DNA of 64,000 nucleotides from Sinohyriopsis cumingii (lineage: Eukaryota > Mollusca > Bivalvia > Unionida > Unionidae): contig CM068830.1 in assembly GCA_028554795.2 (NCBI GenBank), positions 114,899,214-114,963,213 of the forward strand, written 5' to 3'. The notes below the pieces were generated by a model, which had not been told where the DNA came from, did not search any database, and saw only the letters and a list, made by a program, of their open reading frames with translations. Made by a program: the position numbers and the translations under genes. Positions 1 to 64,000 of the stretch are shown one piece after another; within the stretch, counting starts at the first letter, position 1, and each line of letters begins with the position of its first letter.

Positions 1-1
1 A

Positions 2-508
2 GAGTGGCAATCGCCGTGCAGCCTCTTGCGAGAAAGTCAAGGCGATTCCATCGTGTTTGTGGAAGGCATTCCTAAAGAAGACGACGGCATCGTCTCTGAC
101 TCCCGTCAAACCCATTTGGTCATTTTCGACGACATGTTAGGAGAAGACGAAGAAGAAATTAAACTGTGGTTCACGCGCAAAGGGCATCACCGTAATGCCA
201 GTGTCGTTTACATCACCCAAAATTTGATTCAACAAAGTAAAGCCCATCACACCTTCAGTCTCAATGCGCATTACGTGGTCTTGTTTAAAAGCCCTCGAGA
301 TAAATCGCAAGTGCAAGTCTTAGCCAAACAGTTAGGAACGCCTTGGCTGACTCAGGCGTACGACGATGCCACACAAACGCAACACACTTATTTACTCGTT
401 GATTTGAAACCTACGACCCCCGAGGATTTGCGATTTCGTACCCACTTGTTTCACCACTGGTGCCAAGACGGAGGGCCTGTCCTGTACACGTCTCCGTCCT
501 CGACTTAA
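2..508 (+). CDS. Packaging ATPase, FtsK/HerA (A32-like) type, 3' part
   Basis: This is the C-terminal part of a Polinton/adintovirus genome-packaging ATPase, which pumps DNA into capsids. The frame is open from the first base, so the start and the Walker A loop lie left of the window. Visible signatures are a Walker B strand ending in two Asp (LVIFDD, bases 116-133), a segment GHHRNAS before a hydrophobic strand, and the sensor-like YITQN (209-223). The C-terminal block NAHYVVLFKSPRDK, followed by YLLVDLKPTTPEDLR, is characteristic of Polinton ATPases. The sequence shows no frame break. The next gene begins 69 bases after the stop. Family assignment is from recognised motifs; function is by family knowledge. 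Confidence 0.9.
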   Translation, partial: EWQSPCSLLRESQGDSIVFVEGIPKEDDGIVSDSRQTHLVIFDDMLGEDEEEIKLWFTRKGHHRNASVVYITQNLIQQSKAHHTFSLNAHYVVLFKSPRDKSQVQVLAKQLGTPWLTQAYDDATQTQHTYLLVDLKPTTPEDLRFRTHLFHHWCQDGGPVLYTSPSST

Positions 509-530
509 TTTCACTCCACATAAAAAAATC

Positions 531-538
531 TATAAAAA
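531..538 (+). promoter_or_regulatory. TATA box for the first pX-like gene
   Basis: TATAAAAA lies 39 bases before the ATG at 577 in the short gap after the ATPase stop. The spacing would put transcription start just upstream of the ATG. Similar boxes at 1521, 1965 and 5031 support a role. Confidence 0.5.
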
Positions 539-576
539 CCTCAGACCCTTTTTCGTCTGTCTCACACAGTGTGAAC

Positions 577-897
577 ATGACGTCCCTTCAGTCGCATCTT
601 CCCGTCAAATTGATTCGTGTCTTGTATGGCATCAGTAGAGAAAAAAATCCAGAAATACGAGCTCGTGTCTTAGAAGCTAGTCTCAAAGAAGCCTTACGAT
701 GGTTCACGGTGACGGCACGTCAAATACTCCAAGGAATCATTCAGATTCCTCATCAAACCAAACGCTTTTTCGATCGAAACAAAGTCGCTTTGGTCCAACT
801 GGCCGATCCCCGCATCGACACTCAAACCAAAAAACAAATCATTTTGAAACCTGGAGGGAGCGGTACTCTAGGAGGGTCATCATTCGCTCACTCTTAA
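577..897 (+). CDS. Small pX-like protein, first paralogue
   Basis: A 106-residue basic protein. Its ATG at 577 follows a TATA box and is preferred to an in-frame upstream start that lies inside the ATPase gene. Residues about 20-95 align by eye with the protein at 1655-1969: both have a helical start with Ser/Ala-x-Lys-Glu, a LxGxIxI/L turn, a Gln-Lys/Lys-Arg helix, and a KKxIL stretch before a Gly-rich end. The second copy has the hydrophobic C-terminus usual for this Polinton family, but this one ends quickly after a PGGSGTLGG stretch. Its original 3' end may therefore have been lost or shifted. Adenovirus pX/mu-like core proteins are the suggested relatives, and no function is shown. Confidence 0.7.
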   Translation: MTSLQSHLPVKLIRVLYGISREKNPEIRARVLEASLKEALRWFTVTARQILQGIIQIPHQTKRFFDRNKVALVQLADPRIDTQTKKQIILKPGGSGTLGGSSFAHS

Positions 898-1012
898 GAT
901 GGGATCCTAATGCCCCCAAAGTTATACCCAAGAAAAAAGCCCAACGAAGCTCCAAGAAGAAAAAGACCAGGTCCCCAAGAAGAACTTCTCCGGTGGCGGG
1001 ACCCTAATCTGA

Positions 1013-1525
1013 CCAGACACCACCCCGGAAAAAGAAAAGAAGCCCCCAGAAAAAGAAACAGAGAAAAGTCGCCAGAAAAAGAAAAGTCCACAGAAGAAAA
1101 CTAGTCGCAAGAGAGGCACTTCTTCTTCGGCCAGGACGCAACCTTACACTCGCAAACCACGACCTGCCACGGCGGTGACTACGTCTGCGGCAGCCTCACG
1201 TTCATCCACTTCTCCGTTGATGACACCAAGAACTGAAGAGTACTTGGAGACGCTGATCACACCAAGAACTTCTCCGTTGATGACCCCAAAAAGAACTTCC
1301 CCAGTGGCAGGACCCTCTAATTTAGTGGCAGTGGCTGCTGCTCACAAAGTACCTTCTCCCAAAATCAAAGTCCAAGAAAGATCGGGGATGTTACAAAGTT
1401 TACTGGGTTTGTCCAAGCAAGAACTGGCTCGATTTAGTCCGTTGCGTACCCCTGCACGACGTGTCATGCCTGTCCTCAAACTGATACGACGTAAAGACAA
1501 TCAGTGGCGACGCGTTCCAGTATAA
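1013..1525 (+). CDS. Basic Pro/Ser/Thr-rich reading frame, probably frame-disrupted
   Basis: This frame is open for 170 codons but has no ATG. The first part is very Lys/Arg-rich, the middle is Ser/Thr/Pro-rich, and the end is basic again, ending two bases into a TATAAA run. Two other frames are open and equally basic just upstream: one ends at 1007 and one runs 910-1104. Internal direct repeats occur (981-1005 with 1292-1316; 1208-1234 with 1267-1296), and the first pair sit in different frames. The likeliest reading is one core-type DNA-binding protein whose frame has been broken near 1005-1010, or a sequencing indel there. It is not recognised as a named family. Confidence 0.45.
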   Translation, partial: PDTTPEKEKKPPEKETEKSRQKKKSPQKKTSRKRGTSSSARTQPYTRKPRPATAVTTSAAASRSSTSPLMTPRTEEYLETLITPRTSPLMTPKRTSPVAGPSNLVAVAAAHKVPSPKIKVQERSGMLQSLLGLSKQELARFSPLRTPARRVMPVLKLIRRKDNQWRRVPV

Positions 1526-1530
1526 AAAAA
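1521..1530 (+). promoter_or_regulatory. TATA box overlapping the upstream stop codon
   Basis: TATAAAAAAA includes the TAA stop of the basic frame (1523-1525). It lies 63 bases before an ATG at 1584 and 134 bases before the pX-like start at 1655. Confidence 0.45.
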
Positions 1531-1654
1531 GGCGTGTGACCAAGTAGGGTATCAGTGTTTTTGGTGCTCCTGAAGACTCAAAGATGTCACCCTCCAGAAA
1601 ACCCCAAGGAAAGAAAAGGAAAGGACTGCCACCACGTTTAGTCAAACATGGGAC

Positions 1655-1969
1655 ATGTTATCTGTCCTGTCCAAAGCTTCTCCACCTCTACGAAAAAAAC
1701 TCATTCAATCGGCCTCCAAAGAGGTCATCGATACCGTGTGCGAATGTTGTTTGAACGTCTTGAAAGGCACGATCCCTTTGTCCAAACACCAGAAACAATG
1801 TTTAGGCAAACATCGTCACGTTCTTCGCCAAATGGTTCAAAAGAAAATCCCCCTTCGTCAAAAGAAGAAGATCTTGGTTCAACTTGAAGGAATTTTACCC
1901 ATCTTGTTAGGCCCGTTGCTGAAAGGAGTCTTGGGAACCATGTTGGGAGGACTGGTGGGAGCAAGATAA
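1655..1969 (+). CDS. Small pX-like protein, second paralogue, with hydrophobic Gly-rich C-terminus
   Basis: A 104-residue protein of a type nearly universal in Polintons and adintoviruses. It has a basic helical body (residues about 10-75) with LSKHQKQ and LRQKKKIL stretches, then a hydrophobic Gly/Leu tail (ILLGPLLKGVLGTMLGGL, about 84-101). The family is often compared with adenovirus core protein X; a role in packing DNA or in membrane contact is inferred only. ATG 1655 is chosen because homology begins close after it. A separate basic frame starts at ATG 1584 and overlaps this gene to 1754; its 24-codon head could be a lost N-terminal extension. The paralogue is at 577-897. Confidence 0.8.
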   Translation: MLSVLSKASPPLRKKLIQSASKEVIDTVCECCLNVLKGTIPLSKHQKQCLGKHRHVLRQMVQKKIPLRQKKKILVQLEGILPILLGPLLKGVLGTMLGGLVGAR

Positions 1970-1974
1970 AAAGG
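1965..1974 (+). promoter_or_regulatory. TATA-like box overlapping a stop codon
   Basis: GATAAAAAGG contains the TAA stop of the preceding gene (1967-1969) and lies 54 bases before the ATG at 2019. Confidence 0.4.
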
Positions 1975-2018
1975 CCCTCGGAAGTCCCAAGATCTCAGAA
2001 TCGACCCCTGACAACCCC

Positions 2019-2657
2019 ATGGAAGGACGAAAACTGGCTTTAGTGCCTTGCAAACGATGGATGGAATACCATCGGTGGCAAGAACAACGCACCCCGCATT
2101 TACCTCCCAATCCCAATTTGAGCGAGATGTCCCAGTTACAACACGAATTGCAGTCCTTGATGGATCGCCAAGATTTGTCCGAAACAGAAAAATCGCAAAA
2201 GTACGGTCAACTCTTGCAACGACTGCAACTCTTTCACCAGAAAGCCTCAGACGAAACAGCTCTTCCCACTCTAAAAGAGTTTAAGACCTTGATGAAAAGT
2301 GCAGCACCATCACCACTACCACCACCACCACCACTACCAGTGACCAAGACAGACAAAGGAGAAGAAGAAGAAGAAGAAGGGTTTCAAACTCCACCAGAAA
2401 AAGTACCCAAGTTAACAACACCACCTACCTCCAGAATTGGATGGATTAAAAAGATGATGGCCACCCCTTCTTCATCACAAGAGAAAAAGAAAGTGAAGAC
2501 AGAAGTGAAGACAGAAGTGAAACAAGAACCGATATCCCCCGCTCAGACATCCTCCTCTTCAATACCTATTGCCGGTCGCACACGCAAAGCATTGCAATCC
2601 AAGAAAATACCCCAAGAGAAAAAGAGTAGCATCCTCCAAGAGTGGGTGTCTTATTAA
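2019..2657 (+). CDS. Polinton ALVP-type protein with acidic and Lys-rich linker
   Basis: A 212-residue protein. The N-terminus, KLALVPCKRWMEY, matches the ALVPYxRY-type opening of a conserved but uncharacterised Polinton/adintovirus protein. Residues about 35-80 are helical and Gln/Leu-rich, a likely coiled coil. A poly-Pro run (about 98-105), an acidic run (EEEEEE, about 115-120), a Thr/Pro stretch and repeated VKTE units (about 160-168) follow. The C-terminus has GRTRKA and ends with a Trp-containing helix, as in relatives. The ATG follows a TATA-like box at 1965. It ends 20 bases before the integrase ATG. The function is unknown; it could be a core or scaffold protein. Confidence 0.75.
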   Translation: MEGRKLALVPCKRWMEYHRWQEQRTPHLPPNPNLSEMSQLQHELQSLMDRQDLSETEKSQKYGQLLQRLQLFHQKASDETALPTLKEFKTLMKSAAPSPLPPPPPLPVTKTDKGEEEEEEGFQTPPEKVPKLTTPPTSRIGWIKKMMATPSSSQEKKKVKTEVKTEVKQEPISPAQTSSSSIPIAGRTRKALQSKKIPQEKKSSILQEWVSY

Positions 2658-2677
2658 CACACCAACCAACACAAAAA

Positions 2678-3679
2678 ATGGAAAAAGTCTTATCCAGCAT
2701 TTACTACGATCCCTCCCATCCTGCAGGTTACGCAGGAGTTCAAAAATTGTATCGTGCTGCCAAAACTCGACTGAAAAGTCTCCGTTTACCTCAAGTGCAA
2801 CGATGGTTACAAGAACAAGCTACCTACACTTTACACAAACCCATTCGACGCAAGTTTGCCAGAAGTCGCACCCGAGTGGAAGGCATCGATCATCAATGGC
2901 AAGCCGATTTAGCCGATGTCTCTCATTTGGCCAGCTACAATCGTGGCTACAAATATTTGTTTTTTGTCATCGACGTCTTTTCCAAATTTGCCTGGGTCGT
3001 GCCCTTGACTTCCAAATCGAGCAGCGCGTTAGTGCAAGCCCTACAACGGGTGTTGAAACAAAACGGTCGTCACCCTCTTCGATGGCAAACGGACAAAGGT
3101 ACCGAATTTCTGAACCAAGCTTTCCAAAAAGAATTAAAGAAACGTGACATTCATTTTTTTACCACCGAGAATCCCGAAACCAAATCCAGCATCGTGGAAC
3201 GTTTTCAACGCACTTTGAAAGAACGCATGTGGAAATATTTTACGCATCACCACACTCTGAAGTACATCGACATCTTACCGCACCTGGTGCAAGCGTACAA
3301 CCAATCTTACCATCGAAGCATCGGACGTGCCCCGCAAAACGTGACTCCCGAGAACGAAGTGCTGGTGTTTGAGCGTCTGTTTGGTACGTCCCGGACGAGG
3401 GCTGTCCCCAAGAAAAGTGGAATGTTGGCCGTAGGAGATTGGGTGCGCATTGGCAAAACCAAACGCACTTTCGACAAAGGTTACTTACCTAACTGGACGA
3501 CCGAATTGTTTCGCGTCACTGGACGAGTGCATGGCCGTCATCCTGCCGTCTATAAATTGGAAGACATGAACGGAGAAGTGCTCAAAAGGAACGTTTTATT
3601 TGCCCGAGTTACAACGTGTCACCAAAAAAGAAGACGACGTGTACGACATCGAAAGCATTCTCGAACGCAGAACCCGTAA
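2678..3679 (+). CDS. Retroviral-type DDE integrase, catalytic part
   Basis: This integrase inserts the element into host DNA. ATG 2678 is the first ATG after the preceding stop; an in-frame GTG at 2642 overlaps that gene. The rve core is clear. The first Asp is in WQADLAD (about residue 77), the second in WQTDKGTEF (139), and the Glu is in SSIVERF (174), with spacing close to DD35E. VIDVFSKFAWVVPL and YNQSYHRSIGRAPQ are typical of Polinton integrases. The SH3-like part (GDWVRI; FRVTGR; VYKLEDMNGE) follows at about 255-300. After about residue 306 the frame runs into unrelated basic sequence, because the chromodomain continues in another frame from 3600. Catalytic residues are intact. Confidence 0.92.
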   Translation: MEKVLSSIYYDPSHPAGYAGVQKLYRAAKTRLKSLRLPQVQRWLQEQATYTLHKPIRRKFARSRTRVEGIDHQWQADLADVSHLASYNRGYKYLFFVIDVFSKFAWVVPLTSKSSSALVQALQRVLKQNGRHPLRWQTDKGTEFLNQAFQKELKKRDIHFFTTENPETKSSIVERFQRTLKERMWKYFTHHHTLKYIDILPHLVQAYNQSYHRSIGRAPQNVTPENEVLVFERLFGTSRTRAVPKKSGMLAVGDWVRIGKTKRTFDKGYLPNWTTELFRVTGRVHGRHPAVYKLEDMNGEVLKRNVLFARVTTCHQKRRRRVRHRKHSRTQNP

Positions 3680-3788
3680 AGTGGGCAAACGACGTGTCAA
3701 AGAAGTCAAAGTACGTTGGAAAGGATATCCACCCAGTTTTGATTCTTGGATCGACGCTTCGCAAGTGATCGACTATAAAAAGAAGTGA
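3600..3788 (+). pseudogene. Chromodomain tail of the integrase, in a shifted frame
   Basis: This frame encodes a chromodomain: VYDIESILERR, then VKVRWKGY and SFDSWI, the usual signature (residues about 18-55). In Polintons this domain is fused to the integrase C-terminus and targets histone marks. Here it is in a frame different from 2678-3679, with both open between 3600 and 3679. Joining them requires a +1 (or -2) change near 3593-3600, within a T-rich run. This may be a mutation, a sequencing indel, or less likely a ribosomal shift site. It has no ATG of its own at its start. Confidence 0.8.
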
Positions 3789-3790
3789 CC

Positions 3791-4174
3791 ATGACCACTC
3801 CTTCACCTAGTTCTTCTGTGCAAGATTTACAAAAACAACCCTTGTGGGTGTGGTGCGGAGAACGTGTGCCTAAAACGCAAATCGTCTTTTTCTGCCAAAT
3901 CTTCGTGGTGTATTGTGTCATCGGGGCAGCCATTGCCAATTTGAGTTTGCAACAAGGAGACAAACAATTGTGGACCATTTTATTGAGCAGTTGCATCGGT
4001 TACCTGCTTCCTAATCCCTCCCTGAAATTCTCCTCGAACGGGAACCCCGGGAACCTTGTGTCCAGTGCCATTGCCATTCACCACTCCAATAACAACCAGA
4101 ACCCCATTTTAGGCGGAGACACGCCTCTGACGTCCAGTAACCCCTCGGACAGCCACAGAACTCTGGAATTATGA
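3791..4174 (+). CDS. Polinton two-span membrane protein
   Basis: A 127-residue protein with two hydrophobic segments: IVFFCQIFVVYCVIGAAIA (about residues 31-49) and LWTILLSSCIGYLLP (about 61-75). The sequence around them (RVPKTQIVFF; LLSSCIGYLLPNPSLK) matches a small membrane protein conserved in Polintons and adintoviruses. The Asn/Ser-rich tail is predicted soluble. The ATG at 3791 is chosen over an in-frame GTG at 3785. The stop overlaps the next start by four bases (ATGA, 4171-4174), showing tight coupling to the capsid gene. A role in virion membranes or release is inferred only. Confidence 0.8.
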   Translation: MTTPSPSSSVQDLQKQPLWVWCGERVPKTQIVFFCQIFVVYCVIGAAIANLSLQQGDKQLWTILLSSCIGYLLPNPSLKFSSNGNPGNLVSSAIAIHHSNNNQNPILGGDTPLTSSNPSDSHRTLEL

Positions 4175-4578
4175 GTCACCAAAACCAATTTTACTTAACC
4201 TTACCTAGTGACAGTTCCATTGAGGTGTTTCCCCACAACACGTTGTGCTGTTACACGGCCAAATTACCTCAGGCCATCCCCTTAGATCACGAAGCCCATT
4301 GGGAAGTGGCTTTGGTAGAAATGATTCACCCAACACAAATCAAAAACATCACTGAAACTCAAAACACTTTTGACGTCGAAATTTTGGACCCAGCACTGCA
4401 GCAAACCATGACGGGCAGTCCTCAACATAACTCACATCTTGCAAAGGAGCTATTACCCCGCAGCAGTGACTCTTCTCCTCCTCTTTTCGTTTATCGCTTT
4501 AAGGCCATTATTTTAGTGGTCAACATCTGGTGGAGGCCATCGCTGACAAATTCTATGGAACCTTTGACAAAGTTCTGA
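4171..4578 (+). pseudogene. Penton/minor capsid protein, N-terminal fragment
   Basis: The start, FYLTLPSDSSIEVFPHNT, followed by LCCYTAKLPQAI and HWEVALVEM, is the hallmark opening of the Polinton penton-type minor capsid protein (single jelly roll, capsid vertices). The family pattern holds to about residue 75. The frame then loses resemblance and stops at 4578. A family-like stretch (HLVEAIADKFYGTF, 4524-4565) is in another frame, so at least one frame change lies near 4400-4524. The C-terminal half is at 4612-5124. The four-base overlap with the gene before is intact. An A8 run at 4586-4593 is a likely site of indels or sequencing error. Confidence 0.82.
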
Positions 4579-4611
4579 CCACAGCAAAAAAAACGTGTCA
4601 CCATCGAGTAA

Positions 4612-5124
4612 CACAAACTGTCTCACCGTCTACTCATCAAATTTCAAAGTGAGGAAAAAAGTATACGTATTAAATTTTGCCCTGGATTGTATGACATTTT
4701 GGGTGGAGACCTCAATATGATCACGGATAAGCAGACCAAAAAAATTATTAAAATGGCAGAGATTGACAACGACATGCATTTTGCAAGGTATTTTCGTTTC
4801 CCGGTAGAACTGAACCAAGGACTGAATTTGATATTCGTGTACTCCGATGTGGTGGAGTACAAAGTGGTGGGACACACCTCTGTGCCGTTACTGCGTGTCA
4901 TTCCTTTCAAAGTAAATTCTGCCACGGTCACTGACGAGGAAGGTGGAAACACTTACCACGTCCACCGCGAATTTGTCCATCCTCACTATTTGCCTGTCAG
5001 CAAGTCTTATTTGGACACGGTCAACATTGCTATAAAAGGAGATTTGGGACAAAATATTCCATTCACCAAAGGAAAAGTCACGGTGAAACTCCATTTCCGA
5101 AAACGGTTTTCTCACGACTCGTAA
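4612..5124 (+). pseudogene. Penton/minor capsid protein, C-terminal fragment
   Basis: This is the second half of the penton-type capsid gene. It is open from just after a TAA at 4609-4611 and has no ATG near its start. Family landmarks are IRIKFCPGLYDILGG, LIFVYSDVVEYKVVGH, VPLLRVIPF, HPHYLPVS and the ending IPFTKGKVTVKLHFRKRF. It is in the same register as the N-terminal fragment, but two stops and a piece in another frame lie between. It ends three bases before the next ATG. A TATAAAAGG within it at 5031 may serve the next gene. Either this copy of the element cannot make a full penton, or the assembly has indels here. Confidence 0.82.
5031..5039 (+). promoter_or_regulatory. TATA box inside the penton 3' end
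   Basis: TATAAAAGG lies 97 bases before the ATG at 5128. It is the best TATA match in this stretch, and the position fits a promoter for the pVI/pX-like gene, perhaps also for the capsid gene. Confidence 0.4.
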
Positions 5125-5127
5125 GTC

Positions 5128-5544
5128 ATGTATCCAGTGTACCAAGGGGTTGCACGACGGCGAGGACACGGTTTAGGAGATATGTTAAAATCGGCCTTTC
5201 GTTCGGTGGCCCCGGTGTTGAAACCGAAGGTGACACGCGGATTGCACGCCTTGAAAGATGCGGCACTGACACAAGGCAAAGAATTTCTCCAAAATGTCAT
5301 CATCGACAAACAAAACCCTAAAGAAGCCTTCATGAGGGCAGGCAAAAATGTCTTGCTGCAAACGGGCAAAGACATTTTGGGTCGCCGAGACACACACATA
5401 AATGCCCTGCACGCTACCGAATCAGACATTCAGCAAGGACAAGGCAGAAAGAGACGAAGAAGAAAACACCCTTTCACCAGACTTCAAGCTAGAAAGGCCA
5501 AGAAAAGAAGAACCGTTCGAGACTTAGACATTTTCGATTATTGA
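5128..5544 (+). CDS. pVI/pX-like basic capsid-interior protein
   Basis: A 138-residue basic protein beginning YPVYQGVARRRGHGLGDML, matching the conserved opening (VYxG, then R-G-H-G-x-G) of a Polinton/adintovirus protein encoded next to the major capsid gene. An amphipathic helix (LKSAFRSVAPVLKP, residues about 20-33) follows. The C-terminal third is strongly basic (GRKRRRRKH; KAKKRRTVRD). By position and composition it resembles adenovirus pVI or core proteins, which are cut by the viral protease. The start and stop are tightly packed between penton (3 bases before) and capsid (18 bases after). The role is inferred from family and context. Confidence 0.75.
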   Translation: MYPVYQGVARRRGHGLGDMLKSAFRSVAPVLKPKVTRGLHALKDAALTQGKEFLQNVIIDKQNPKEAFMRAGKNVLLQTGKDILGRRDTHINALHATESDIQQGQGRKRRRRKHPFTRLQARKAKKRRTVRDLDIFDY

Positions 5545-5562
5545 GAAAGAACAGAACAAAAA

Positions 5563-6873
5563 ATGATGCACCGAGAGTCTTGCGCCTGTTCCAAGACGGA
5601 ACTGGATCTGTTTGCCATGCCCCCCACCATGATGACCATGCAAGAATCCGAATGGGTGGAATTTCACCCCGTTTCCTCATTGGCCGCTTCTGCTCCCATC
5701 GAGTTTGAAATCAAGGGACAACCCGAAGATTACATCGATCTGAATAGCAGTTACTTGTACTTGAAAGTCCAAGTTCTAGATAAGGATGGTAATGGAGTAG
5801 AAGACACTGAGAATATAGCTCCCGTCAACAATTTCATGCATTCCTTGTTCAGCTCAATGGACTTGTACTTGAATAACAAACTAATCAGCAGCAGCATGGA
5901 TACATACCCTTACCGTGCCTACCTGGAAAATCTCTTGACGTACGGAATAGATGCCAAGGATACTCATCTCAATGCTTGCGTGCTGTGGGAACCTGACGAA
6001 GCGGGCAAGTTCGACCTTGTAGATGGAAACAATAGCGGCTTTGAGGAAAGAGAAAGCAAAATCTTAGATAAGAGGAGTTTAGAACTGATGGATCGTTTGC
6101 ATTTGGACATGTGGTTGCAAGAGAAATATTTGCTGAACGGGGTCAATGTCCGCTTGAGACTGAATCGTAGCAGTGTCGCTTTCCATTTGATGGCTGATGG
6201 TGATGCTATTAAGAATGGCAATCCTAAAAGCAAAATCGTGGAGGCCAAACCCTACGTACGACGCGTGGAAGTGTTACCTAAAGTGGGTAACGACATCAGT
6301 CAGACGTTGAGCAGAACGACCGCCAAGTATCCCATACGACGCGTGGAAGTGAAAACGTTCACCATTCCCGTTGGACATCATTCCATGATCGAAGATCATC
6401 TGTTCCAAGGACAGTTACCCAAACGTTTAATCCTTGGTATGGTCGAGAATGAAGCCTTCAACGGAGTCTTCCCTAAAAATCCTTTCAACTTTCAACACTT
6501 CAAGGTGAAGAAAATCGAAGTCAGTCGCGATGGCAAGACCTTGTGTACCCGACCTTTCGAACCTGACTTTGCCAAGAACAATTACTTGAGATCGTACTTG
6601 TCCCTGTACGAAGCCACCGGACAATTAGGAACCAACACCAGTCACGGGATTACGTACGACGATTGCGCAGGAGGCTATGCTTTGTGGGCTTTCGATTTCA
6701 CTCCAGACCAAGGCAGCGACGAGGGACATTTCCACCCTATAAAATCTGGCCAGATTCGTGTGGAACTTCAGTTTACAGAACAACTGAAACAGACAGTGAA
6801 CGTCATCCTGTATGCAGAATTCGATAATACCATGGAAATTAACAGTTTGAGAGAAGTCATTCTAGATTACTAG
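5563..6873 (+). CDS. Major capsid protein, double jelly roll (hexon-like)
   Basis: A 436-residue intact capsid protein of Polinton/adintovirus type, forming pseudo-hexameric capsomers. Conserved landmarks in order: SELxDLF-like opening with MPPTMM (about residues 14-27), EWVEFHPVSSL, APIEFEIKG, DYIDLNSSYLYLKVQV (about 58-73), NFMHSLFSSMDLYLNNKLIS, DTYPYRAYLENLLTYG, LLNGVNVRLRLNRSS, KYPIRRVEVKTFTIP, LPKRLILGMV and FNPFNFQHF-like segments, ending with YAEFDNTMEIN. The length fits the family. Two adjacent ATGs (5563, 5566) are possible starts. No frame break occurs, unlike penton and integrase. The stop is five bases before the next ATG. A TATAAAA at 6738-6744 inside the gene could serve the following genes. 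Confidence 0.95.
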   Translation: MMHRESCACSKTELDLFAMPPTMMTMQESEWVEFHPVSSLAASAPIEFEIKGQPEDYIDLNSSYLYLKVQVLDKDGNGVEDTENIAPVNNFMHSLFSSMDLYLNNKLISSSMDTYPYRAYLENLLTYGIDAKDTHLNACVLWEPDEAGKFDLVDGNNSGFEERESKILDKRSLELMDRLHLDMWLQEKYLLNGVNVRLRLNRSSVAFHLMADGDAIKNGNPKSKIVEAKPYVRRVEVLPKVGNDISQTLSRTTAKYPIRRVEVKTFTIPVGHHSMIEDHLFQGQLPKRLILGMVENEAFNGVFPKNPFNFQHFKVKKIEVSRDGKTLCTRPFEPDFAKNNYLRSYLSLYEATGQLGTNTSHGITYDDCAGGYALWAFDFTPDQGSDEGHFHPIKSGQIRVELQFTEQLKQTVNVILYAEFDNTMEINSLREVILDY

Positions 6874-6878
6874 AAGCC

Positions 6879-7382
6879 ATGGAAGACTGTTATCCCTCTT
6901 TACCTAGTGGAGAAACTTTAGAGATGGAATGTGAGGAGACCGTGGAAGAAGAATCCCAAGACAAAGACGAAGAAGATATCATGATGAAGTCAAGATGGCC
7001 AGAACAAGAAGCCCATTTAGTCTGCTGTTTTGCCAAACACTTGGTCGAAAAAATGACGGAATTGATCAAGAAAAATTGCTATGGATGTCAAAACGATCAT
7101 CCCAGTCAAATTCAACACGATAAATGCCTGATGTTGAGTCAAGAAGAAAAATTGGACGAATATCTGGACGAAGCTTGGAGTCTCATCTCGGACGAAGACG
7201 TGTTACATCAGTGGTATAAAGACTTGCGTGAACATTCGTGTCCACCATTAACCACTCAAGAGATCCATCGTATCGAAGCTCTCCTGAATCAAAGTGAGGA
7301 GACGAAACAAAGAAACGGTTATTTGTCAGACATTTTCAAGCAAAAAGTCAGGATCGAATTGACGACTTATTATTACCTGTGA
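6879..7382 (+). CDS. Polinton Cys/His protein of unknown function
   Basis: A 167-residue protein. The N-terminal 35 residues are acidic. The centre has KKNCYGCQNDHPSQIQHDKC (residues about 64-83), a Cys/His cluster typical of a small protein found in many Polintons and adintoviruses, probably metal binding. The remainder is helical and ends in a Tyr run. Its ATG is five bases after the capsid stop and its stop is 13 bases before the protease ATG, so it belongs to the capsid-protease block. No enzymatic motif is seen. The family's function is not known to me. Confidence 0.75.
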   Translation: MEDCYPSLPSGETLEMECEETVEEESQDKDEEDIMMKSRWPEQEAHLVCCFAKHLVEKMTELIKKNCYGCQNDHPSQIQHDKCLMLSQEEKLDEYLDEAWSLISDEDVLHQWYKDLREHSCPPLTTQEIHRIEALLNQSEETKQRNGYLSDIFKQKVRIELTTYYYL

Positions 7383-7395
7383 AGAAGAAAAAAAC

Positions 7396-7956
7396 ATGGA
7401 TACCTGGGAACTTTATTACCTTTTGAACCACAGTTCGTATACGGCTTCTTGGAATCCTGTCGTCTGTGCTAAAGATGAACTCCCTCATCGCAAACCTAAA
7501 GACCATCAAGCTTACGTCATCAACACGGACGACAGTCATCTCCCAGGAACCCACTGGGTAGCCGTCTACTTTCCTCAAGAAGGATGTGTGGAATATTTCG
7601 ATTCGTACGGATTACCCCCTTTGGAAGACGATATTATTGACTTTATGAGAAGAAATGCTCAGACCACCCGATTCAATAATGTGAAATTACAAGGCACAGA
7701 TTCCTTGGTGTGTGGACAGTATTGTGTGTATTTTCTGCATCATCGCAGCCTGGGCTATTCCTTAGAACATTTAGTGACTCATTTTGATCCTCGTCATTCT
7801 TCTAGAAACGATGTGAAAGTAGATCGATGGTTCTGTGACCATTATGCTTATCTTTTGTCTCAAGCTAGGAAACGTAGTGTCCATCAATGGCCTAATGATT
7901 TCCAACAGTGGAAATCACAATTTCATTCACAACGTTGTCAGCCCTGTTTAAAGTAG
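7396..7956 (+). CDS. Adenain-like cysteine protease (maturation protease)
   Basis: A 186-residue protease of the adenovirus/Ulp1 (C5/C48) group that cleaves capsid and core precursors. The catalytic His is in GTHWVAVYF (residue 53), the acidic residue in EYFDSYGLP (Asp69), the oxyanion Gln is Gln99, and the nucleophile Cys is in LVCGQYC (Cys106). Gln and Cys are seven apart, as in adenain. The Ulp1-like PxGxxCG order is replaced by the Polinton form QGTDSLVCGQYC. Length is normal and the frame intact. It is the last gene of the morphogenesis block; a poly(A) signal follows at 8069. Confidence 0.93.
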   Translation: MDTWELYYLLNHSSYTASWNPVVCAKDELPHRKPKDHQAYVINTDDSHLPGTHWVAVYFPQEGCVEYFDSYGLPPLEDDIIDFMRRNAQTTRFNNVKLQGTDSLVCGQYCVYFLHHRSLGYSLEHLVTHFDPRHSSRNDVKVDRWFCDHYAYLLSQARKRSVHQWPNDFQQWKSQFHSQRCQPCLK

Positions 7957-8202
7957 AGTGTGAATTGAAAAAAAATGTTTGTGATTTGAAGAAAAAATGT
8001 TTGATGTTATCATGTTGGATTATTGTTAAAAAATGTTAGAGTTGTTGTTTAGTGTTCAGTGATTATTGAATAAAAAATGTTGTGTTTTGAAAAAAAATGC
8101 CTTTGTCTTTTGTTTAGCTATAAGAATGTTGGATTCATGCTCTTTGACTTCTTACTATCCCTCTCATGTCACTCACTGAACGTTGCGGCTCGAAAACGGT
8201 GT
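7957..8202 (+). other. Gap after the protease with A-run/ATGTT repeats
   Basis: About 250 bases without a gene. It holds five or more irregular copies of an A-run followed by ATGTT (for example near 7968, 7993, 8027, 8072 and 8090). Confidence 0.5.
8069..8074 (+). terminator. Poly(A) signal after the morphogenesis genes
   Basis: AATAAA lies 113 bases after the protease stop. It is the only canonical signal noticed between the protease and the accessory genes, and would end the morphogenesis transcripts. Confidence 0.4.
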
Positions 8203-8245
8203 GGGGGATGTTTTCCTTCACGTCTGCGCTTTGAATTTAAGAACC
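8203..8245 (+). promoter_or_regulatory. Accessory promoter module, copy 1
   Basis: GGGGGATGTTTTCCTTCACG, then TCTGCGCTTTGAATTTAAGAACC. The same module precedes each of the three accessory ORFs and a decayed relative on the other strand (53,071-53,111). The ATG at 8296 is about 50 bases downstream. The TATA position is degenerate here (TTTAAG). Confidence 0.7.
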
Positions 8246-8295
8246 GGGGTTGTTTCCAGTCTAACCATCCATTGTCAACTCATCCTCCTACGAAG

Positions 8296-8661
8296 ATGTG
8301 CTCCAAACTAGCTAAGCTCAACGAAGCCTACGTGAATTTGCATAGGGTCAGACACAGTCTGATACCGAAGCCAGAAGAAATAGAGAATGTGAGAATGTTA
8401 AAAGTCACTGAAGACCTGATAGAAGAGATCTTCAGAGAAGAAGTGAACAGGGAAAAAGAAGAATGGACAGAGAAGTACAGACTTCAGAGACAGCAGCAAC
8501 AGCAGCAACAACAACAACAAGAACAGCAGCAACAACCTGAACCTGACAGAGGCTTTGTCGATTGTCGTATCGACACCAAAGAGTTCTTCTTCTCTTTCCG
8601 AAGAAGCAGACCTATCGCCAGAAAGTCTATCCTCAGAGGACATCGCATTCTTAGAAACTAA
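8296..8661 (+). CDS. Accessory ORF 1, helical head with poly-Gln
   Basis: A 121-residue protein, not recognised. The ATG is the first after the promoter module; an upstream in-frame extension from 8077 crosses that module and is not favoured. The N-terminus (SKLAKLNEAYVNLHRVRHSL) resembles that of ORF 2 (RLAKLLELHVHLEYARRIL), so they look like paralogues. Residues about 30-60 are charged and helical. A Gln-rich run follows (QQQ..., about 67-82), mostly CAG/CAA, prone to expansion. The end is basic (RRSRPIARKSILRGHR). A stem-loop lies about 40 bases past the stop. A regulatory or DNA/RNA-binding role is a guess. Confidence 0.6.
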   Translation: MCSKLAKLNEAYVNLHRVRHSLIPKPEEIENVRMLKVTEDLIEEIFREEVNREKEEWTEKYRLQRQQQQQQQQQQEQQQQPEPDRGFVDCRIDTKEFFFSFRRSRPIARKSILRGHRILRN

Positions 8662-8701
8662 AAAAAGATTGCCATAGCAAACAAAAAAAAACAAAACAAA
8701 A

Positions 8702-8740
8702 AGGCCTTTTCAGGGCTACCCCAATACTCTAGAAAAGAAA
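8702..8740 (+). terminator. Histone-type 3' stem-loop and downstream element, copy 1 (decayed)
   Basis: AGGCCTTTTCAGGGCT (8702-8717) has a TTTC loop and a six-base stem with one G-G mismatch. It is followed by ACCCC, and 13 bases on by the purine run AGAAAAGAAA (8731-8740). The order (stem-loop, ACCCA-like tail, purine-rich element) is that of animal histone mRNA 3' ends. It lies 40 bases after the ORF 1 stop. Confidence 0.6.
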
Positions 8741-8744
8741 TAAC

Positions 8745-9062
8745 TATCAATTTGCCAATGTGTGTAGGTAGAATAGTGTGAATATAAACACTGAATCTTT
8801 TTTAAAAAAATGTGAGGGTATGTGTTTGTGTGTTTGTGTGTTTGTGTTTGTAAGTGCTCACGTAAGTTGGTGTGGATAGTAGATTAAAATGATGTCTTTT
8901 TTGGTGTTTGAGGTGTGGGGAGAGTAGATTTGGGGGTTTGATTGTATTGCTTTGCGTATGTGAATAGTCTATTGAAGTGATTAATGAAAAAAAATTTTTA
9001 GAATAGTGATGGGTAGTATAAAAAAGTGAGTGAGTGTTTCTTTTAGGTCCGCGCGATGTTGT
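8745..9062 (+). repeat. GT-rich accessory spacer, copy 1
   Basis: A gene-free spacer with a TGTGTTTG tract (8820-8852) followed by a motif ACGTAAGTTGGTGTGGATAG (8861-8880). The 8745-8790 part repeats at 9620-9680. The GTGTGGATAGTAGAT motif reappears, reverse-complemented, as the core of the tandem array at 53.2-54.95 kb. Confidence 0.55.
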
Positions 9063-9144
9063 TTTTGGTCATGATCTAGGTAAGATCAATTTTATGTTTT
9101 TTAGGGGGATGTTTTCCTTCACGTCCGCACTTTCACTATAAATT
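9063..9144 (+). promoter_or_regulatory. Accessory promoter module, copy 2, with upstream ATCTAGGTAAGATC block
   Basis: A 35-base block containing GGTCATGATCTAGGTAAGAT (9067-9086) leads into GGGGGATGTTTTCCTTCACG (9104-9123) and TATAAATT (9137-9144). ATG 9195 lies 50 bases beyond. The same two-part arrangement precedes ORF 3, so the block is a duplicated control region. Confidence 0.7.
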
Positions 9145-9194
9145 GAAACTCGTTCGGCAGTCTAGCTACCCTTGTTGATTGACCAACACCAAAA

Positions 9195-9647
9195 ATGAAC
9201 ACGAGACTGGCAAAACTGTTGGAACTTCATGTGCATCTGGAATATGCCAGGCGCATACTAAATGAACTGGCCGCGGAAGCCATTGTGGAAGAGGGAAGGA
9301 TAAGAGAGGAGGAGGAAAGAAGAAACAAAGAAGAGGAGGAGAGAAGATACAAAGAAGAGGAGGAGGAGAGAAGAAACAAAGAAGAGGAGGAGGAAAAGGA
9401 GAGAAGAAGAAGAAATTTCAGAATCCCAGAAACCGAAAATTGGGATTCTGAAGCCACATATCCTGCATCTGCTCTCTCCCCCAAAAAAGTAAAAAGTAAC
9501 TGGGAACAAGATGTGTATGTGGCGCCAGGCCTGGAAGGTGCCACCATTAACCAGGTGTCCATGAAGTTAAAAAAAAACAGCCCTTTTCAGGGCTACACAA
9601 TACTCAAGAAAAGAAATAACTATAAATTTGCCAATGTGTATAGGTAG
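9195..9647 (+). CDS. Accessory ORF 2, Glu/Arg-rich coiled coil
   Basis: A 150-residue predicted protein, unrecognised. The head (residues 1-35) resembles ORF 1. Residues about 36-72 are repeats of E-E-R-R-x-K-E-E, a long charged helix. The rest (about 75-120) is mixed. The last 28 codons read through a sequence that is untranslated in ORF 1: they cross the histone-type hairpin (9579-9594). The natural stop has probably been lost by an indel in the A9 run at 9569-9577, since stops lie just upstream in the +1 frame. Biological function is unknown. It is flanked by its own promoter module and 3' element. Confidence 0.6.
   Translation: MNTRLAKLLELHVHLEYARRILNELAAEAIVEEGRIREEEERRNKEEEERRYKEEEEERRNKEEEEEKERRRRNFRIPETENWDSEATYPASALSPKKVKSNWEQDVYVAPGLEGATINQVSMKLKKNSPFQGYTILKKRNNYKFANVYR
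9579..9616 (+). terminator. Histone-type 3' stem-loop and downstream element, copy 2 (perfect stem)
   Basis: AGCCCTTTTCAGGGCT (9579-9594): perfect six-base stem, TTTC loop. ACACA follows, then CAAGAAAAGAAA (9605-9616) after ten bases, very close to the histone downstream element CAAGAAAGA that pairs with U7 snRNA. It lies inside the open frame of ORF 2 as read now. Confidence 0.75.
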
Positions 9648-9809
9648 AGTAGTGTGAATATAAACACTAACTCTTTATTAATAGTGCGAGTGTTTGTGTT
9701 TGTGTTTGTAACTGCTCAAGTAAAGTTTGTGTGAATAGTAGTTTCTTTATTGTTTCTTAGCGTATGTGGAGAGTATAGTTTGGGTTTTATTATATGAAAT
9801 GAGAAAAAT
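9648..9809 (+). repeat. GT-rich accessory spacer, copy 2
   Basis: A second copy of the spacer after ORF 1, with GTGTTTGTGTTTGTGTTTGT (9689-9708) and GTGTGAATAGTAG (9729-9741). No gene seen. Confidence 0.5.
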
Positions 9810-9920
9810 GGGGGATGTTTTCCTTCACGTCCGCGCGTTGTTTGGTCATGATCTAGGTAAGATCAATTTTATGTTTTAGGGGGATGTTTTCCTTCACGTA
9901 CGCGCTTTAAGTATAAGAAC
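9810..9920 (+). promoter_or_regulatory. Accessory promoter module, copies 3 and 4, upstream of ORF 3
   Basis: Two GGGGGATGTTTTCCTTCACG modules (9810-9829 and 9879-9898) flank the same GGTCATGATCTAGGTAAGAT block (9844-9863). TATAAG at 9912-9917 lies about 40 bases before ATG 9958. The double module is the most complete form of this control region. Confidence 0.7.
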
Positions 9921-9957
9921 CCACAGTATTCGTCGTTCAAACCATTCTACAGAGAAG

Positions 9958-10338
9958 ATGGCTTCGAACCACCTCGATAAATTTCAAAGATTGCAAGACG
10001 TCCTTGACAATTTGGGCATGATAGAACAAATGCTAGTACGACTCAATGAAGACCACTATTCTTATAGTCCGCATAGAGTAAAAATGGAGATTAACAACTT
10101 AAGAAAAGCAAAGGACATGATAAGTGGTGTGATGAAGGAAATAAAGGAGGAGAAGGAGGGTGAAGAGGAAAGGATAAGAATAAGAAAATGGAATGAAAAA
10201 ATTGAAAAAGAAGAAGAAAATGAGAAGAGGAAGAAAGAAGAGGAGGAGGAAGAGAAGAAAGAAGAGGAGGAGAAAAAAAAGAAGAGAAAGAGTGTAGGTG
10301 AGAAAATAAGAAGTTGGTGGAGAAAAAGAAGAAATTAG
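9958..10338 (+). CDS. Accessory ORF 3, Lys/Glu-rich coiled coil with basic Trp tail
   Basis: A 126-residue protein, not recognised. Residues 1-60 form a helical head (FQRLQDVLDNLGMIEQML), about 60-108 a Lys/Glu-rich helix, and the end is basic with two Trp (KIRSWWRKRRN). The same ending (VRRWWTNW) occurs in a decayed relative on the minus strand at 52.57 kb. The ATG lies about 40 bases after a TATAAG box. It stops 28 bases before a perfect histone-type hairpin. Composition (over half charged residues) hints at nucleic-acid or chromatin contact but shows no fold. Confidence 0.65.
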   Translation: MASNHLDKFQRLQDVLDNLGMIEQMLVRLNEDHYSYSPHRVKMEINNLRKAKDMISGVMKEIKEEKEGEEERIRIRKWNEKIEKEEENEKRKKEEEEEEKKEEEEKKKKRKSVGEKIRSWWRKRRN

Positions 10339-10366
10339 AAGCAGAAGAAGAAGAAGAAAAACAAAA

Positions 10367-10404
10367 GGCCCTTTTCAGGGCCACGCATATTTCTCGAAAA
10401 GAGA
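10367..10404 (+). terminator. Histone-type 3' stem-loop and downstream element, copy 3 (canonical)
   Basis: GGCCCTTTTCAGGGCC (10367-10382) fits the metazoan histone hairpin pattern GGYYCTTYTNARRRCC at every position, preceded by ACAAAA and followed by ACGCA. The purine run CGAAAAGAGA (10395-10404) starts 12 bases on. Confidence 0.8.
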
Positions 10405-10430
10405 ATGACTTTTCAATTGCCTACCCCTTT

Positions 10431-10480
10431 TTTAAATTTAAATTTAAATTTAAATTTAAAAAAAAATTTTAAAAAAAAAT
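10431..10480 (+). repeat. (TTTAAA)n palindromic AT block
   Basis: Five near-perfect TTTAAA units followed by A and T runs, self-complementary, between the last accessory gene and the terminal tandem repeat. Confidence 0.7.
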
Positions 10481-10487
10481 CCCATGT

Positions 10488-10716
10488 TCAATTCCCACTA
10501 TTCCTCATGTTAATTTCCCTTGTCGCTAGACAGACCCACGATTTATTCCCATGTTAAATTTCCCTTGTACGTAAAGTGACCCACGATTTATTCCCATGTT
10601 AATTCCCATTGTACGTAATCTAACCCACGATTTTTCGCCATGTTAAATTTCCATTGTACGTAATCTAACCCAGGGGTCTCTGTAATGCTAATTTCCATTG
10701 TACGTAAAGTGCCCCA
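10488..10716 (+). repeat. 45-base tandem repeat at the right end of the element
   Basis: About five units of 44-45 bases with CCCACGATTTATTCCCATGT and TTCCCTTGTACGTAA; unit starts near 10535, 10580, 10624, 10669 and 10712. A related CCATTGTCCCTAA repeat follows the decayed accessory copy at 52.1-52.45 kb (minus strand). The repeat may therefore belong to the element's end rather than to the host. No terminal inverted repeat can be tested, because the left end is outside the window. Confidence 0.65.
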
Positions 10717-11580
10717 CTTCACTACTGATATGCCAATGATCGTAGATTTTGTAATTTCCGCATACCATCAAATTGAAAACCCATATATCAATATTCCTTC
10801 TACAGGAACAATGATTCCACTTTTCATAGCCACAATTTTAAGTGTATCCAAAAGTAAACTACACCACCTATATATATCGATCGCAGTGCGTGATTCCCGT
10901 GCGTCAGGAGTATTAAAATCACTTCTCCGCCAAACTAACAAAAAAAAGCTTCAGCCATTCCTACTCTAGGCTGGAGACGGACAACACCTAGAGCAGTGCG
11001 AGTTGTGAAGAGCACTGGTCTTTCACCGAGTGATTGAATATAATTTGGAAAATGTATACCCTTCGAGTCTGGTAAGGAATAATTAGTTTTTCTTTGATAA
11101 AATTATAAATGCCGGTGGGTGGGTTGTATACTGTTTATTGTATTTGTGTCGGTTATATTCTGTATTGTATTTGTCTGGTATTCTAAGTATGCGTTTTGTA
11201 TTGTTTGAGGTGTACCTCGTACCATTAATAAATCCCACAATGGACGAGCTAGTCTTATTATTTCAACCCGAAATGAATGAAAGCAATAAAAACCTATATA
11301 GGTAGTATATTGGGCCAAGTCATGATTACGAACTATCTTGATTCCTATGTACTATTCATACCTCAAGTATGTAAACTTGTTATCAAAAAACAATTTGAAT
11401 GTATTTAAAAATACATATGTAATAGTAAGAGCTATACTTCGGTAAATAGACAAATAAAGGCTTTCAATTTCTACTGTATCCATTTGATGTTGCCTAAATG
11501 TGAAAATCAGCTGTTTACTGAAAATTCATTGACTATCTACTTCTTGTCAAAGTAAACGGTTATTTACCTACCAAATCCCT

Positions 11581-11643
<63 letters not shown>

Positions 11644-12295
11644 TAGAGAGAGAGAGAGACTGTGTGTACTAGCCTGTGTGAACATACCTTTGAATATCGC
11701 TTTCATCAGACATGTTACCTGTAATTTTATACGAAAAGAAATATAATGCACAAGGTAGTTTAAATGAATGATAGTACTTTGGTTTCCATAATTGACTTCT
11801 ACACTAAGCTTCATAAACGTTCCCAAATATATCAAAAACTGCTGGAGCGAATGCAAAATTCCATCATACCAAAACGATGTTTAATATCGCAACTTCAAGA
11901 AAGTGATGTAATTTATAGCCATTCACATTCTATATATACTAATATGAACATATTAATGTCTTATTCAATTTTCACATTTTTCTTTCCGTATTGTTTCTCG
12001 ATTATGCTAAACAAACAGCTGCTATATTGCCATATGCTAATAATATTTGTTTGGCACGCAGTACAGTAACCATAGCAAACAATATGCAAATAGAATTCTT
12101 TAACTGGCAGTAAAGACAATTTTTGTAAGGGCGTTTAAGATATAAATAACATTGATTATTGCCATAATAGTAAATGCTGTCGCAACTATGTTTGTTATTC
12201 CTAAGATGCAAATTTTATATCAGTCATATATTGGTATTATATCCCACTGAAAAAAAAGAAGAAATGTCAATCTTATTGATGAAAACAGAACATAC
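10717..12295. other. Gene-free stretch between the element and the transmembrane exon
   Basis: AT-rich sequence with no recognised exon. It holds a (TG)n tract. The cytoplasmic tail and 3' end of the Ig gene would be expected here or beyond, but none was identified. Confidence 0.5.
11584..11659. repeat. (TG)n, (CG)n, (GA)n microsatellite
   Basis: About 25 TG units, then CG units and a GA tract. Confidence 0.95.
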
Positions 12296-12451
12296 CAGCA
12301 GGTGGTTTCTCTGGACGTGACCTTTTCTTCAGAATGACGATTACTAAAGCAATAATAATAGTGACTAAGACAGCTGTTCCTCCTCCAAACCCTGCAACCA
12401 CTGGCATGGATACTAATAATGTGTCACTCAGAGTTGTTTCTTCTTCAGTGA
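12296..12451 (-). CDS. Exon: transmembrane segment of the Ig/FN3 protein
   Basis: A 156-base exon, phase 1-1, bounded by ATAG/TC (acceptor, 12452-12453) and G/GTATG (donor, 12291-12295). It encodes an acidic stalk (TEEETTLSDT), then a membrane span of about 25 residues (VVAGFGGGTAVLVTIIIALVIVIL), then a stop-transfer cluster KKRSR. This makes the protein a type I membrane receptor or adhesion molecule with the Ig and FN3 domains outside. Its phase matches the FN3 exon upstream. The downstream cytoplasmic exons were not found. Confidence 0.75.
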
Positions 12452-14481
12452 CTATGATTTATAAATCAAAAACAAAAACTTACTTCAGCTTTGTCAGATT
12501 TCATTTTATAGCAACTCATTAATATGATAATAATGTTCTTGTGTTTGTAATCACGTTTGAATAAAACAAATTTGTAACATTTTGCATATAAATATATGCA
12601 CACTGACGCTAACTTGTTCCAGATAACCTTAAATCGGTGGAATACTTATTAGCATGGAGAAAAACAAATGTCGATTTGCTGAATCTGTAAGACGATATTA
12701 AATAAACTCATTTCATGTATGAAAATAGAAACAACAACGTACTATATGTAGACGAGGCACTAAAGACAGGCAAAATTATATTATAATCTAAAGCATCTTT
12801 ACTTTCAGAGACGTTAATTAATAATCATTGTTAATGATGGATAAAGCATTCACACTTAATCTTATACTAGAATAATAAACACTCCTAAATAGAAAGGTCA
12901 AATAGAAATCTACATTTATATCTTCTTAGATTGAACTTTGTTAGAATTTGCTTTTTATATTTTCATAAAGAAATCATAGCTGAATAAAATGAATGGTTGA
13001 TAACATTTCCGATTGTTAATGCACAGAAAGAAGTATGTTTTCTTAAGCGAATTAGTTACAGCAAAGAAAGCTCCAAACCAAAGGGCATTTAGCATTCAAC
13101 GGCCTTAACAATTAAGAACTGGACATTAACGAAAATCGTGGAGAGCTTAACCTTTCACGATTATGTATATCTGATTAATTTGTAAATATAGACAATGTGA
13201 TGCTAAGCAATAATTTCATCATTTGTTTTGACAACCTCATAACAAGAACCAGGTTCTATTTCTTTATTAAAACACTTACAAAACACGGTAATTAGACACT
13301 CATATTTGCCTCTTCTTTCTAAGAGGAGTACACGTATGTACGTTCTTCATTCATACGTCAAGGGTCCTGCCAAGTTCATGTCAACTAATTTGGTCAACTG
13401 GAGGTCATGTCAACATTACATGATGCTATGATAACATCTGTTCTCTAGAGATGTCATGCATGCCATAGTTTCTGATTGCCCCAAGTATAAAAAAGTCTAT
13501 GTAATGACGGCTAAAGACATTTCGAAATACAAAATAATTTAGATAGCTGGAATCCTTTCCAGTGATTCAGAATTGTTGATTTGATGTGTGTGTAGTGGTT
13601 CTATAATGAAATTAAATATGCACCAACGTGCTATTTTACAGTTAGATTTCAGTTTTGTAATAGATACGAGAGAATTCGGATTTATTTATTTATTGAACAT
13701 TGAAATTGCAGAGCAGAAATGAATTGTTTCTAAACAGAAAATACCTTGAAGGATTATTGTAAAACAGTAAACAGTCAAGGACTTGGATCTTTAACAATTC
13801 ATTTGGATTACGTGCAATATTAAATGGCATGTGTGATATTCAACTTTTATCAGATTTACCTTGAAGTAAAAACATAAGGATATTAGAATAGTTATTATCG
13901 TTGCTGCTATCACATAAGCAAAGTAGCACTGTCACTTGAAATACTTTTGGATCGTTTCAGGATTATTGAGAAATGGATAATACATTTAGGAAATATTATA
14001 GGACTTCATAACATACTGTAATTTGTTTTTAATTCTTTCACTTGATTTTGTATTTTAGTGAAATGTATTTTTTTTTTTGGGGAAATTGAATGCTTGTAAG
14101 GTTTTTCCTATATTGTCACATTTGGTTTAAACCCATAGGACGTTACAATAGATTAGGTTAAACAACAGTCAACAAATGTACTTTTGAATTTACTCTGTTC
14201 AGATATGGGAAGCAAACACATGTACTGGTTACAGGAAGATTAACATTAGCTAGCGAAAGGAGATATCCATTATCTAAGTTAGAGAAAGGTAGAAACGAAG
14301 TTTATATTAAAATAAATGTTCATCGTGCCATATTCAGAAGATATTATAAGATCAGAGTGCAGATATAGATTTCTTCAGAAAGTCCTTTGTAAAGTTCCAT
14401 GTTCAAAATATAAATTTACCAGTGGACGTTCCATACTGAGATAAAACGAGAAATCATCGAATATGAATGCATCAGTCTTAC
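12452..14481 (-). other. Intron
   Basis: AT-rich, with no exon or recognisable repeat found. Confidence 0.5.
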
Positions 14482-14805
14482 CGCCAGGTATGTTGATTAG
14501 AATGCTGTCCGAGAATGGACTTCTTCCCTTGACATTCCATGAATACATTCGATATATGTACAGTCCCGGTAAATGTTGAGTAATGTTTACAGTGAAAGTC
14601 CCATTAGCAAGCCGATACTGACTGTCTCTTTCGTGTACATTTTTGATGTTGGTACTTTGCCAAATACTGTTCTGACCGAGTGCTGACCTGTACTCAATCA
14701 CAAAAGACTGGTCGGGGCCTCCATTAAAGCCAGGGTCAAAGTGAAATTCAATTTGGTCCGCTATAAAATTGTTGAAGTAAAATTTTCGAACCAACCAGGG
14801 TGGGC
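14482..14805 (-). CDS. Exon: fibronectin type III domain
   Basis: A 324-base exon, phase 1-1, between TTTGAACAG (acceptor) and GTAAGA (donor, 14476-14481). The translation begins PPWLVRKFYF and shows FN3 landmarks: FVIEYRS with a following Trp (strand C), then YIYRMYSWNVKGRSPFSDSI (strands F-G, the Tyr and NxxGxS pattern). One exon encodes one domain. It is the membrane-proximal module, next to the transmembrane exon, an arrangement seen in many Ig-superfamily adhesion receptors. Confidence 0.8.
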
Positions 14806-15534
14806 CTGTTCAAATAAAATAATTGCAAACGTATATAAGCTGCATTAAGCATCACCAATTGTACAATTTAAACAGACAAAATCAAACCAACTGGAAATGT
14901 CGACAGTGGCTGCGAAGATTGAAGAGATCCCTGTTTCACAATGAACAATATCCAACGATTGCAACTGAAAATATGGTTCTATATATCTTTCATTGTATGG
15001 CCTTTTCCGGTATAGTCTAAAAATATATTTGTATTACCTAGCTCTTCAGATAAGGAAGAAAACTGTCACATTTCTTAGGAAAGTTATTTCGCTTGCTTTG
15101 GTGATGAGCAATATATTAAAACATGAGAGAACACTTTATGCCTAGGCAATTTATACGAGTGCTTCAAAAAGCTACACCCGAGTGACCTGGTTTGAACGCG
15201 GAGCCTTTGATAACCTTCTGGTTCAGCTAAAATGTACTCTATCAGGTATTCAATAGACAAATGCAATGTATCACTGTAACTTGCGTGTATGTTGTATTTT
15301 AAAAGTAATTTAAGATATTTTAATAAAGATGCATCTTGTGATCACTTAGTCTTTTGAATAATTTTAGAGGCTGTCCTCTGTCCTTCTGTGAAATATATCG
15401 TATCTTCTTAAACGTTTATGCGGGAAATGTTGAAACTTGTTTCTTAAAGCTCTTAGAGTCAACGAATGGCTTCCGTGCACATTGCCTAAGAGAGCGCTCT
15501 AAGGTGAACAGTTTTCACATGAATAAGAGCAGCA

Positions 15535-15619
<85 letters not shown>

Positions 15620-18600
15620 CGAAAATGCAAATTAAATAGGTAAAATGATTTAAGATACCTGTTTAGAACACATTTACTAAAAATAGTGTCTACGATTTAT
15701 AAGGATGTGTATAAATCAAACGAAGTCATCTTCTGAGATGTTTATGATAATATTCTGAAATGTGGTCAATCAAATATTGTATGACTGTAATGCAATCAAA
15801 CTGTACGTATTGATAGCTATCATAATCCTATAATATAATATGTATTGACACTATTTCCACTCCTAATTCGACGAAATCGTATCATTCCATCTTACAATTT
15901 CTGCTAGTTCTTGAAGTCTTTTAAAATTCGGAATATAATAATATACATTACATTAATAAACATTACAGTGTCAAGATTTCCTATTTATGTAGTCGTCTAG
16001 ATTACAGTTTCTCATAAGTGAAATCGTAATTTTCAAAATGGCAGTTTTCATAAATCTTATAATGTTCTCTACATTATTAGCTAAGTACATGTGACATGTT
16101 AGTAGGAAAATTGCTTATACTATATAAATCAACCCAAGATTTCTTAGGTTTAAACGAAATGAAATCAAATCTTCCAATTGTAAACGGGATATCTTGTAAC
16201 CATGCAAATCAGGATTAAAACTGCTACGCAGATCACATACCTTTACATTTTCCTCTAGATTTACATTCATTGTCTCACCTGACCTTTAAACTATATATAG
16301 CTATTATGCCATCTCAAGACATGACCATGATATGATTGATATGATTTTTAAACTCGTTTTCCATTACTTTGCACTCATTTTGCCAATTTCAGTTGTCCGC
16401 TGTTAATTTATTCGGACAATGTGTTTCAAATTTCGAGACACTTTGATATATCAGTTGTTTTGTTTTGTTTTGTTTTTTATTTTATTTTTAGGATTAGGGT
16501 CTTTCCGTGACCTACTTGGTCTAACATTGAAATAATGCCTATAGCCACGATGACTCTCCATGAGTTGTGTAAAAAAATTATATTTTCTCTCTTAGAAATT
16601 ATAATCCACCTATTCTAATCATATTTAGACGTTACATTAACCATTGTACTTAGTAATCAATATATATCGGAGAACCATTAATAAAGCTGATAGACAACGT
16701 GGAATATGTATCAGTTGAAATGATGAACCGATGTAGTTATAAAGGTGTAATATAAACAACCTCGACAGATAAATGACTGTTGAAACAAATAATGAAAACA
16801 TTAAAGTAATAGAAACGACACTGAAATGCTAAAACAAGTATAAAATCATGATCTTTTTTCGAAAGCAAGACAAAAAGATTTGTAGTAAACTTTACACCAA
16901 TGCGAAAGAAATTTGCAGATAATTAGTTGATTATATATTGTCTGCTTTTATCTTCAAATATGGATACATCAAATAAATATCAAGCCTAACATACCCATTA
17001 AAATTATCCAAAAATGAAAACGTAAGCAACAAATATGATAAGGAACTAATGGCTTCTAATTTGACATCACATACATAGCTTCGTCATGAGCATTCGCGCA
17101 AGCAGTAACTAACATGGACAAAATACATATTTAGTTTTTCAGTTATTTATGAATTACAATAACATTAAATATCTTCTTATACAAAAGGGATTTGATTCAC
17201 CTTACTTCAGTATTGGTAGCTGAAGAGAGCAAGGAGATCTTTGTTACCGTATTGATATTTTAAAGTAGTAAAACATGTCTATATAATGTGTCGATTAAAG
17301 ATAAAGAGAGAGTTCCTTGAGATATATGGAAATAATAAAAGTATAATTGCACAATGTGAAAATTATTCATCCATTACGCTTGATGGCATAAACCACCACC
17401 TTTATACCACTGTATAACCTCTTAATAGTTGTATGCATATATCAGGGATGAAAAATATATACTGTTGAGACAAAGGTGATCGAAATAGCAGTGTTGAGAC
17501 TTTCTGAGATTCAGCTGACCAAAAGTTCAATAGTGTTTCGAACAGTTTCATCGATGAACATTCGTTATGTACATATTTCGGCAAACTAATACACATTAAT
17601 TTCGGCGAAGGCTCGAAGACTTTAAAACACAGTTTAAGTGATTTGAACAATCATCCTAATTATATATATTTGCTTTTTCCAAAATAAGAAGGCTTCCACG
17701 TATGATGTCAAAACCAGCTGCATGTGTTTTGAGCAAAACAAGTAACACATAATATTAAGTTACAAAATGCAAGTCCTCAAATTAAGCATCTGATAGAAAC
17801 GGAATTACTGAAGATGTCATTGGATTTTTTTAAAAAATGACATTTTGTACTCTATTCGGCAAGCTATATGCATGCTTTTGTTTCACATAAAAAATATATA
17901 CTTTTATTTGTGAAATTAAGTGGATCGCAATTTCTAGACCTGTCAAATGCTATAGAATTCCTCTTCAAATGCCTATTTCAGGTTTTCGAAAATTTATTAT
18001 TATTTATTATTATTTATAAAAAGAAGTTTCCTCGTTGTCCTACATGATCGACCCTGGAAAAATACCAATATAATTATCGAAAAGAGACTTTAATTTTATA
18101 ATATTATTGCATGACTTACTGTCATTGATGTGCAAAAAGTGGTTCGATAATCCGAGTCAGGTGCAAGAGTAACTGTTGTTTTCAAGAAAATAAAACCTGG
18201 TAATAGAATGACAAAAGAAATAGAGGAACTTACGCGAAAATATATAGGCTAAGGACTTTTATCAGACCATGTTTCACATCCGAAAGACAAAACTGTTTTA
18301 TTAGGCCATGATTATAAATATAATGTAATTTAAGATTTGGTTGATATTGTCTAATGAAATGAACTTAATCCATCACTTTAGTATTAATGAATAAATAATT
18401 TGTAAAAAAGGCAATACAAAATGAATGATAACGCTATGGACTAAAACAACAAAGAATCGTTATTGACAAAAGATCCCTAAAGTTTGATTTGTTTAAATGA
18501 CAAGAAAAAGGCGTAATCACCCAGAAAAGGTCATAGCAGAGTTTTTGTTACTGCTATATTATTGAACGCAAGATGGAAAATTATAAGTCTAATGGTTCTC

Positions 18601-18825
18601 TGAATGCTGGATAAAAAAAAAAGTTCGCATGCGAAGTTGAAATTGACGTTATAGCAAAGATGATGATTAAGCGAACAGATTAGCAGAAACATATTGCTCA
18701 GATGTGGTTTGCGCAGTGTAAAAACGTTTTTAAACACTTCTATTTCACAGTTCTTATAAAGGCCATTACAATTATGTCGTGATTTCATGGAGGACGGAGT
18801 GAGGCTGCTGTATTAAATATCATAC
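14806..18825 (-). other. Intron
   Basis: A 4-kb AT-rich intron. It holds a (TCTA)n/(TA)n tract at 15,536-15,617; no other feature was recognised. Confidence 0.5.
15536..15617. repeat. (TCTA)n then (TA)n microsatellite
   Basis: About 11 TCTA units run into about 18 TA units. Confidence 0.95.
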
Positions 18826-19155
18826 CCAATTCAACTAGTTGAAATCTATATTCCGTTGTGTCGATCAAGTTCTGTAACACAATCGTATAGTTGTTGAAAT
18901 CTTCCTGTGTCAGATTCCTGAACAATGTGTGAACGTTATGAGCCCGTAAAGTAACCTTCATGCCATGCATCTTGAAGTCCACTATTGCTTTGAGGATGTA
19001 TGTGTTTACGTTGCTGGTGTTTGCAAGTAGCTTGCCTTTTCTCTTGATCTTAAAACTCTCTATAGCAGGGTCACTGTAGAATGAAATGGATATATTTAAA
19101 GACCGACCCATTTCACCTGCAAATACCGAGTTTTCTGTCAAAATGGTTGGTAATC
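18826..19155 (-). CDS. Exon: Ig-like domain without the usual Cys pair
   Basis: A 330-base exon, phase 1-1, between TTTTTCTTCCAG (acceptor) and G/GTATGA (donor, 18821-18825). The opening LPTILTENSVFAGEMGRSLNISISF, the central FKIKRKGKLL and the closing NYTIVLQNLIDTTEYRFQLVEL have the strand pattern of an Ig domain. The cysteine positions of strands B and F are occupied by Ile/Ser and Arg/Gln. The ending Thr-Glu-Tyr-x-Phe resembles Ig domains next to FN3 modules. It sits between the Ig exon at 19.8-20.1 kb and the FN3 exon, with matching phases. Confidence 0.7.
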
Positions 19156-19338
19156 CTGGAAGAAAAACAATAATTTATGGCTCAAACATGTTTTAGTTGT
19201 ATAAGTCCAATTTCCTTACCTATCTGTTTTCAGACTCTTTGAAGAATAGCCGTGTATAGCTTTCACGAGTTTCTTTCGATACTTAAAAAAGTAAAACGGT
19301 TAACAGCAACTTTGAAATATGTGTGTAAACCGATATAA

Positions 19339-19341
<3 letters not shown>

Positions 19342-19415
<74 letters not shown>

Positions 19416-19444
19416 TAGACAGACAGACAGAGACAGAGAGAGAG
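19342..19444. repeat. (AT)n, (GA)n, (GACA)n compound microsatellite
   Basis: Three simple repeats abut one another in the short intron between two Ig exons. Confidence 0.95.
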
Positions 19445-19770
19445 AATTATAAATATACACCAGACAGAACTGTGTAGATAGATGCGAATTAATTACTAGG
19501 TCGTCATGCGAGTGTGTGTGCTACACGCAAATGCCTATAGCACCGATTAAGTAGCACCATGTTTGGTGATGTGTGCTTAGTCGTGATGGAATATGGGCTG
19601 GTGTGCAGGCATGGCGAAGGGCTCCCTTTACCGTAGAGTACGAATTAAAAATTCACTAACCTGTACAATAGTATTATTTGTATTAATGATCTTAATGTAA
19701 ACGGTTATTAAACTTGAATAAGAATTTTTTTTCTAAGTATGATTGCATAGCCTAATTAGGCATAGAGTAC

Positions 19771-20070
19771 CTGTCACATGAAGATTTTCATAGCCTGACT
19801 GTTTGATTTGTCCATTAGCTCCCGCAATGCCGTTGCTGGCAGAGCAGACATATGTACCCATGTTCTCCAACGACAACCTGTATAATATTAGTGTGTTATG
19901 GGTTAAATTAGATTTGCCCTGTATACCGGTCCTGATCACAACATCTCCCCACGTATGGACCCATGAAGAAAACGTATTTTCTGCAGGTACACCCTTAGCC
20001 TCACAGACGATGACACCTGTCTCGTGTTGCAGTGTTGACCCTGCGCTACGGACAACAATTTCAGGAGCGT
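19771..20070 (-). CDS. Exon: Ig domain
   Basis: A 300-base exon, phase 1-1, between TTAATTTCCAG and G/GTACTC (19765-19770). The Ig core is clear: first Cys in GVIVCEAKGVP, Trp in FSSWVHTWGD, and the strand F signature ENMGTYVCSASNGIAG with the second Cys. The domain ends ENLHVTG. It resembles I-set domains of adhesion proteins and gives one exon per domain. The 615-base intron after it (19,156-19,770) holds only the compound microsatellite. Confidence 0.85.
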
Positions 20071-22281
20071 CTGGAAATTAAACATGAAATAAGATGATGT
20101 TACTATTGGTCATTGGATATCTGCGTTTCATTTACATATGTGAGGATAAGTCTGATTTTCAGACCTTTGACAGTGCAGTAATATTACAATGATACCTTAA
20201 TGTTCAGATCATCACAGGACTATAATTATTGATTTTTTTAAAAAGAAAAACACAAGTTGATATGATGTATAATCCATACTTGAGCAACGTTTCTTCACAT
20301 CCAACATGCGCAAATGCAAATACATTTCGCTGAGATCTCTCTGAGACTTGACTGGCAAAGATAAATGTTTAACTTATATTAGTTTTTTTGTGCCAATGCA
20401 TGGTACCACTAGCATTTTGTAAGGGGATCTCTTCAATCTCCTAATTTGTTTTCGTACCTTAAAGTCATTTCAATTATGATTGAAAATGTCTGCACAACTA
20501 TATTCCTGCGTTATTAAGTATTACTCGATATAGGAAAATATATATTTTATGTTAGCGTAATGAACATAAACATGGCAGATCAAAAGTAGATCTTCTTTAA
20601 GTCGTAAAACGAATAGTGCTGACTTACTTTCAAATTAAATTTACAAAACACGTGTAACTGAGTTCTTTGTCGTTATCAGGGTGAATTTGATTCTATGTAT
20701 AAAATTCACTTCTAAATATGCTTCATTCAACTTAAAGTAAATGTCTTCGGTATTAAAAAAAATGAAAATCAAATTATATTCCTATCTCAATACGATAGAC
20801 TCAGTCGATTTAATTTAGATATTGAACCTAATATGAAATTATGATTAGGAAATTAATTCAGTCCTCATTTGTGGAGTGATGTGTTTTAATAAGGGTTCTT
20901 TGGCTATAAGATTAAGACACATTTACATTAGCCTAACATTGCTTCCCAAACAGTTTTCTTGACAAAAATGCAAGTAGTACAGATGTATTAATCCTGGTCC
21001 ATACAATTCGTATAAACTGGTTTAAGCTAGCCAAGCGGTTTTTCAATTTAAAATCTCATGCAATAATATTTCTGGATCAAGCATAGCTATTGAGCACCAA
21101 TACGTACTCTGACCATACATTACATACATAGGTATATTCCGAATGACGTAAAGGTGAGTCAATGTATATATTAGCATTAGTTCCCTAAACACTATACATA
21201 TGAGAAGTGTTACCGTTATGTGCATAAAGAGATTAAACATTTCACACGTTAGTACATCCCCTGACCAAATCAGTAATTTTCTCATCAAATTAAGTATCGT
21301 TTACCCCCATTCTATATTTTGGCTTATGATTGTTTTAACTAATATACTGAACTGATAAATCTGTTTACCTAATTCAAAGTTTACATTCGTCCGTTTGTGT
21401 TGTAAACTTTTGTTCTAAATAAGCGAAATGTGTTTTTAAAACATTCGTCCCTGTGTATTTTTAAGTATTGTTAACTTGCACCACACGGATGTTACTAACA
21501 ACATAGTGATAAACATATTCCTTCGCATTTGAATTTGTTTACTCAAACTCAGCATGTAACTTATTGCATGAGGCTAAAAATAACATCTTATATCGCTAGA
21601 ATTTCCAATATATAAATTATATACCTTTTCTCGAAACATTAAACGTGTTTTAATAATGTTTATATTGTTTTTGATATGATATGTTTTATTATCGCTCGTA
21701 ATTCATTCTTCGTGGGCTTCTGGTAATTAATGTCAGCAGTTACTTTATGTTGTTCCAGCCTGTCATTATAAAATTACATATTACCATTTAATTTCATTGT
21801 CATTGCATTTGACCGATTTATTCAAATCCTTCCATAATTATTCGAACTGCGATTTGTAAAATAATGTATTCTTCAAAACTAATTTCTGCATTCCATACAA
21901 GAAGACGTGTTCATTAGCTTTTAGTATTTGCTCGATCGGTTGAATATGTTGTTCAACGATTATTAAGTCAAGTACTCCTTCTCTCATTAGTTTCAAGCCA
22001 TATACTGGACACAGTAATGAATATTGCTTGGGACAATTCATGTGCACGTGATATCTTCTCCTGTTCTCATCTATCTGATTTTGTAAATGTTAGATTTTCC
22101 AAGATTTTTCATGGTTACTCTAACCCACATCAATGTTTTACAAACTGTTATCAAATATTATCTTACGTATTTGAGTATCAATTCGTTTTGGTACAAACGT
22201 TACAGCAGGTGTAAAAAAAATTGTCTATTGCATCTAACAGTTTCTATGCTAATCATCGGACACAAACATGGTATAAATCAC
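20071..22281 (-). other. Intron
   Basis: AT-rich; nothing recognised. Confidence 0.5.
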
Positions 22282-22365
22282 CTGCATAGCCTGAAAACCT
22301 ATAGAAATTCCCATCTTCATCTCTGATGTTGAGATTCTCCCTGTCAAATGTACCCTTAGTAATGG
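22282..22365 (-). CDS. Candidate 84-base exon of the Ig gene
   Basis: Phase 1-1 and 28 codons, between ACTGTAAG (a weak acceptor; the polypyrimidine tract is poor) and GCAG/GTGATT (donor, 22276-22281). The translation (TFDRENLNIRDEDGNFYRF, then SGYAG) has an FSG ending like that of the 50.4-kb exon. The phase fits both neighbours. It is too short to be a domain alone, so it may be a linker or an insertion between Ig domains. It is listed because length, phase and sequence agree. Confidence 0.4.
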
Positions 22366-25300
22366 CTTACAGTGATTATTAGGATTAGATGAGGCATGGT
22401 GTTCATGACAAATAGTGGGCGAAGACTCTGGTAAACAGGAAAAAAGTATTTGGATTTTTTTATTCTTATTAATATTTTTAGATATTATATTGACTTTTGT
22501 TTCCAAAGACTTTGAATTGTGCCTGATAATATACGCAGTGTAATAGTTCCACGGATTGTTTTAAACACTTAAAATACTGTACACATTCAATATCTACATG
22601 CTTTCACTGCTGCAGTCTCTTAGGACTTTATGGTCTTAAATTTAGTAACACAACGACCAGAAACTACAAAGTTCATGAAAATCAACAAATAAATGCTTTG
22701 ATCTAAGATGCAAAATGAAAGGAAAGAGGAACATACATTATAGTGAATTCAATACCATTAAAGCCTATGCCTTCTCTGAAAAGTCCAAAGGTATAGAAGT
22801 GTTCCGAATGAATAACAGTCTTGAATGAGATTTAAGTGCCAACAGTCGTGACACAAAAATGACATAATCCAGAATGTCCTTGAATGAATTTACAATAATC
22901 GCCAATGGATGATTGAGTCCTAAAGGTAAATGAGCATTTGTAATTCCAACGAATAAGATTTCAAATTAATGATTGATCTCACAACATATCTGAATATAAT
23001 ATTAAATATTGAACAGAAAACAGACATAACTTAAGGGAGGAATGAAGTAATTATGTTTATCATAACATTATCTAAATATCTAAGACACAATAACATAAAC
23101 AGGACTATTGTTTAAAGTTAGCTTATTGAATGATCTACATTTCAAACAAAACTAGATCTTGAGCTCAAGTATCAGTAAACAATATATTTATAACTTGAAA
23201 ACTTGTCAAACAAGAATCATGTAGACAATACAATTTTCACGAGAAAAATAATGTTCTGAACCCGAATCTAATTAAACATTTTAAAAATAAAAGTTATATT
23301 AAAAATATATTTTAGTTAGGTAGGCCCAAACTTCCACTCTCAACTACGAAATTGAAGCATACAATAACTGTTAAATCTACATAATAGGTAATTTCCCCTT
23401 TGACTCTAGTCTTTTACATTTCGCAATTTTAAGAAATATAGGAAAATTTAACAATCTTCGTGTCGTTAATGTACAATGAATATTGCTTTTAGTTTGCTAT
23501 TAGTGTGCTGAAAACAGTGGAATAATTTCCAACTATACATATTCTATTCCACGATATGAATACTTTCCTGTCTATGCCCTGAATTGGATTTCGAAAAGAG
23601 TTCTTTCAAAGGATGTTAGTCTATTGCAGAAACGTTCTTGATTTAGTAAGTAACAAATCTTATTAAACGCCGTATGCTTCATTAGTCAATTGTGAAAAAA
23701 CAAAAATTAATTGGGTAATTCTCAACAATTTATATCGGTGCTAGATCTCTCGTAACTGTCAAGAAATTTTCAAACACATGCTATACAGAACAGTAAGTAC
23801 AATGCTTAATATTACATAGTAAATTATATTGATGATACTTTTATCTTCTGTCGTCATCTTATTGTTTATCTAATCTCATTGCTTTGTGTTGAGTTAGTGT
23901 TTGTGTATATAAAGACATTGTTTTGAACAGGCTTTCTTATTTGTTCATCTAAAACTTAGACATAACTTTAGTTTGAACCAAGTGAACGCGCTATATAACA
24001 CTAGTGAATTGCGCTATTTTTGATATATTTCAGCATCTTAGAAAGAAAAAAAGAGCCGTCGTGTTTGTCTTTTTTTTCTTCTTCTTCTTGAAACTGAGCT
24101 TAGAAATTGATTAATTACTGTAAACCTTCACTTTATCATCCTGTTACAAGTCTATGCTCTTACAATAAGTAACAGAAAAGAGTGAAGAAAACAAGCATTT
24201 TAAAATTTAACAGATATTTTATTTCCCCAAAATACTAAGGAAAATATATAAAAAGAAACCACCAGTATTGCAAATTAAGTCCACAAATAATCCAACAATT
24301 AAATAATACAAGTCCTGTCAATGAAAGGTGCCAGGTTGATCACAGTTCAACACCTGGTGAAATCCAAGAGGGAAGGCAATGACGTCTGTAATAGTCAGCG
24401 TTGTACTGATGTGTCATCAGTCTCTTGTTAGAGAATATTATTCCAATTTTTGAATTTTTTATAATTTCGAAGGAATTTATTTGTCCAATAATTATCAGAG
24501 CACTTATGTATTTCCAGGGAAAAGAATCATTGAATTTCAAAAATTTGAAGAAAATAAAACACTTAGCCCTAACTGGACACAACATAAAACAACTTGATAT
24601 CTCAGGTGTTAAGGCACAACTAATATAATTCTTATCATAACATCAGCTATAAAACGAATTATAACGCAAAACAGATTCCCGGATGTTTCCTTTTTTTGTA
24701 AAGTTGCCTTCACTGGTGATCTTTCAACTTTATTATCCTCATTTATCATTCTGTGTTAGATGTCTTCATATTGGTAACCAAGGAAATGCATCATTCTAGA
24801 TAAGAGCAATTGCAAGATGACCAGTATGTTTATGTACATGTATTCAACAATAGTTTCATATGTAAATGAGTAAATAAAAAAATCACCTTCGTATATATCC
24901 TATCTTTGAAGAAGTCGAAAACTAAATTTTTTTTTACATAGGTATCTGTTGAACATAGCTTTGTAAAGATGCAAACACAAATGAAATGTAAAAGAAATAG
25001 TACTAAACAATCATGGAGTAATGTAACGAGTAAAGTTAAAGACTGCACATAGAAAAGTAACAGGTAAATACTCCAAATAGACAATCATGTTGAAAACTGT
25101 GAAGTAATTGTAATCACAAAAGCACTTTTACTTGCATCGAGTGAGAAAACTAAACCATATACAGTATGTTAATACCATTTCGTCCCTCCTTTTGAATTCT
25201 TGAGCAAGTTAAACAAAACCATGTTCATGGGTGTATATGTCTGATCAATAGCAATAGATAACATATCAGTCGAAAAATGTAATGTACATAATATATAGTG

Positions 25301-27716
25301 ATAACAGGTAAAATAGTAACTTGCCTTTTAAAGGCAAAATTGTAGATCGTAGGAGCATGAACCGATATGGATAGTTTAATTAACTAGGTAATTGGGGACC
25401 GCTACTGTTTAATCGATTTTCAGGTCAGACTTTATCTTATGATAATCAGCTGCTTCATTGTATCGATTACAGCATTTTTATTTAAAGGCGCAAATATTTC
25501 AATACCAAAAGTATCTGGTATACATTGTGAAGCCGACATGTTTTATTTCTACCTTATATTCTTTAAGCATTTTGAAGCAATGTGAATGTTATCAAACCAA
25601 CACAATATGACAAAAGAGGTAATCTCATTTAAAATTATCCAAAATGAATATCCGGATTTGACATATTCCTTTTTCTGTCATGAATGCGATATCGAATTAT
25701 TTTGTACACTGTATTTTGATTGTAAGAAGTATTAAACTTTTTGACCACATCAATATTTCTCCCAGCTGTATTCCAGATTGCGTCTTTTCCCAATGGACCA
25801 TATGTTCTAAAGATCATAACTTTAATTTTATCAAGATTAATAACTAGATTTAAATTATTATAGCAGTCGTGCAAATTATCAAATGAGTGTTTGTAAACCT
25901 ACAACGTTCCCTGAAATAATGCCAAGTCGTCAACAAACAATGCCAAAAATAACCGTTCTGTCTCTTGAACATTTTTAATGCATAACAAAATTGTATCGGC
26001 GATAACACTTCACCTTGTATAAAACCGAATCCATACTCAAAAATGTGAAAGAAGCGATTTAACTGTACTCTAAATAGAACGAAGAAAATTAAAAACTTTG
26101 CCACTGACACCTTGTCTGAAAATATTCAGCCAAGAACCGTTTCTGTAAAATGTGTGAAATGCCCTTTTAAAACCAACAGCAACTCCATAACACATTTTAC
26201 CTTGAGTTAAATATATTTAATCAGACAATATAAAACGAACATGGCATCAGTAGTTAAAGCTCCTTTTTGAGACACAATTATGTGTCGGATAGTTAGTTCA
26301 TTTCCCTTAAACCAGTTGTATATAAATGTTATATATGTAACGTACAATCACTATATATCGAGTGTACATTAAAATTTCCGCATAAAATATTTTTCACAGG
26401 AAAAATCAATCAAACACTCCTACAGCTGAAGAGTTTTCTAGTCTTAAATGGCTTAATCACCTCAAACTACTTTTCTTATTATAAACGTATCCACTGTACA
26501 GTTTTATCAACATACTTTATATTGTGAACTTCTTACTGCTTGTTTCCATTGTCTGCGTTCCAAGGGAATCTGTAGTCAGTTAATACACTAAATGAATCAA
26601 TACTTGGATCTGGTTTCTTCCTTGTTTCCTTTAATCTGAGTAATGTGTGTGCATGGCAAAAGTTTTATTGTATTTATCATAGTTAACTGAATATAGAGTA
26701 TGTAAATGAGTAAATTAATCCAACCTTATGAACCGTTGATTAATCATTGCTATTACAATTTATCATACTAATCGTAATGTTAATGCTAACCATTGCTATT
26801 ATAATTTATCATATTGTCTTTAAGTGTATTATATACATAAACATATTTTCTAAACTTTTGGAGTATGTTAAAATAAAACGAGCAACATTTTGTTCTCTTG
26901 AAAAGTGATCTTCAAATGGAATTTGAAATTGTCAATGTGAATCTCTGGCTCAAACCTGATTAAAAACATTTGAAAGACTTGAATGGTGCAGGATCCGCAC
27001 ATTTATACGAATAAGCACGTATTCAGATAATGAATAAATAAAATATTATCAAATGAAAAAATAATCACGACAGTTTTCAAATTCGAGGAACAAGAACACT
27101 GACGCCTACCCAAGGTTTCTGAAAGGGTGGAAATCCAAGATTATTGCACAGGCAAATTATACATCAGTGGAATGGAACGCCTCATGTAGTGTCACATTTT
27201 ATAGGCGACAATACTTTTGCTTCTTGATGTAATAGCATGCACGTTCTTTATTATTTAGACGTATGTAATATGTGCTATACCCTCAGTATACGTTAAAGAT
27301 ACATGTAAAACAATTCGCTAATTAAATCGTATATGATAAGATATTTAAGATTGTGTTTGTGGCAAGGAATTTATCTGCATTTTGTTTATGTCCCCAATTT
27401 TATCACGGTTTACTACAAAAACAATTATGCTGATGCAATTGATTTCCTTTGTTTGAAATAAGGTTCCATAAATGAAACATTTTGGTACACGCATTTTAAA
27501 TTGTTTATTATAGTAGCTGGAAGCAAATGCCTATTTTATGTTCTCCTGCACAATATTTGCAAAGTTAACATCTTTCATGAAATAACATTGCTAACATAAC
27601 AACATTAAATTTATTCTTGGACAATACTGATGATAATGCTTATCTTTGTTTACCTTGAACCTTGACTTTGCAAAGATGTAAACCTGTCATTTCCCTAAAA
27701 AATGAAATAGACTTAC
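22366..27716 (-). other. Intron
   Basis: A 5.3-kb AT-rich intron. The only content recognised is a reverse-transcriptase relic near 25.6-26.1 kb. Confidence 0.5.
25635..26110 (-). mobile_element. Non-LTR retrotransposon reverse-transcriptase relic
   Basis: Two overlapping frames keep RT landmarks: GFIQGEVLSPIQF (the GxxQGxxLSPxLF motif), then LLTTWHYF where the catalytic YADD would be. The other frame has NLVINLDKIKVMIFR (the LxxNxxKTKxMxF motif) and DAIWNTAGRNIDVVKKF. A frame change separates them and the YADD is lost, so it is inactive. It belongs to a LINE family other than the L2-like copies at 30, 38 and 60 kb. Confidence 0.7.
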
Positions 27717-27971
27717 ATTGCACAAAGAGCTGAAGATGCCTCTGACTTTTCAATATGCCATGCTTGGCAGAGTTGGCTGAGGCCTCACATGTGTATGTCC
27801 CAGTATCACGTCTACTGATGTTATCATATTTCAGCACACTGCCATATTGTTGATCCCTCCATCTGGTTGGGCCAGGTCTGGGTTTTCCAATGGAGTCACA
27901 CTTAATATATACAGACTGACTCTCGTTTACAGTTAAAGTACTGCTGGCATTATAATTAATTATAGGATTAT
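27717..27971 (-). CDS. Exon: Ig domain
   Basis: A 255-base exon, phase 1-1, between TTATTTCAG and T/GTAAGT (27711-27716). Ig features: SVYIKCDSIGKPRPG (first Cys followed by the G-x-P-x-P loop), TRWRD (core Trp), and RRDTGTYTCEASANSAK (strand F with DxGxYxC). The domain closes HLQLFVQC. Length and motif suit an I-set or C2 domain. Confidence 0.88.
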
Positions 27972-28179
27972 CTGAAATAAATGGTGATACGCATGACAAT
28001 AATGGAGTAGGATCACAATGTGCGTTTTAGATTTCAGTTGCTGAGATAGGCCACCTCATTTTACACTCATAACTTTACTGGTGAATTACATGCAAGTGTA
28101 TTATTTAAGTACGCGTATATAATCCCGTGGTGAGAGTCTCGCTGTGAGCCTCTTGCTTACTATAGTAGATGTATGTATG

Positions 28180-28309
<130 letters not shown>

Positions 28310-28695
28310 GTTGAGCAAATAATGAAATCTATCCTCTGGCATGCTTGATCTGTAACATTCAATACGTTGACGCAACCATTGACGTAAGAAAGCGAATTAG
28401 TAATCAGGGAAGTGACATTGGGAACGAAATCACCGTCAGCCAATATAACTTGAAAGTTCATTTAGCCGAGTCGCTCCAGATGTTATCGATCGAATCTAAC
28501 CGTAGGTGGACAGACATAGAACACACAGGTAAGGTACGATGCAAGATGCAAACTCATAGGGATTTGGCCTAAATGAACAAATTTAACTTTCCCATTTCAG
28601 CCTTGAATACTTGCAGCCTGTCAACCGTTTTGCACCCGACGCAATATATACTCGAATATCTACCTAAATATTTATTTTTTTATTATTTTGTTGTC

Positions 28696-28696
<1 letters not shown>

Positions 28697-28740
<44 letters not shown>
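28697..28740. repeat. (ATT)n microsatellite
   Basis: About 14 units. Confidence 0.95.
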
Positions 28741-30323
28741 GATATTGTTGTTTTTGTTTTTGTTGTTGCTGTTGCTATCCATTATTCGGACACGCAATTA
28801 TCCAAATATTTTCCCTTCCGAATTCCCTTGCATAGCCCTACCGGGATATACTTACTGGCGTCTCACCAAATACTCATCGCGCAGTAAAATGGCTCGGTTA
28901 CTAGTCGTTACTATGCATTTTAACAGCACCATTAGCCATCTAACGTGTACCAGATTGGTGTAATGTTGTATAACATTCAGTGCAATATAACTGAATAACG
29001 TAGCGGCATGGATTAATATAGTGAGAGGAAAGATAGACAATATATCATATTAAGGAAAAAAATCTAAATCAAAAAATGATCAGTGACAATAGGTCGTAAT
29101 ACATCTCAAGTTGTATGCCTTGGAAGACGTGAACTGCGCGCAGAACATGCCATAAATAATATTAAATATCTAATTTACTTGCAATGCATTTTGGTACTGG
29201 AGTAAGATCTTGCCTTAAATTTGATATTGGTTAAGGATGGTATCCGTGGCGGTATATCAATGATAAGCCATCGATACACCCGCGAGAACAACCAGACTGT
29301 ATAAAGGTACAGCTGGTGTCCCCAAGCAATTGCATTACGTACTTTATTTATATTGACGCCTACAATCTCTGTAAATAGGGCATGATGCAGCCCATGCCCG
29401 TTGTCGGGTTTTCTTGGATGAATCTCACATATATGGACATTCACAAACAAACCACAGGTGCCACATTGCAGTAATATTGGGAACTTCTTTGAAGTCGACC
29501 TGGATTATTAAGGCGATCTTCAAAGCATCCACAATGATTATCTGTTTTCCCCGGAGGGACGTCATCATGGTGAGATTACGGACGCAAGTATACATAACGC
29601 AACAAGACTGTCCAGAATCTCAGGCCTAAACCCACCTACATTATTCACATAAGAAATATGTAGTTTCAGCTGTTAGTGTTCGTGTGCTGCATTTGTACCG
29701 AGGGCTCTAATTTTAGCCAACTTGCATGAGTGACCGTGTATATTCATATGAATACCGATCTGCGTACCGAAGCAAGCGACTAGTTTGAAAATGACCTTTG
29801 CAAATAATCAACTATTTCAGTTATATAAGCAATTTGACTGCTGTTTCGTAGCTGTTCACAGTAGAAAATGTAAGCAGAAACTGACGAAGCCCACCCAGAT
29901 ATGTCGCCATGACAAAATCGAATCGTTCTGCACCGTTATATTTAAATTGCTTTAAACAGGTAATATTTCGTTGTTGGTGTATATCACCAGATACGATGTG
30001 AACTCGCACATAACATCAGGCATAGCTGTAACCAAATTTGATGCCAACGATTGTCCAGAAGAGCCCTCGCATTCCAGGAAAGTCAATAAGAATGTTTTAC
30101 GAAAAGTAAAAGACAAATGCATGGGCTAACCCAGGGGAGAATTCTGGTGACTTTGACCTATAATGTATTCCAGTTCCATCTGTGGATCGTCAGGATCTGG
30201 TACAAACATCAAGAAACCTGAATGCAATTAGCGGGAGCTTGAGCATTAGGATTTCCGGTACTAAATTTGTGTGGAATGAATCGCGAGCGAAGGCGAATTC
30301 CTGCACACAGCCATCAATGAATC

Positions 30324-30330
<7 letters not shown>

Positions 30331-30386
<56 letters not shown>
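30331..30386. repeat. (AT)n microsatellite at the 5' edge of LINE copy A
   Basis: About 28 AT units directly abut the first LINE base. Confidence 0.95.
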
Positions 30387-30389
<3 letters not shown>

Positions 30390-31224
30390 CAACACCAACA
30401 TTAAGTTCACACAGTCAGTACGAAACCTAGGTATTACTCTGGACAGTACTCTCACATTGCACCAACATGTCATGAACATATTCAAGGCTCTGAGACGTAT
30501 CAGTTCCATTAGCAAATATCTTTCAGTTGATTCCACTAAAATACTTGCGTGTTCATTGGTACTTTCAAAACTGGAATATTGTAACTCAATTCTCTCTGGT
30601 TCATCTCAATATCTGCTCCAAAAACTTCAAAAAGTTCAAAACACAGCTGCTCGGATCATGCTTAGAGTACTACGATCAAAGCACACCTCCCCGCTGCTCT
30701 GTACCCTACACTGGCTATCAATTCGATCCAGAATCAAACATAAAATTTGTTCTCTGTGCTAAGTTTCACTGACGGAGTCCAGTCCAACATACCTATCTGA
30801 CCTCACCCATGTGTAAAAAACCAGCAAGATACTTACGCTTCTCTTCTGACAATCATACACTCAGTATTCCCACTACGAAAACAAAGTCATACGGACAACG
30901 TTCTTTTGCATACCAGGGCCCAGCAATGTGGAATGAATTGCCCACTGAACTTAGATACAAAGACACAGTGATCCCATTCAAGAGTGCTCTTAAAACCCAC
31001 TGATTTCGACTGCAAGAACAAATTTAAAGACCTAATAATATTTCCCCTATTAAATATTTTCTGCATGTTTTTTTGTTTAATAATTTCATGGTGTTTGTTT
31101 TTTGTAATCATATCATTATATATGTTTTTTATGTTATAGGTGTTGTCTAATGTTGTAAAGTGCTTAGAGCTTCTAAAGATTAGGCGCTATACAAAGTCCT
31201 CATTATTATTATTATTATTATTAT
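30387..31224 (+). mobile_element. LINE copy A, CR1/L2-like, 5'-truncated 3' end
   Basis: This copy encodes the last part of an RT protein in two frames: LGITLDSTLTLHQHV, the thumb segment LQKVQNTAARIMLRV with LHWLSIRSRIKHKI, and then the C-terminal block LSIPTTKTKSYGQRSFAYQG with MWNELPTELR. These are standard L2-clade C-terminal landmarks. It ends AAAGTCCTC(ATT)n at 31,201-31,224, typical of LINE 3' repeats. It is near identical to copy B over most of its length. A frame change near 30,760 makes it inactive. Confidence 0.85.
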
Positions 31225-34200
31225 CGTTGCACCCGGGTGAGTTGTTTCCCTCTTGATGAAAAACGACGGATATTTCCTGACGGTATCACTTCTTAAGTAA
31301 AAGGGTGCCATGTGATTGTAATACAACTTAGGATTGATACGCACTGATGAAGTAGCGCGTTGATACACTAGGATATTGATACATGTATGCATTAAAATAG
31401 ATTTTGGCGAAATTGACTCTGATACAGTGTTAGCTGTTCTAAAACAATGAATCCCTTCCAAGGATGAAAACATATCGACGAACCACACCGGGTCAATAGC
31501 ACGACGCTACCCGTCTTCTAACAACCGCGGTGCTTACATATACCGAGAAAACTCTTTACTAGCGGCGGTTGTGCAACTATTCAATCAATCTAGTGCTTTC
31601 CTTGTTTAGTACTTTAGTGCGTCTATGAGTGTTGCAGGACGTGTTACCTATATGCTGGACCTCGCTCCCAGTTAGAGTTGTGTCGCCCATGGAATCTTTA
31701 GACGTAAGCGGCTATGTTTTCTATATCTACTGGTCATATACACTGTAGTTAAAACGTACTTAAATATCAGTCTCCAGTTGCGATCATACGGAAGAAAAAA
31801 ATGGAATCGATCAAATTAGAGATTCTCAGACATTGTTGCAAAACTGATACAAACCGACTATGATATTGACCCTATCACTGGTAATTTTGATCTTTTCAAC
31901 AACAGTATCACGGCACTGAATATCAGCGCATATTATATCATCGTTAACATTTAAGTTAAAGAATGGTTATGCAACGTTGATACTGATTCTACAGTTCTCT
32001 GGCTCGCCAGATGTAGTGGCGATTATGCAATATGCGCAGTCCAGTCAGTGATAAGAATGGATCCGACCATTTCTAATATGAATGAAGGCGACCTAAAAAA
32101 GGAACCGCCGCTGCTGATGATGCAGATATCAAATCGGTAATCGTCCAAACCAGTCAAACGAGAATTGCATCGAGACTCATTATTTTTGTGAGCTCTTCTT
32201 TTCAGAAAATTATACGGGTTTTCAGAGATGTTCGCAAGGCTATTTATGGAGCCACATAAAACCGAAAACCCACCAACAATGATGCTAATTGAGGTCAAGA
32301 ACGTGCAGATGGCAAGGTTGTCTTGTGGAAATTAACATAGCGGATGCCTGTGATAAATCATTTCAGTAGCTGCAGAAATACATTAGTTATGGTTTAAGAG
32401 TTCTGGAGGTACATCGTTGCTGCCATTTTACACGCTCACCACATATTTTTATGAATGCAAGGCTCAGCTGATATCATGGCAAATAACTACGCAACAAGGT
32501 TTCCAAGGATCAATACCTATTCACGGCATTTTCAACTGTAGATATGGTATTCGTTGGATAGAAGATGAGTACACTGATATTTGACTATTTAGCTCTATCT
32601 ATAGTTTCGCTGTGATTAACTCTCATCAAAGACCAGCTAAAACAAACATGCATGATATAATGAACAATCACATTGTACGTGCGTATCAGAAGCTGTGGTA
32701 GTGTATATTTCAGGATCAAAGCATTGGCACTGGTATGCAGATTTTCCAGCATTACTTTGCTATGTTCTACCTGATTTGTCACTTTTCTTTGGAAAATCTG
32801 GATTTATACAGGTTGCATGAGGTCCGGTCGGTGGTTACAGATGCATTGATGTAATTCTTTTTGAAAAACTGATATTGATGAGTGTCTAGGTGGCAGAATG
32901 ACGGTTACTGACGCATAAGTTGACAACTAGCAAAGCTTTCTTAAAATATTAATCGGATGTGTTACGTATTAAAAAAGCATTTGTCCTATCATATAGTTTG
33001 GTTGACCGTAGCATAATGAACCATTCTAAAACAGGGAGCACAATACAAGACAACTGTACAATCACAATGAGGCTTTTCCGACAAAGTGAACTGGAAATGA
33101 CTCCTTATGGTTGACTCAGACACACTTTAGCTAGCAAAATTAGGCAAACAAAAAATAAAACACCTCTGTGCCATTAAACCTATCCTAGTCTGAAGTGGCA
33201 GAAATACAAAAAACCGGTGCAGAATTTGGATTCCACTTCGTCATTACAACGCCGTCTGCAACTGCGGCGGTCTGGACGTTGCAAAATCCGTTAGTGGTTG
33301 TCGGAACTGCATATGGAATAAAGATGCTGGTGGTGGATCTTCCAGCTCCATCGGTTGCAGGGTCTACCCTCTGGCAGAGGTCTTCGACTATCAAGAATTT
33401 ACCACTCGTCTTTATAAGAGTTGAACTTGTATGGAAGTTTTCAAATTGGTTGTAGATCGAAACTTTTTATCTGCATTGATGTTAATAAAGCTGAGATGGA
33501 ACAATACATGGATACGAAGGCCATGCGGATGCTATCGGCTTAACCTTCACGACCAATCGTAATAACTTCATGGAACCCAATTCAATGAAAATTACCCGAA
33601 GAAGGAGAGGAAAACACTGACAAAGTAACTATAGCAAATGCATGACATGTTTTCCATCTTTTTGAAAATGGTTTTGTTAGAGCTAAAAGTCCCATCTTAA
33701 AGGTGCGCTAATCCAGATCATACTTGTTTATGATAACCGGAATTAAGACCTAGTGGGGTATAATAGTAATTGTGATATATGATAAATGGTACCTTGGTCT
33801 GTTGACACTTGTTTTACGTATTGACAGAGCGGACACTGTTGATGCAGAACTTTTGCATTTGCATTACCAGCATTAAGAGACGCCAGAAATGAAATTTAGT
33901 TTGAAGAGCACCTAACAATATTTGGTGTTTTGTTTAACATTAGATTTGTTATTACATATAAGTGATGGAATCTGACTTCGGTGACGAGTTGTAGACGTGC
34001 TTGTGTATAGATGCTATGAGTCTACCTGTCGAACAATTATAATACGCGATCACATTTTTAATAAACGAAACATGAAGAACACCAAATGTCATCGTCGTGA
34101 GAAAATAATCGATGCAGAGCAGCAGCTAAGAGATGGAATCGCCAAGAGACTGTTTTCCTAGCGAAATGTAAACGTTTGTGAATGTTTTGTAATGCTACTT

Positions 34201-35370
34201 GTGGACCTTCCGCGGCACCAATTGTTGACCTTAATGTTGCTTGGAATGCAACTTCGGCAACTGTCATTGTTACGCCAATCAGTGTTGTTCCTAGAATTAT
34301 ATCGACAGTAACCGGTGTCTAGGTTGGTACTGGTGAATTAATCTTGTTACATTTACGTAACATAATACGAGACAACTGGTAAATTCTTGTCGCGGTACAC
34401 ATTTGTCTCTGCTCGATTACTTGGCTGCATTTGATGGCCTCTAAAATAGAACGATTACCACATTGAAAATGAGAAACTCACCATGATGTTAGTGATTCAA
34501 ACAGGAAGTGCACGCATAGGCAGTAACACTTTAGTAATTAATTGGTAGTATGCACTGACGAGTATGCCGACATATTTGTCAGTATATTAGCCTTAAAGAG
34601 ACGTCTGCTACTGGGGCTTACTGAGACTGGCACGCCACGGAATTATATACAATTACTCAAATAATACAATTGCTTGAAATCTAAGGATAAAGTCATGGTG
34701 AATAGAAAGAGTTGGCCTGACTCAGTTACCGTGATGAAAAACACCCATTGTGGTAATAATATAACGGACTCTTTATGCGTGTAGTAATGAACTGAAATGT
34801 AATCAAAATGGGTCTCAATTAAGGATTGCTTAAGCCATCTAAACAAATCTGCAACTCCTCGAGCGTTTCGGCGCCAGCATTACTATCAAAAATGCACTAA
34901 CGCGAACGTAGCATTCTATGTTTCTTGTCCTTTTTAAAATTACTTTTACAGCATGTTAACCTAAATTGTGGGAAGAATCTCGCAAAATTCGTTACATTAT
35001 TACATACTAGAATCATATTTGAGGAAGAACGTAAACTTTGTCGAATATTTGTGAGTTGTCGAATGTCTTTCAATTTCAAATGCTCAAAGACATTTTTTAT
35101 GTTGTCTCACGGGACGCAAAATGTGAGTTCCTACGATATTTTGTTCTGTGCAAAAAGTAGGTTCTTATAAGATACTAAATGCCATATAAATCATAACACG
35201 AATCATAACATGCCGTATCTTACAGTGCAGCATTGGCAATCTTACAATTAGCTACTTTCGTTTAATGCTCTGTGTGAATTGTGATGATTCTTTTGAGAAT
35301 GTTTAAGACTGGTAGACTTGAAGGCCTATAATATCCTACGTAAAATGGAGGTGAAATATTATACACTTAC

Positions 35371-35652
35371 ACTCAATATCAAGCTTTACAGGCTCCGACA
35401 CAACTTGCACATTTTTATCAATGGTAAATTTGTTTTCAAGTTTACATGACACAGTTTTGTCGTTGTCACTGGAAGAAAGAACCATAATATGAAGGTGGCC
35501 TTCTGTGTCCGGAACTCCTCTGTGACTATTCCATGTAACAAATGAGCTTGGGTTGCCGTAGTCACTACTGTAACATTGAAGAACCCCAGTATTATTTTCA
35601 AACCAAGGGAACCATCTCTGTACTCCGTATTCCATGACTTTGGTTTGTTCGG
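35371..35652 (-). CDS. Exon: Ig domain
   Basis: A 282-base exon, phase 1-1, with donor T/GTAAGT (35365-35370). The acceptor GACGAG (35653-35654) is chosen for phase; an alternative at TTTAG, a few bases upstream, would give another phase. Ig landmarks: NTGVLQCYSSDYGNP (first Cys), FVTWNSHRG (core Trp) and NDKTVSCKLENKF (second Cys, with the usual Y replaced by V). It ends EPVKLDIE. Confidence 0.78.
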
Positions 35653-35995
35653 CTCGTCTAAACAAGCGAAATGATTTGAAATTGATTTTTAAATGACAAA
35701 TCTCATTCTTAAGTAATATTTTATCTCTCTTTCCTCCCACTCAGTAAAATATTTAATATACTTTTGTCCATTCACTGTGGTGACTGGATTTGATGTAACA
35801 CTTTGGTATACTAAATGCACTGGAACTCTATAGCATACATCATAAATCATTGTGTAATAGCAAATGGTTACGTTACTTTTCCATGTTTGGTATTTACTGT
35901 CACGCAGCTTACTAAACTCTCTCTTCAGGCTTATTAAATCACCAGATAAAAAAAAAAACATTAGAAACTAGAGTGTTGCCAGATGAACACGTGCT

Positions 35996-35996
35996 A

Positions 35997-36034
<38 letters not shown>
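35996..36034. repeat. (ATT)n microsatellite
   Basis: About 13 units. Confidence 0.95.
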
Positions 36035-36035
<1 letters not shown>

Positions 36036-36686
36036 GTATTAGTGTTGTTGTTGTAAGAATGCACTAGAATTATCAATATGAGTGCAACTGGCATTATGTT
36101 TTGTTACTGGTAGTTAGTTGCCTAGTAAATGACAAGAGTTGCTGGGAAGTTCTTTTCGGTCTCAAAGTTTTGTTTTTCTTATTAAATTTGTTGGAGCCTG
36201 ATTGTTTAAATGACCTTATCTACATTTCACTTAGCTGCTTTTTTTAAAAATTTTTATTCATGAATTTATAAATTGCTGATAGAATGTTTCAGCATTGGGT
36301 GCTTTTATTTCTATAACGATAACCGATTCGGTCTACATATAGGTCTGAACCTATTATATAGTAGAAACATAACTTTATCATCCAGAAAGACAAAAGTCAG
36401 AGTTGCGAATTACTCTTAACGTTGTAACTGCAGAACAAATATAATTCAGGAGGTTGGTTAACCGTTACTATGGTTAAAACAGCAAGGTGAAAATATGTGT
36501 TATTGATACTTCTGGTGTCAAATAAATAATTAATCATCTTAAAAGACACTTTCTATCCATGATAAACATGTTGATCGAGAAATATGATTCTACATATTAA
36601 ATGATAGGCCTACACTTACTTTCTAAACAAATTTTAAAAAAACAAACAATGAAACTGTCGATCTTTAACATTTTAGGTTTATGAAG

Positions 36687-36688
<2 letters not shown>

Positions 36689-36756
<68 letters not shown>
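36689..36756. repeat. (AT)n microsatellite
   Basis: About 34 units. Confidence 0.95.
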
Positions 36757-36758
<2 letters not shown>

Positions 36759-37027
36759 CAACTAGTCAGTGAATGCAAAAAAGACCTGGATGTAAAGATG
36801 TCAATCACAACCATTATAGCCAGCTTGAATCGGTTGAACGGGGTCACTCTGAGACATAGGGATTTGAATCGTCTCATGGCACCTGGATAAAGGTACCTTG
36901 GAGAGGTCCTGTGATTTTTAAACTTCAGTCTACTTTATAATTATATGAAATGCTACAGCGTTTGAACGTCATTTCACTATGATTCATGTAATAGTACCAT
37001 GCTTATTTTATCACTTAACTAACTTAC

Positions 37028-37339
37028 AATACACATCTACAAAGTGTCTCTTAGAGGACACGGCATGTTGACCATCAATGAAGCCCTCACAGTAAATTTG
37101 CCTGTTTCTATCATCCTTCCACAGAGCCAAGCTAATATGGCTGGTTAGTGTGTAAAGTCCATTGATATCCCTTGTGTTTGTATTGATGATGGTGTCAGTC
37201 AACTGTTTAGAATCCAGCCACCATCTGATTGTAGGTATAGGTCGCGATGGACTGCTGATACAATTCAGAGATTGGGGAAACCCTTCATAAAACACAATCG
37301 TAGATGTTGATAACGACAGGTTTACCAATGCAACAGCAA
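37028..37339 (-). CDS. Exon: Ig domain
   Basis: A 312-base exon, phase 1-1, between CTAACTGCAG and T/GTAAGT (37022-37027). The domain has SLNCISSPSRPIPTIRWWLD (first Cys, Pro-rich turn, core Trp) and NRQIYCEGFIDGQ (second Cys after IY). It opens VAVALVNLSLSTSTIV. The C-x-x-x-x-x-RPxPxIxWW pattern groups it with the Ig exons at 39.0 and 49.1 kb. Confidence 0.85.
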
Positions 37340-37761
37340 CTGCAGTTAGAAAAGGAACATGATTGCTATTTGCGGAAAATGCATTAAAATATCATATGCT
37401 TGCACTATTGGAAAATGTACGCATGACAATCAAATTTAGTAGCAGAAAACCACATTGGAATATATTAATATTATGATTCGTATATAGTTCGATATCCTAC
37501 ATAAATTATTGTAAATGCAAATCAATTCTCTACACTAAACTTAAAACGTATGGAGTTATATTTCAACACAGTATTAGCTCGTGCGATAAGTCAAATTTTA
37601 AAAGAGCGTTTTCAAAGGAGAGTGATTGTCTTCAACAAGATGTTTCAAGAGGTAGAATTTATATCGTTTACGATATGCGCAAAATCTAATTTGGCAACAA
37701 ACAATAAGCGAAACCTTTATTTTATGATTAACTTAACTATGACTAGAGCAAACAAATAGTT

Positions 37762-38799
37762 CTCAAGTGTCATGTATCATCATCCAGTGTCTCACCAATT
37801 GTACGCTGATGACACGCAAATATACCAATCTAGCCACCCAACTGAAGTTGATGCTACCATCCAAGGTGTAGAGAGGTACATTTCTGATGTAAAATCATGG
37901 ATGACATGTAACAAGCTGCAGATGAATGATGATAAACCTGGGCCATTCTGATCACAGCAAAAATACTTTCTCTATCACATCCCTTACATCAAACAATAAA
38001 TATCAGCAACACCAACATGAAATTCACATAATCAGTACGAAACCTAGGTGTTACTCTGGACAGTACTCTCACATTGCACCAACATGTCATGAACATAAGC
38101 AAGGCTGCATATCTTGAGCTGAGACGCATCAGCTCAATTAGCAAATATCTTTCAATTGATGCCACTAAAACTTTCAAAAGTGGAATATTGTAACTAATTC
38201 TGTCTGGTTCATCTCAATATCTGCTCCAAAAACTTCAAAAAGTTCAAAGCACAGCTGCTCGGATCATACTTAGAGTACCACGATCAGAGCACACCTCCCC
38301 GCTGCTCTGTACCCTACACTGGCTATCAATTCGATCCAGAATCAAACATAAAACTTGTTCTCTGTGCTAAGTTTCACTGACGGAGTCCAGTCCAACATAC
38401 CTATCTGACCTCACCCATGTGTAAAAAACCAGCAAGATACTTACGCTTCTCTTCTGACAATCGTACACTCAGTATTCCCACTACGAAAACAAAGTCATAC
38501 GGACAACGTTATTTTGCATACCAGGGCCCAGCAATGTGGAATGAATTGCCCACTGAACTTAGACACAAAGACACAGTGATCACATTCAAGAGTGCTGTCA
38601 AAACGCACTTATTTTGACTGCAAGAACAAACTTAAAGACCTAATAATGTTTCCTACCTTAAATATTCTCAGCACGGTTTTTTAATTTCATGGTGTTTGTT
38701 TTTGTAATCATATCATTATATGTTTTTTATGTTATAAGTGTTGTCTAATTTTGTAAAGCTCTTAGAGCTTCTAAAGATTAGGCGCAATACAAAGTCCTC
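37762..38799 (+). mobile_element. LINE copy B, CR1/L2-like, 5'-truncated and partly deleted
   Basis: It begins in the palm region: a YADD motif in LYADDTQIYQSS, then VKSWMTCNKLQMN. It continues through the thumb and the same C-terminal block as copies A and C (KTKSYGQRYFAYQGPAMWNE). Several frame changes and a small deletion near 38,170 break it. It ends in the same 3' sequence as copy A. Confidence 0.85.
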
Positions 38800-38834
38800 A
38801 TTATTACTATTATTATTATTATTATTATTATTGT

Positions 38835-38916
<82 letters not shown>
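38800..38916. repeat. (ATT)n then (AT)n microsatellite at the LINE 3' end
   Basis: The LINE tail repeat passes directly into about 40 AT units. Confidence 0.95.
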
Positions 38917-38921
<5 letters not shown>

Positions 38922-39035
38922 GACGGTCAAATCGTTGAGGTTGCTGGCTTTGACATCTGATAAATTGCTATAATTCTGGGATACGAACAGCACGGATAAT
39001 TAACAGGATAAAATAGATGTAGTTAACTCATTCAC

Positions 39036-39326
39036 CTTTCACATAAAGCTTTGGTTTGCTGGATTCAACTGCTTCTCTTGGATCTACGTTATAAGCACGG
39101 CAATATACAACCTGGTCATGATGTTCATTACAGGCCATGAAAGTAAAGTTCTGACTGGTGCTAGAGATCTTCATTTGTGGCCCTATGTACCATTCTACAA
39201 TTGGTTCTGGTCGACTAATTCCATGAATACACGTTAGGCGCATGATTTCACCAGATGTCACGATCAAAGTGGATCGGTTTAACACGGGCTGGCTATTAAC
39301 TTCAAGATTTACCTTTGTTACCGGGA
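39036..39326 (-). CDS. Exon: Ig domain, paralogous to the exon at 49.1 kb
   Basis: A 291-base exon, phase 1-1, between TTTACTTGACAG and G/GTGAAT (39030-39035). Ig landmarks: MRLTCIHGISRPEPIVEWYI (first Cys to core Trp) and DQVVYCRAYNVDPREAVE (second Cys). It closes SSKPKLYVKG. The exon has the same length as 49,116-49,406, and more than half of the residues match by eye from strand C to the end. The two are therefore products of exon duplication. Confidence 0.88.
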
Positions 39327-40499
39327 CTGTCAAGTAAATAAACAAAGGGAACATGTTAGGATTTACGTTTGGATTTAGGTGTTTCATACAAACGATATAA
39401 TAACGTTAACTTACAAACCAGAGTTTTGCCATAACGTATAGGTTGTAGAGATACAAACATCAATAAATCATTCTGAAAAAATGTGGAAACTATATACATT
39501 TTCTGAGAAAGAAAACCATTGTGTTCACAACCTTTAGAAATATCTATTAATTATAAATAAGACATTTGTTCCTCACTTCCCGCTGAATTTATATGCTGAT
39601 TGATTCAGGCGAAATAATATACCCCGATTGTGTGTTTAATAACAAAAGTTTAGGAATAATACAAATAGGTAAAACCACTCTCAGAAGGATTGTATGCATA
39701 TAAGAACAACCATTAACTAAAAGCTAATATCAGGAACAGAGCTTCTAGCAAGAACCGCTAAGACAAAAGGTGTATGGGAGAATAATTAATAGAGTGTATA
39801 GTCCAATCAATAATATTATTAATATTATTAATCGTGTTATATTTTACCCTGAGGAACGAAGAGCTGCATGTTCAAAACAGTTGACGCTTGGTCAAGAATA
39901 TGATATATGGTCGTGAATATATAGTAATTAATTTTTGTGTATTTCATAGATGATGGGGCTTTTCAATGCTCTGTTTTGTCACAAGCAAATCAAATATATT
40001 AGTAATAATAGCTTAATTATATAAACATCAACTTTAAGTAATTTGGATGTGGCATTCTATAATCACAAACGGCAGTATTACCAATGTCGGTTAAGCCAAA
40101 GGGATGAATTACACCTTGGGCCGTCTGGAATGTAACATACTGGTGGATCAGGTGGTCATGCAAATATGCTCATCCTCCGACTGTGAAGACAGACGGCATG
40201 ATATGTGTGGAAAGCACAGTACATTAGTTCAGGTAGAGTAGAAACTGACGGCCATCAACGGCATCCGCAGTGTATCCAAACATCTTGTCATTATCATGCC
40301 AGTGTATTTAGAAAGGTTAGGATAAGAGAGCCATGGCGACTCTGCGTAACCGAACTTCACGTATATCCAACTCACACGCAAGTTGTGGCACTATTCCAGT
40401 TCCAGCGCATACTTTTTCAAATCCTATGATGATGGGCGAGAGGTGACGTGAGAGGGGATATAAAAGTTGCCAAAACACGTAATGCTTTACCTTTGCCAT
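39327..40499 (-). other. Intron, proximal part
   Basis: AT-rich; nothing recognised before the LINE relic at 40.5 kb. Confidence 0.45.
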
Positions 40500-41075
40500 G
40501 GTCAGTACACTGCATCTGACGGGGATACGATGTTAGCGGTCGAAAATCTAAGAAGAAGACAAAAGTGATGCAACTCACCATCGCTAAAAGTAACGTACGC
40601 ACACTAATCGAGAGTAAATCACTAGACTGACAAAGAAGAGATCTAGCCAGATTAAACATACCTGAGGAAGGACAAAACACTTAAGTAGAAGCCAGCTACA
40701 TCTTCATCTGGAGTGGCCGAAATAAACAAGAGCAACGTTATGCTGGTGTTGTGTTTGTCAGTAAAATCGCAGCTTCTAACAAATCTCTCAAATGACAAAC
40801 TAATGCAAATGAAACTCCCACTAGCAGAAAAGTGATATGCAACTATCGTAAGTATATAGGCACCAGCCATGATAACACACGACAAGATCAAGAACACATC
40901 TTTGAAGACAAAAATGTTCTTATTGCAGTACCAAAGACAAACATCCACATCATGCTTAGTGACTTCAATCATAGAGTTAGCACAGATTGCCAGACATGGT
41001 CAGGTGTCATTTGAAAATATTAATTTGACAAATTCAACAGCAACGGAAGCTTCATACTAAGCATATGCAAGGAAC
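40500..41075 (+). mobile_element. LINE endonuclease relic (CFDP2-like APE domain)
   Basis: Across three frames the stretch keeps the order of an APE-type endonuclease. First is KSNVRTLIESK (for WNVRTL), then RRDLARLNI. Next comes NDKLMQMKLPLAEK followed by ATIVSIYAPAM, and last MLSDFNHRVSTDCQTWSGVI (for GDFNARVG..QTWxGVI) with FDKFNSNGSF. This is the endonuclease family often annotated as craniofacial development protein 2-like. It has several stops and is inactive. Only the endonuclease part was recognised. Confidence 0.72.
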
Positions 41076-41559
41076 ATAATCGCCTAAGGTTGGATTACTA
41101 CAAAAAAGGTTGAGCGACAGGGAGGGAATAGATTACCAATGCATTTATTGATGACTTAATCCTGCCACAAGACTGGAAGATCGGAGATATAGGAGATAAA
41201 CTTAAATCGCTATTTCGTTTGAATGCTATACAAGAATTCACTGCATTTATCCCGCCCACCTACACGTCAGGCATAGACGCGCTACAACTGCCGAAAATTC
41301 TAATTCCTTTGGTCAATCTAGGATCAAAGAAGACATTGTTCTTAGTGCCTATCTGGTTATGCCACTTGGTCAGGACAAGGATGGATTTTACAGTGGTGAT
41401 CGCGTGATCCTGAACCCCAAAGACAGGAACGCCATCAAATATGAAATTGGCAGACATCGAACAGATTTCTCAAGCGCTTGAGAAATACTGCGATGCAGTC
41501 TCAGGGTAGACACTCAAAAAAAGCGACCAGGTCGAGGCCCAACTCTCACCGTATCACCC

Positions 41560-41830
41560 TTTTGGTGAATTCAGTTAAATACCAGCATCAAAATGGTCAA
41601 CATGAAGACTTTTGATAATCATTGCTTTGAGTGGGTCATTTTATCGGCACTGTACCCGGCCAGCGACAATCAATACAAGGACTCAAAATTTTAGATAAGA
41701 CCTGGGCAAACATAACGTTAGTGATATCGAGTTTCCGTGCAAGTGGCCAAAGCCACATTGAAGAAATTTGAAACTATGAACGAAGGCATTGATCTACCCA
41801 CGGACAGCAATCCAAGTGTAATATAAGACT
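41560..41830 (+). pseudogene. Relic of a Polinton DNA polymerase B, N-terminal region
   Basis: DNHCFEWVILSALYPASDN (41,614-41,670) matches the CFxWxIxxALHP motif in the N-terminal region of Polinton PolB proteins. It is followed, after a frame change, by NVSDIEFP (the GIxFPV motif) and TLKKFETMNEGI (the KFExxN motif), in the expected order and spacing. The frame is broken in at least three places. This sequence lies 31 kb from the element at the left end and belongs to a separate, older insertion. Confidence 0.62.
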
Positions 41831-43149
41831 CAGAATTGGTCTCACACTTTGTATGGATAAAACATCTTCATCGTCTGCTTAACCTGCAAAGCAAACACCA
41901 CAATAAGAAATATTAGCACAAAAGTTGCATGCATGTATTTAGCACTTAAGAACTGCTCATCAGTCATGACCTTTACTACGGTGGTTATTATTGAAAATTC
42001 ACATCGCGCAACCATGCCAGAGCCTAATAAAAACAACTTTTATTAGCGTCAATGCAGCGACAGATGAAGGCTACGCAGATTTTGAGAGCCTGAATGTTGC
42101 CGTAAAAAAGACGCAGAGGCTCACCAGACAGTGCTAGTCGCAGAATAAATTACATCCGGGTTTCGTTATCTCATTTATTTTATGTGATGGCAAGTCAGAG
42201 CCATGGGTTCTTTATTGCGGCCAGAGTGCCAACGCTTCATACCCAGTACAAGTATTCTTATAATCGATCGAAGTCGCAAAGAAATGGAAACAACAGCAAC
42301 TGCGTATATCGCATGGGTGTACACCGATGCACCAAAGTGAGTTTGTCCTTGCTGGTCACCGCTGTAGTCCTAATGACACATGTTATCAACAAATGAAAAC
42401 AAATCCTGGTGTAAGACCCGTGTCTGCCGAAACGACTTGCAAGTCCGCTCGTGCAAATGCAAATCGGTAGCGGTCGTTTGTCTGAGAGCATAAATCACTT
42501 CAGGAATAACAAATACATCCACTACCCATAATCGATAAGTGGCACGATGTTCTGGCCCGTCTTACAATTCTCCAGGTGAATACAAAATACCAAAAACGCG
42601 TGTATCTGAGCGGTTCAAACCGTGCTGACTGTACAATCATTTTCTGAGTAACCTTCACGGCTTTTGTGGCACCGCATTGACTGGTTTTCTGTGACTTCAT
42701 TGTTCAAGGTTGTATGAGAGATGGGAATCAGTTTACCCATGTATGAAACCATTGCTGTCTTATACGCAATTCTTGTGCGATTTAATCGTTCTATAATAAC
42801 TTCGCCACGATCCACACTGACATGCCCGATGCGTACTTGCATACGATGCGTGGCTAGCCACGGAATCAAAGATCCGAGAATTTCTTTTCCGCGATATTAC
42901 CATCGCCAGTGACTGGCTTTGTTCTACATCGATTACAAATCCTCATAAACGCTACCCTTCCATTATGTGCCTAGATATCTGGAAGGTGTTTTCACACATC
43001 TCACGCAATATCAAGACATAATTGTATTATAACAAAAGATAATTATTAAAAGACAGAAGGCTGAAGAAAAATGCTGATGCATCCTTTGTCATCGATTTCG
43101 CAAGACTTAACCGGCCAAGCATGGCGATGGAAATGTTTTTCCAAACTCA

Positions 43150-43425
43150 GTTCAAGAATTCTTCATTGGTCATGCTGGATCTGATAAAACACAACTGTTG
43201 CTGAATATGGTTTTACGATAGTCAACCTGCGACCGGTTGTACGTGCTCGCTCCACCGGCCGATGATCCATCGTGTTATGATGTGCTCTAAAATGTTCAAA
43301 ACACTTTAAGAGGCGGCATAAGTAATTTAATTGAATATTTTGAACGGTTAACGACTCCCCTGCAATTGACGATTTGGATCCCAACAATAACAATATGGTG
43401 GTATATGACGAAGTGATGCTCTAGA
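43150..43425 (+). pseudogene. Relic of a Polinton packaging ATPase
   Basis: FIGHAGSDKTQLLLNMVL carries a degenerate Walker A (GxxGxxKT). It is followed by RLYVLAPPADDPSCYDVL and, about 70 codons later, LDPNNNNMVVYDEVML, a Walker B strand of the type seen in Polinton ATPases. Two stops interrupt it. The residues differ from those of the intact ATPase at 1-508 (which has LVIFDDML), so it derives from another Polinton lineage. Confidence 0.6.
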
Positions 43426-44289
43426 ATCATGTTAATATACATATAGCATACTGCATATTTTAACTTTCCATGTGCATCCATATTCTCTTATACAGGTCAT
43501 TCTATTTGTATTCTGACTTTTGCTCAGGATAAAATGCCACATTAGTACAACGAAACCATTATAATGATTTGGAAAATAAAGTGACCAATATTCCACTAAA
43601 CAGGAGAACAGGTCATACAGGATAGATTTCGGCGACCTATATCAACTACATCATTAGCACAAATCCACCATTTCGATACTACTACCAATGCAGATTATGA
43701 TACTGATCTGTATGATAATTGGCAGTCAGGGCTGCGTTTTTTATGGTGACTGTGATACATGAAACAAGGATATTGATCGCCGCAACAAAGTGCAGAGGAG
43801 CAATATGTTATAGTGGTGGAGAATATATTTCAAACTAGCAGAGGCTGATTTATGCCAGCTGCGACAGAAATATATTGCATATTTAAACATTGTTTGTGCT
43901 GTGTATATAAATAGCAAAAGATTCACACAGAGATGTACATAGTATCTGCTGGATGGATTAACTTCACTGCATGCCACATAAAATAATAAATCGTTTTTTC
44001 TTTTGAATACATCATACAGATTTAAAAGAGGTTCTATTCGTTTTCGAGCACCTAAGAAACATGTTAATAATTTAATTAAGATTTAGAGCAAAACAGCAAC
44101 AAGTGGAACGTTAAAGGTCATTGTGCAATAAAACATAATGGCGAGGCGATAACACTGAGTAGAGAATATGGCGATGATGACTGAGGCAACGACAGTGACA
44201 TATCAAAGGAATGTAGTTCCTTCTGTAATAAAAATCAACAAGGGTAAATCAAGTAGAAATTATTTAGCCGTTACCAATTGGTGAATTTT

Positions 44290-45010
44290 AGTGAAGTGAT
44301 CCAGCACATATTGACATACAAAACATTACACAATCACAGTAGCAACAGCAACCACTTCCTTGAAGTTGATCTAAATTACCCTGAAGAACTTCACCACACT
44401 CATAATGATTATCCATTAGTACCAGAAGAGTTTAAAGTACCTAATAAGTAGACTCCGCCTTATCAGAGCGCAAAAGTGAATTGATCAGGACGAAAACGTA
44501 CTGAATGCGCCAAGCGTGTTCCAAAGATCAGAACCAAAAATGAGTATGTATTACAATTACTACATCTTCAGTTGTTCTTGCGATTGGGAATGCCTGTAAG
44601 AAAACTTCATCCAGCGCATGGCTTTCGCTAAAGCGCTTGTAGTGTTCATTCAAACGAATATGGATTTGCGCACATAGTCCACCAACGACATTAAAAGTTT
44701 TTCTTCAATTTCTTGAACAATTGTGTATTTGATAAGATGGCTAAAATCAATAAAAGCCCTAGTGATCGACCTTGTTCGTGCTGGCAAACAAGATACGCTT
44801 CGAGGGCCTATTGCTGATCTAACATTTGAAACCCGAAAGATAGATGATGGTGGGTGTCTTCTTGTTGATAGCATAGAAGCAAACCTCTGTTCACAAAATC
44901 TATATTGGTTCATTAGTACTTGACTTGTATAAACTGATCATGCGTGAGTTATATTATGATCAAATACACGGATTTGCTGTTGATGCATATAAACCCCGAT
45001 CATGTTAATC
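44290..45010 (+). pseudogene. Relic of a Polinton DNA polymerase B, palm region
   Basis: FLEVDLNYPEELHHTHNDYP (about 44,356-44,415), followed by LVPEEFKV, matches the EVDLxYPxxLHxxHNDYPLAPE motif of Polinton-type PolB. Next, in shifted frames, come EYVLQLLHLQLFLRLGMPVRKLH, the FFNFLNNCVFDK stretch (for F..LMNNxVFGKT), and KLIMRELYYDQI (44,931-44,966). The order is that of the palm and fingers. The YxDTDS catalytic motif was not found, and stops are frequent. It shares strand and presumably origin with the 41.6-kb and 43.2-kb pieces. Confidence 0.7.
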
Positions 45011-48000
45011 AGATATGGCATCAAGCACACAGGAAAACTAGTTTGACAACAGCAATTTGTTGATTTCCCCGTCAGCTGATGAAAAACTGTGGTACGATTT
45101 TCTTAAAGATTTGAAGAGAGGACCGAGAGACAAGTGATCCGTTACTGATTTCTTTTCTTCAGTTGATCAAGCACCTACAAGTGACAAATCTGATGCAAGT
45201 GCAAATACGTATGTCTTCTACGACAATGTGATCCTTGAACACCAGATCAATGCCTCAAGAATATGTTCAAGAGGTCTCAAAAATCCACCAATGTGGTTTA
45301 TTTGACTCAACGATACTTACCTATACACATTATATCCTCGGCAACTGTATCATCTGGATTATATTTCGTGGTTTTGACGTGCAAGGCCATATAATCATTC
45401 TTTGGACCAAGCAACATGAAAGAGTACATGATATAATTATCATCAAATACACATGAAAAATACATGGCGACTGAATGACCGTAAATAGTGTTTAGAAAGT
45501 TTAATGGAAAGCAAAACCAAATTATACCTTGTACTCTTTCATATTGTTTGATCTGTTAAGAGCAACGTGCTTATGCTTTTTTTTTAAAACCGTTAAATGA
45601 ATGAGGTTAAAATTTAAGAGAGAATATATAACAACATTTATACCTCAATCAGTAATAACCTCACAACCACAACAGGAATTACCAAGACAACATCCATATG
45701 AGAAAGAACTTATTAATGAGGAAAATCATCGTGCTTATGAGGAAAACCAAAAACGTGAATATGAGTTTCTTCAACGTACATGCGAATAACAAACACGGCA
45801 GCAACGTGCAAATGAGAGAGTACAACAACCATAACGAAATGCAGAGGATAAACAACAACGTGCATAAAAGCAAAATGGACGACAATGACGTGCAGAACCA
45901 TAAGTGAAGAGTCAGCTGCAAAACTTGCACGGGGAACAAACTGTAAACGGTTTAATGAATCCGACTCTGAACTCGAAGAATTTGCTAATCATGTGTAAAA
46001 ACAAACAAGGGCCTTGGTGGACTTTTTGAATATAAAGAGCATGGTGATAGATCGGGCAAACTGGAGTCATCAGTTCGCTCTCGTAGTAATGAGCAAGATG
46101 TCATTAATAGGATCACATCGGTCTGTCAGCGATTGTCCACCAATCGCCTCATATAAAGCATTGATGCATGAACTCATTAAAGACATCAGTGATGTCTATT
46201 ACGACACAAAGTATGATTTCTGTGCAGTTTTACGCAAAATTCATTTTACGATGTAACATGTCGTTGTAAACGTAACACGGTGCATTATCTCGATGATCAC
46301 AATCCCACCAACGAAACGAGAACTCAGTGTGACCTTATTTTCAAATGTTGCCTTGGCGTTATTGCGAGTTTATTACAGTTGGCATATCATTCGCACATAA
46401 CCATTTATGGTCTTGGTGAAAATAACTCATTTGTGTTTTCATCTGACTCAGACACCGTCAGGCGTAATAATGAAATATGTACAGGTGCGTACGACATAGA
46501 GATGGTAAATAAGCAAATTCGACGTAAAGTGACGTTGGTGACTGAAAAATACTCCAACATTTCCGATGAGCCCTGACTCAGACCTGTCATCTCAATCAAT
46601 ACAGCATCATATGCGGTTCATGTCAAACTTGCGTCACTAAGATCAGTTTTAAGTTGGTTGAAAGTATTCCAGACGAATTACGATTTTTGCACATGGAACA
46701 TCATATCGCACCTGACATTGTTTAGATTGTCTCAACGATTCAATTAATATGCTTGTCATGACAGCTATGAAAACAGATCTGAAAAGATGGATATAACGGT
46801 TCAAGGTTCTATGCTGTCTGAGTTTTCATCAACTGTGGAACCAGTTGATTTTATATAAATTACTCCCACCTAAGAAAAATCCGAAATAAAATGAATTTAG
46901 GCTTCAAAGCAATTTTAATTTTTCCAAGATTGATATCCCGGACTAGTCCCCAATTTATGTTACGACTTTATGGCCATACACGAAGTAAAAGGAAGAAGAA
47001 AAACTGACACTTCTTATAAAACTTAACAAACAATTTAATTATAAAATTATAAATAGAAATGTGAGAGGAACTTACAGTAATATGAAGCCTAGATTCATTT
47101 TATTTCGGATTTTTCTTAGTCGTTAAACTTTCGATTTTACATAGTAAAACCAACAAGCTTTCAAAATGTAAACTAAAGTATATAAACAACTTTAATTCCT
47201 ACACAGGAATGGTTAGAATCCTTGAAAATAATAAATTGCTCCAACTTGTCAGACACTATTATCTTTCAGAGGCAACGCCTTATATGCTAAAACAAGAAAT
47301 AAAAAGTATCTTGGTTCATTATTTGGTAGAAAAGAATATTTTGAATAAAAGCAATTTTTATTTGATTAGTAAGAATGAATTTGGCTTTCATTCGCAAGTA
47401 ACGGAATTGAAATGAAGTATAAGAATGAAAGGAAGTTAAGAATTCTTGAGCTTGAAAATATGAAAGGGAGATATAAACTCAAAAAGAAGAAACAAAAAAT
47501 GGAAATAAATATGAAAAGGCGACAAGAAGAAGATATGCAAATAAAGGAAAAAGAACGAGACAAATGCGGGAAAAACATAGACAACTGCAGGAAAAAGAAA
47601 GGGAGGCAAATGAAGAAAGAAGAAAGAGAGATGCAAAGAAATTGCAAGTTCAGAAACAAGTAAGAGAAAACAAATTTAGAAAGAATAAAGAAATATTCAA
47701 ATAAAATGATCGGAAGCACAAACACCAAATATAAATGCAATTAAACTACAAAGAATTAAAACTTACAAAGATAAGGCACTTCGTTCATAACATTCAGCTT
47801 TTGATGTTTTCAGAAATATTAAATTAATTTTCCCCTTTTTAGGAAAATGAAGTAAATCAATATGGTTTGCATTTTGAAAAATAATAGCTACAATTTTGAA
47901 ATAATCAAGAGAGCACTGTAATTTGTTATTACAAAAGTGTACTAATTGGCAAAGCTTGTGAACGGTATGCTTAACTGTCAGTAAAAGCAATTGTTCTTTA

Positions 48001-49115
48001 TGATTACGTCAAAGAATATATCTTGAAGACTTATCAGTAGGTACCAGAAGCACATCCACCGAGGTTAAAGTTTGTTTACTGAGCTTACAATACAGTGCAG
48101 CTTCAGGCTATTATTCATGTTGCGAATAATTTTAAAAATTACTTGATGTTGCGAACTTGCACAACAAAATAAGTGCTCTTTTGTTAAGAAATAAGAGGTT
48201 TGCAAATATTTTTGCATAGAACACCTCTGTCAATTCGCATTTTCAATACAAATTGCAGGGATGTGACGCGTTTATGAAAATGGATTCATTATAATATATA
48301 TGAATCTTCTTGCATTTGTATTTGAACAATTTAGCAGTAATTTTGTAATCTGGATATGAGAGTTAGAAGTATTTTATGTATTCCCATTAATTAGAATAAA
48401 ATCCATTAATATGGTCTAGTTTACTTTATATTTGTTGTTTCTTGTTTGCAAGCATCGTGACTTACTAATCGTATGGATTTTATCAGGTGAACTTTACTAA
48501 GGTGACCTCTCTTGATATAGCAAGTTCCAAAATGCTGATTACGATGGGATTCAAGTTGTAACCAATAGTATGGGAAGGTTTTCAATGTGGTGTTCGATAA
48601 GATTGAATGCTTTGGTACACATCTGCCGCAACTAGAGATTGTAAATCAATACCTAGAAATCGTCATGTCAGTCAGGACATTAGTGTTATAAACAGCTACA
48701 GAAGCGTGAAGTAAAACACCACATGACGGTAAATGCGTCTAACGTTATTTCCCGTGCAAACTTAGGAAACATCAAGTGATCGTCCTAATATTCTCTGATA
48801 ATGATATGATGTTGTTTTAGTTTGTTTTCTTTTTTCCGTTTTGTTCACAATATGTAGACTTAGCTTTGCTATTACTGATGTGTTTTACCTTCGCATCATA
48901 ATTCAGGAAAATCGTTAAAAAAAACTTTAGACGAATACTTTTCTTATGAATCATTTTAGCCGACATTTATGACTGTGTCTGAAACGTTTTCCTGTGAGTA
49001 CAAACTTTTCCTCATTTCGTACAACGTTATACTTTGATCATAAAACATATTAAATGGTCGTTCCTCTATAAATAATTATTTCATATACTTTTTTTTATAA
49101 ATACTTATAAACTAC
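45011..49115. other. Intron, distal part, with unassigned debris
   Basis: About 45.6-45.9 kb there is a short frame rich in Glu, Arg and Gln (EENHRAYEENQKREYEFLQR), followed by interrupted sequence of the same kind. It may be further Polinton debris. From 46.6 to 49.1 kb the sequence is AT-rich, including a Lys-rich low-complexity stretch at 47.4-47.7 kb. Nothing else was recognised. Confidence 0.4.
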
Positions 49116-49406
49116 CTCTGACATAGAGCATAGGCTTCTCCGATTCTACTGCCTTATTTGAATCAACGTTGTGAGCTCTGCAGTAAATCCTCTTATCATG
49201 ATCCGTTTCCTTAGGGTCAAAGGTAAATGTCTGACTGGTTCCAGAGTTCCTCTGCTCGTACCCTATGAACCATTCTATGGTAGGATCAGGTCGACTGCTT
49301 CCGGTGAAACAGTTCAAAGTTACTGGTTTTCCATAAGTAACATTCAGGAGAAATGTGTCATACAAATGTTGTAAGTCATGTTGTAGTCGAACGTGGGAGA
49401 CTCCAA
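49116..49406 (-). CDS. Exon: Ig domain, paralogous to the exon at 39.0 kb
   Basis: A 291-base exon, phase 1-1, between GTCAATTAG and G/GTAGTT (49110-49115). Ig landmarks: VTLNCFTGSSRPDPTIEWFI (first Cys to Trp) and DKRIYCRAHNVDSNKAVE (second Cys). It closes SEKPMLYVRG. Length, phase and sequence match the exon at 39,036-39,326. Confidence 0.88.
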
Positions 49407-50072
49407 CTAATTGACAAAATTGAGAAAATAACATCAGATAATGAGTTTGTACAAAAATTGTTTTGGTCGTAGTACTAATAAGATTTTATATCACAAAGTG
49501 TCACTCTGACTACAAAATAAACTGATACTGGAGACAAGCCAATTTGGCAGGCATGATCTTTTTGTTGATAAATTTATTGAGCTTTCTGAAAAATATGTAA
49601 CTTCTAAACAGATCTAATTACAACACTGAGGAGAAATATTCAAAGTCATTCACTCATTTAAAAACTATTTACGAGTAATGAACATTTGAAAGTAGAAACT
49701 TATTTATATTTCATATGCACTTTACAACCAAACATGAAGAGCTATAATTAGTTATTCTAGATTCATTAAAAATGAAGCCGGGACGATTACCACGTGGCGA
49801 TAATACACTTATACGTTTATAACAAGACCATATTAAACCTATATTGGCTTGATTTAATTTGTATGGGCTACGTTAGACATTATATCAATAGATTTATTCA
49901 TTTTCATACTATAGTGTACAGGGACTATACTGAATGCATTTTGTATCCCTTTTTCATTTAGTTTTAATGAACAAAGGATGTTCAGGCTGAATATTTTTCC
50001 GTACATGTGTTGCATATGGATGTATATCATGCTCTTACAAAATTATGTAATAAGGAAGATTATATTAGCCAT

Positions 50073-50079
<7 letters not shown>

Positions 50080-50137
<58 letters not shown>
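50080..50137. repeat. (TC)n/(AC)n microsatellite
   Basis: A short TC tract, then about 24 AC units. Confidence 0.95.
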
Positions 50138-50139
<2 letters not shown>

Positions 50140-50204
50140 GAGCTCTCCATGTTATTCAGTTTCCATTCACGTCTTCGCCTCAGCGACCCAAATTTAAATC
50201 ACAC

Positions 50205-50385
50205 AGGATGGATGCCGGTACCCGCCACAGTGACCCATTCACCATGCTAAATTCCCATATCCGCCATAGTGTCAAAAAACCTTCCTTTTTAAATTCACAT
50301 AACTTCTACAGTGACTTTGTTAAACGTCCATAGCCGCAATGGTGGCCCAACCCCATACTAAATTCCTATGAACGAACCATAACAA
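50205..50385. repeat. Degenerate tandem repeat, about 40-45 bases, four units
   Basis: Units share CCGCCACAGTGACCC and TAAATTCCCATA-type segments. The layout resembles the repeat at 10,488-10,716 but the unit differs, so kinship is uncertain. Confidence 0.5.
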
Positions 50386-50404
50386 ATGTCAGAAGGAACA
50401 TAAC

Positions 50405-50636
50405 CTGAAAATCTAATATTCTTAGATTCCGGAGAATACACATTTCTAGAAGAATCCGAATATTCTATCCCACAGGAGAACGTGACGGCCGTATCAGTGT
50501 TGTCGTACCATGAGGTATAAATAGGAAGTTGGAGGCTACTTGTGTATATATTTTCTGGCGATGTGCAATTTCCGCCTGCTTTTTGCTCTTGTGTACCAGC
50601 TGCATACAATGTGCGCGAACCAAATATTCTCAAATT
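50405..50636 (-). CDS. Exon: second half of a split Ig domain
   Basis: A 232-base exon, phase 0 at the start and 1 at the end, between TTTGTTTACAG and G/GTTATG (50399-50404). It encodes NLRIFGSRTLYAAGTQ, a Cys-containing TAVTFSCGIEYSDSS (strand F, second Cys) and a closing SPESKNIRFS. It has no core Trp, which the exon at 63.6 kb supplies. The two exons have complementary phases (1-0 and 0-1) and together would make one Ig domain. Confidence 0.72.
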
Positions 50637-52019
50637 CTGTAAACAAAATATATAAAACAACCATATGAACACTAATATGTATTAATCTATTTCAGTGAGA
50701 TAATAAGCTGCATAACGTGGGCAGCCACCTGCAAATATACTGAAAACTTCCTTTTTATAATTTCTTATAATTAAAAAAGCCTCAAAAAACATCGTCAAAT
50801 GTAATAGAATCATCAGAATGTATCAAATAGGTTTTCTGTTTATTGAACTTTATAATTTAATTTTGATATATTATTTTAAAGTGCTGACAGAATTATGTGA
50901 ACTCGACGTCGCCTCAGATGCAACAACATAATGGAAATTGTGTTTGGGGAAAACAAAAATTTAGACAACATGGGCAGCACTGAAATTGTTCCTCTAAAAG
51001 AGATGATACCCACATTTTTGAAAAATATTTGTTCTTGGTTGCGTACAAAACAGACACATTGAAAGCTGTTAACGTTCTCTTGCTATTGCCCTGTAATAAT
51101 TCGGTGTGCAAGAAAAACACCCCCAACATCCAACTATAACAGAAACTGTAATCTGTGACGTTGACCATGTTTTCATGAACGTTTAGCTGCTCTTCAAATC
51201 GGAAGCACAAGCATTCCAAAATATGGGTTGGCATCTTACTAAAATGATAGAATAAGCAGAACATATTGCAATCACATATGTTCATTGAACAGACAATTTA
51301 TTAGAATTCAAATGTAGTACTACATATTGTAGTTTAGGGCAATACTTTTGTTTAGAATCGAGTGAATCAAACAACTTCTGCGCTAATCTGTTTTCGACAG
51401 TCACCATTTTTCCTACTCTCCTATTAAAAGGACCGCAGGACAACAGTCATCGACAATTGAAAGGTTCCTAAACACGCATACATCACAAATAATTTTCCAC
51501 TAATCACCTAAAGACCACATAACACCCTAACTTACAATGCATAGTTCTTGCTTCACATTGGTATGAATGCTCAGTAAACCTTTCCAAGACGAAACATTGG
51601 GTCATTCTATGGGCATACACAGAAACCGTTCTGCTGAGAGTATCATCCGTACATTATTAAATAGATGGTTACAAATAAATGATGATACGCAGTACTCATG
51701 CCTCAAGAACACAAGTAAACCAGTTGTAAACAAGACATTCTACTGGTCTTCTATCAACGATGTTTATTAATCTTCGCATATTCTGAGCCGTCTTTCAGAG
51801 ATTCCTCCAATAAACATGATTTTTACAGCGGAATTTATATTTATAGTTGATGAAAACCACATTACACTATTACCGATGATATGTTGTTGACCCAAAGTTT
51901 TCGAAATACACTGTAGGAACAGCTTCACAATAAACAGTTTTCTAACGGTTTAAACACTTAGGCTCGCCATGCTTGATACAACTAAAACTCAGGTACATAT
52001 ATAGCGCTTCCTATACCAA
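50637..52019 (-). other. Intron, proximal part
   Basis: AT-rich; no exon or repeat was recognised. Confidence 0.4.
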
Positions 52020-52099
52020 AATCACAAATCGCCTAGGACCGCGGCGTCCATAAGAAAAAACCCATATATATTGTTTCTACTAGACCATGCTAGCTCATT

Positions 52100-52450
52100 C
52101 TTTGCCCACAAATCTTCATCACCACCAAGTGCCAGTAGTGAATGGGGGGGAAGGGGCTGTTTAGGGACAATGGAAATCCCAATCAAAAAGGTCGTGGGCA
52201 CGATTAGGGACAATGAGAATTTAACAAGGGAAATACAGGACCGGCACTTTGGAGACAATGAGAAAATAAATTACAGAACAACCCCTACCCCACCCCTGCC
52301 CCACCCCATGGCCTGTATAGGGCCAAGATTTATAGGGACAAAGGAAGATCCAGTCAAAACAGTATTGGGCCTGTATATGGACAATGGGACGTATCATTAA
52401 TATAGGGACAATAGGAAAGGAACAGAGACAACACAGACAACAGACATTAT
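52100..52450 (-). repeat. Degenerate CCATTGTCCCTA repeat next to the decayed accessory copy
   Basis: On the minus strand TTCC/TCATTGTCCCTAA-type units recur at about 40-80 bases, with CGTGCCCACGA between two of them. They follow the accessory relic's hairpin in the same order and orientation as the 45-base repeat follows the hairpin at 10,367. Confidence 0.5.
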
Positions 52451-52526
52451 ACAAGCACAAACAACAACTATACAACCGACTAAAAAACAATTAGGCAAGA
52501 AAGCAATTTTTTTCTAGGCATATGAG

Positions 52527-52545
52527 TGTCACTGAAGAGGGCCTT
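52527..52545 (-). terminator. Decayed histone-type stem-loop of the accessory relic
   Basis: On the minus strand, GGCCCTCTTCAGTGACAC is followed by TCATATGCCTAGAAAAAAA. It aligns with the hairpin and purine element at 10,367-10,404 but has two stem mismatches. Confidence 0.55.
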
Positions 52546-53029
52546 TGCGTTCTTCTATTTTCTCCAGTTTGTCCACCATCTCCTCACTTTCTCAATGATT
52601 CATTTCTTCTACTTCTTTTCTATCTCTGATATTTCTTTGTTTTTTCTTTCTTTAGACTACCTGTCTTTAATCTTCTTCACTTCTTCCAGCACTTTTCTCA
52701 TTAATTCTTCTGCATTATTTAGCTGGTTCCACCCCCATTTCACAAAGGACCACTCTGTCCAATGCAGTATTTCTTCTAACAAACACATGACTTTCATCAC
52801 CGTATCAAAGGCCTCCTTCAAGGTTTTAACTCTCACACGCGGAGGTTGAATGAAGCCTCTTAACGTTTCTACTTCGTCCTCTATAATATCTTGTACCAGG
52901 TACTTTCAGGCTGGTCACTTGTCACAAAGTCTTTGGTAACTGGATACCTCCATTCATCTTGTAGCCTTTCCACCATATAGGCGGCATACACCATCCAGTG
53001 TTTAATTTGTTGAACAACTCTATTGTCAT
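52546..53029 (-). pseudogene. Decayed relative of accessory ORF 3
   Basis: On the minus strand, about 40 bases after a recognisable promoter module, broken frames encode VVQQIKHWMVYAAYMVERL, then VRVKTLKEAFDTVMKVMCLL, HWTEWSFVKWGWNQL and EELMRKVLEEVKKIKD. The frame stops at 52,657. Past that stop the ending VRRWWTNW matches the KIRSWWRKR end of ORF 3 (9958-10338). At least two lesions separate these pieces. The Glu/Lys-rich middle of ORF 3 is represented only by an A/G-rich stretch. This is a second copy of the family, not a copy of the three genes as they stand. Confidence 0.65.
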
Positions 53030-53070
53030 CTTCTTTTATTCAATGTTGAATTGCGCGAATGAACCCTTTG

Positions 53071-53111
53071 AGTTTATATTTATCGAGCACGGACGTAAAG
53101 GTAAACATCCC
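53071..53111 (-). promoter_or_regulatory. Accessory promoter module of the decayed copy
   Basis: On the minus strand: GGGATGTTTACCTTTACGTC, then CGTGCTC and TATAAACT. It matches the modules at 8203, 9104 and 9879 with a few changes, and a TATA box is at the same place. Confidence 0.7.
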
Positions 53112-53159
53112 TTAGACTCACTTAACATATTATCTACTATCCATACAGAAGGAAAGGCA

Positions 53160-54661
53160 TAAACTATCATATATTATAAAAAACCACAAATATAATATCA
53201 ACACAGAGGTGAGGAGCAATAACAAACCAAACACGAGAAGGAGAAAAACAAACCCAAATTATACTATCAAAAACCCCAATATCTACTATCCACGCACGGA
53301 AAGGAGAAAAAAAAATGCTATCAAAAACCACAATATCTACTATCCACTCACGGGAATGAAAAAAAAAGAACTTACTATACTATCCACAAACCATAAATAT
53401 ACTATCAACACAAAGGTGAGGAGAAAAAACAAAACCTAAATAGACTATCCACACACGGGAAGGAGAAAAAATCACAAAATATTTACAATCCACACAAACG
53501 TACGCGAACGGTTACAAACCACAAAATATACTATCCACACACGGAAAGGAGAAAAAATAAACCAAAACTTAATATCCACACACGGGAAGGAGAAAAAATC
53601 GACTATCCACACACGGGAAGAAGAAAGAAACAAACCCAGATATACTATCCACACACGAAAAGGAGAAAACGCAAAACAAATCATTCTATAAAAAACTTCA
53701 ATATATACTATCCACACACGGGAAAGAAAAAAAAAACTTTCTATAATATCATTAAACCACATATATACTATCAACACAAAGATGAGGAGAAAAAAACAAA
53801 ACCAAAATATACTATCCACACACGGGAAGGATTGAAAATTACAATATATACTAACCACACAAACGTACACGAACGATTACAAACCCCAAAAATATACTAT
53901 CCACACACGGGAAGGAGAAGAAAGAAAAAAAAACATAATATACTATCCACACACGGGAAGGAGAAAGAGCCACAATATCTACTCTCTACAGAAACTTACG
54001 CGAGCGCTTACAAAGCCCAAAATACGTTAACCACACACGGGAAGGAGAAAAAACCGCAATATCTACTACCAACACAAACGTACGAGAACGCATACAAACC
54101 CAAAATATGTTATCCACACGCGGTAAGGAGAAAAAGCAAACCCAAATATATTATCCACATACGGGAAGGAGAAAAACAAACCAAAATCTACTATCCACAC
54201 ACGGGAAGACGGGAAAAACCCAAATATGCTATCCACACAAGAGGAGAAACACCAAACCAAAATCTACTATCAAAACCCGAATAGCTATTGTCCATACAGA
54301 CGAGAAGGGAATAAGCCCTCAATATATATTATATACACCCTGGAAGAAGAAGAAAAACTATTACATACTATCTATAAACCCAAAATCTACTATCCACATA
54401 CGAGCAGAAGCACACCAAAATATCTACTATCCACACAAACTTACGTGAACCCATACTAACCCCAAAATAAAATATCCATACACGGGAAGGAGCAAAAAAC
54501 AAACCAAAAATTTACTTTCAAAACCCACAATATCTACTATCCACACACGGGAAGAGAGGAAAAACAAACCCCAATATGCTATTTCATATAAACGTACCCT
54601 AACCCTTACAATGTTTTAGAAACACACACTCTACTATCGACACAAACGTACCCTAACGCCT

Positions 54662-54694
<33 letters not shown>

Positions 54695-54955
54695 CACGCA
54701 CACCACACAGAGGGAAGGAGACCCAAACCCAAATTATACTATCCACACAGAGGTGAGAAGAAAAAACCATGAAACGATCTCCACACAGAAGGAAAAAGAA
54801 AAAATAGCCCAATATACACTATCAACACATAGGGAATAAGAAAAAGACACGTAATATACTAACCATACAGAGGTAAGAAAGAAACAGTATATACTATCAA
54901 CACCGAGTGAAGAAAATGACCTATTATATACTATCAACACAGAGTGGAGAAGAAA
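53160..54955. repeat. Tandem array of ACTATCCACACACGGGAAGG units
   Basis: About 1.8 kb of irregular 40-90-base units with core ACTATCCACACACGGGAAGG, an A-rich part (GAGAAAAAAC) and a variable AAACCCAAATAT part. Some units carry AAACGTACGCGAACG. The reverse complement of the core (GTGTGGATAGTAGAT) and its neighbour CACGTAAGTT are found in the accessory spacer at 8861-8885. The array therefore seems to be an expansion of spacer sequence of the same element. It lies upstream of the decayed promoter module in the same relative orientation. Confidence 0.75.
54662..54700. repeat. (AC)n microsatellite in the array
   Basis: About 13 AC units, with TATATACACGCACACC after them. Confidence 0.85.
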
Positions 54956-57900
54956 AATATATTTTGAAAGCCCTCACCTACAATAACCAACTTTACCAAA
55001 CACCCACCCCCCACACACTCCAAAACCCATTTAACCTATTATTATATGGCGTCATTGTGTGATTTTAGATTTTTTCCGTGACACATTGCAGTGTCAACAT
55101 AAAGACAAAACTAAGATACATGAATTCTACAAGCTTGTCAACTGAAGATTTTATTTCATCCAACGATTTACTGATCTACGATTTGTAAGGGTGTAAGTGT
55201 TTGAGAAAACTTACATGACAAACGGAACAGTTCACAGAAATATGGTGACTACTGATCACAATTTTGGAGAGGTAGTTTCAAAAACGGGAACAGATACCAT
55301 TAGGATTTTAATCAAAACTATTATGAAGGAGAGAGAGAGAGATAGAGAGCTTTTCATACTGTATAACATATTACGACACGTACTTTTGTTTTTACAGTAT
55401 ATTTTTCCTAAGAAAGATTCAAGAAACGTACATCCCACTTAGATAATCACAACCATATAAAAAATACACATTATTAAATATCACTAGAGTGAAATGAAGA
55501 TTTGGGCAACTAAAAATCGCTCTTTTTTTGATAACGTGGATTTAAAGTTCTCACAGAATAGTTCATTAAAATATGCTGTGATGTATTTGTCTGTAAAACA
55601 GACATAATTTCCGTGGGATCGCCCAGGGTACGATTGTTTTTGAGTTTGTTTTACTTTTTGTAATTATTTTATAAATCGCCCAGCTGCGAGACACGACCTA
55701 TCTTGACTCTGTGTGAAGAGCTACTGACGTGAATTCGAAGTGAACGCGGTACGAAAATAAGTCTAGCCAATGCAATTGTTGACGATGAGTGATGCATTGT
55801 TTTGTTCCAAGGCAATGTGGCAAAATAATGCATACGCTCTTGCGTTGTTACCACTGCAGTGCAGAGAGACTGGAATATGAACTTGAATCGCTCTGTTGTG
55901 TATGGTACCATTTCTTCTTACCACATCAACTACTGAAAGGTCACAGTACTGGTTCGCGTTATGAAAATGACAATATCTTTTTATCTCACTTAAACATTTT
56001 GACATACGCACTCACATCGCCAAATTCAGAAGTGTTACAGTATTGAGTTGCATGGTTTTTGTTTGTGTTTGATTTTGTTTTTAAAACGTTTTGTGACTTT
56101 GTGGTTTGTATGAAGTAAATAAACTAAATTACAGTGAATCTCAATCATGATGACCCAAGCTGTCTGTCTATTGATGTGTGTATTTACTTAAGAAGAATTA
56201 TGACCTCTAAGACACAAAGATATACGGCAAGCATGATTAGAATGAACACAACGACAGCTAACCGTAGTAACAGTGTGGGTGTTTTCCCTCAAGTCCATGT
56301 AACGTAGAGTTTCAATCCTCTTTCGAGACAAACTTGTATCATTCAGAAGTCGAGCTGAACAAGCTAGCATCACAACAGCGATGGAAGAAAACACTGCAAC
56401 AATGAACGACGTGGCATCAAGATGGCTACCAGCCCTTGCAGTTATACCAGCTCCAGCATTACGGCCATAAGAGCTCTTGGCAAAAAGCAAGCTTCCAAGT
56501 GGAGTTTGCGGGCAGGAGAAAATAGAACAACTCTACTACTGGTCTGGACTTCCAACAATGAGGGTGAGGGCCTGCGCTAAATGAGCTAGACTACTGTATG
56601 ACCAAAAGGAAAACTAGCAGGAAGTATAAACAGAGAATGAAACCTGTTCACAAACAATCAGCTAACCACTCTATACCCGCTAATAACTTAGGCAGTATAC
56701 ATCGACAGCAACACCCGACATAGGCTCCCCCAAAGGTTAGAAAAACAACATCTACACAGACCAGCGATCGGCAGGAAAAGAAAAGAAATGGTGCAGAAAC
56801 AAAACAGGCGTAACCACAAGTGATGCCACCACCAGAGATAGAGGAGAAGAGCGTAGAAGAACTAACAACAACATCGGAAGAAGAAAGCACAGACGAGGAA
56901 AACGAAGAGGGATTTACGATTGAACAACGCTCAGAAACATTGGGTCTAGAGAAAACTTTAAGTGACCCCAAAAAGTCCAAAAACTTTATCGTTTCGATAC
57001 AATATATGGCCTTGAGGTCACTTAAACCGAAAAGAAGACCCAATACATAGCAGTGGCTATTCGCTCAACGTATCCTCTCTCACCACTACTCGAAGGCTTA
57101 TCAAGAAACACAGCTCAATATGCTTGCGGATTACGCCACTTGCACTAGCAAAAATGCATGGGTACGAGGCATTTCCTACTGAAGAATATGAAGACCAACG
57201 TAGAACAGAAGATATATAGCACTCTGAGAATCGCCGCAACACCTTCAGGCAGCCGACCTGATAATTAAAAGCTCTTCTAGGGCTAAAAACAAATTGCCTA
57301 TTATTTAAGGGATTCCACTTTGGCTTGGAATCCCGATTCGATAAAACCACAAAAACTAATCTGATCCTTTTTACCACCGCTTCTAAATCAACAACTTATC
57401 ATACCTAACAATAACTGCAAAATAAATAACATTCTTTAAAGTCGCTCAAGAAAATATTGAATTTTAATTTCTTAGGACACCACAACGTACACTAAGTACT
57501 ACTTTTTTGGAACAGTTAAGACTTAGGAAAATTTCAAAACTCAAACAATTCGACACAATTACAGAGGTGGCTTACACGCTATTGGATTATGTATTGTCTA
57601 CTAATACAACTGGACTTGATTTGAAATGATAATACGTTCTGGCGTTTTGGGGCTACTAGTGTGCTGTGCTTGGTGTATGGAGTTACAAAATTGAAACGGA
57701 TTGAAATCGAAACATTTGAATTAATACGTTTACGTGGGATAACCAGGGCTGTAAACCCCAACCTGACTGGCTGCTGAACCATTGTGTGACTTCAAACTTG
57801 CTGGAAACTAAAACGGATCGAAAATTGAAAAACTGGGCTTATACATTTACGCGGGAGAACCAGGTTTGTAAACCTAAATCTGATTGGTAGTTTAATACTT

Positions 57901-59480
57901 TGGCTAATTTACTAACTTACTGAAAACTAAACGGATTAAAAATCGGAAAAACCTGGCTAGCACTTTACGCGGGAGAAACTGGTTTGTAAATTCAAATCTG
58001 AATAGTAGTTGAACCCTTTGGTTGACTTTCTAAACTTTATGATATATCTGGAATTAACTATGGAATACTAATTGAATTTCAAAAACGCTTTTATTAGTTG
58101 GTGGATTGAAATTACTGTTTGGGTTTTGTTCGCATTTTCCTGGATACCTTTCCTGCTTTGCAACTTCCAGACATTAAGTAAATAGTGCGACAATCGCACA
58201 TATACACGGAATTGTAGTGGCTCTATTCCTACAATTCCGATTAATTAAATATCCTGGCGATCAGGAATTAACCAGTCGCAAAAGCATTCGTTTGCATAGG
58301 CGACTATGATTTTTATACATTAACATTAACAAACTTGTATCTCTTTTAGGGCTTGAAATAAAAAAACTGAAAAAACGTAAGCACTTTGCTATAGATAATT
58401 TCAGCAACAGGCTAAAAAACATATGTACCGTTACAACAATAGAAAGCCTTTAATCTTCTAGCAAAAATAAATGCATAAAAACTGAAAGGCAGTGAATTAT
58501 GTAGATATGCCTCTCACTTTGAGTAGGTATACGCATGCAACATTCACCAACAACTTGAAAAACAAAATGTATGAACAGAGAGAAACCTCAATTTATAGGG
58601 ATTTTTTTCTTCAATATTGTTTCTGTTTCTTTTTCTTTTTTGGAACATGTATAAACACTACTCGAGGATGGAACAGGTAAAATATACATAAAATCTTTTA
58701 TATTTCTGAAAAGTGCGGGGATATTCCTAACGTTCTTAACCAGCTCTGTATACTGGGACGGGTCTGTAAAATATCCACAAATAAAAGAAACAGACATTCT
58801 ATTAAAGCTGCAAGTGCGTCCGTGTTTTGGAAAATGGTAAAAATTGGTTAGATATTTTTCTCGTGGCACTTATAAAGCGAAGAGTCTGTTCATGTGTCAT
58901 TAGCTAAAGTCATATAACTTTTGTACGGTTTTTAAACTTCCACTTTGTAAAATGTGGACTATCATAAGTTATTATCACAAAGAGAACTGGAACATAGGGA
59001 ACTTGACAGTTTTTGTTTGGATACATCCACTAAACTCCACAACTTACTTGCTCTGTCTCATACTTTGGGTTTAGGAAACATCGCTTTTGTAGGTACAACA
59101 GCAGTGGTCAGAGCAGGAGGAAAAATCAATATATACAGAGACGGTATGCCGTTAGGACACGTACGTACTCCATAAAACCACTCTACTCGACTACGATGTC
59201 TCATTCTCTCTGTCACTTTTACTTTGTCGTTGACCACGATGTCTACCAACCCTGATTTTAACACACGTTTTTCTTCATTTGATATTAAACAATACTAAAC
59301 CCATTTTGAAAAGAACTGCCCTTTTACGACATAGCTTCGGCCCAGTACCGTCTCTAGCGCTCTTGAGCCGCTTCCACAAGTTGTCCTCATGGATACGGAA
59401 CTACCGCCACGTGCACGTAAGCTTCATTAGTGACACCGTCAGGGCAAATCCATCGTGTGGTGTCCAGAGGAGATACTTTT
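54956..59480. other. Intron, middle part
   Basis: No exon recognised. From 56.2 to 57.05 kb broken frames on the plus strand include an acidic segment (EEKSVEELTTTSEEESTDEE); the family is not recognised. A 118-base tandem repeat is at 57.73 kb. Confidence 0.4.
57729..58045. repeat. 118-base tandem repeat, about 2.7 units
   Basis: Units start at TTTACG 57,729, 57,846 and 57,964, each with GCGGGAGAA-C-GGTTTGTAAA and AAACGGATTAAAAATCG-type parts. Parts of an earlier unit are visible before 57,729. Confidence 0.75.
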
Positions 59481-59489
59481 GACTAGATC

Positions 59490-62160
59490 CAAAGATTTTG
59501 TTCACGTTTATCTTTTGGGTTGTTATATATAATGGACAAAATACTGGAAGACATAAATGTGAAGGTGAAAGTCTCCCCACTGGACGCCATATATATATGC
59601 AAAGCTCAGTCCATTTTTTCTGCATATACCGCCCTCCTCCTAGTAGAAAAAACAAGCTGGCTGACTCTCTCGTTTTGGAGCAGTTTCCGAATTTTCTGGA
59701 CTATGAAAATTCGATAGGTGGCAACCTGATTATTCATGAAGATTTCAACTTTCACTTTGACTGTCCCGGAAACCCAAATACAGCAAAACTCATATATTCC
59801 ATTAATGTTTTTCAACCTAAAATAGGCAGTTAATCAATCCACCCATAAACATGGTCACATTTTAGACTAGATTATTCACAGACCTGATGATAACATTCTA
59901 CGGTCCTCCCTGGTATCCCATAACCTTGCATCAGATGACCTGTGCATTATATGCCAACTTGACGTATCAGTCCCTAACCCTCCACCTTTATCTGTTACTA
60001 AGAGAAACCTCCGTATGATAAATAGAACCAAACTAATGCATGACATCCAAATTAACCGAACAACTAGATTACCTTCTACCACATAACAATTCGATAACTG
60101 CCTGCGTTCATTGCTTGGTAAACATGCACCAGCTACCAAGTGCAGAATATCAATTCAAAAGCGTTCTCCATGGTATAGCAATGTTAAGGACCAGCTTTTC
60201 ATTGCTAAAAGAGACCGCCGTAAAGCTGAGAGGCTTTGGCTTTCCACCAGACTCACTATTCATAAGCAAATATATGAAGCCACTAATGAAGCCACTAAGA
60301 AGAATGTCACAAATATAGTCCATGCAACTAAATCAGCCCTCTAAACTACAAAGATCATGGAAAGTTTCAGCTGCGAAGAGCTCTTCGAGATTACTAACAA
60401 GCTAATGTCAAGGAACAAATCTGCACCACTTCAAACTACCTTCTCTCCAGTCGAACTTCCGGACATATTTGCAAATTACTTTCGTTACAAAGTACAAATC
60501 ATAAGAGATAAGCTTGACACCACAATTTCAATTGACTCGTCGTCACCATACAGTTGGGTTACAGAATTTGAGCGGCAACCATTAGCAGCATTTGAACCTG
60601 TCTCTATGGATTCCGTACGTACAATCCTGATGAAGAGTGCACCAAAGTCATGTGAACTTGATCCAATTCCAACATCGCTGCTGCGTGAGTGCTTAGATCC
60701 AGTATTGCCTTCATTAACTGATGTTATTAATACCTTTCTCTCATCCGGCGAATTCCCATCATTTTTCAAAACTGCCTTTGTAAAGCCTATGCTGAAGAAA
60801 CCAACACTAGACCATAATGATTTAAAGAACTACCGCCCAGTTTCTAATCTCCCATTCATATAAAAAATCTTAGAAAAGGTTGTTCTATCCCAGCTTGCAT
60901 CTCATCTAAATTCAAACAGTCTTTTTAGCAATGTACAATCTGTATATCGCCCTTGTCATAGTACTGAAACTACTCTTCTAAAAGTAGTTAATGACATTCT
61001 GCGTTGGATAGCAGAAAGATTACTGTACTCACCCTCTTTGATTTATCTGCAGCATTTGACACAATAGACCATGATATATTACTTCACCGTCTCCAGCATG
61101 TAATTGGCATTCATGATACAGCCTTACTGTAGTTCAAGTCCTACTCGGCCAACAGGACACAAATTGTGTCTGCAAATGGAATACACTCCAACCCAGTTCA
61201 TCTATGTTGTGGTGTTCCACAGGGGTCTGTTCTTGGACCTGTTACCTTCATTATATACACTCAGCCCCTCTCAAGTGTCATAGATCATCATTCAGTGTCT
61301 CACCATTTGTACGCTGATGACACCCAAGTATACAAATCTAGCTACCCAACTGAAGTTGATGCTACCATCCAAGGTGTAGAGAGGTGCATTTCTGATGTGA
61401 AATCATGGATGACATGCAACAAGCTGCAGATGAATATGATAAAACTGAAGCCATTCTGATCAAAACACAAAGACTTTCTCATTCACATCCTTTACCTCAA
61501 ACAATAAATATCAGCAACACCAACATTAAACTCACATAGTCAGTACGAAACCTAAGTGTTACTCTGGACAGTACTCTCACATTGCACCAACATGTCATGA
61601 ATATATGCAAGGCTGCATATCATGATCTGAGACGCATCAGCTCAATTCGCAAATATCTTTCAGTTGATGCCACTAAAACACTTGTGTGTTCATTAGTACT
61701 TTCAAGACTGGACTATTGTAACTAAATTATTTCTGGTTCATCTCAATATCTGCTCCAGAAACTTCAAAAAGTTCAAAACACAGCCGCTCGAATCATACTT
61801 AGAGTCCCAAGATCAGAGCACACCTCCCCGCTGCTCTATACCCTACATTGGCTATCCATTCGATCCAGAATCAAACACAAAATTTGTTCTCTGTGCTACT
61901 TTTCACTATCGGACTCTAGTCCAACATATTTATCCTACCTCACCCATGTGTACACACCAGGAAAATACTTACGCTCCTCTTCTGACAATCGTATACTCAT
62001 TATTCCTACTATGAAAACAAAGTCATATGGACAGCGTTCTTTTTGCATTCCAGGGCCCAGCAACGTGGAATGAATTGCCCACTGAACTTAGCCACAAAGG
62101 CAAGTCATCACATTCAATACTGCTCTTAAAACTCGCTTATTTCGACTATGTTTACACTTT
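59490..62160 (+). mobile_element. LINE copy C, CR1/L2-like, longest copy, inactive
   Basis: It contains, in order, the end of an APE endonuclease (IYRPPPSRKNKLADSL; LIIHEDFNFHFDCPGNPNT), then a linker with SPWYSNVKDQLFIAKRDRR. Next is an RT domain open over 168 codons (60,357-60,863; KSCELDPIPTSLLRECLDPV; LKKPTLDHNDLKNYRPVSNL). After a stop come GVPQGSVLGP and LYADDTQVY (61,216-61,330), then the same thumb and C-terminal blocks as copies A and B. The YADD motif is intact. Stops and frame changes (for example at 60,861 and near 61,010) show it cannot be expressed. The 5' boundary is uncertain. Confidence 0.85.
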
Positions 62161-63130
62161 CCTTGGGACCTCTCTTAAATATTTATATGATCAATGATAC
62201 AAAGTTGCAATTGCCGGTCGACACAGTAAGTTAAATGTCTTGGTTACGGGTCACGCATATGTAATGTATTTAAGGTTTTGTTGATGTTTTTTATTGTTAT
62301 TTCTTAAACCTATTACAAGGTTCTAAAAATCGAACGTTATTATTTATTAAATATGATAATATTCAAAGCTCCCCCACCCTTGTTGACCATTGTATCAAGA
62401 TAATGGCGAAAATCCATGAAAAGACGAGAATAGAGGAGTTTCGCTTGTGTAATACCACAATGTCTCTGGACCTATGATGAATGATGTAAATGATTAGTCT
62501 AACCGACCAGAGAGAGACATTTATGGTCTGCAGTAATGTTAATTAAAGTAGAGTAATGATTTAGAACTGCTTTAAAGATATTAAAATATTTAATTTACCT
62601 CTTGTTGGTTCGTCGTTTCACTTAGATTATATTCCACGCTAATTTCCTTGCGCCTGTACGTCAATACATTGATGAGCGTTCACTATTCAAGAATCTATGT
62701 GTCTTTAGGCCTATTGCTCTACTTTCTTCATTAAAATAATCTTTCACGTAAAACTTTATTAGTCTAACATATTGATTTAAGACATGTGAATACAAATAGA
62801 AAATAAATTGAAAACAATCAACTTATCAATATGAAAAGGTGATTGTGAATAGGCAAAAAAAGACAGAACTACATTTTGTAGGGGACACACTCGGCAGGGA
62901 TGTGAATTCATTCACCCAGTCAATACAGAGTTGCCTCTCGTCACTCAAATTCAGTTAAAATGGTAAATATATGTCTTTTTATGTGATATAAATAAAATAT
63001 ATGTATAGTATATACGCTGTATCAATGTCATACTACTCGCTGTAAAAAAATTTCATTAAAAGGAAACACAGAAAGCCTCGTTCCTACTTAATGAAAAATG
63101 TATACATCTCGTGGTATATCATTGATACAG

Positions 63131-63203
<73 letters not shown>

Positions 63204-63576
63204 TATAGCAAATCTGGGATCTTGGCAAAGGGCTTTCTGGATCATGAGACATCTTATGTAAGGCAGATAACACGAGCAATTAATATAGCAACATATAAAA
63301 ATAAGGACAATATATATTTACCTACTTTTGTGTTATTGAAACCGGAATCCGCGAAATATATTCCTAATTTATCATTTGTATGTATTTATATTACGTTAAA
63401 CATAGACCGTTCTTCCATGACACTAAAGCACGCTTAATTTGTTTCATACCATTTACATTAAAGACGCCGGCTACCTTGATATCCTTTAAGAACCTACTGC
63501 AGCAGAGTCTCTTTTACTGATAGCAAGAACCAGCCCCACATATACTCTAGCTCACACACTTAAGAATTTAATTTAC
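62161..63576. other. Intron, distal part
   Basis: AT-rich, with one long (AT)n tract; nothing else recognised. Confidence 0.45.
63136..63203. repeat. (AT)n microsatellite
   Basis: About 33 units. Confidence 0.95.
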
Positions 63577-63707
63577 CTGGTAATACCAGTTAATGTTTGG
63601 TGCAGGATATGTACATCCATTTGTTTGACATTGAAGAGTAGTCTGGGATCTGGCAAGGTCTCCTTCTATGTCCCCTCCTTTGGTGAAGAACATGTGGCGT
63701 GGAATTG
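63577..63707 (-). CDS. Exon: first half of a split Ig domain
   Basis: A 131-base exon, phase 1 at the start and 0 at the end, between TTTCTCCTAG and CAG/GTAAAT (63571-63576). It opens IPRHMFFTKGGDIEGDL, carries the first Cys in TTLQCQTNGCTYP and the core Trp in NINWYYQ, and stops there. The second half of the domain must come from another exon. The next one downstream with the matching phase is at 50.4-50.6 kb. The remaining bases, 63,708-64,000, are intron with nothing recognised. Confidence 0.72.
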
Positions 63708-64000
63708 CTAGGAGAAAGAAGAATAATTGATACAGCATTTACTGATTGATTGTTTGATAGCGTTATTGGTGTTTTACGAAACATCCGCACCTCAAAGCTT
63801 CTAAGTTAGAAAATTATTACAAGCCCTCTAAAACCTCTTCTATATCAGAATGAAAACAATCACAAAGCTATAAGCAAAAGTTAAACAGAATAGTCACTAA
63901 ACGATGGAATTTATTTCAGATCAACAGAACTTTAAATTATTGGTATGAATTTTAAATGCCCACCTCCCCCAAACAAATACGCGGGATCATAAAAATACAT

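Follow-up and report, generated by a model that had tools for sequence, protein, structure and literature searches.

A Polinton of Sinohyriopsis cumingii whose accessory genes appear to start and end with host histone-gene signals

Genes, ends, and hairpins of the element

A stem-loop followed by a downstream element directs cleavage of an mRNA without polyadenylation and couples its expression to S phase through SLBP, and to our knowledge stem-loop-ended, tail-free mRNAs are almost confined in animals to the replication-dependent histone genes. Three small genes of a virus-like mobile element are followed by hairpins resembling this signal in the window (the whole stretch of DNA analyzed here, 64 kb in length), which raises the question of whether genes other than histone genes can be expressed in the histone manner.

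The genes belong to a Polinton of 19,604 bp with terminal inverted repeats of 362 bp and the target duplication GATATG on both sides. The window covers part of this element; the polymerase part of this copy and its left end lie outside. The right inverted repeat (about 362 bp) occupies positions 10364 to 10726, and its partner starts at G000:C7:114890336 (locus L075). The target duplication is found at 10727 to 10732, with its second copy to the left of the element in L075. All genes and signals for which coordinates are given below lie on the + strand. The rve integrase (2678 to 3679) matched PF00665 (4.5e-15) and retroviral integrase chains in the PDB (3.5e-10). The major capsid protein (5563 to 6873) is presumed from its place and size: sequence comparison with the PDB gave no convincing relative (best E = 0.82), and the structure predicted from the single sequence had a pLDDT of 34, too low for fold assignment. 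Also presumed is an adenovirus-like protease (Peptidase_C5; 7396 to 7956), which scored below the cut-off for PF00770 (16.3 bits; cut-off, 21.3). A candidate N-terminal polymerase B ORF in another copy (L024) had no Pfam match, and searches of IMG/VR with the capsid and integrase recovered no relatives. The rve integrase, presumed adenovirus-like protease (weak match), inverted repeats, 6-bp target duplication, and length of about 20 kb are features shared with Polinton/Maverick elements and adintoviruses. As originally proposed, an ordinary polyadenylation signal, AATAAA, is present at 8069 to 8074, 3′ of the capsid/protease module; it is kept in all 29 copies examined.

Farther downstream, the original prediction placed three histone-type hairpins, each ending a small gene and each followed by a purine run like the histone downstream element. 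All three hairpins were found, on the + strand. Accessory gene 1 (8296 to 8661) encodes a glutamine-rich protein of 121 aa without a Pfam match above the cut-off and is followed by stem-loop 1 (8702 to 8717), the stem of which is imperfect in this copy, with a G/G mismatch. Accessory gene 3 (9958 to 10338), encoding a charged, repetitive protein of 126 aa, is followed by stem-loop 3 (10367 to 10382) at the inner edge of the right inverted repeat. The hairpins follow genes 1 and 3 as predicted, but the open frame of accessory gene 2 (9195 to 9647) continues in this copy through stem-loop 2 (9579 to 9594). Stem-loops 2 and 3 have the perfect 6-bp stems and TTTC loops that had been described. The purine runs contain the core GAAAAGA, which is that of the host histone genes (gene 1, 8732 to 8738; gene 2, 9608 to 9614; gene 3, 10396 to 10402), with GAAAAG starting 14, 13, and 13 nt past the stem end for stem-loops 1, 2, and 3, respectively.

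The hairpins were scored with the Rfam model RF00032, for which the gathering cut-off is 34 bits. Only stem-loop 3 passes, because it scored 36.8 bits (over 10362 to 10407), whereas stem-loops 2 and 1 scored 30.7 bits (9574 to 9619) and 18.6 bits (8698 to 8741); the check proposed with the original prediction was therefore borne out for one hairpin of the three. When the 64-kb window was scanned against all of Rfam, stem-loop 3 was the sole gathering-level match, and its E value of 4.2e-07 led us to reject a chance origin of the hairpins. A stem pattern with up to three mismatches allowed matched the window 8 times (2.24 expected), two of these matches being stem-loop 3 read on both strands, and none of 100 shuffles reached 8.

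At the left end of this element (L075), genes A and B likewise end in a hairpin, that of gene B being cut off in L075. A fourth hairpin of the element, beyond the window, lies within the left inverted repeat (L075). Each 362-bp repeat has an outermost hairpin as its inner edge, and these two hairpins are identical. A histone gene carried inside the element was considered and rejected, as genes 1 to 3, A, and B had no histone match in Pfam.

Conservation among copies in the genome

Conservation was assessed in eight copies picked by their capsid gene with the hairpin disregarded (8 of 96 among the matches listed). RF00032 was detected at 23 of the 24 expected accessory-gene ends in these copies, which agrees with the expectation that related elements, here within one genome, would bear such hairpins. 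The cut-off was passed at 6 of these 23 sites, and 17 fell below it. An exact stem-loop with GAAAAGA occurs 17,097 times in the 2.9-Gb genome (reversed control, 0), and the 75 genome matches that were scored, which were the best candidates only, all reached at least the RF00032 cut-off. The stem-loop and purine core are 98 to 100% identical between copies, compared with 62 to 83% in the 120 nt upstream, although this conservation does not represent independent evolution because the copies share descent within one genome. A 7-nt segment covering the gene 1 purine core is identical in all eight capsid-chosen copies, and the stretch downstream of the core is also well conserved (gene 1, 0.907; gene 2, 0.915).

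The geometry of the signal is equally regular. At all 23 capsid-chosen sites, GAAAAG starts 12 to 14 nt past the stem; at 61 hairpin-chosen, L075, and window sites, with AAAAAG also accepted as the purine element, the spacing was 13 nt in 57 and 14 nt in 1, and none was found in 3. Where the gene is intact, the stop codon precedes the stem by about 15 to 40 nt, and the frame of gene 2, which runs through the hairpin in the window, stops 26 to 31 nt before it in seven of the eight capsid-chosen copies. Compensatory changes in the stem, which had been named as a further check, exist but are slight (outer pair A-U at 16 and G-C at 7 of the 23 sites). Damage was also seen: the purine element is lost in L015, and the gene 2 stem is damaged in two hairpin-chosen right-end loci (L017 and L033), where it was missed by the search pattern. 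In IMG/VR, the stem pattern matched 13 contigs, which we took as chance matches, none of them reaching the RF00032 cut-off.

Signals in common with the host histone genes

All five genes of the one host histone unit compared carry RF00032 (35.0 to 39.4 bits), with a stop-to-stem distance of 27 to 38 nt and a stem-to-GAAAAG spacing of 13 to 14 nt; the H4 spacing of 13 nt was read by eye, the scripted measure having stopped at an earlier A run. For bivalve histone genes, PMC6210712 describes purine-rich elements near the palindrome in some histone mRNAs only. Past the purine element, the accessory genes were compared with the host histone genes against shuffled sequences. The best result was 2 of 300 shuffles, and only 3 of 30 comparisons gave 15 of 300 or fewer, so that these results do not demonstrate that an entire histone 3′ region was captured.

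Candidate U7 genes (L077 to L079) have a Sm-like site and a 3′ hairpin, with a best RF00066 score of 17.9 bits (L077; cut-off, 34). The lone Rfam U7 match in the genome (L076; weak, at 29.3 bits, E = 0.27) had no convincing Sm site and was rejected. The three purine elements of the window would pair with one U7 candidate at −9.8 to −10.3 kcal/mol (1 to 2 of 100 shuffles as good), in a test that is partly circular because the candidate search pattern contained the complement of GAAAAGA. Another 58 element sites were examined as well, of which 16 paired no better than 5 of 100 shuffles; the same holds for two of the five host histone genes. Pairing of the purine element with the candidate U7 genes is possible.

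A further finding of the present analysis is that genes 1 to 3 have a 23-nt motif in common with the host H2B and H1 promoters. The reference sequence, a distal copy before gene 3 (9814 to 9836), agrees with the host promoters at 22 of 23 positions for H2B and 21 of 23 for H1, the best of 500 simulated sequences reaching 17. In this copy of the element, matches at 22 of 23 positions also occur before gene 1 (8207 to 8229), followed by a TTTAA box, before gene 2 (9108 to 9130), followed by TATAA, and in a proximal position before gene 3 (9883 to 9905), again followed by TATAA. The motif agrees at 22 or more of the 23 positions in 29 of 30 capsid-chosen copies, the window copy included; among eight capsid-chosen copies, the motif pattern precedes gene 2 in seven and gene 3 in all eight. 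It was not found at the left genes A and B. Two other stretches lie upstream of gene 2: 19 nt (9037 to 9055) identical to part of the host histone H4 promoter (L074, 7411 to 7429), and a 37-nt repeat of family D13 (9064 to 9100) identical to positions 9841 to 9877 before gene 3.

Taken together, the accessory genes share with animal replication-dependent histone genes (i) the stem-loop, loop, flanks, purine element, and spacing; (ii) a short stop-to-stem distance and uninterrupted short open frames; and (iii) for genes 1 to 3, a TATA-type promoter with the motif of host H2B and H1. They differ from histone genes in their non-histone products, their place in a mobile element with thousands of copies of the signal, and the location of two of the element's signals in its inverted repeats. 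These comparisons support the original histone-type interpretation of the hairpins, and a large virus-like element family appears to start and end its accessory genes with host histone-gene signals.

Proposed expression of the accessory genes and alternative readings

The window takes in part of a Polinton, and the accessory genes of this element are very probably expressed in the manner of replication-dependent histone genes. Transcription of genes 1 to 3 by host RNA polymerase II would start at promoters with the motif of the host H2B and H1 genes. The stem-loop and the GAAAAGA element would be recognized by host SLBP, the presence of which we infer from the host's own histone stem-loops, and by the U7 snRNP, respectively, with cleavage between them. 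The predicted products are short mRNAs that lack both introns and a poly(A) tail. From established knowledge of the pathway, S phase would be the main period of their synthesis and translation, an expectation to which the shared promoter motif lends support, with a presumed benefit to the element. The transcription factor of the 23-nt motif is presumably of the HINFP type. The letters of the HINFP site are not given in the available portions of PMC11702538 and PMC5706932. The capsid module, for its part, would end at its ordinary conserved poly(A) signal, and genes A and B would use the same 3′ signal as genes 1 to 3 together with a divergent promoter that lacks the 23-nt motif. The outermost 3′ signals are part of both inverted repeats.

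Histone-type 3′ processing might instead operate without S-phase coupling, the gain lying in compact, tail-free mRNAs or in expression in the egg or early embryo, where histone mRNA machinery abounds. The signals shown are cis signals, and the lack of the promoter motif at genes A and B suits this alternative, but the motif of genes 1 to 3 suggests that their transcription is regulated together with that of the histone genes, and we regard the absence of coupling as unlikely. The likelihoods assigned here do not add up to one because this alternative overlaps the 3′ part of the preferred explanation.

Less probable still is that the signals are relics, such that a Polinton ancestor captured histone flanks that then spread passively while the accessory mRNAs are polyadenylated elsewhere. 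The exact 19-nt and near-exact 23-nt stretches in common with host histone promoters, and the thousands of copies with shared descent, would fit this account. However, the stem-loop and purine core are held in three gene-end contexts while the sequence upstream drifts, and the motif has stayed constant although four-fold (silent) sites of the capsid gene differ between copies by a median of 11.7%. In addition, 18 of the 23 capsid-chosen sites have no AATAAA within 150 nt, and homology to the host histone genes outside the motifs is slight, as the 3 of 30 comparisons above indicate.

Genes of mimivirus and of virophages also end in hairpins, which are signals for polyadenylated ends and lack the histone letters and the purine element. 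Polintons are distant kin of virophages, and the likeness of hairpins closing genes in related mobile viruses could mean that the element has a virus-type 3′ signal of its own in which SLBP and U7 are not involved. We consider this very improbable, since the loop, the stem with its flanking letters, the purine element, and the spacing fit both the animal histone model and the host histone genes, and genes 1 to 3 bear histone-type promoter motifs as well. A further alternative, in which the hairpin serves chiefly as a DNA component of the inverted repeat in replication or integration, would account for the identical outer hairpins at the inner edges of the repeats. It is likewise very improbable, given that the hairpins of genes 1, 2, and B lie outside the repeats, on the sense strand, and soon after the stop codon where the gene is intact.

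Returning to the histone-like reading, a partial search of the literature on Polinton/Maverick elements and adintoviruses found no report of histone-type gene control besides a count in PMC12220804, in which six histone 3′UTR stem-loops are listed for a PLV/virophage collection. Section 16 of that paper gives a bare count, without discussion of genes, downstream elements, promoters, or function for the stem-loops. According to the same section, the 1,107 cryptophyte PLVs yielded tRNAs and group I introns only.

We see an even chance that a whole Polinton lineage has adopted the host histone program for the start and the end of its genes, with the promoter motif and the SLBP/U7 3′ signal enclosing a set of interchangeable accessory proteins, and that the element, given 17,097 exact copies of the 3′ signal in the genome, may in S phase join or compete for the machinery of the histone locus. 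If the proposed expression is correct, a histone promoter motif and 3′ signal on non-histone genes would constitute a new tie between a virus-like element and host DNA replication. RNA sequencing after poly(A) selection would not detect tail-free transcripts of this kind, and Polinton activity may therefore be underestimated. At 5 of the 23 capsid-chosen sites, an AATAAA located 64 nt past the stem is a possible fallback poly(A) site.

Histone-type hairpins in a Polinton

The original prediction placed histone-type 3′ stem-loops behind three consecutive small genes (genes 1 to 3; + strand, window 8296-8661, 9195-9647, and 9958-10338), and all three hairpins are present, at 8702-8717, 9579-9594, and 10367-10382. 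The whole 64-kb window was scanned against 4,227 Rfam families at curated thresholds, and the sole match was the histone 3′ stem-loop model RF00032 (cut-off, 34 bits) at 10362-10407 (36.8 bits, E = 4.2e-07). Assignment to the histone family therefore held for hairpin 3 at the curated threshold, whereas hairpins 2 (30.7 bits) and 1 (18.6 bits) fell below it and were recovered with relaxed thresholds. Because the stem of hairpin 1 is mismatched and gene 2's open frame extends through hairpin 2, we consider the window copy partly decayed.

The surrounding element is taken as a Polinton. Open frames at 134-7956 include an rve integrase (retroviral integrases in PDB also matched), a weak match to an adenovirus-type protease, and a presumed capsid protein that neither fold nor sequence comparison confirmed; no Pfam match was found for a candidate DNA polymerase N terminus in another locus of the host genome (L024). 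The left end falls beyond the window and was recovered from locus L075; the DNA polymerase would be expected between that locus and the window. The two terminal inverted repeats can be aligned along 362 bp, GATATG is duplicated on both flanks, and the combined coordinates of L075 and the window place the element at G000:C7:114890336-114909939 (19,604 bp), its last base being window 10726. Within the inverted repeat, window 10512-10717 contains five 44- to 45-bp repeats (AATTTCCCTTGTACGTAA...) adjoining an A/T-only tract. Elsewhere in the window, two Ig-like open frames on the − strand, at 49105-49434 (C2-set_2 and Ig_2 above the Pfam cut-off) and 39028-39387 (below the cut-off), may be exons of a host gene adjacent to the insertion.

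Besides genes 1 to 3 at the right end, the divergent left-end genes A and B also terminate in a hairpin. The hairpins of genes A and 3 form the inner edges of the two inverted repeats, whose innermost 60 nt are identical, purine element and stem-loop included; similarity stops at the stem base. In L075 (G000:C7:114889400-114891900, around position 2300), the gene B hairpin is broken off after the loop and followed by different sequence, an apparent sign of rearrangement. Locus L016, with CCHC zinc-knuckle and polymerase-like frames outside gene A at the expected place of the inverted repeat, likewise looks like a rearranged copy. The distance from stop codon to stem is ~15 to 40 nt in element genes with an intact named frame (larger or missing values reflect damaged frames or another frame picked by the script) and 27 to 38 nt in host histone genes.

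Conservation of the 3′ signal across copies

The host histone genes form a tandem repeat with a unit of ~8.3 kb (at least 150 PF00125 matches among those listed, from 662 candidates in the 2.9-Gb genome of 1,138 contigs). In the one unit examined (L074), H2B, H2A, H1, H3, and H4 all terminate in RF00032 stem-loops (35.0 to 39.4 bits), so the host genome employs this signal for its own histones, which points to an animal host. In a genome search with RF00032, the best 75 of 589,472 first-look candidates were scored, and all 75 exceeded the cut-off. Thirty loci taken from this search, a set biased by selection for hairpin strength, are Polinton accessory genes as judged by flanking frames or letters; their chosen sites reach 43.5 to 45.6 bits, higher than the five host histone genes.

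A set unbiased by hairpin was obtained through the capsid protein (at least 96 matches, with the right end examined in 8 of 96). The expectation that related elements carry the same hairpins was borne out in these eight copies from the same genome: of the 24 gene ends expected to carry RF00032, 23 had it (highest E, 0.0078), and 6 of these 23 sites reached or exceeded the cut-off. The one absent site, at gene 3 of copy L090, may be missing because the sequence examined stops short of that gene's end. Across the 23 sites, all stem pairs are standard (one is T-G), with a TTTC loop at 22 sites and TTTA at the other; the outer stem pair is A-T at 16 sites and G-C at 7. The distance from the stem to the downstream GAAAAG is 13 nt at 19 sites, 14 nt at 3, and 12 nt at 1. 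A second set of 61 sites (hairpin-chosen loci, L075, and the window) contains some nonstandard stem pairs (A-C twice, G-G once, and A-G once); the script found no purine core, the GAAAAGA-type downstream element, in 3 of 61. This set leaves out the gene 2 hairpins of L017 and L033, the 2 of 12 loci classed as right ends in which gene 2 stems are damaged and were missed by the pattern.

Over the eight capsid-chosen copies (seven for gene 3), pairwise identity for genes 1, 2, and 3, respectively, was 0.984, 0.984, and 1.000 in the stem-loop and 1.000 throughout in the purine core (7-nt window). Over the 120 nt upstream, the corresponding values were 0.833, 0.793, and 0.618; the spacer between stem and core gave 0.917, 0.948, and 0.890, and the sequence downstream of the core 0.907, 0.915, and 0.610. 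Identity past the core is also high at genes 1 and 2, though not at gene 3, so constraint in that stretch extends beyond the signal. Genome-wide, 17,097 places have the exact stem-loop with GAAAAGA 6 to 20 nt behind it (reversed control, 0), and the first ~100 listed share a gap of 11 nt although the pattern admitted 6 to 20; by letter comparison, none of the five genes of the L074 histone unit has this exact pattern. The at least 96 capsid copies (28,410 first-look candidates), of which 9 of 96 have an internal stop, point to a Polinton burst of very large size that may be recent.

A shared promoter motif

The original prediction had not noticed promoters, and we add here a motif upstream of genes 1 to 3. 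GATGTTTTCCTTCACGTCCGCGC, exact or one base off, lies directly upstream of a TTTAA or TATAA box at each gene. In host unit L074, it is matched upstream of H2B at 22 of 23 positions (L074 8241, the next letters being those preceding the H2B frame), of H1 at 21, and of H2A at 18 in reversed orientation; the best score in 500 simulated sequences of matched length and dinucleotide make-up was 17 of 23. A second stretch upstream of gene 2 has 19 consecutive bases in common with the host H4 promoter. Separately, a 37-nt stretch upstream of gene 2 (window 9064-9100) is identical to 9841-9877 upstream of gene 3.

Of the 30 capsid-chosen copies compared (the best 30 of at least 96, window copy included), 29 match the gene 1 motif at 22 to 23 of 23 positions and L059 is without it; the pattern was present upstream of gene 2 in 7 of 8 and of gene 3 in 8 of 8 right-end copies. 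Four-fold degenerate capsid sites differ by a median of 11.7% (435 pairs, 30 copies); at that rate, 23 bases free of constraint should show ~2.7 changes per pair. Exact matches to the host-type form GATGTTTTCMATCACGTCCGC number 6,754 genome-wide (reversed control, 0). Four of these places, taken from the early part of the list, were examined: judged by frames, all resemble Polinton right ends, and the hairpin pattern is present in three. The motif core ACGTCCGC resembles the site of HINFP, the factor linking histone H4 genes to NPAT. HiNF-P is reported to act at H4 promoters (PMC5706932). Upstream of genes A and B, the promoter motif was not present.

Transcript ends and proposed expression scheme

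The capsid module was predicted to use an ordinary AATAAA, and this signal recurs in every capsid-chosen copy with a located gene 1 motif (29 of 29; L059 left out), 125 to 140 nt upstream of that motif. Within 150 nt past the hairpin, AATAAA was found at 5 of 23 capsid-chosen sites, always 64 nt from the stem, at 5 of 61 sites of the second set, and, among the five host histone genes, at H4 only, from which a fallback poly(A) site may exist after the hairpin in some copies.

A U7-like pattern matched 17 genome places (control, 5), and in 3 (L077 to L079) of the 9 examined, an Sm-like site is followed by a hairpin; among these three, L077 alone matched RF00066 (17.9 bits; cut-off, 34). Pairing energies with the 5′ end of candidate L078 are partly circular because the search pattern contained the complement of GAAAAGA. 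Read with that circularity, window elements gave −9.8 to −10.3 kcal/mol (1 to 2 of 100 shuffles as good) and host histone elements −7.3 to −11.2 kcal/mol (H2B, 10 of 100 shuffles as good; H4, 11 of 100; the other three genes, 0 to 2 of 100); 42 of 58 other element sites were at ≤5 of 100 shuffles.

No description of histone-type control in Polintons or adintoviruses was met in the full-text collection searched, which included few subscription papers and no bioRxiv preprints; we therefore rate the finding as a known mechanism carried by a new kind of carrier. One survey of PLV/virophage genomes (PMC12220804) counts six histone 3′ UTR stem-loops, and the section giving that count analyzes them no further. 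Some animal viruses are reported to have histone-like proteins (PMC11071296), a matter distinct from histone-type gene control.

Most likely, the accessory genes have histone-type expression, in contrast to ordinary polyadenylation of the capsid genes. Host polymerase II would transcribe the accessory genes from histone-type promoters, and host SLBP/U7 machinery would finish the transcripts, yielding small tail-free mRNAs in replicating cells; capsid transcripts would be polyadenylated by the ordinary route. A replication-linked accessory set would thereby be kept apart from the structural set. Gene 3 encodes clearly different proteins at the same place across copies (the window copy, L017, L088, L090, L092, and L097), with starts such as MASNQ..., MPAAS..., and MDVEY..., and a constant promoter motif and stem-loop, which suggests a fixed expression cassette with exchangeable content.
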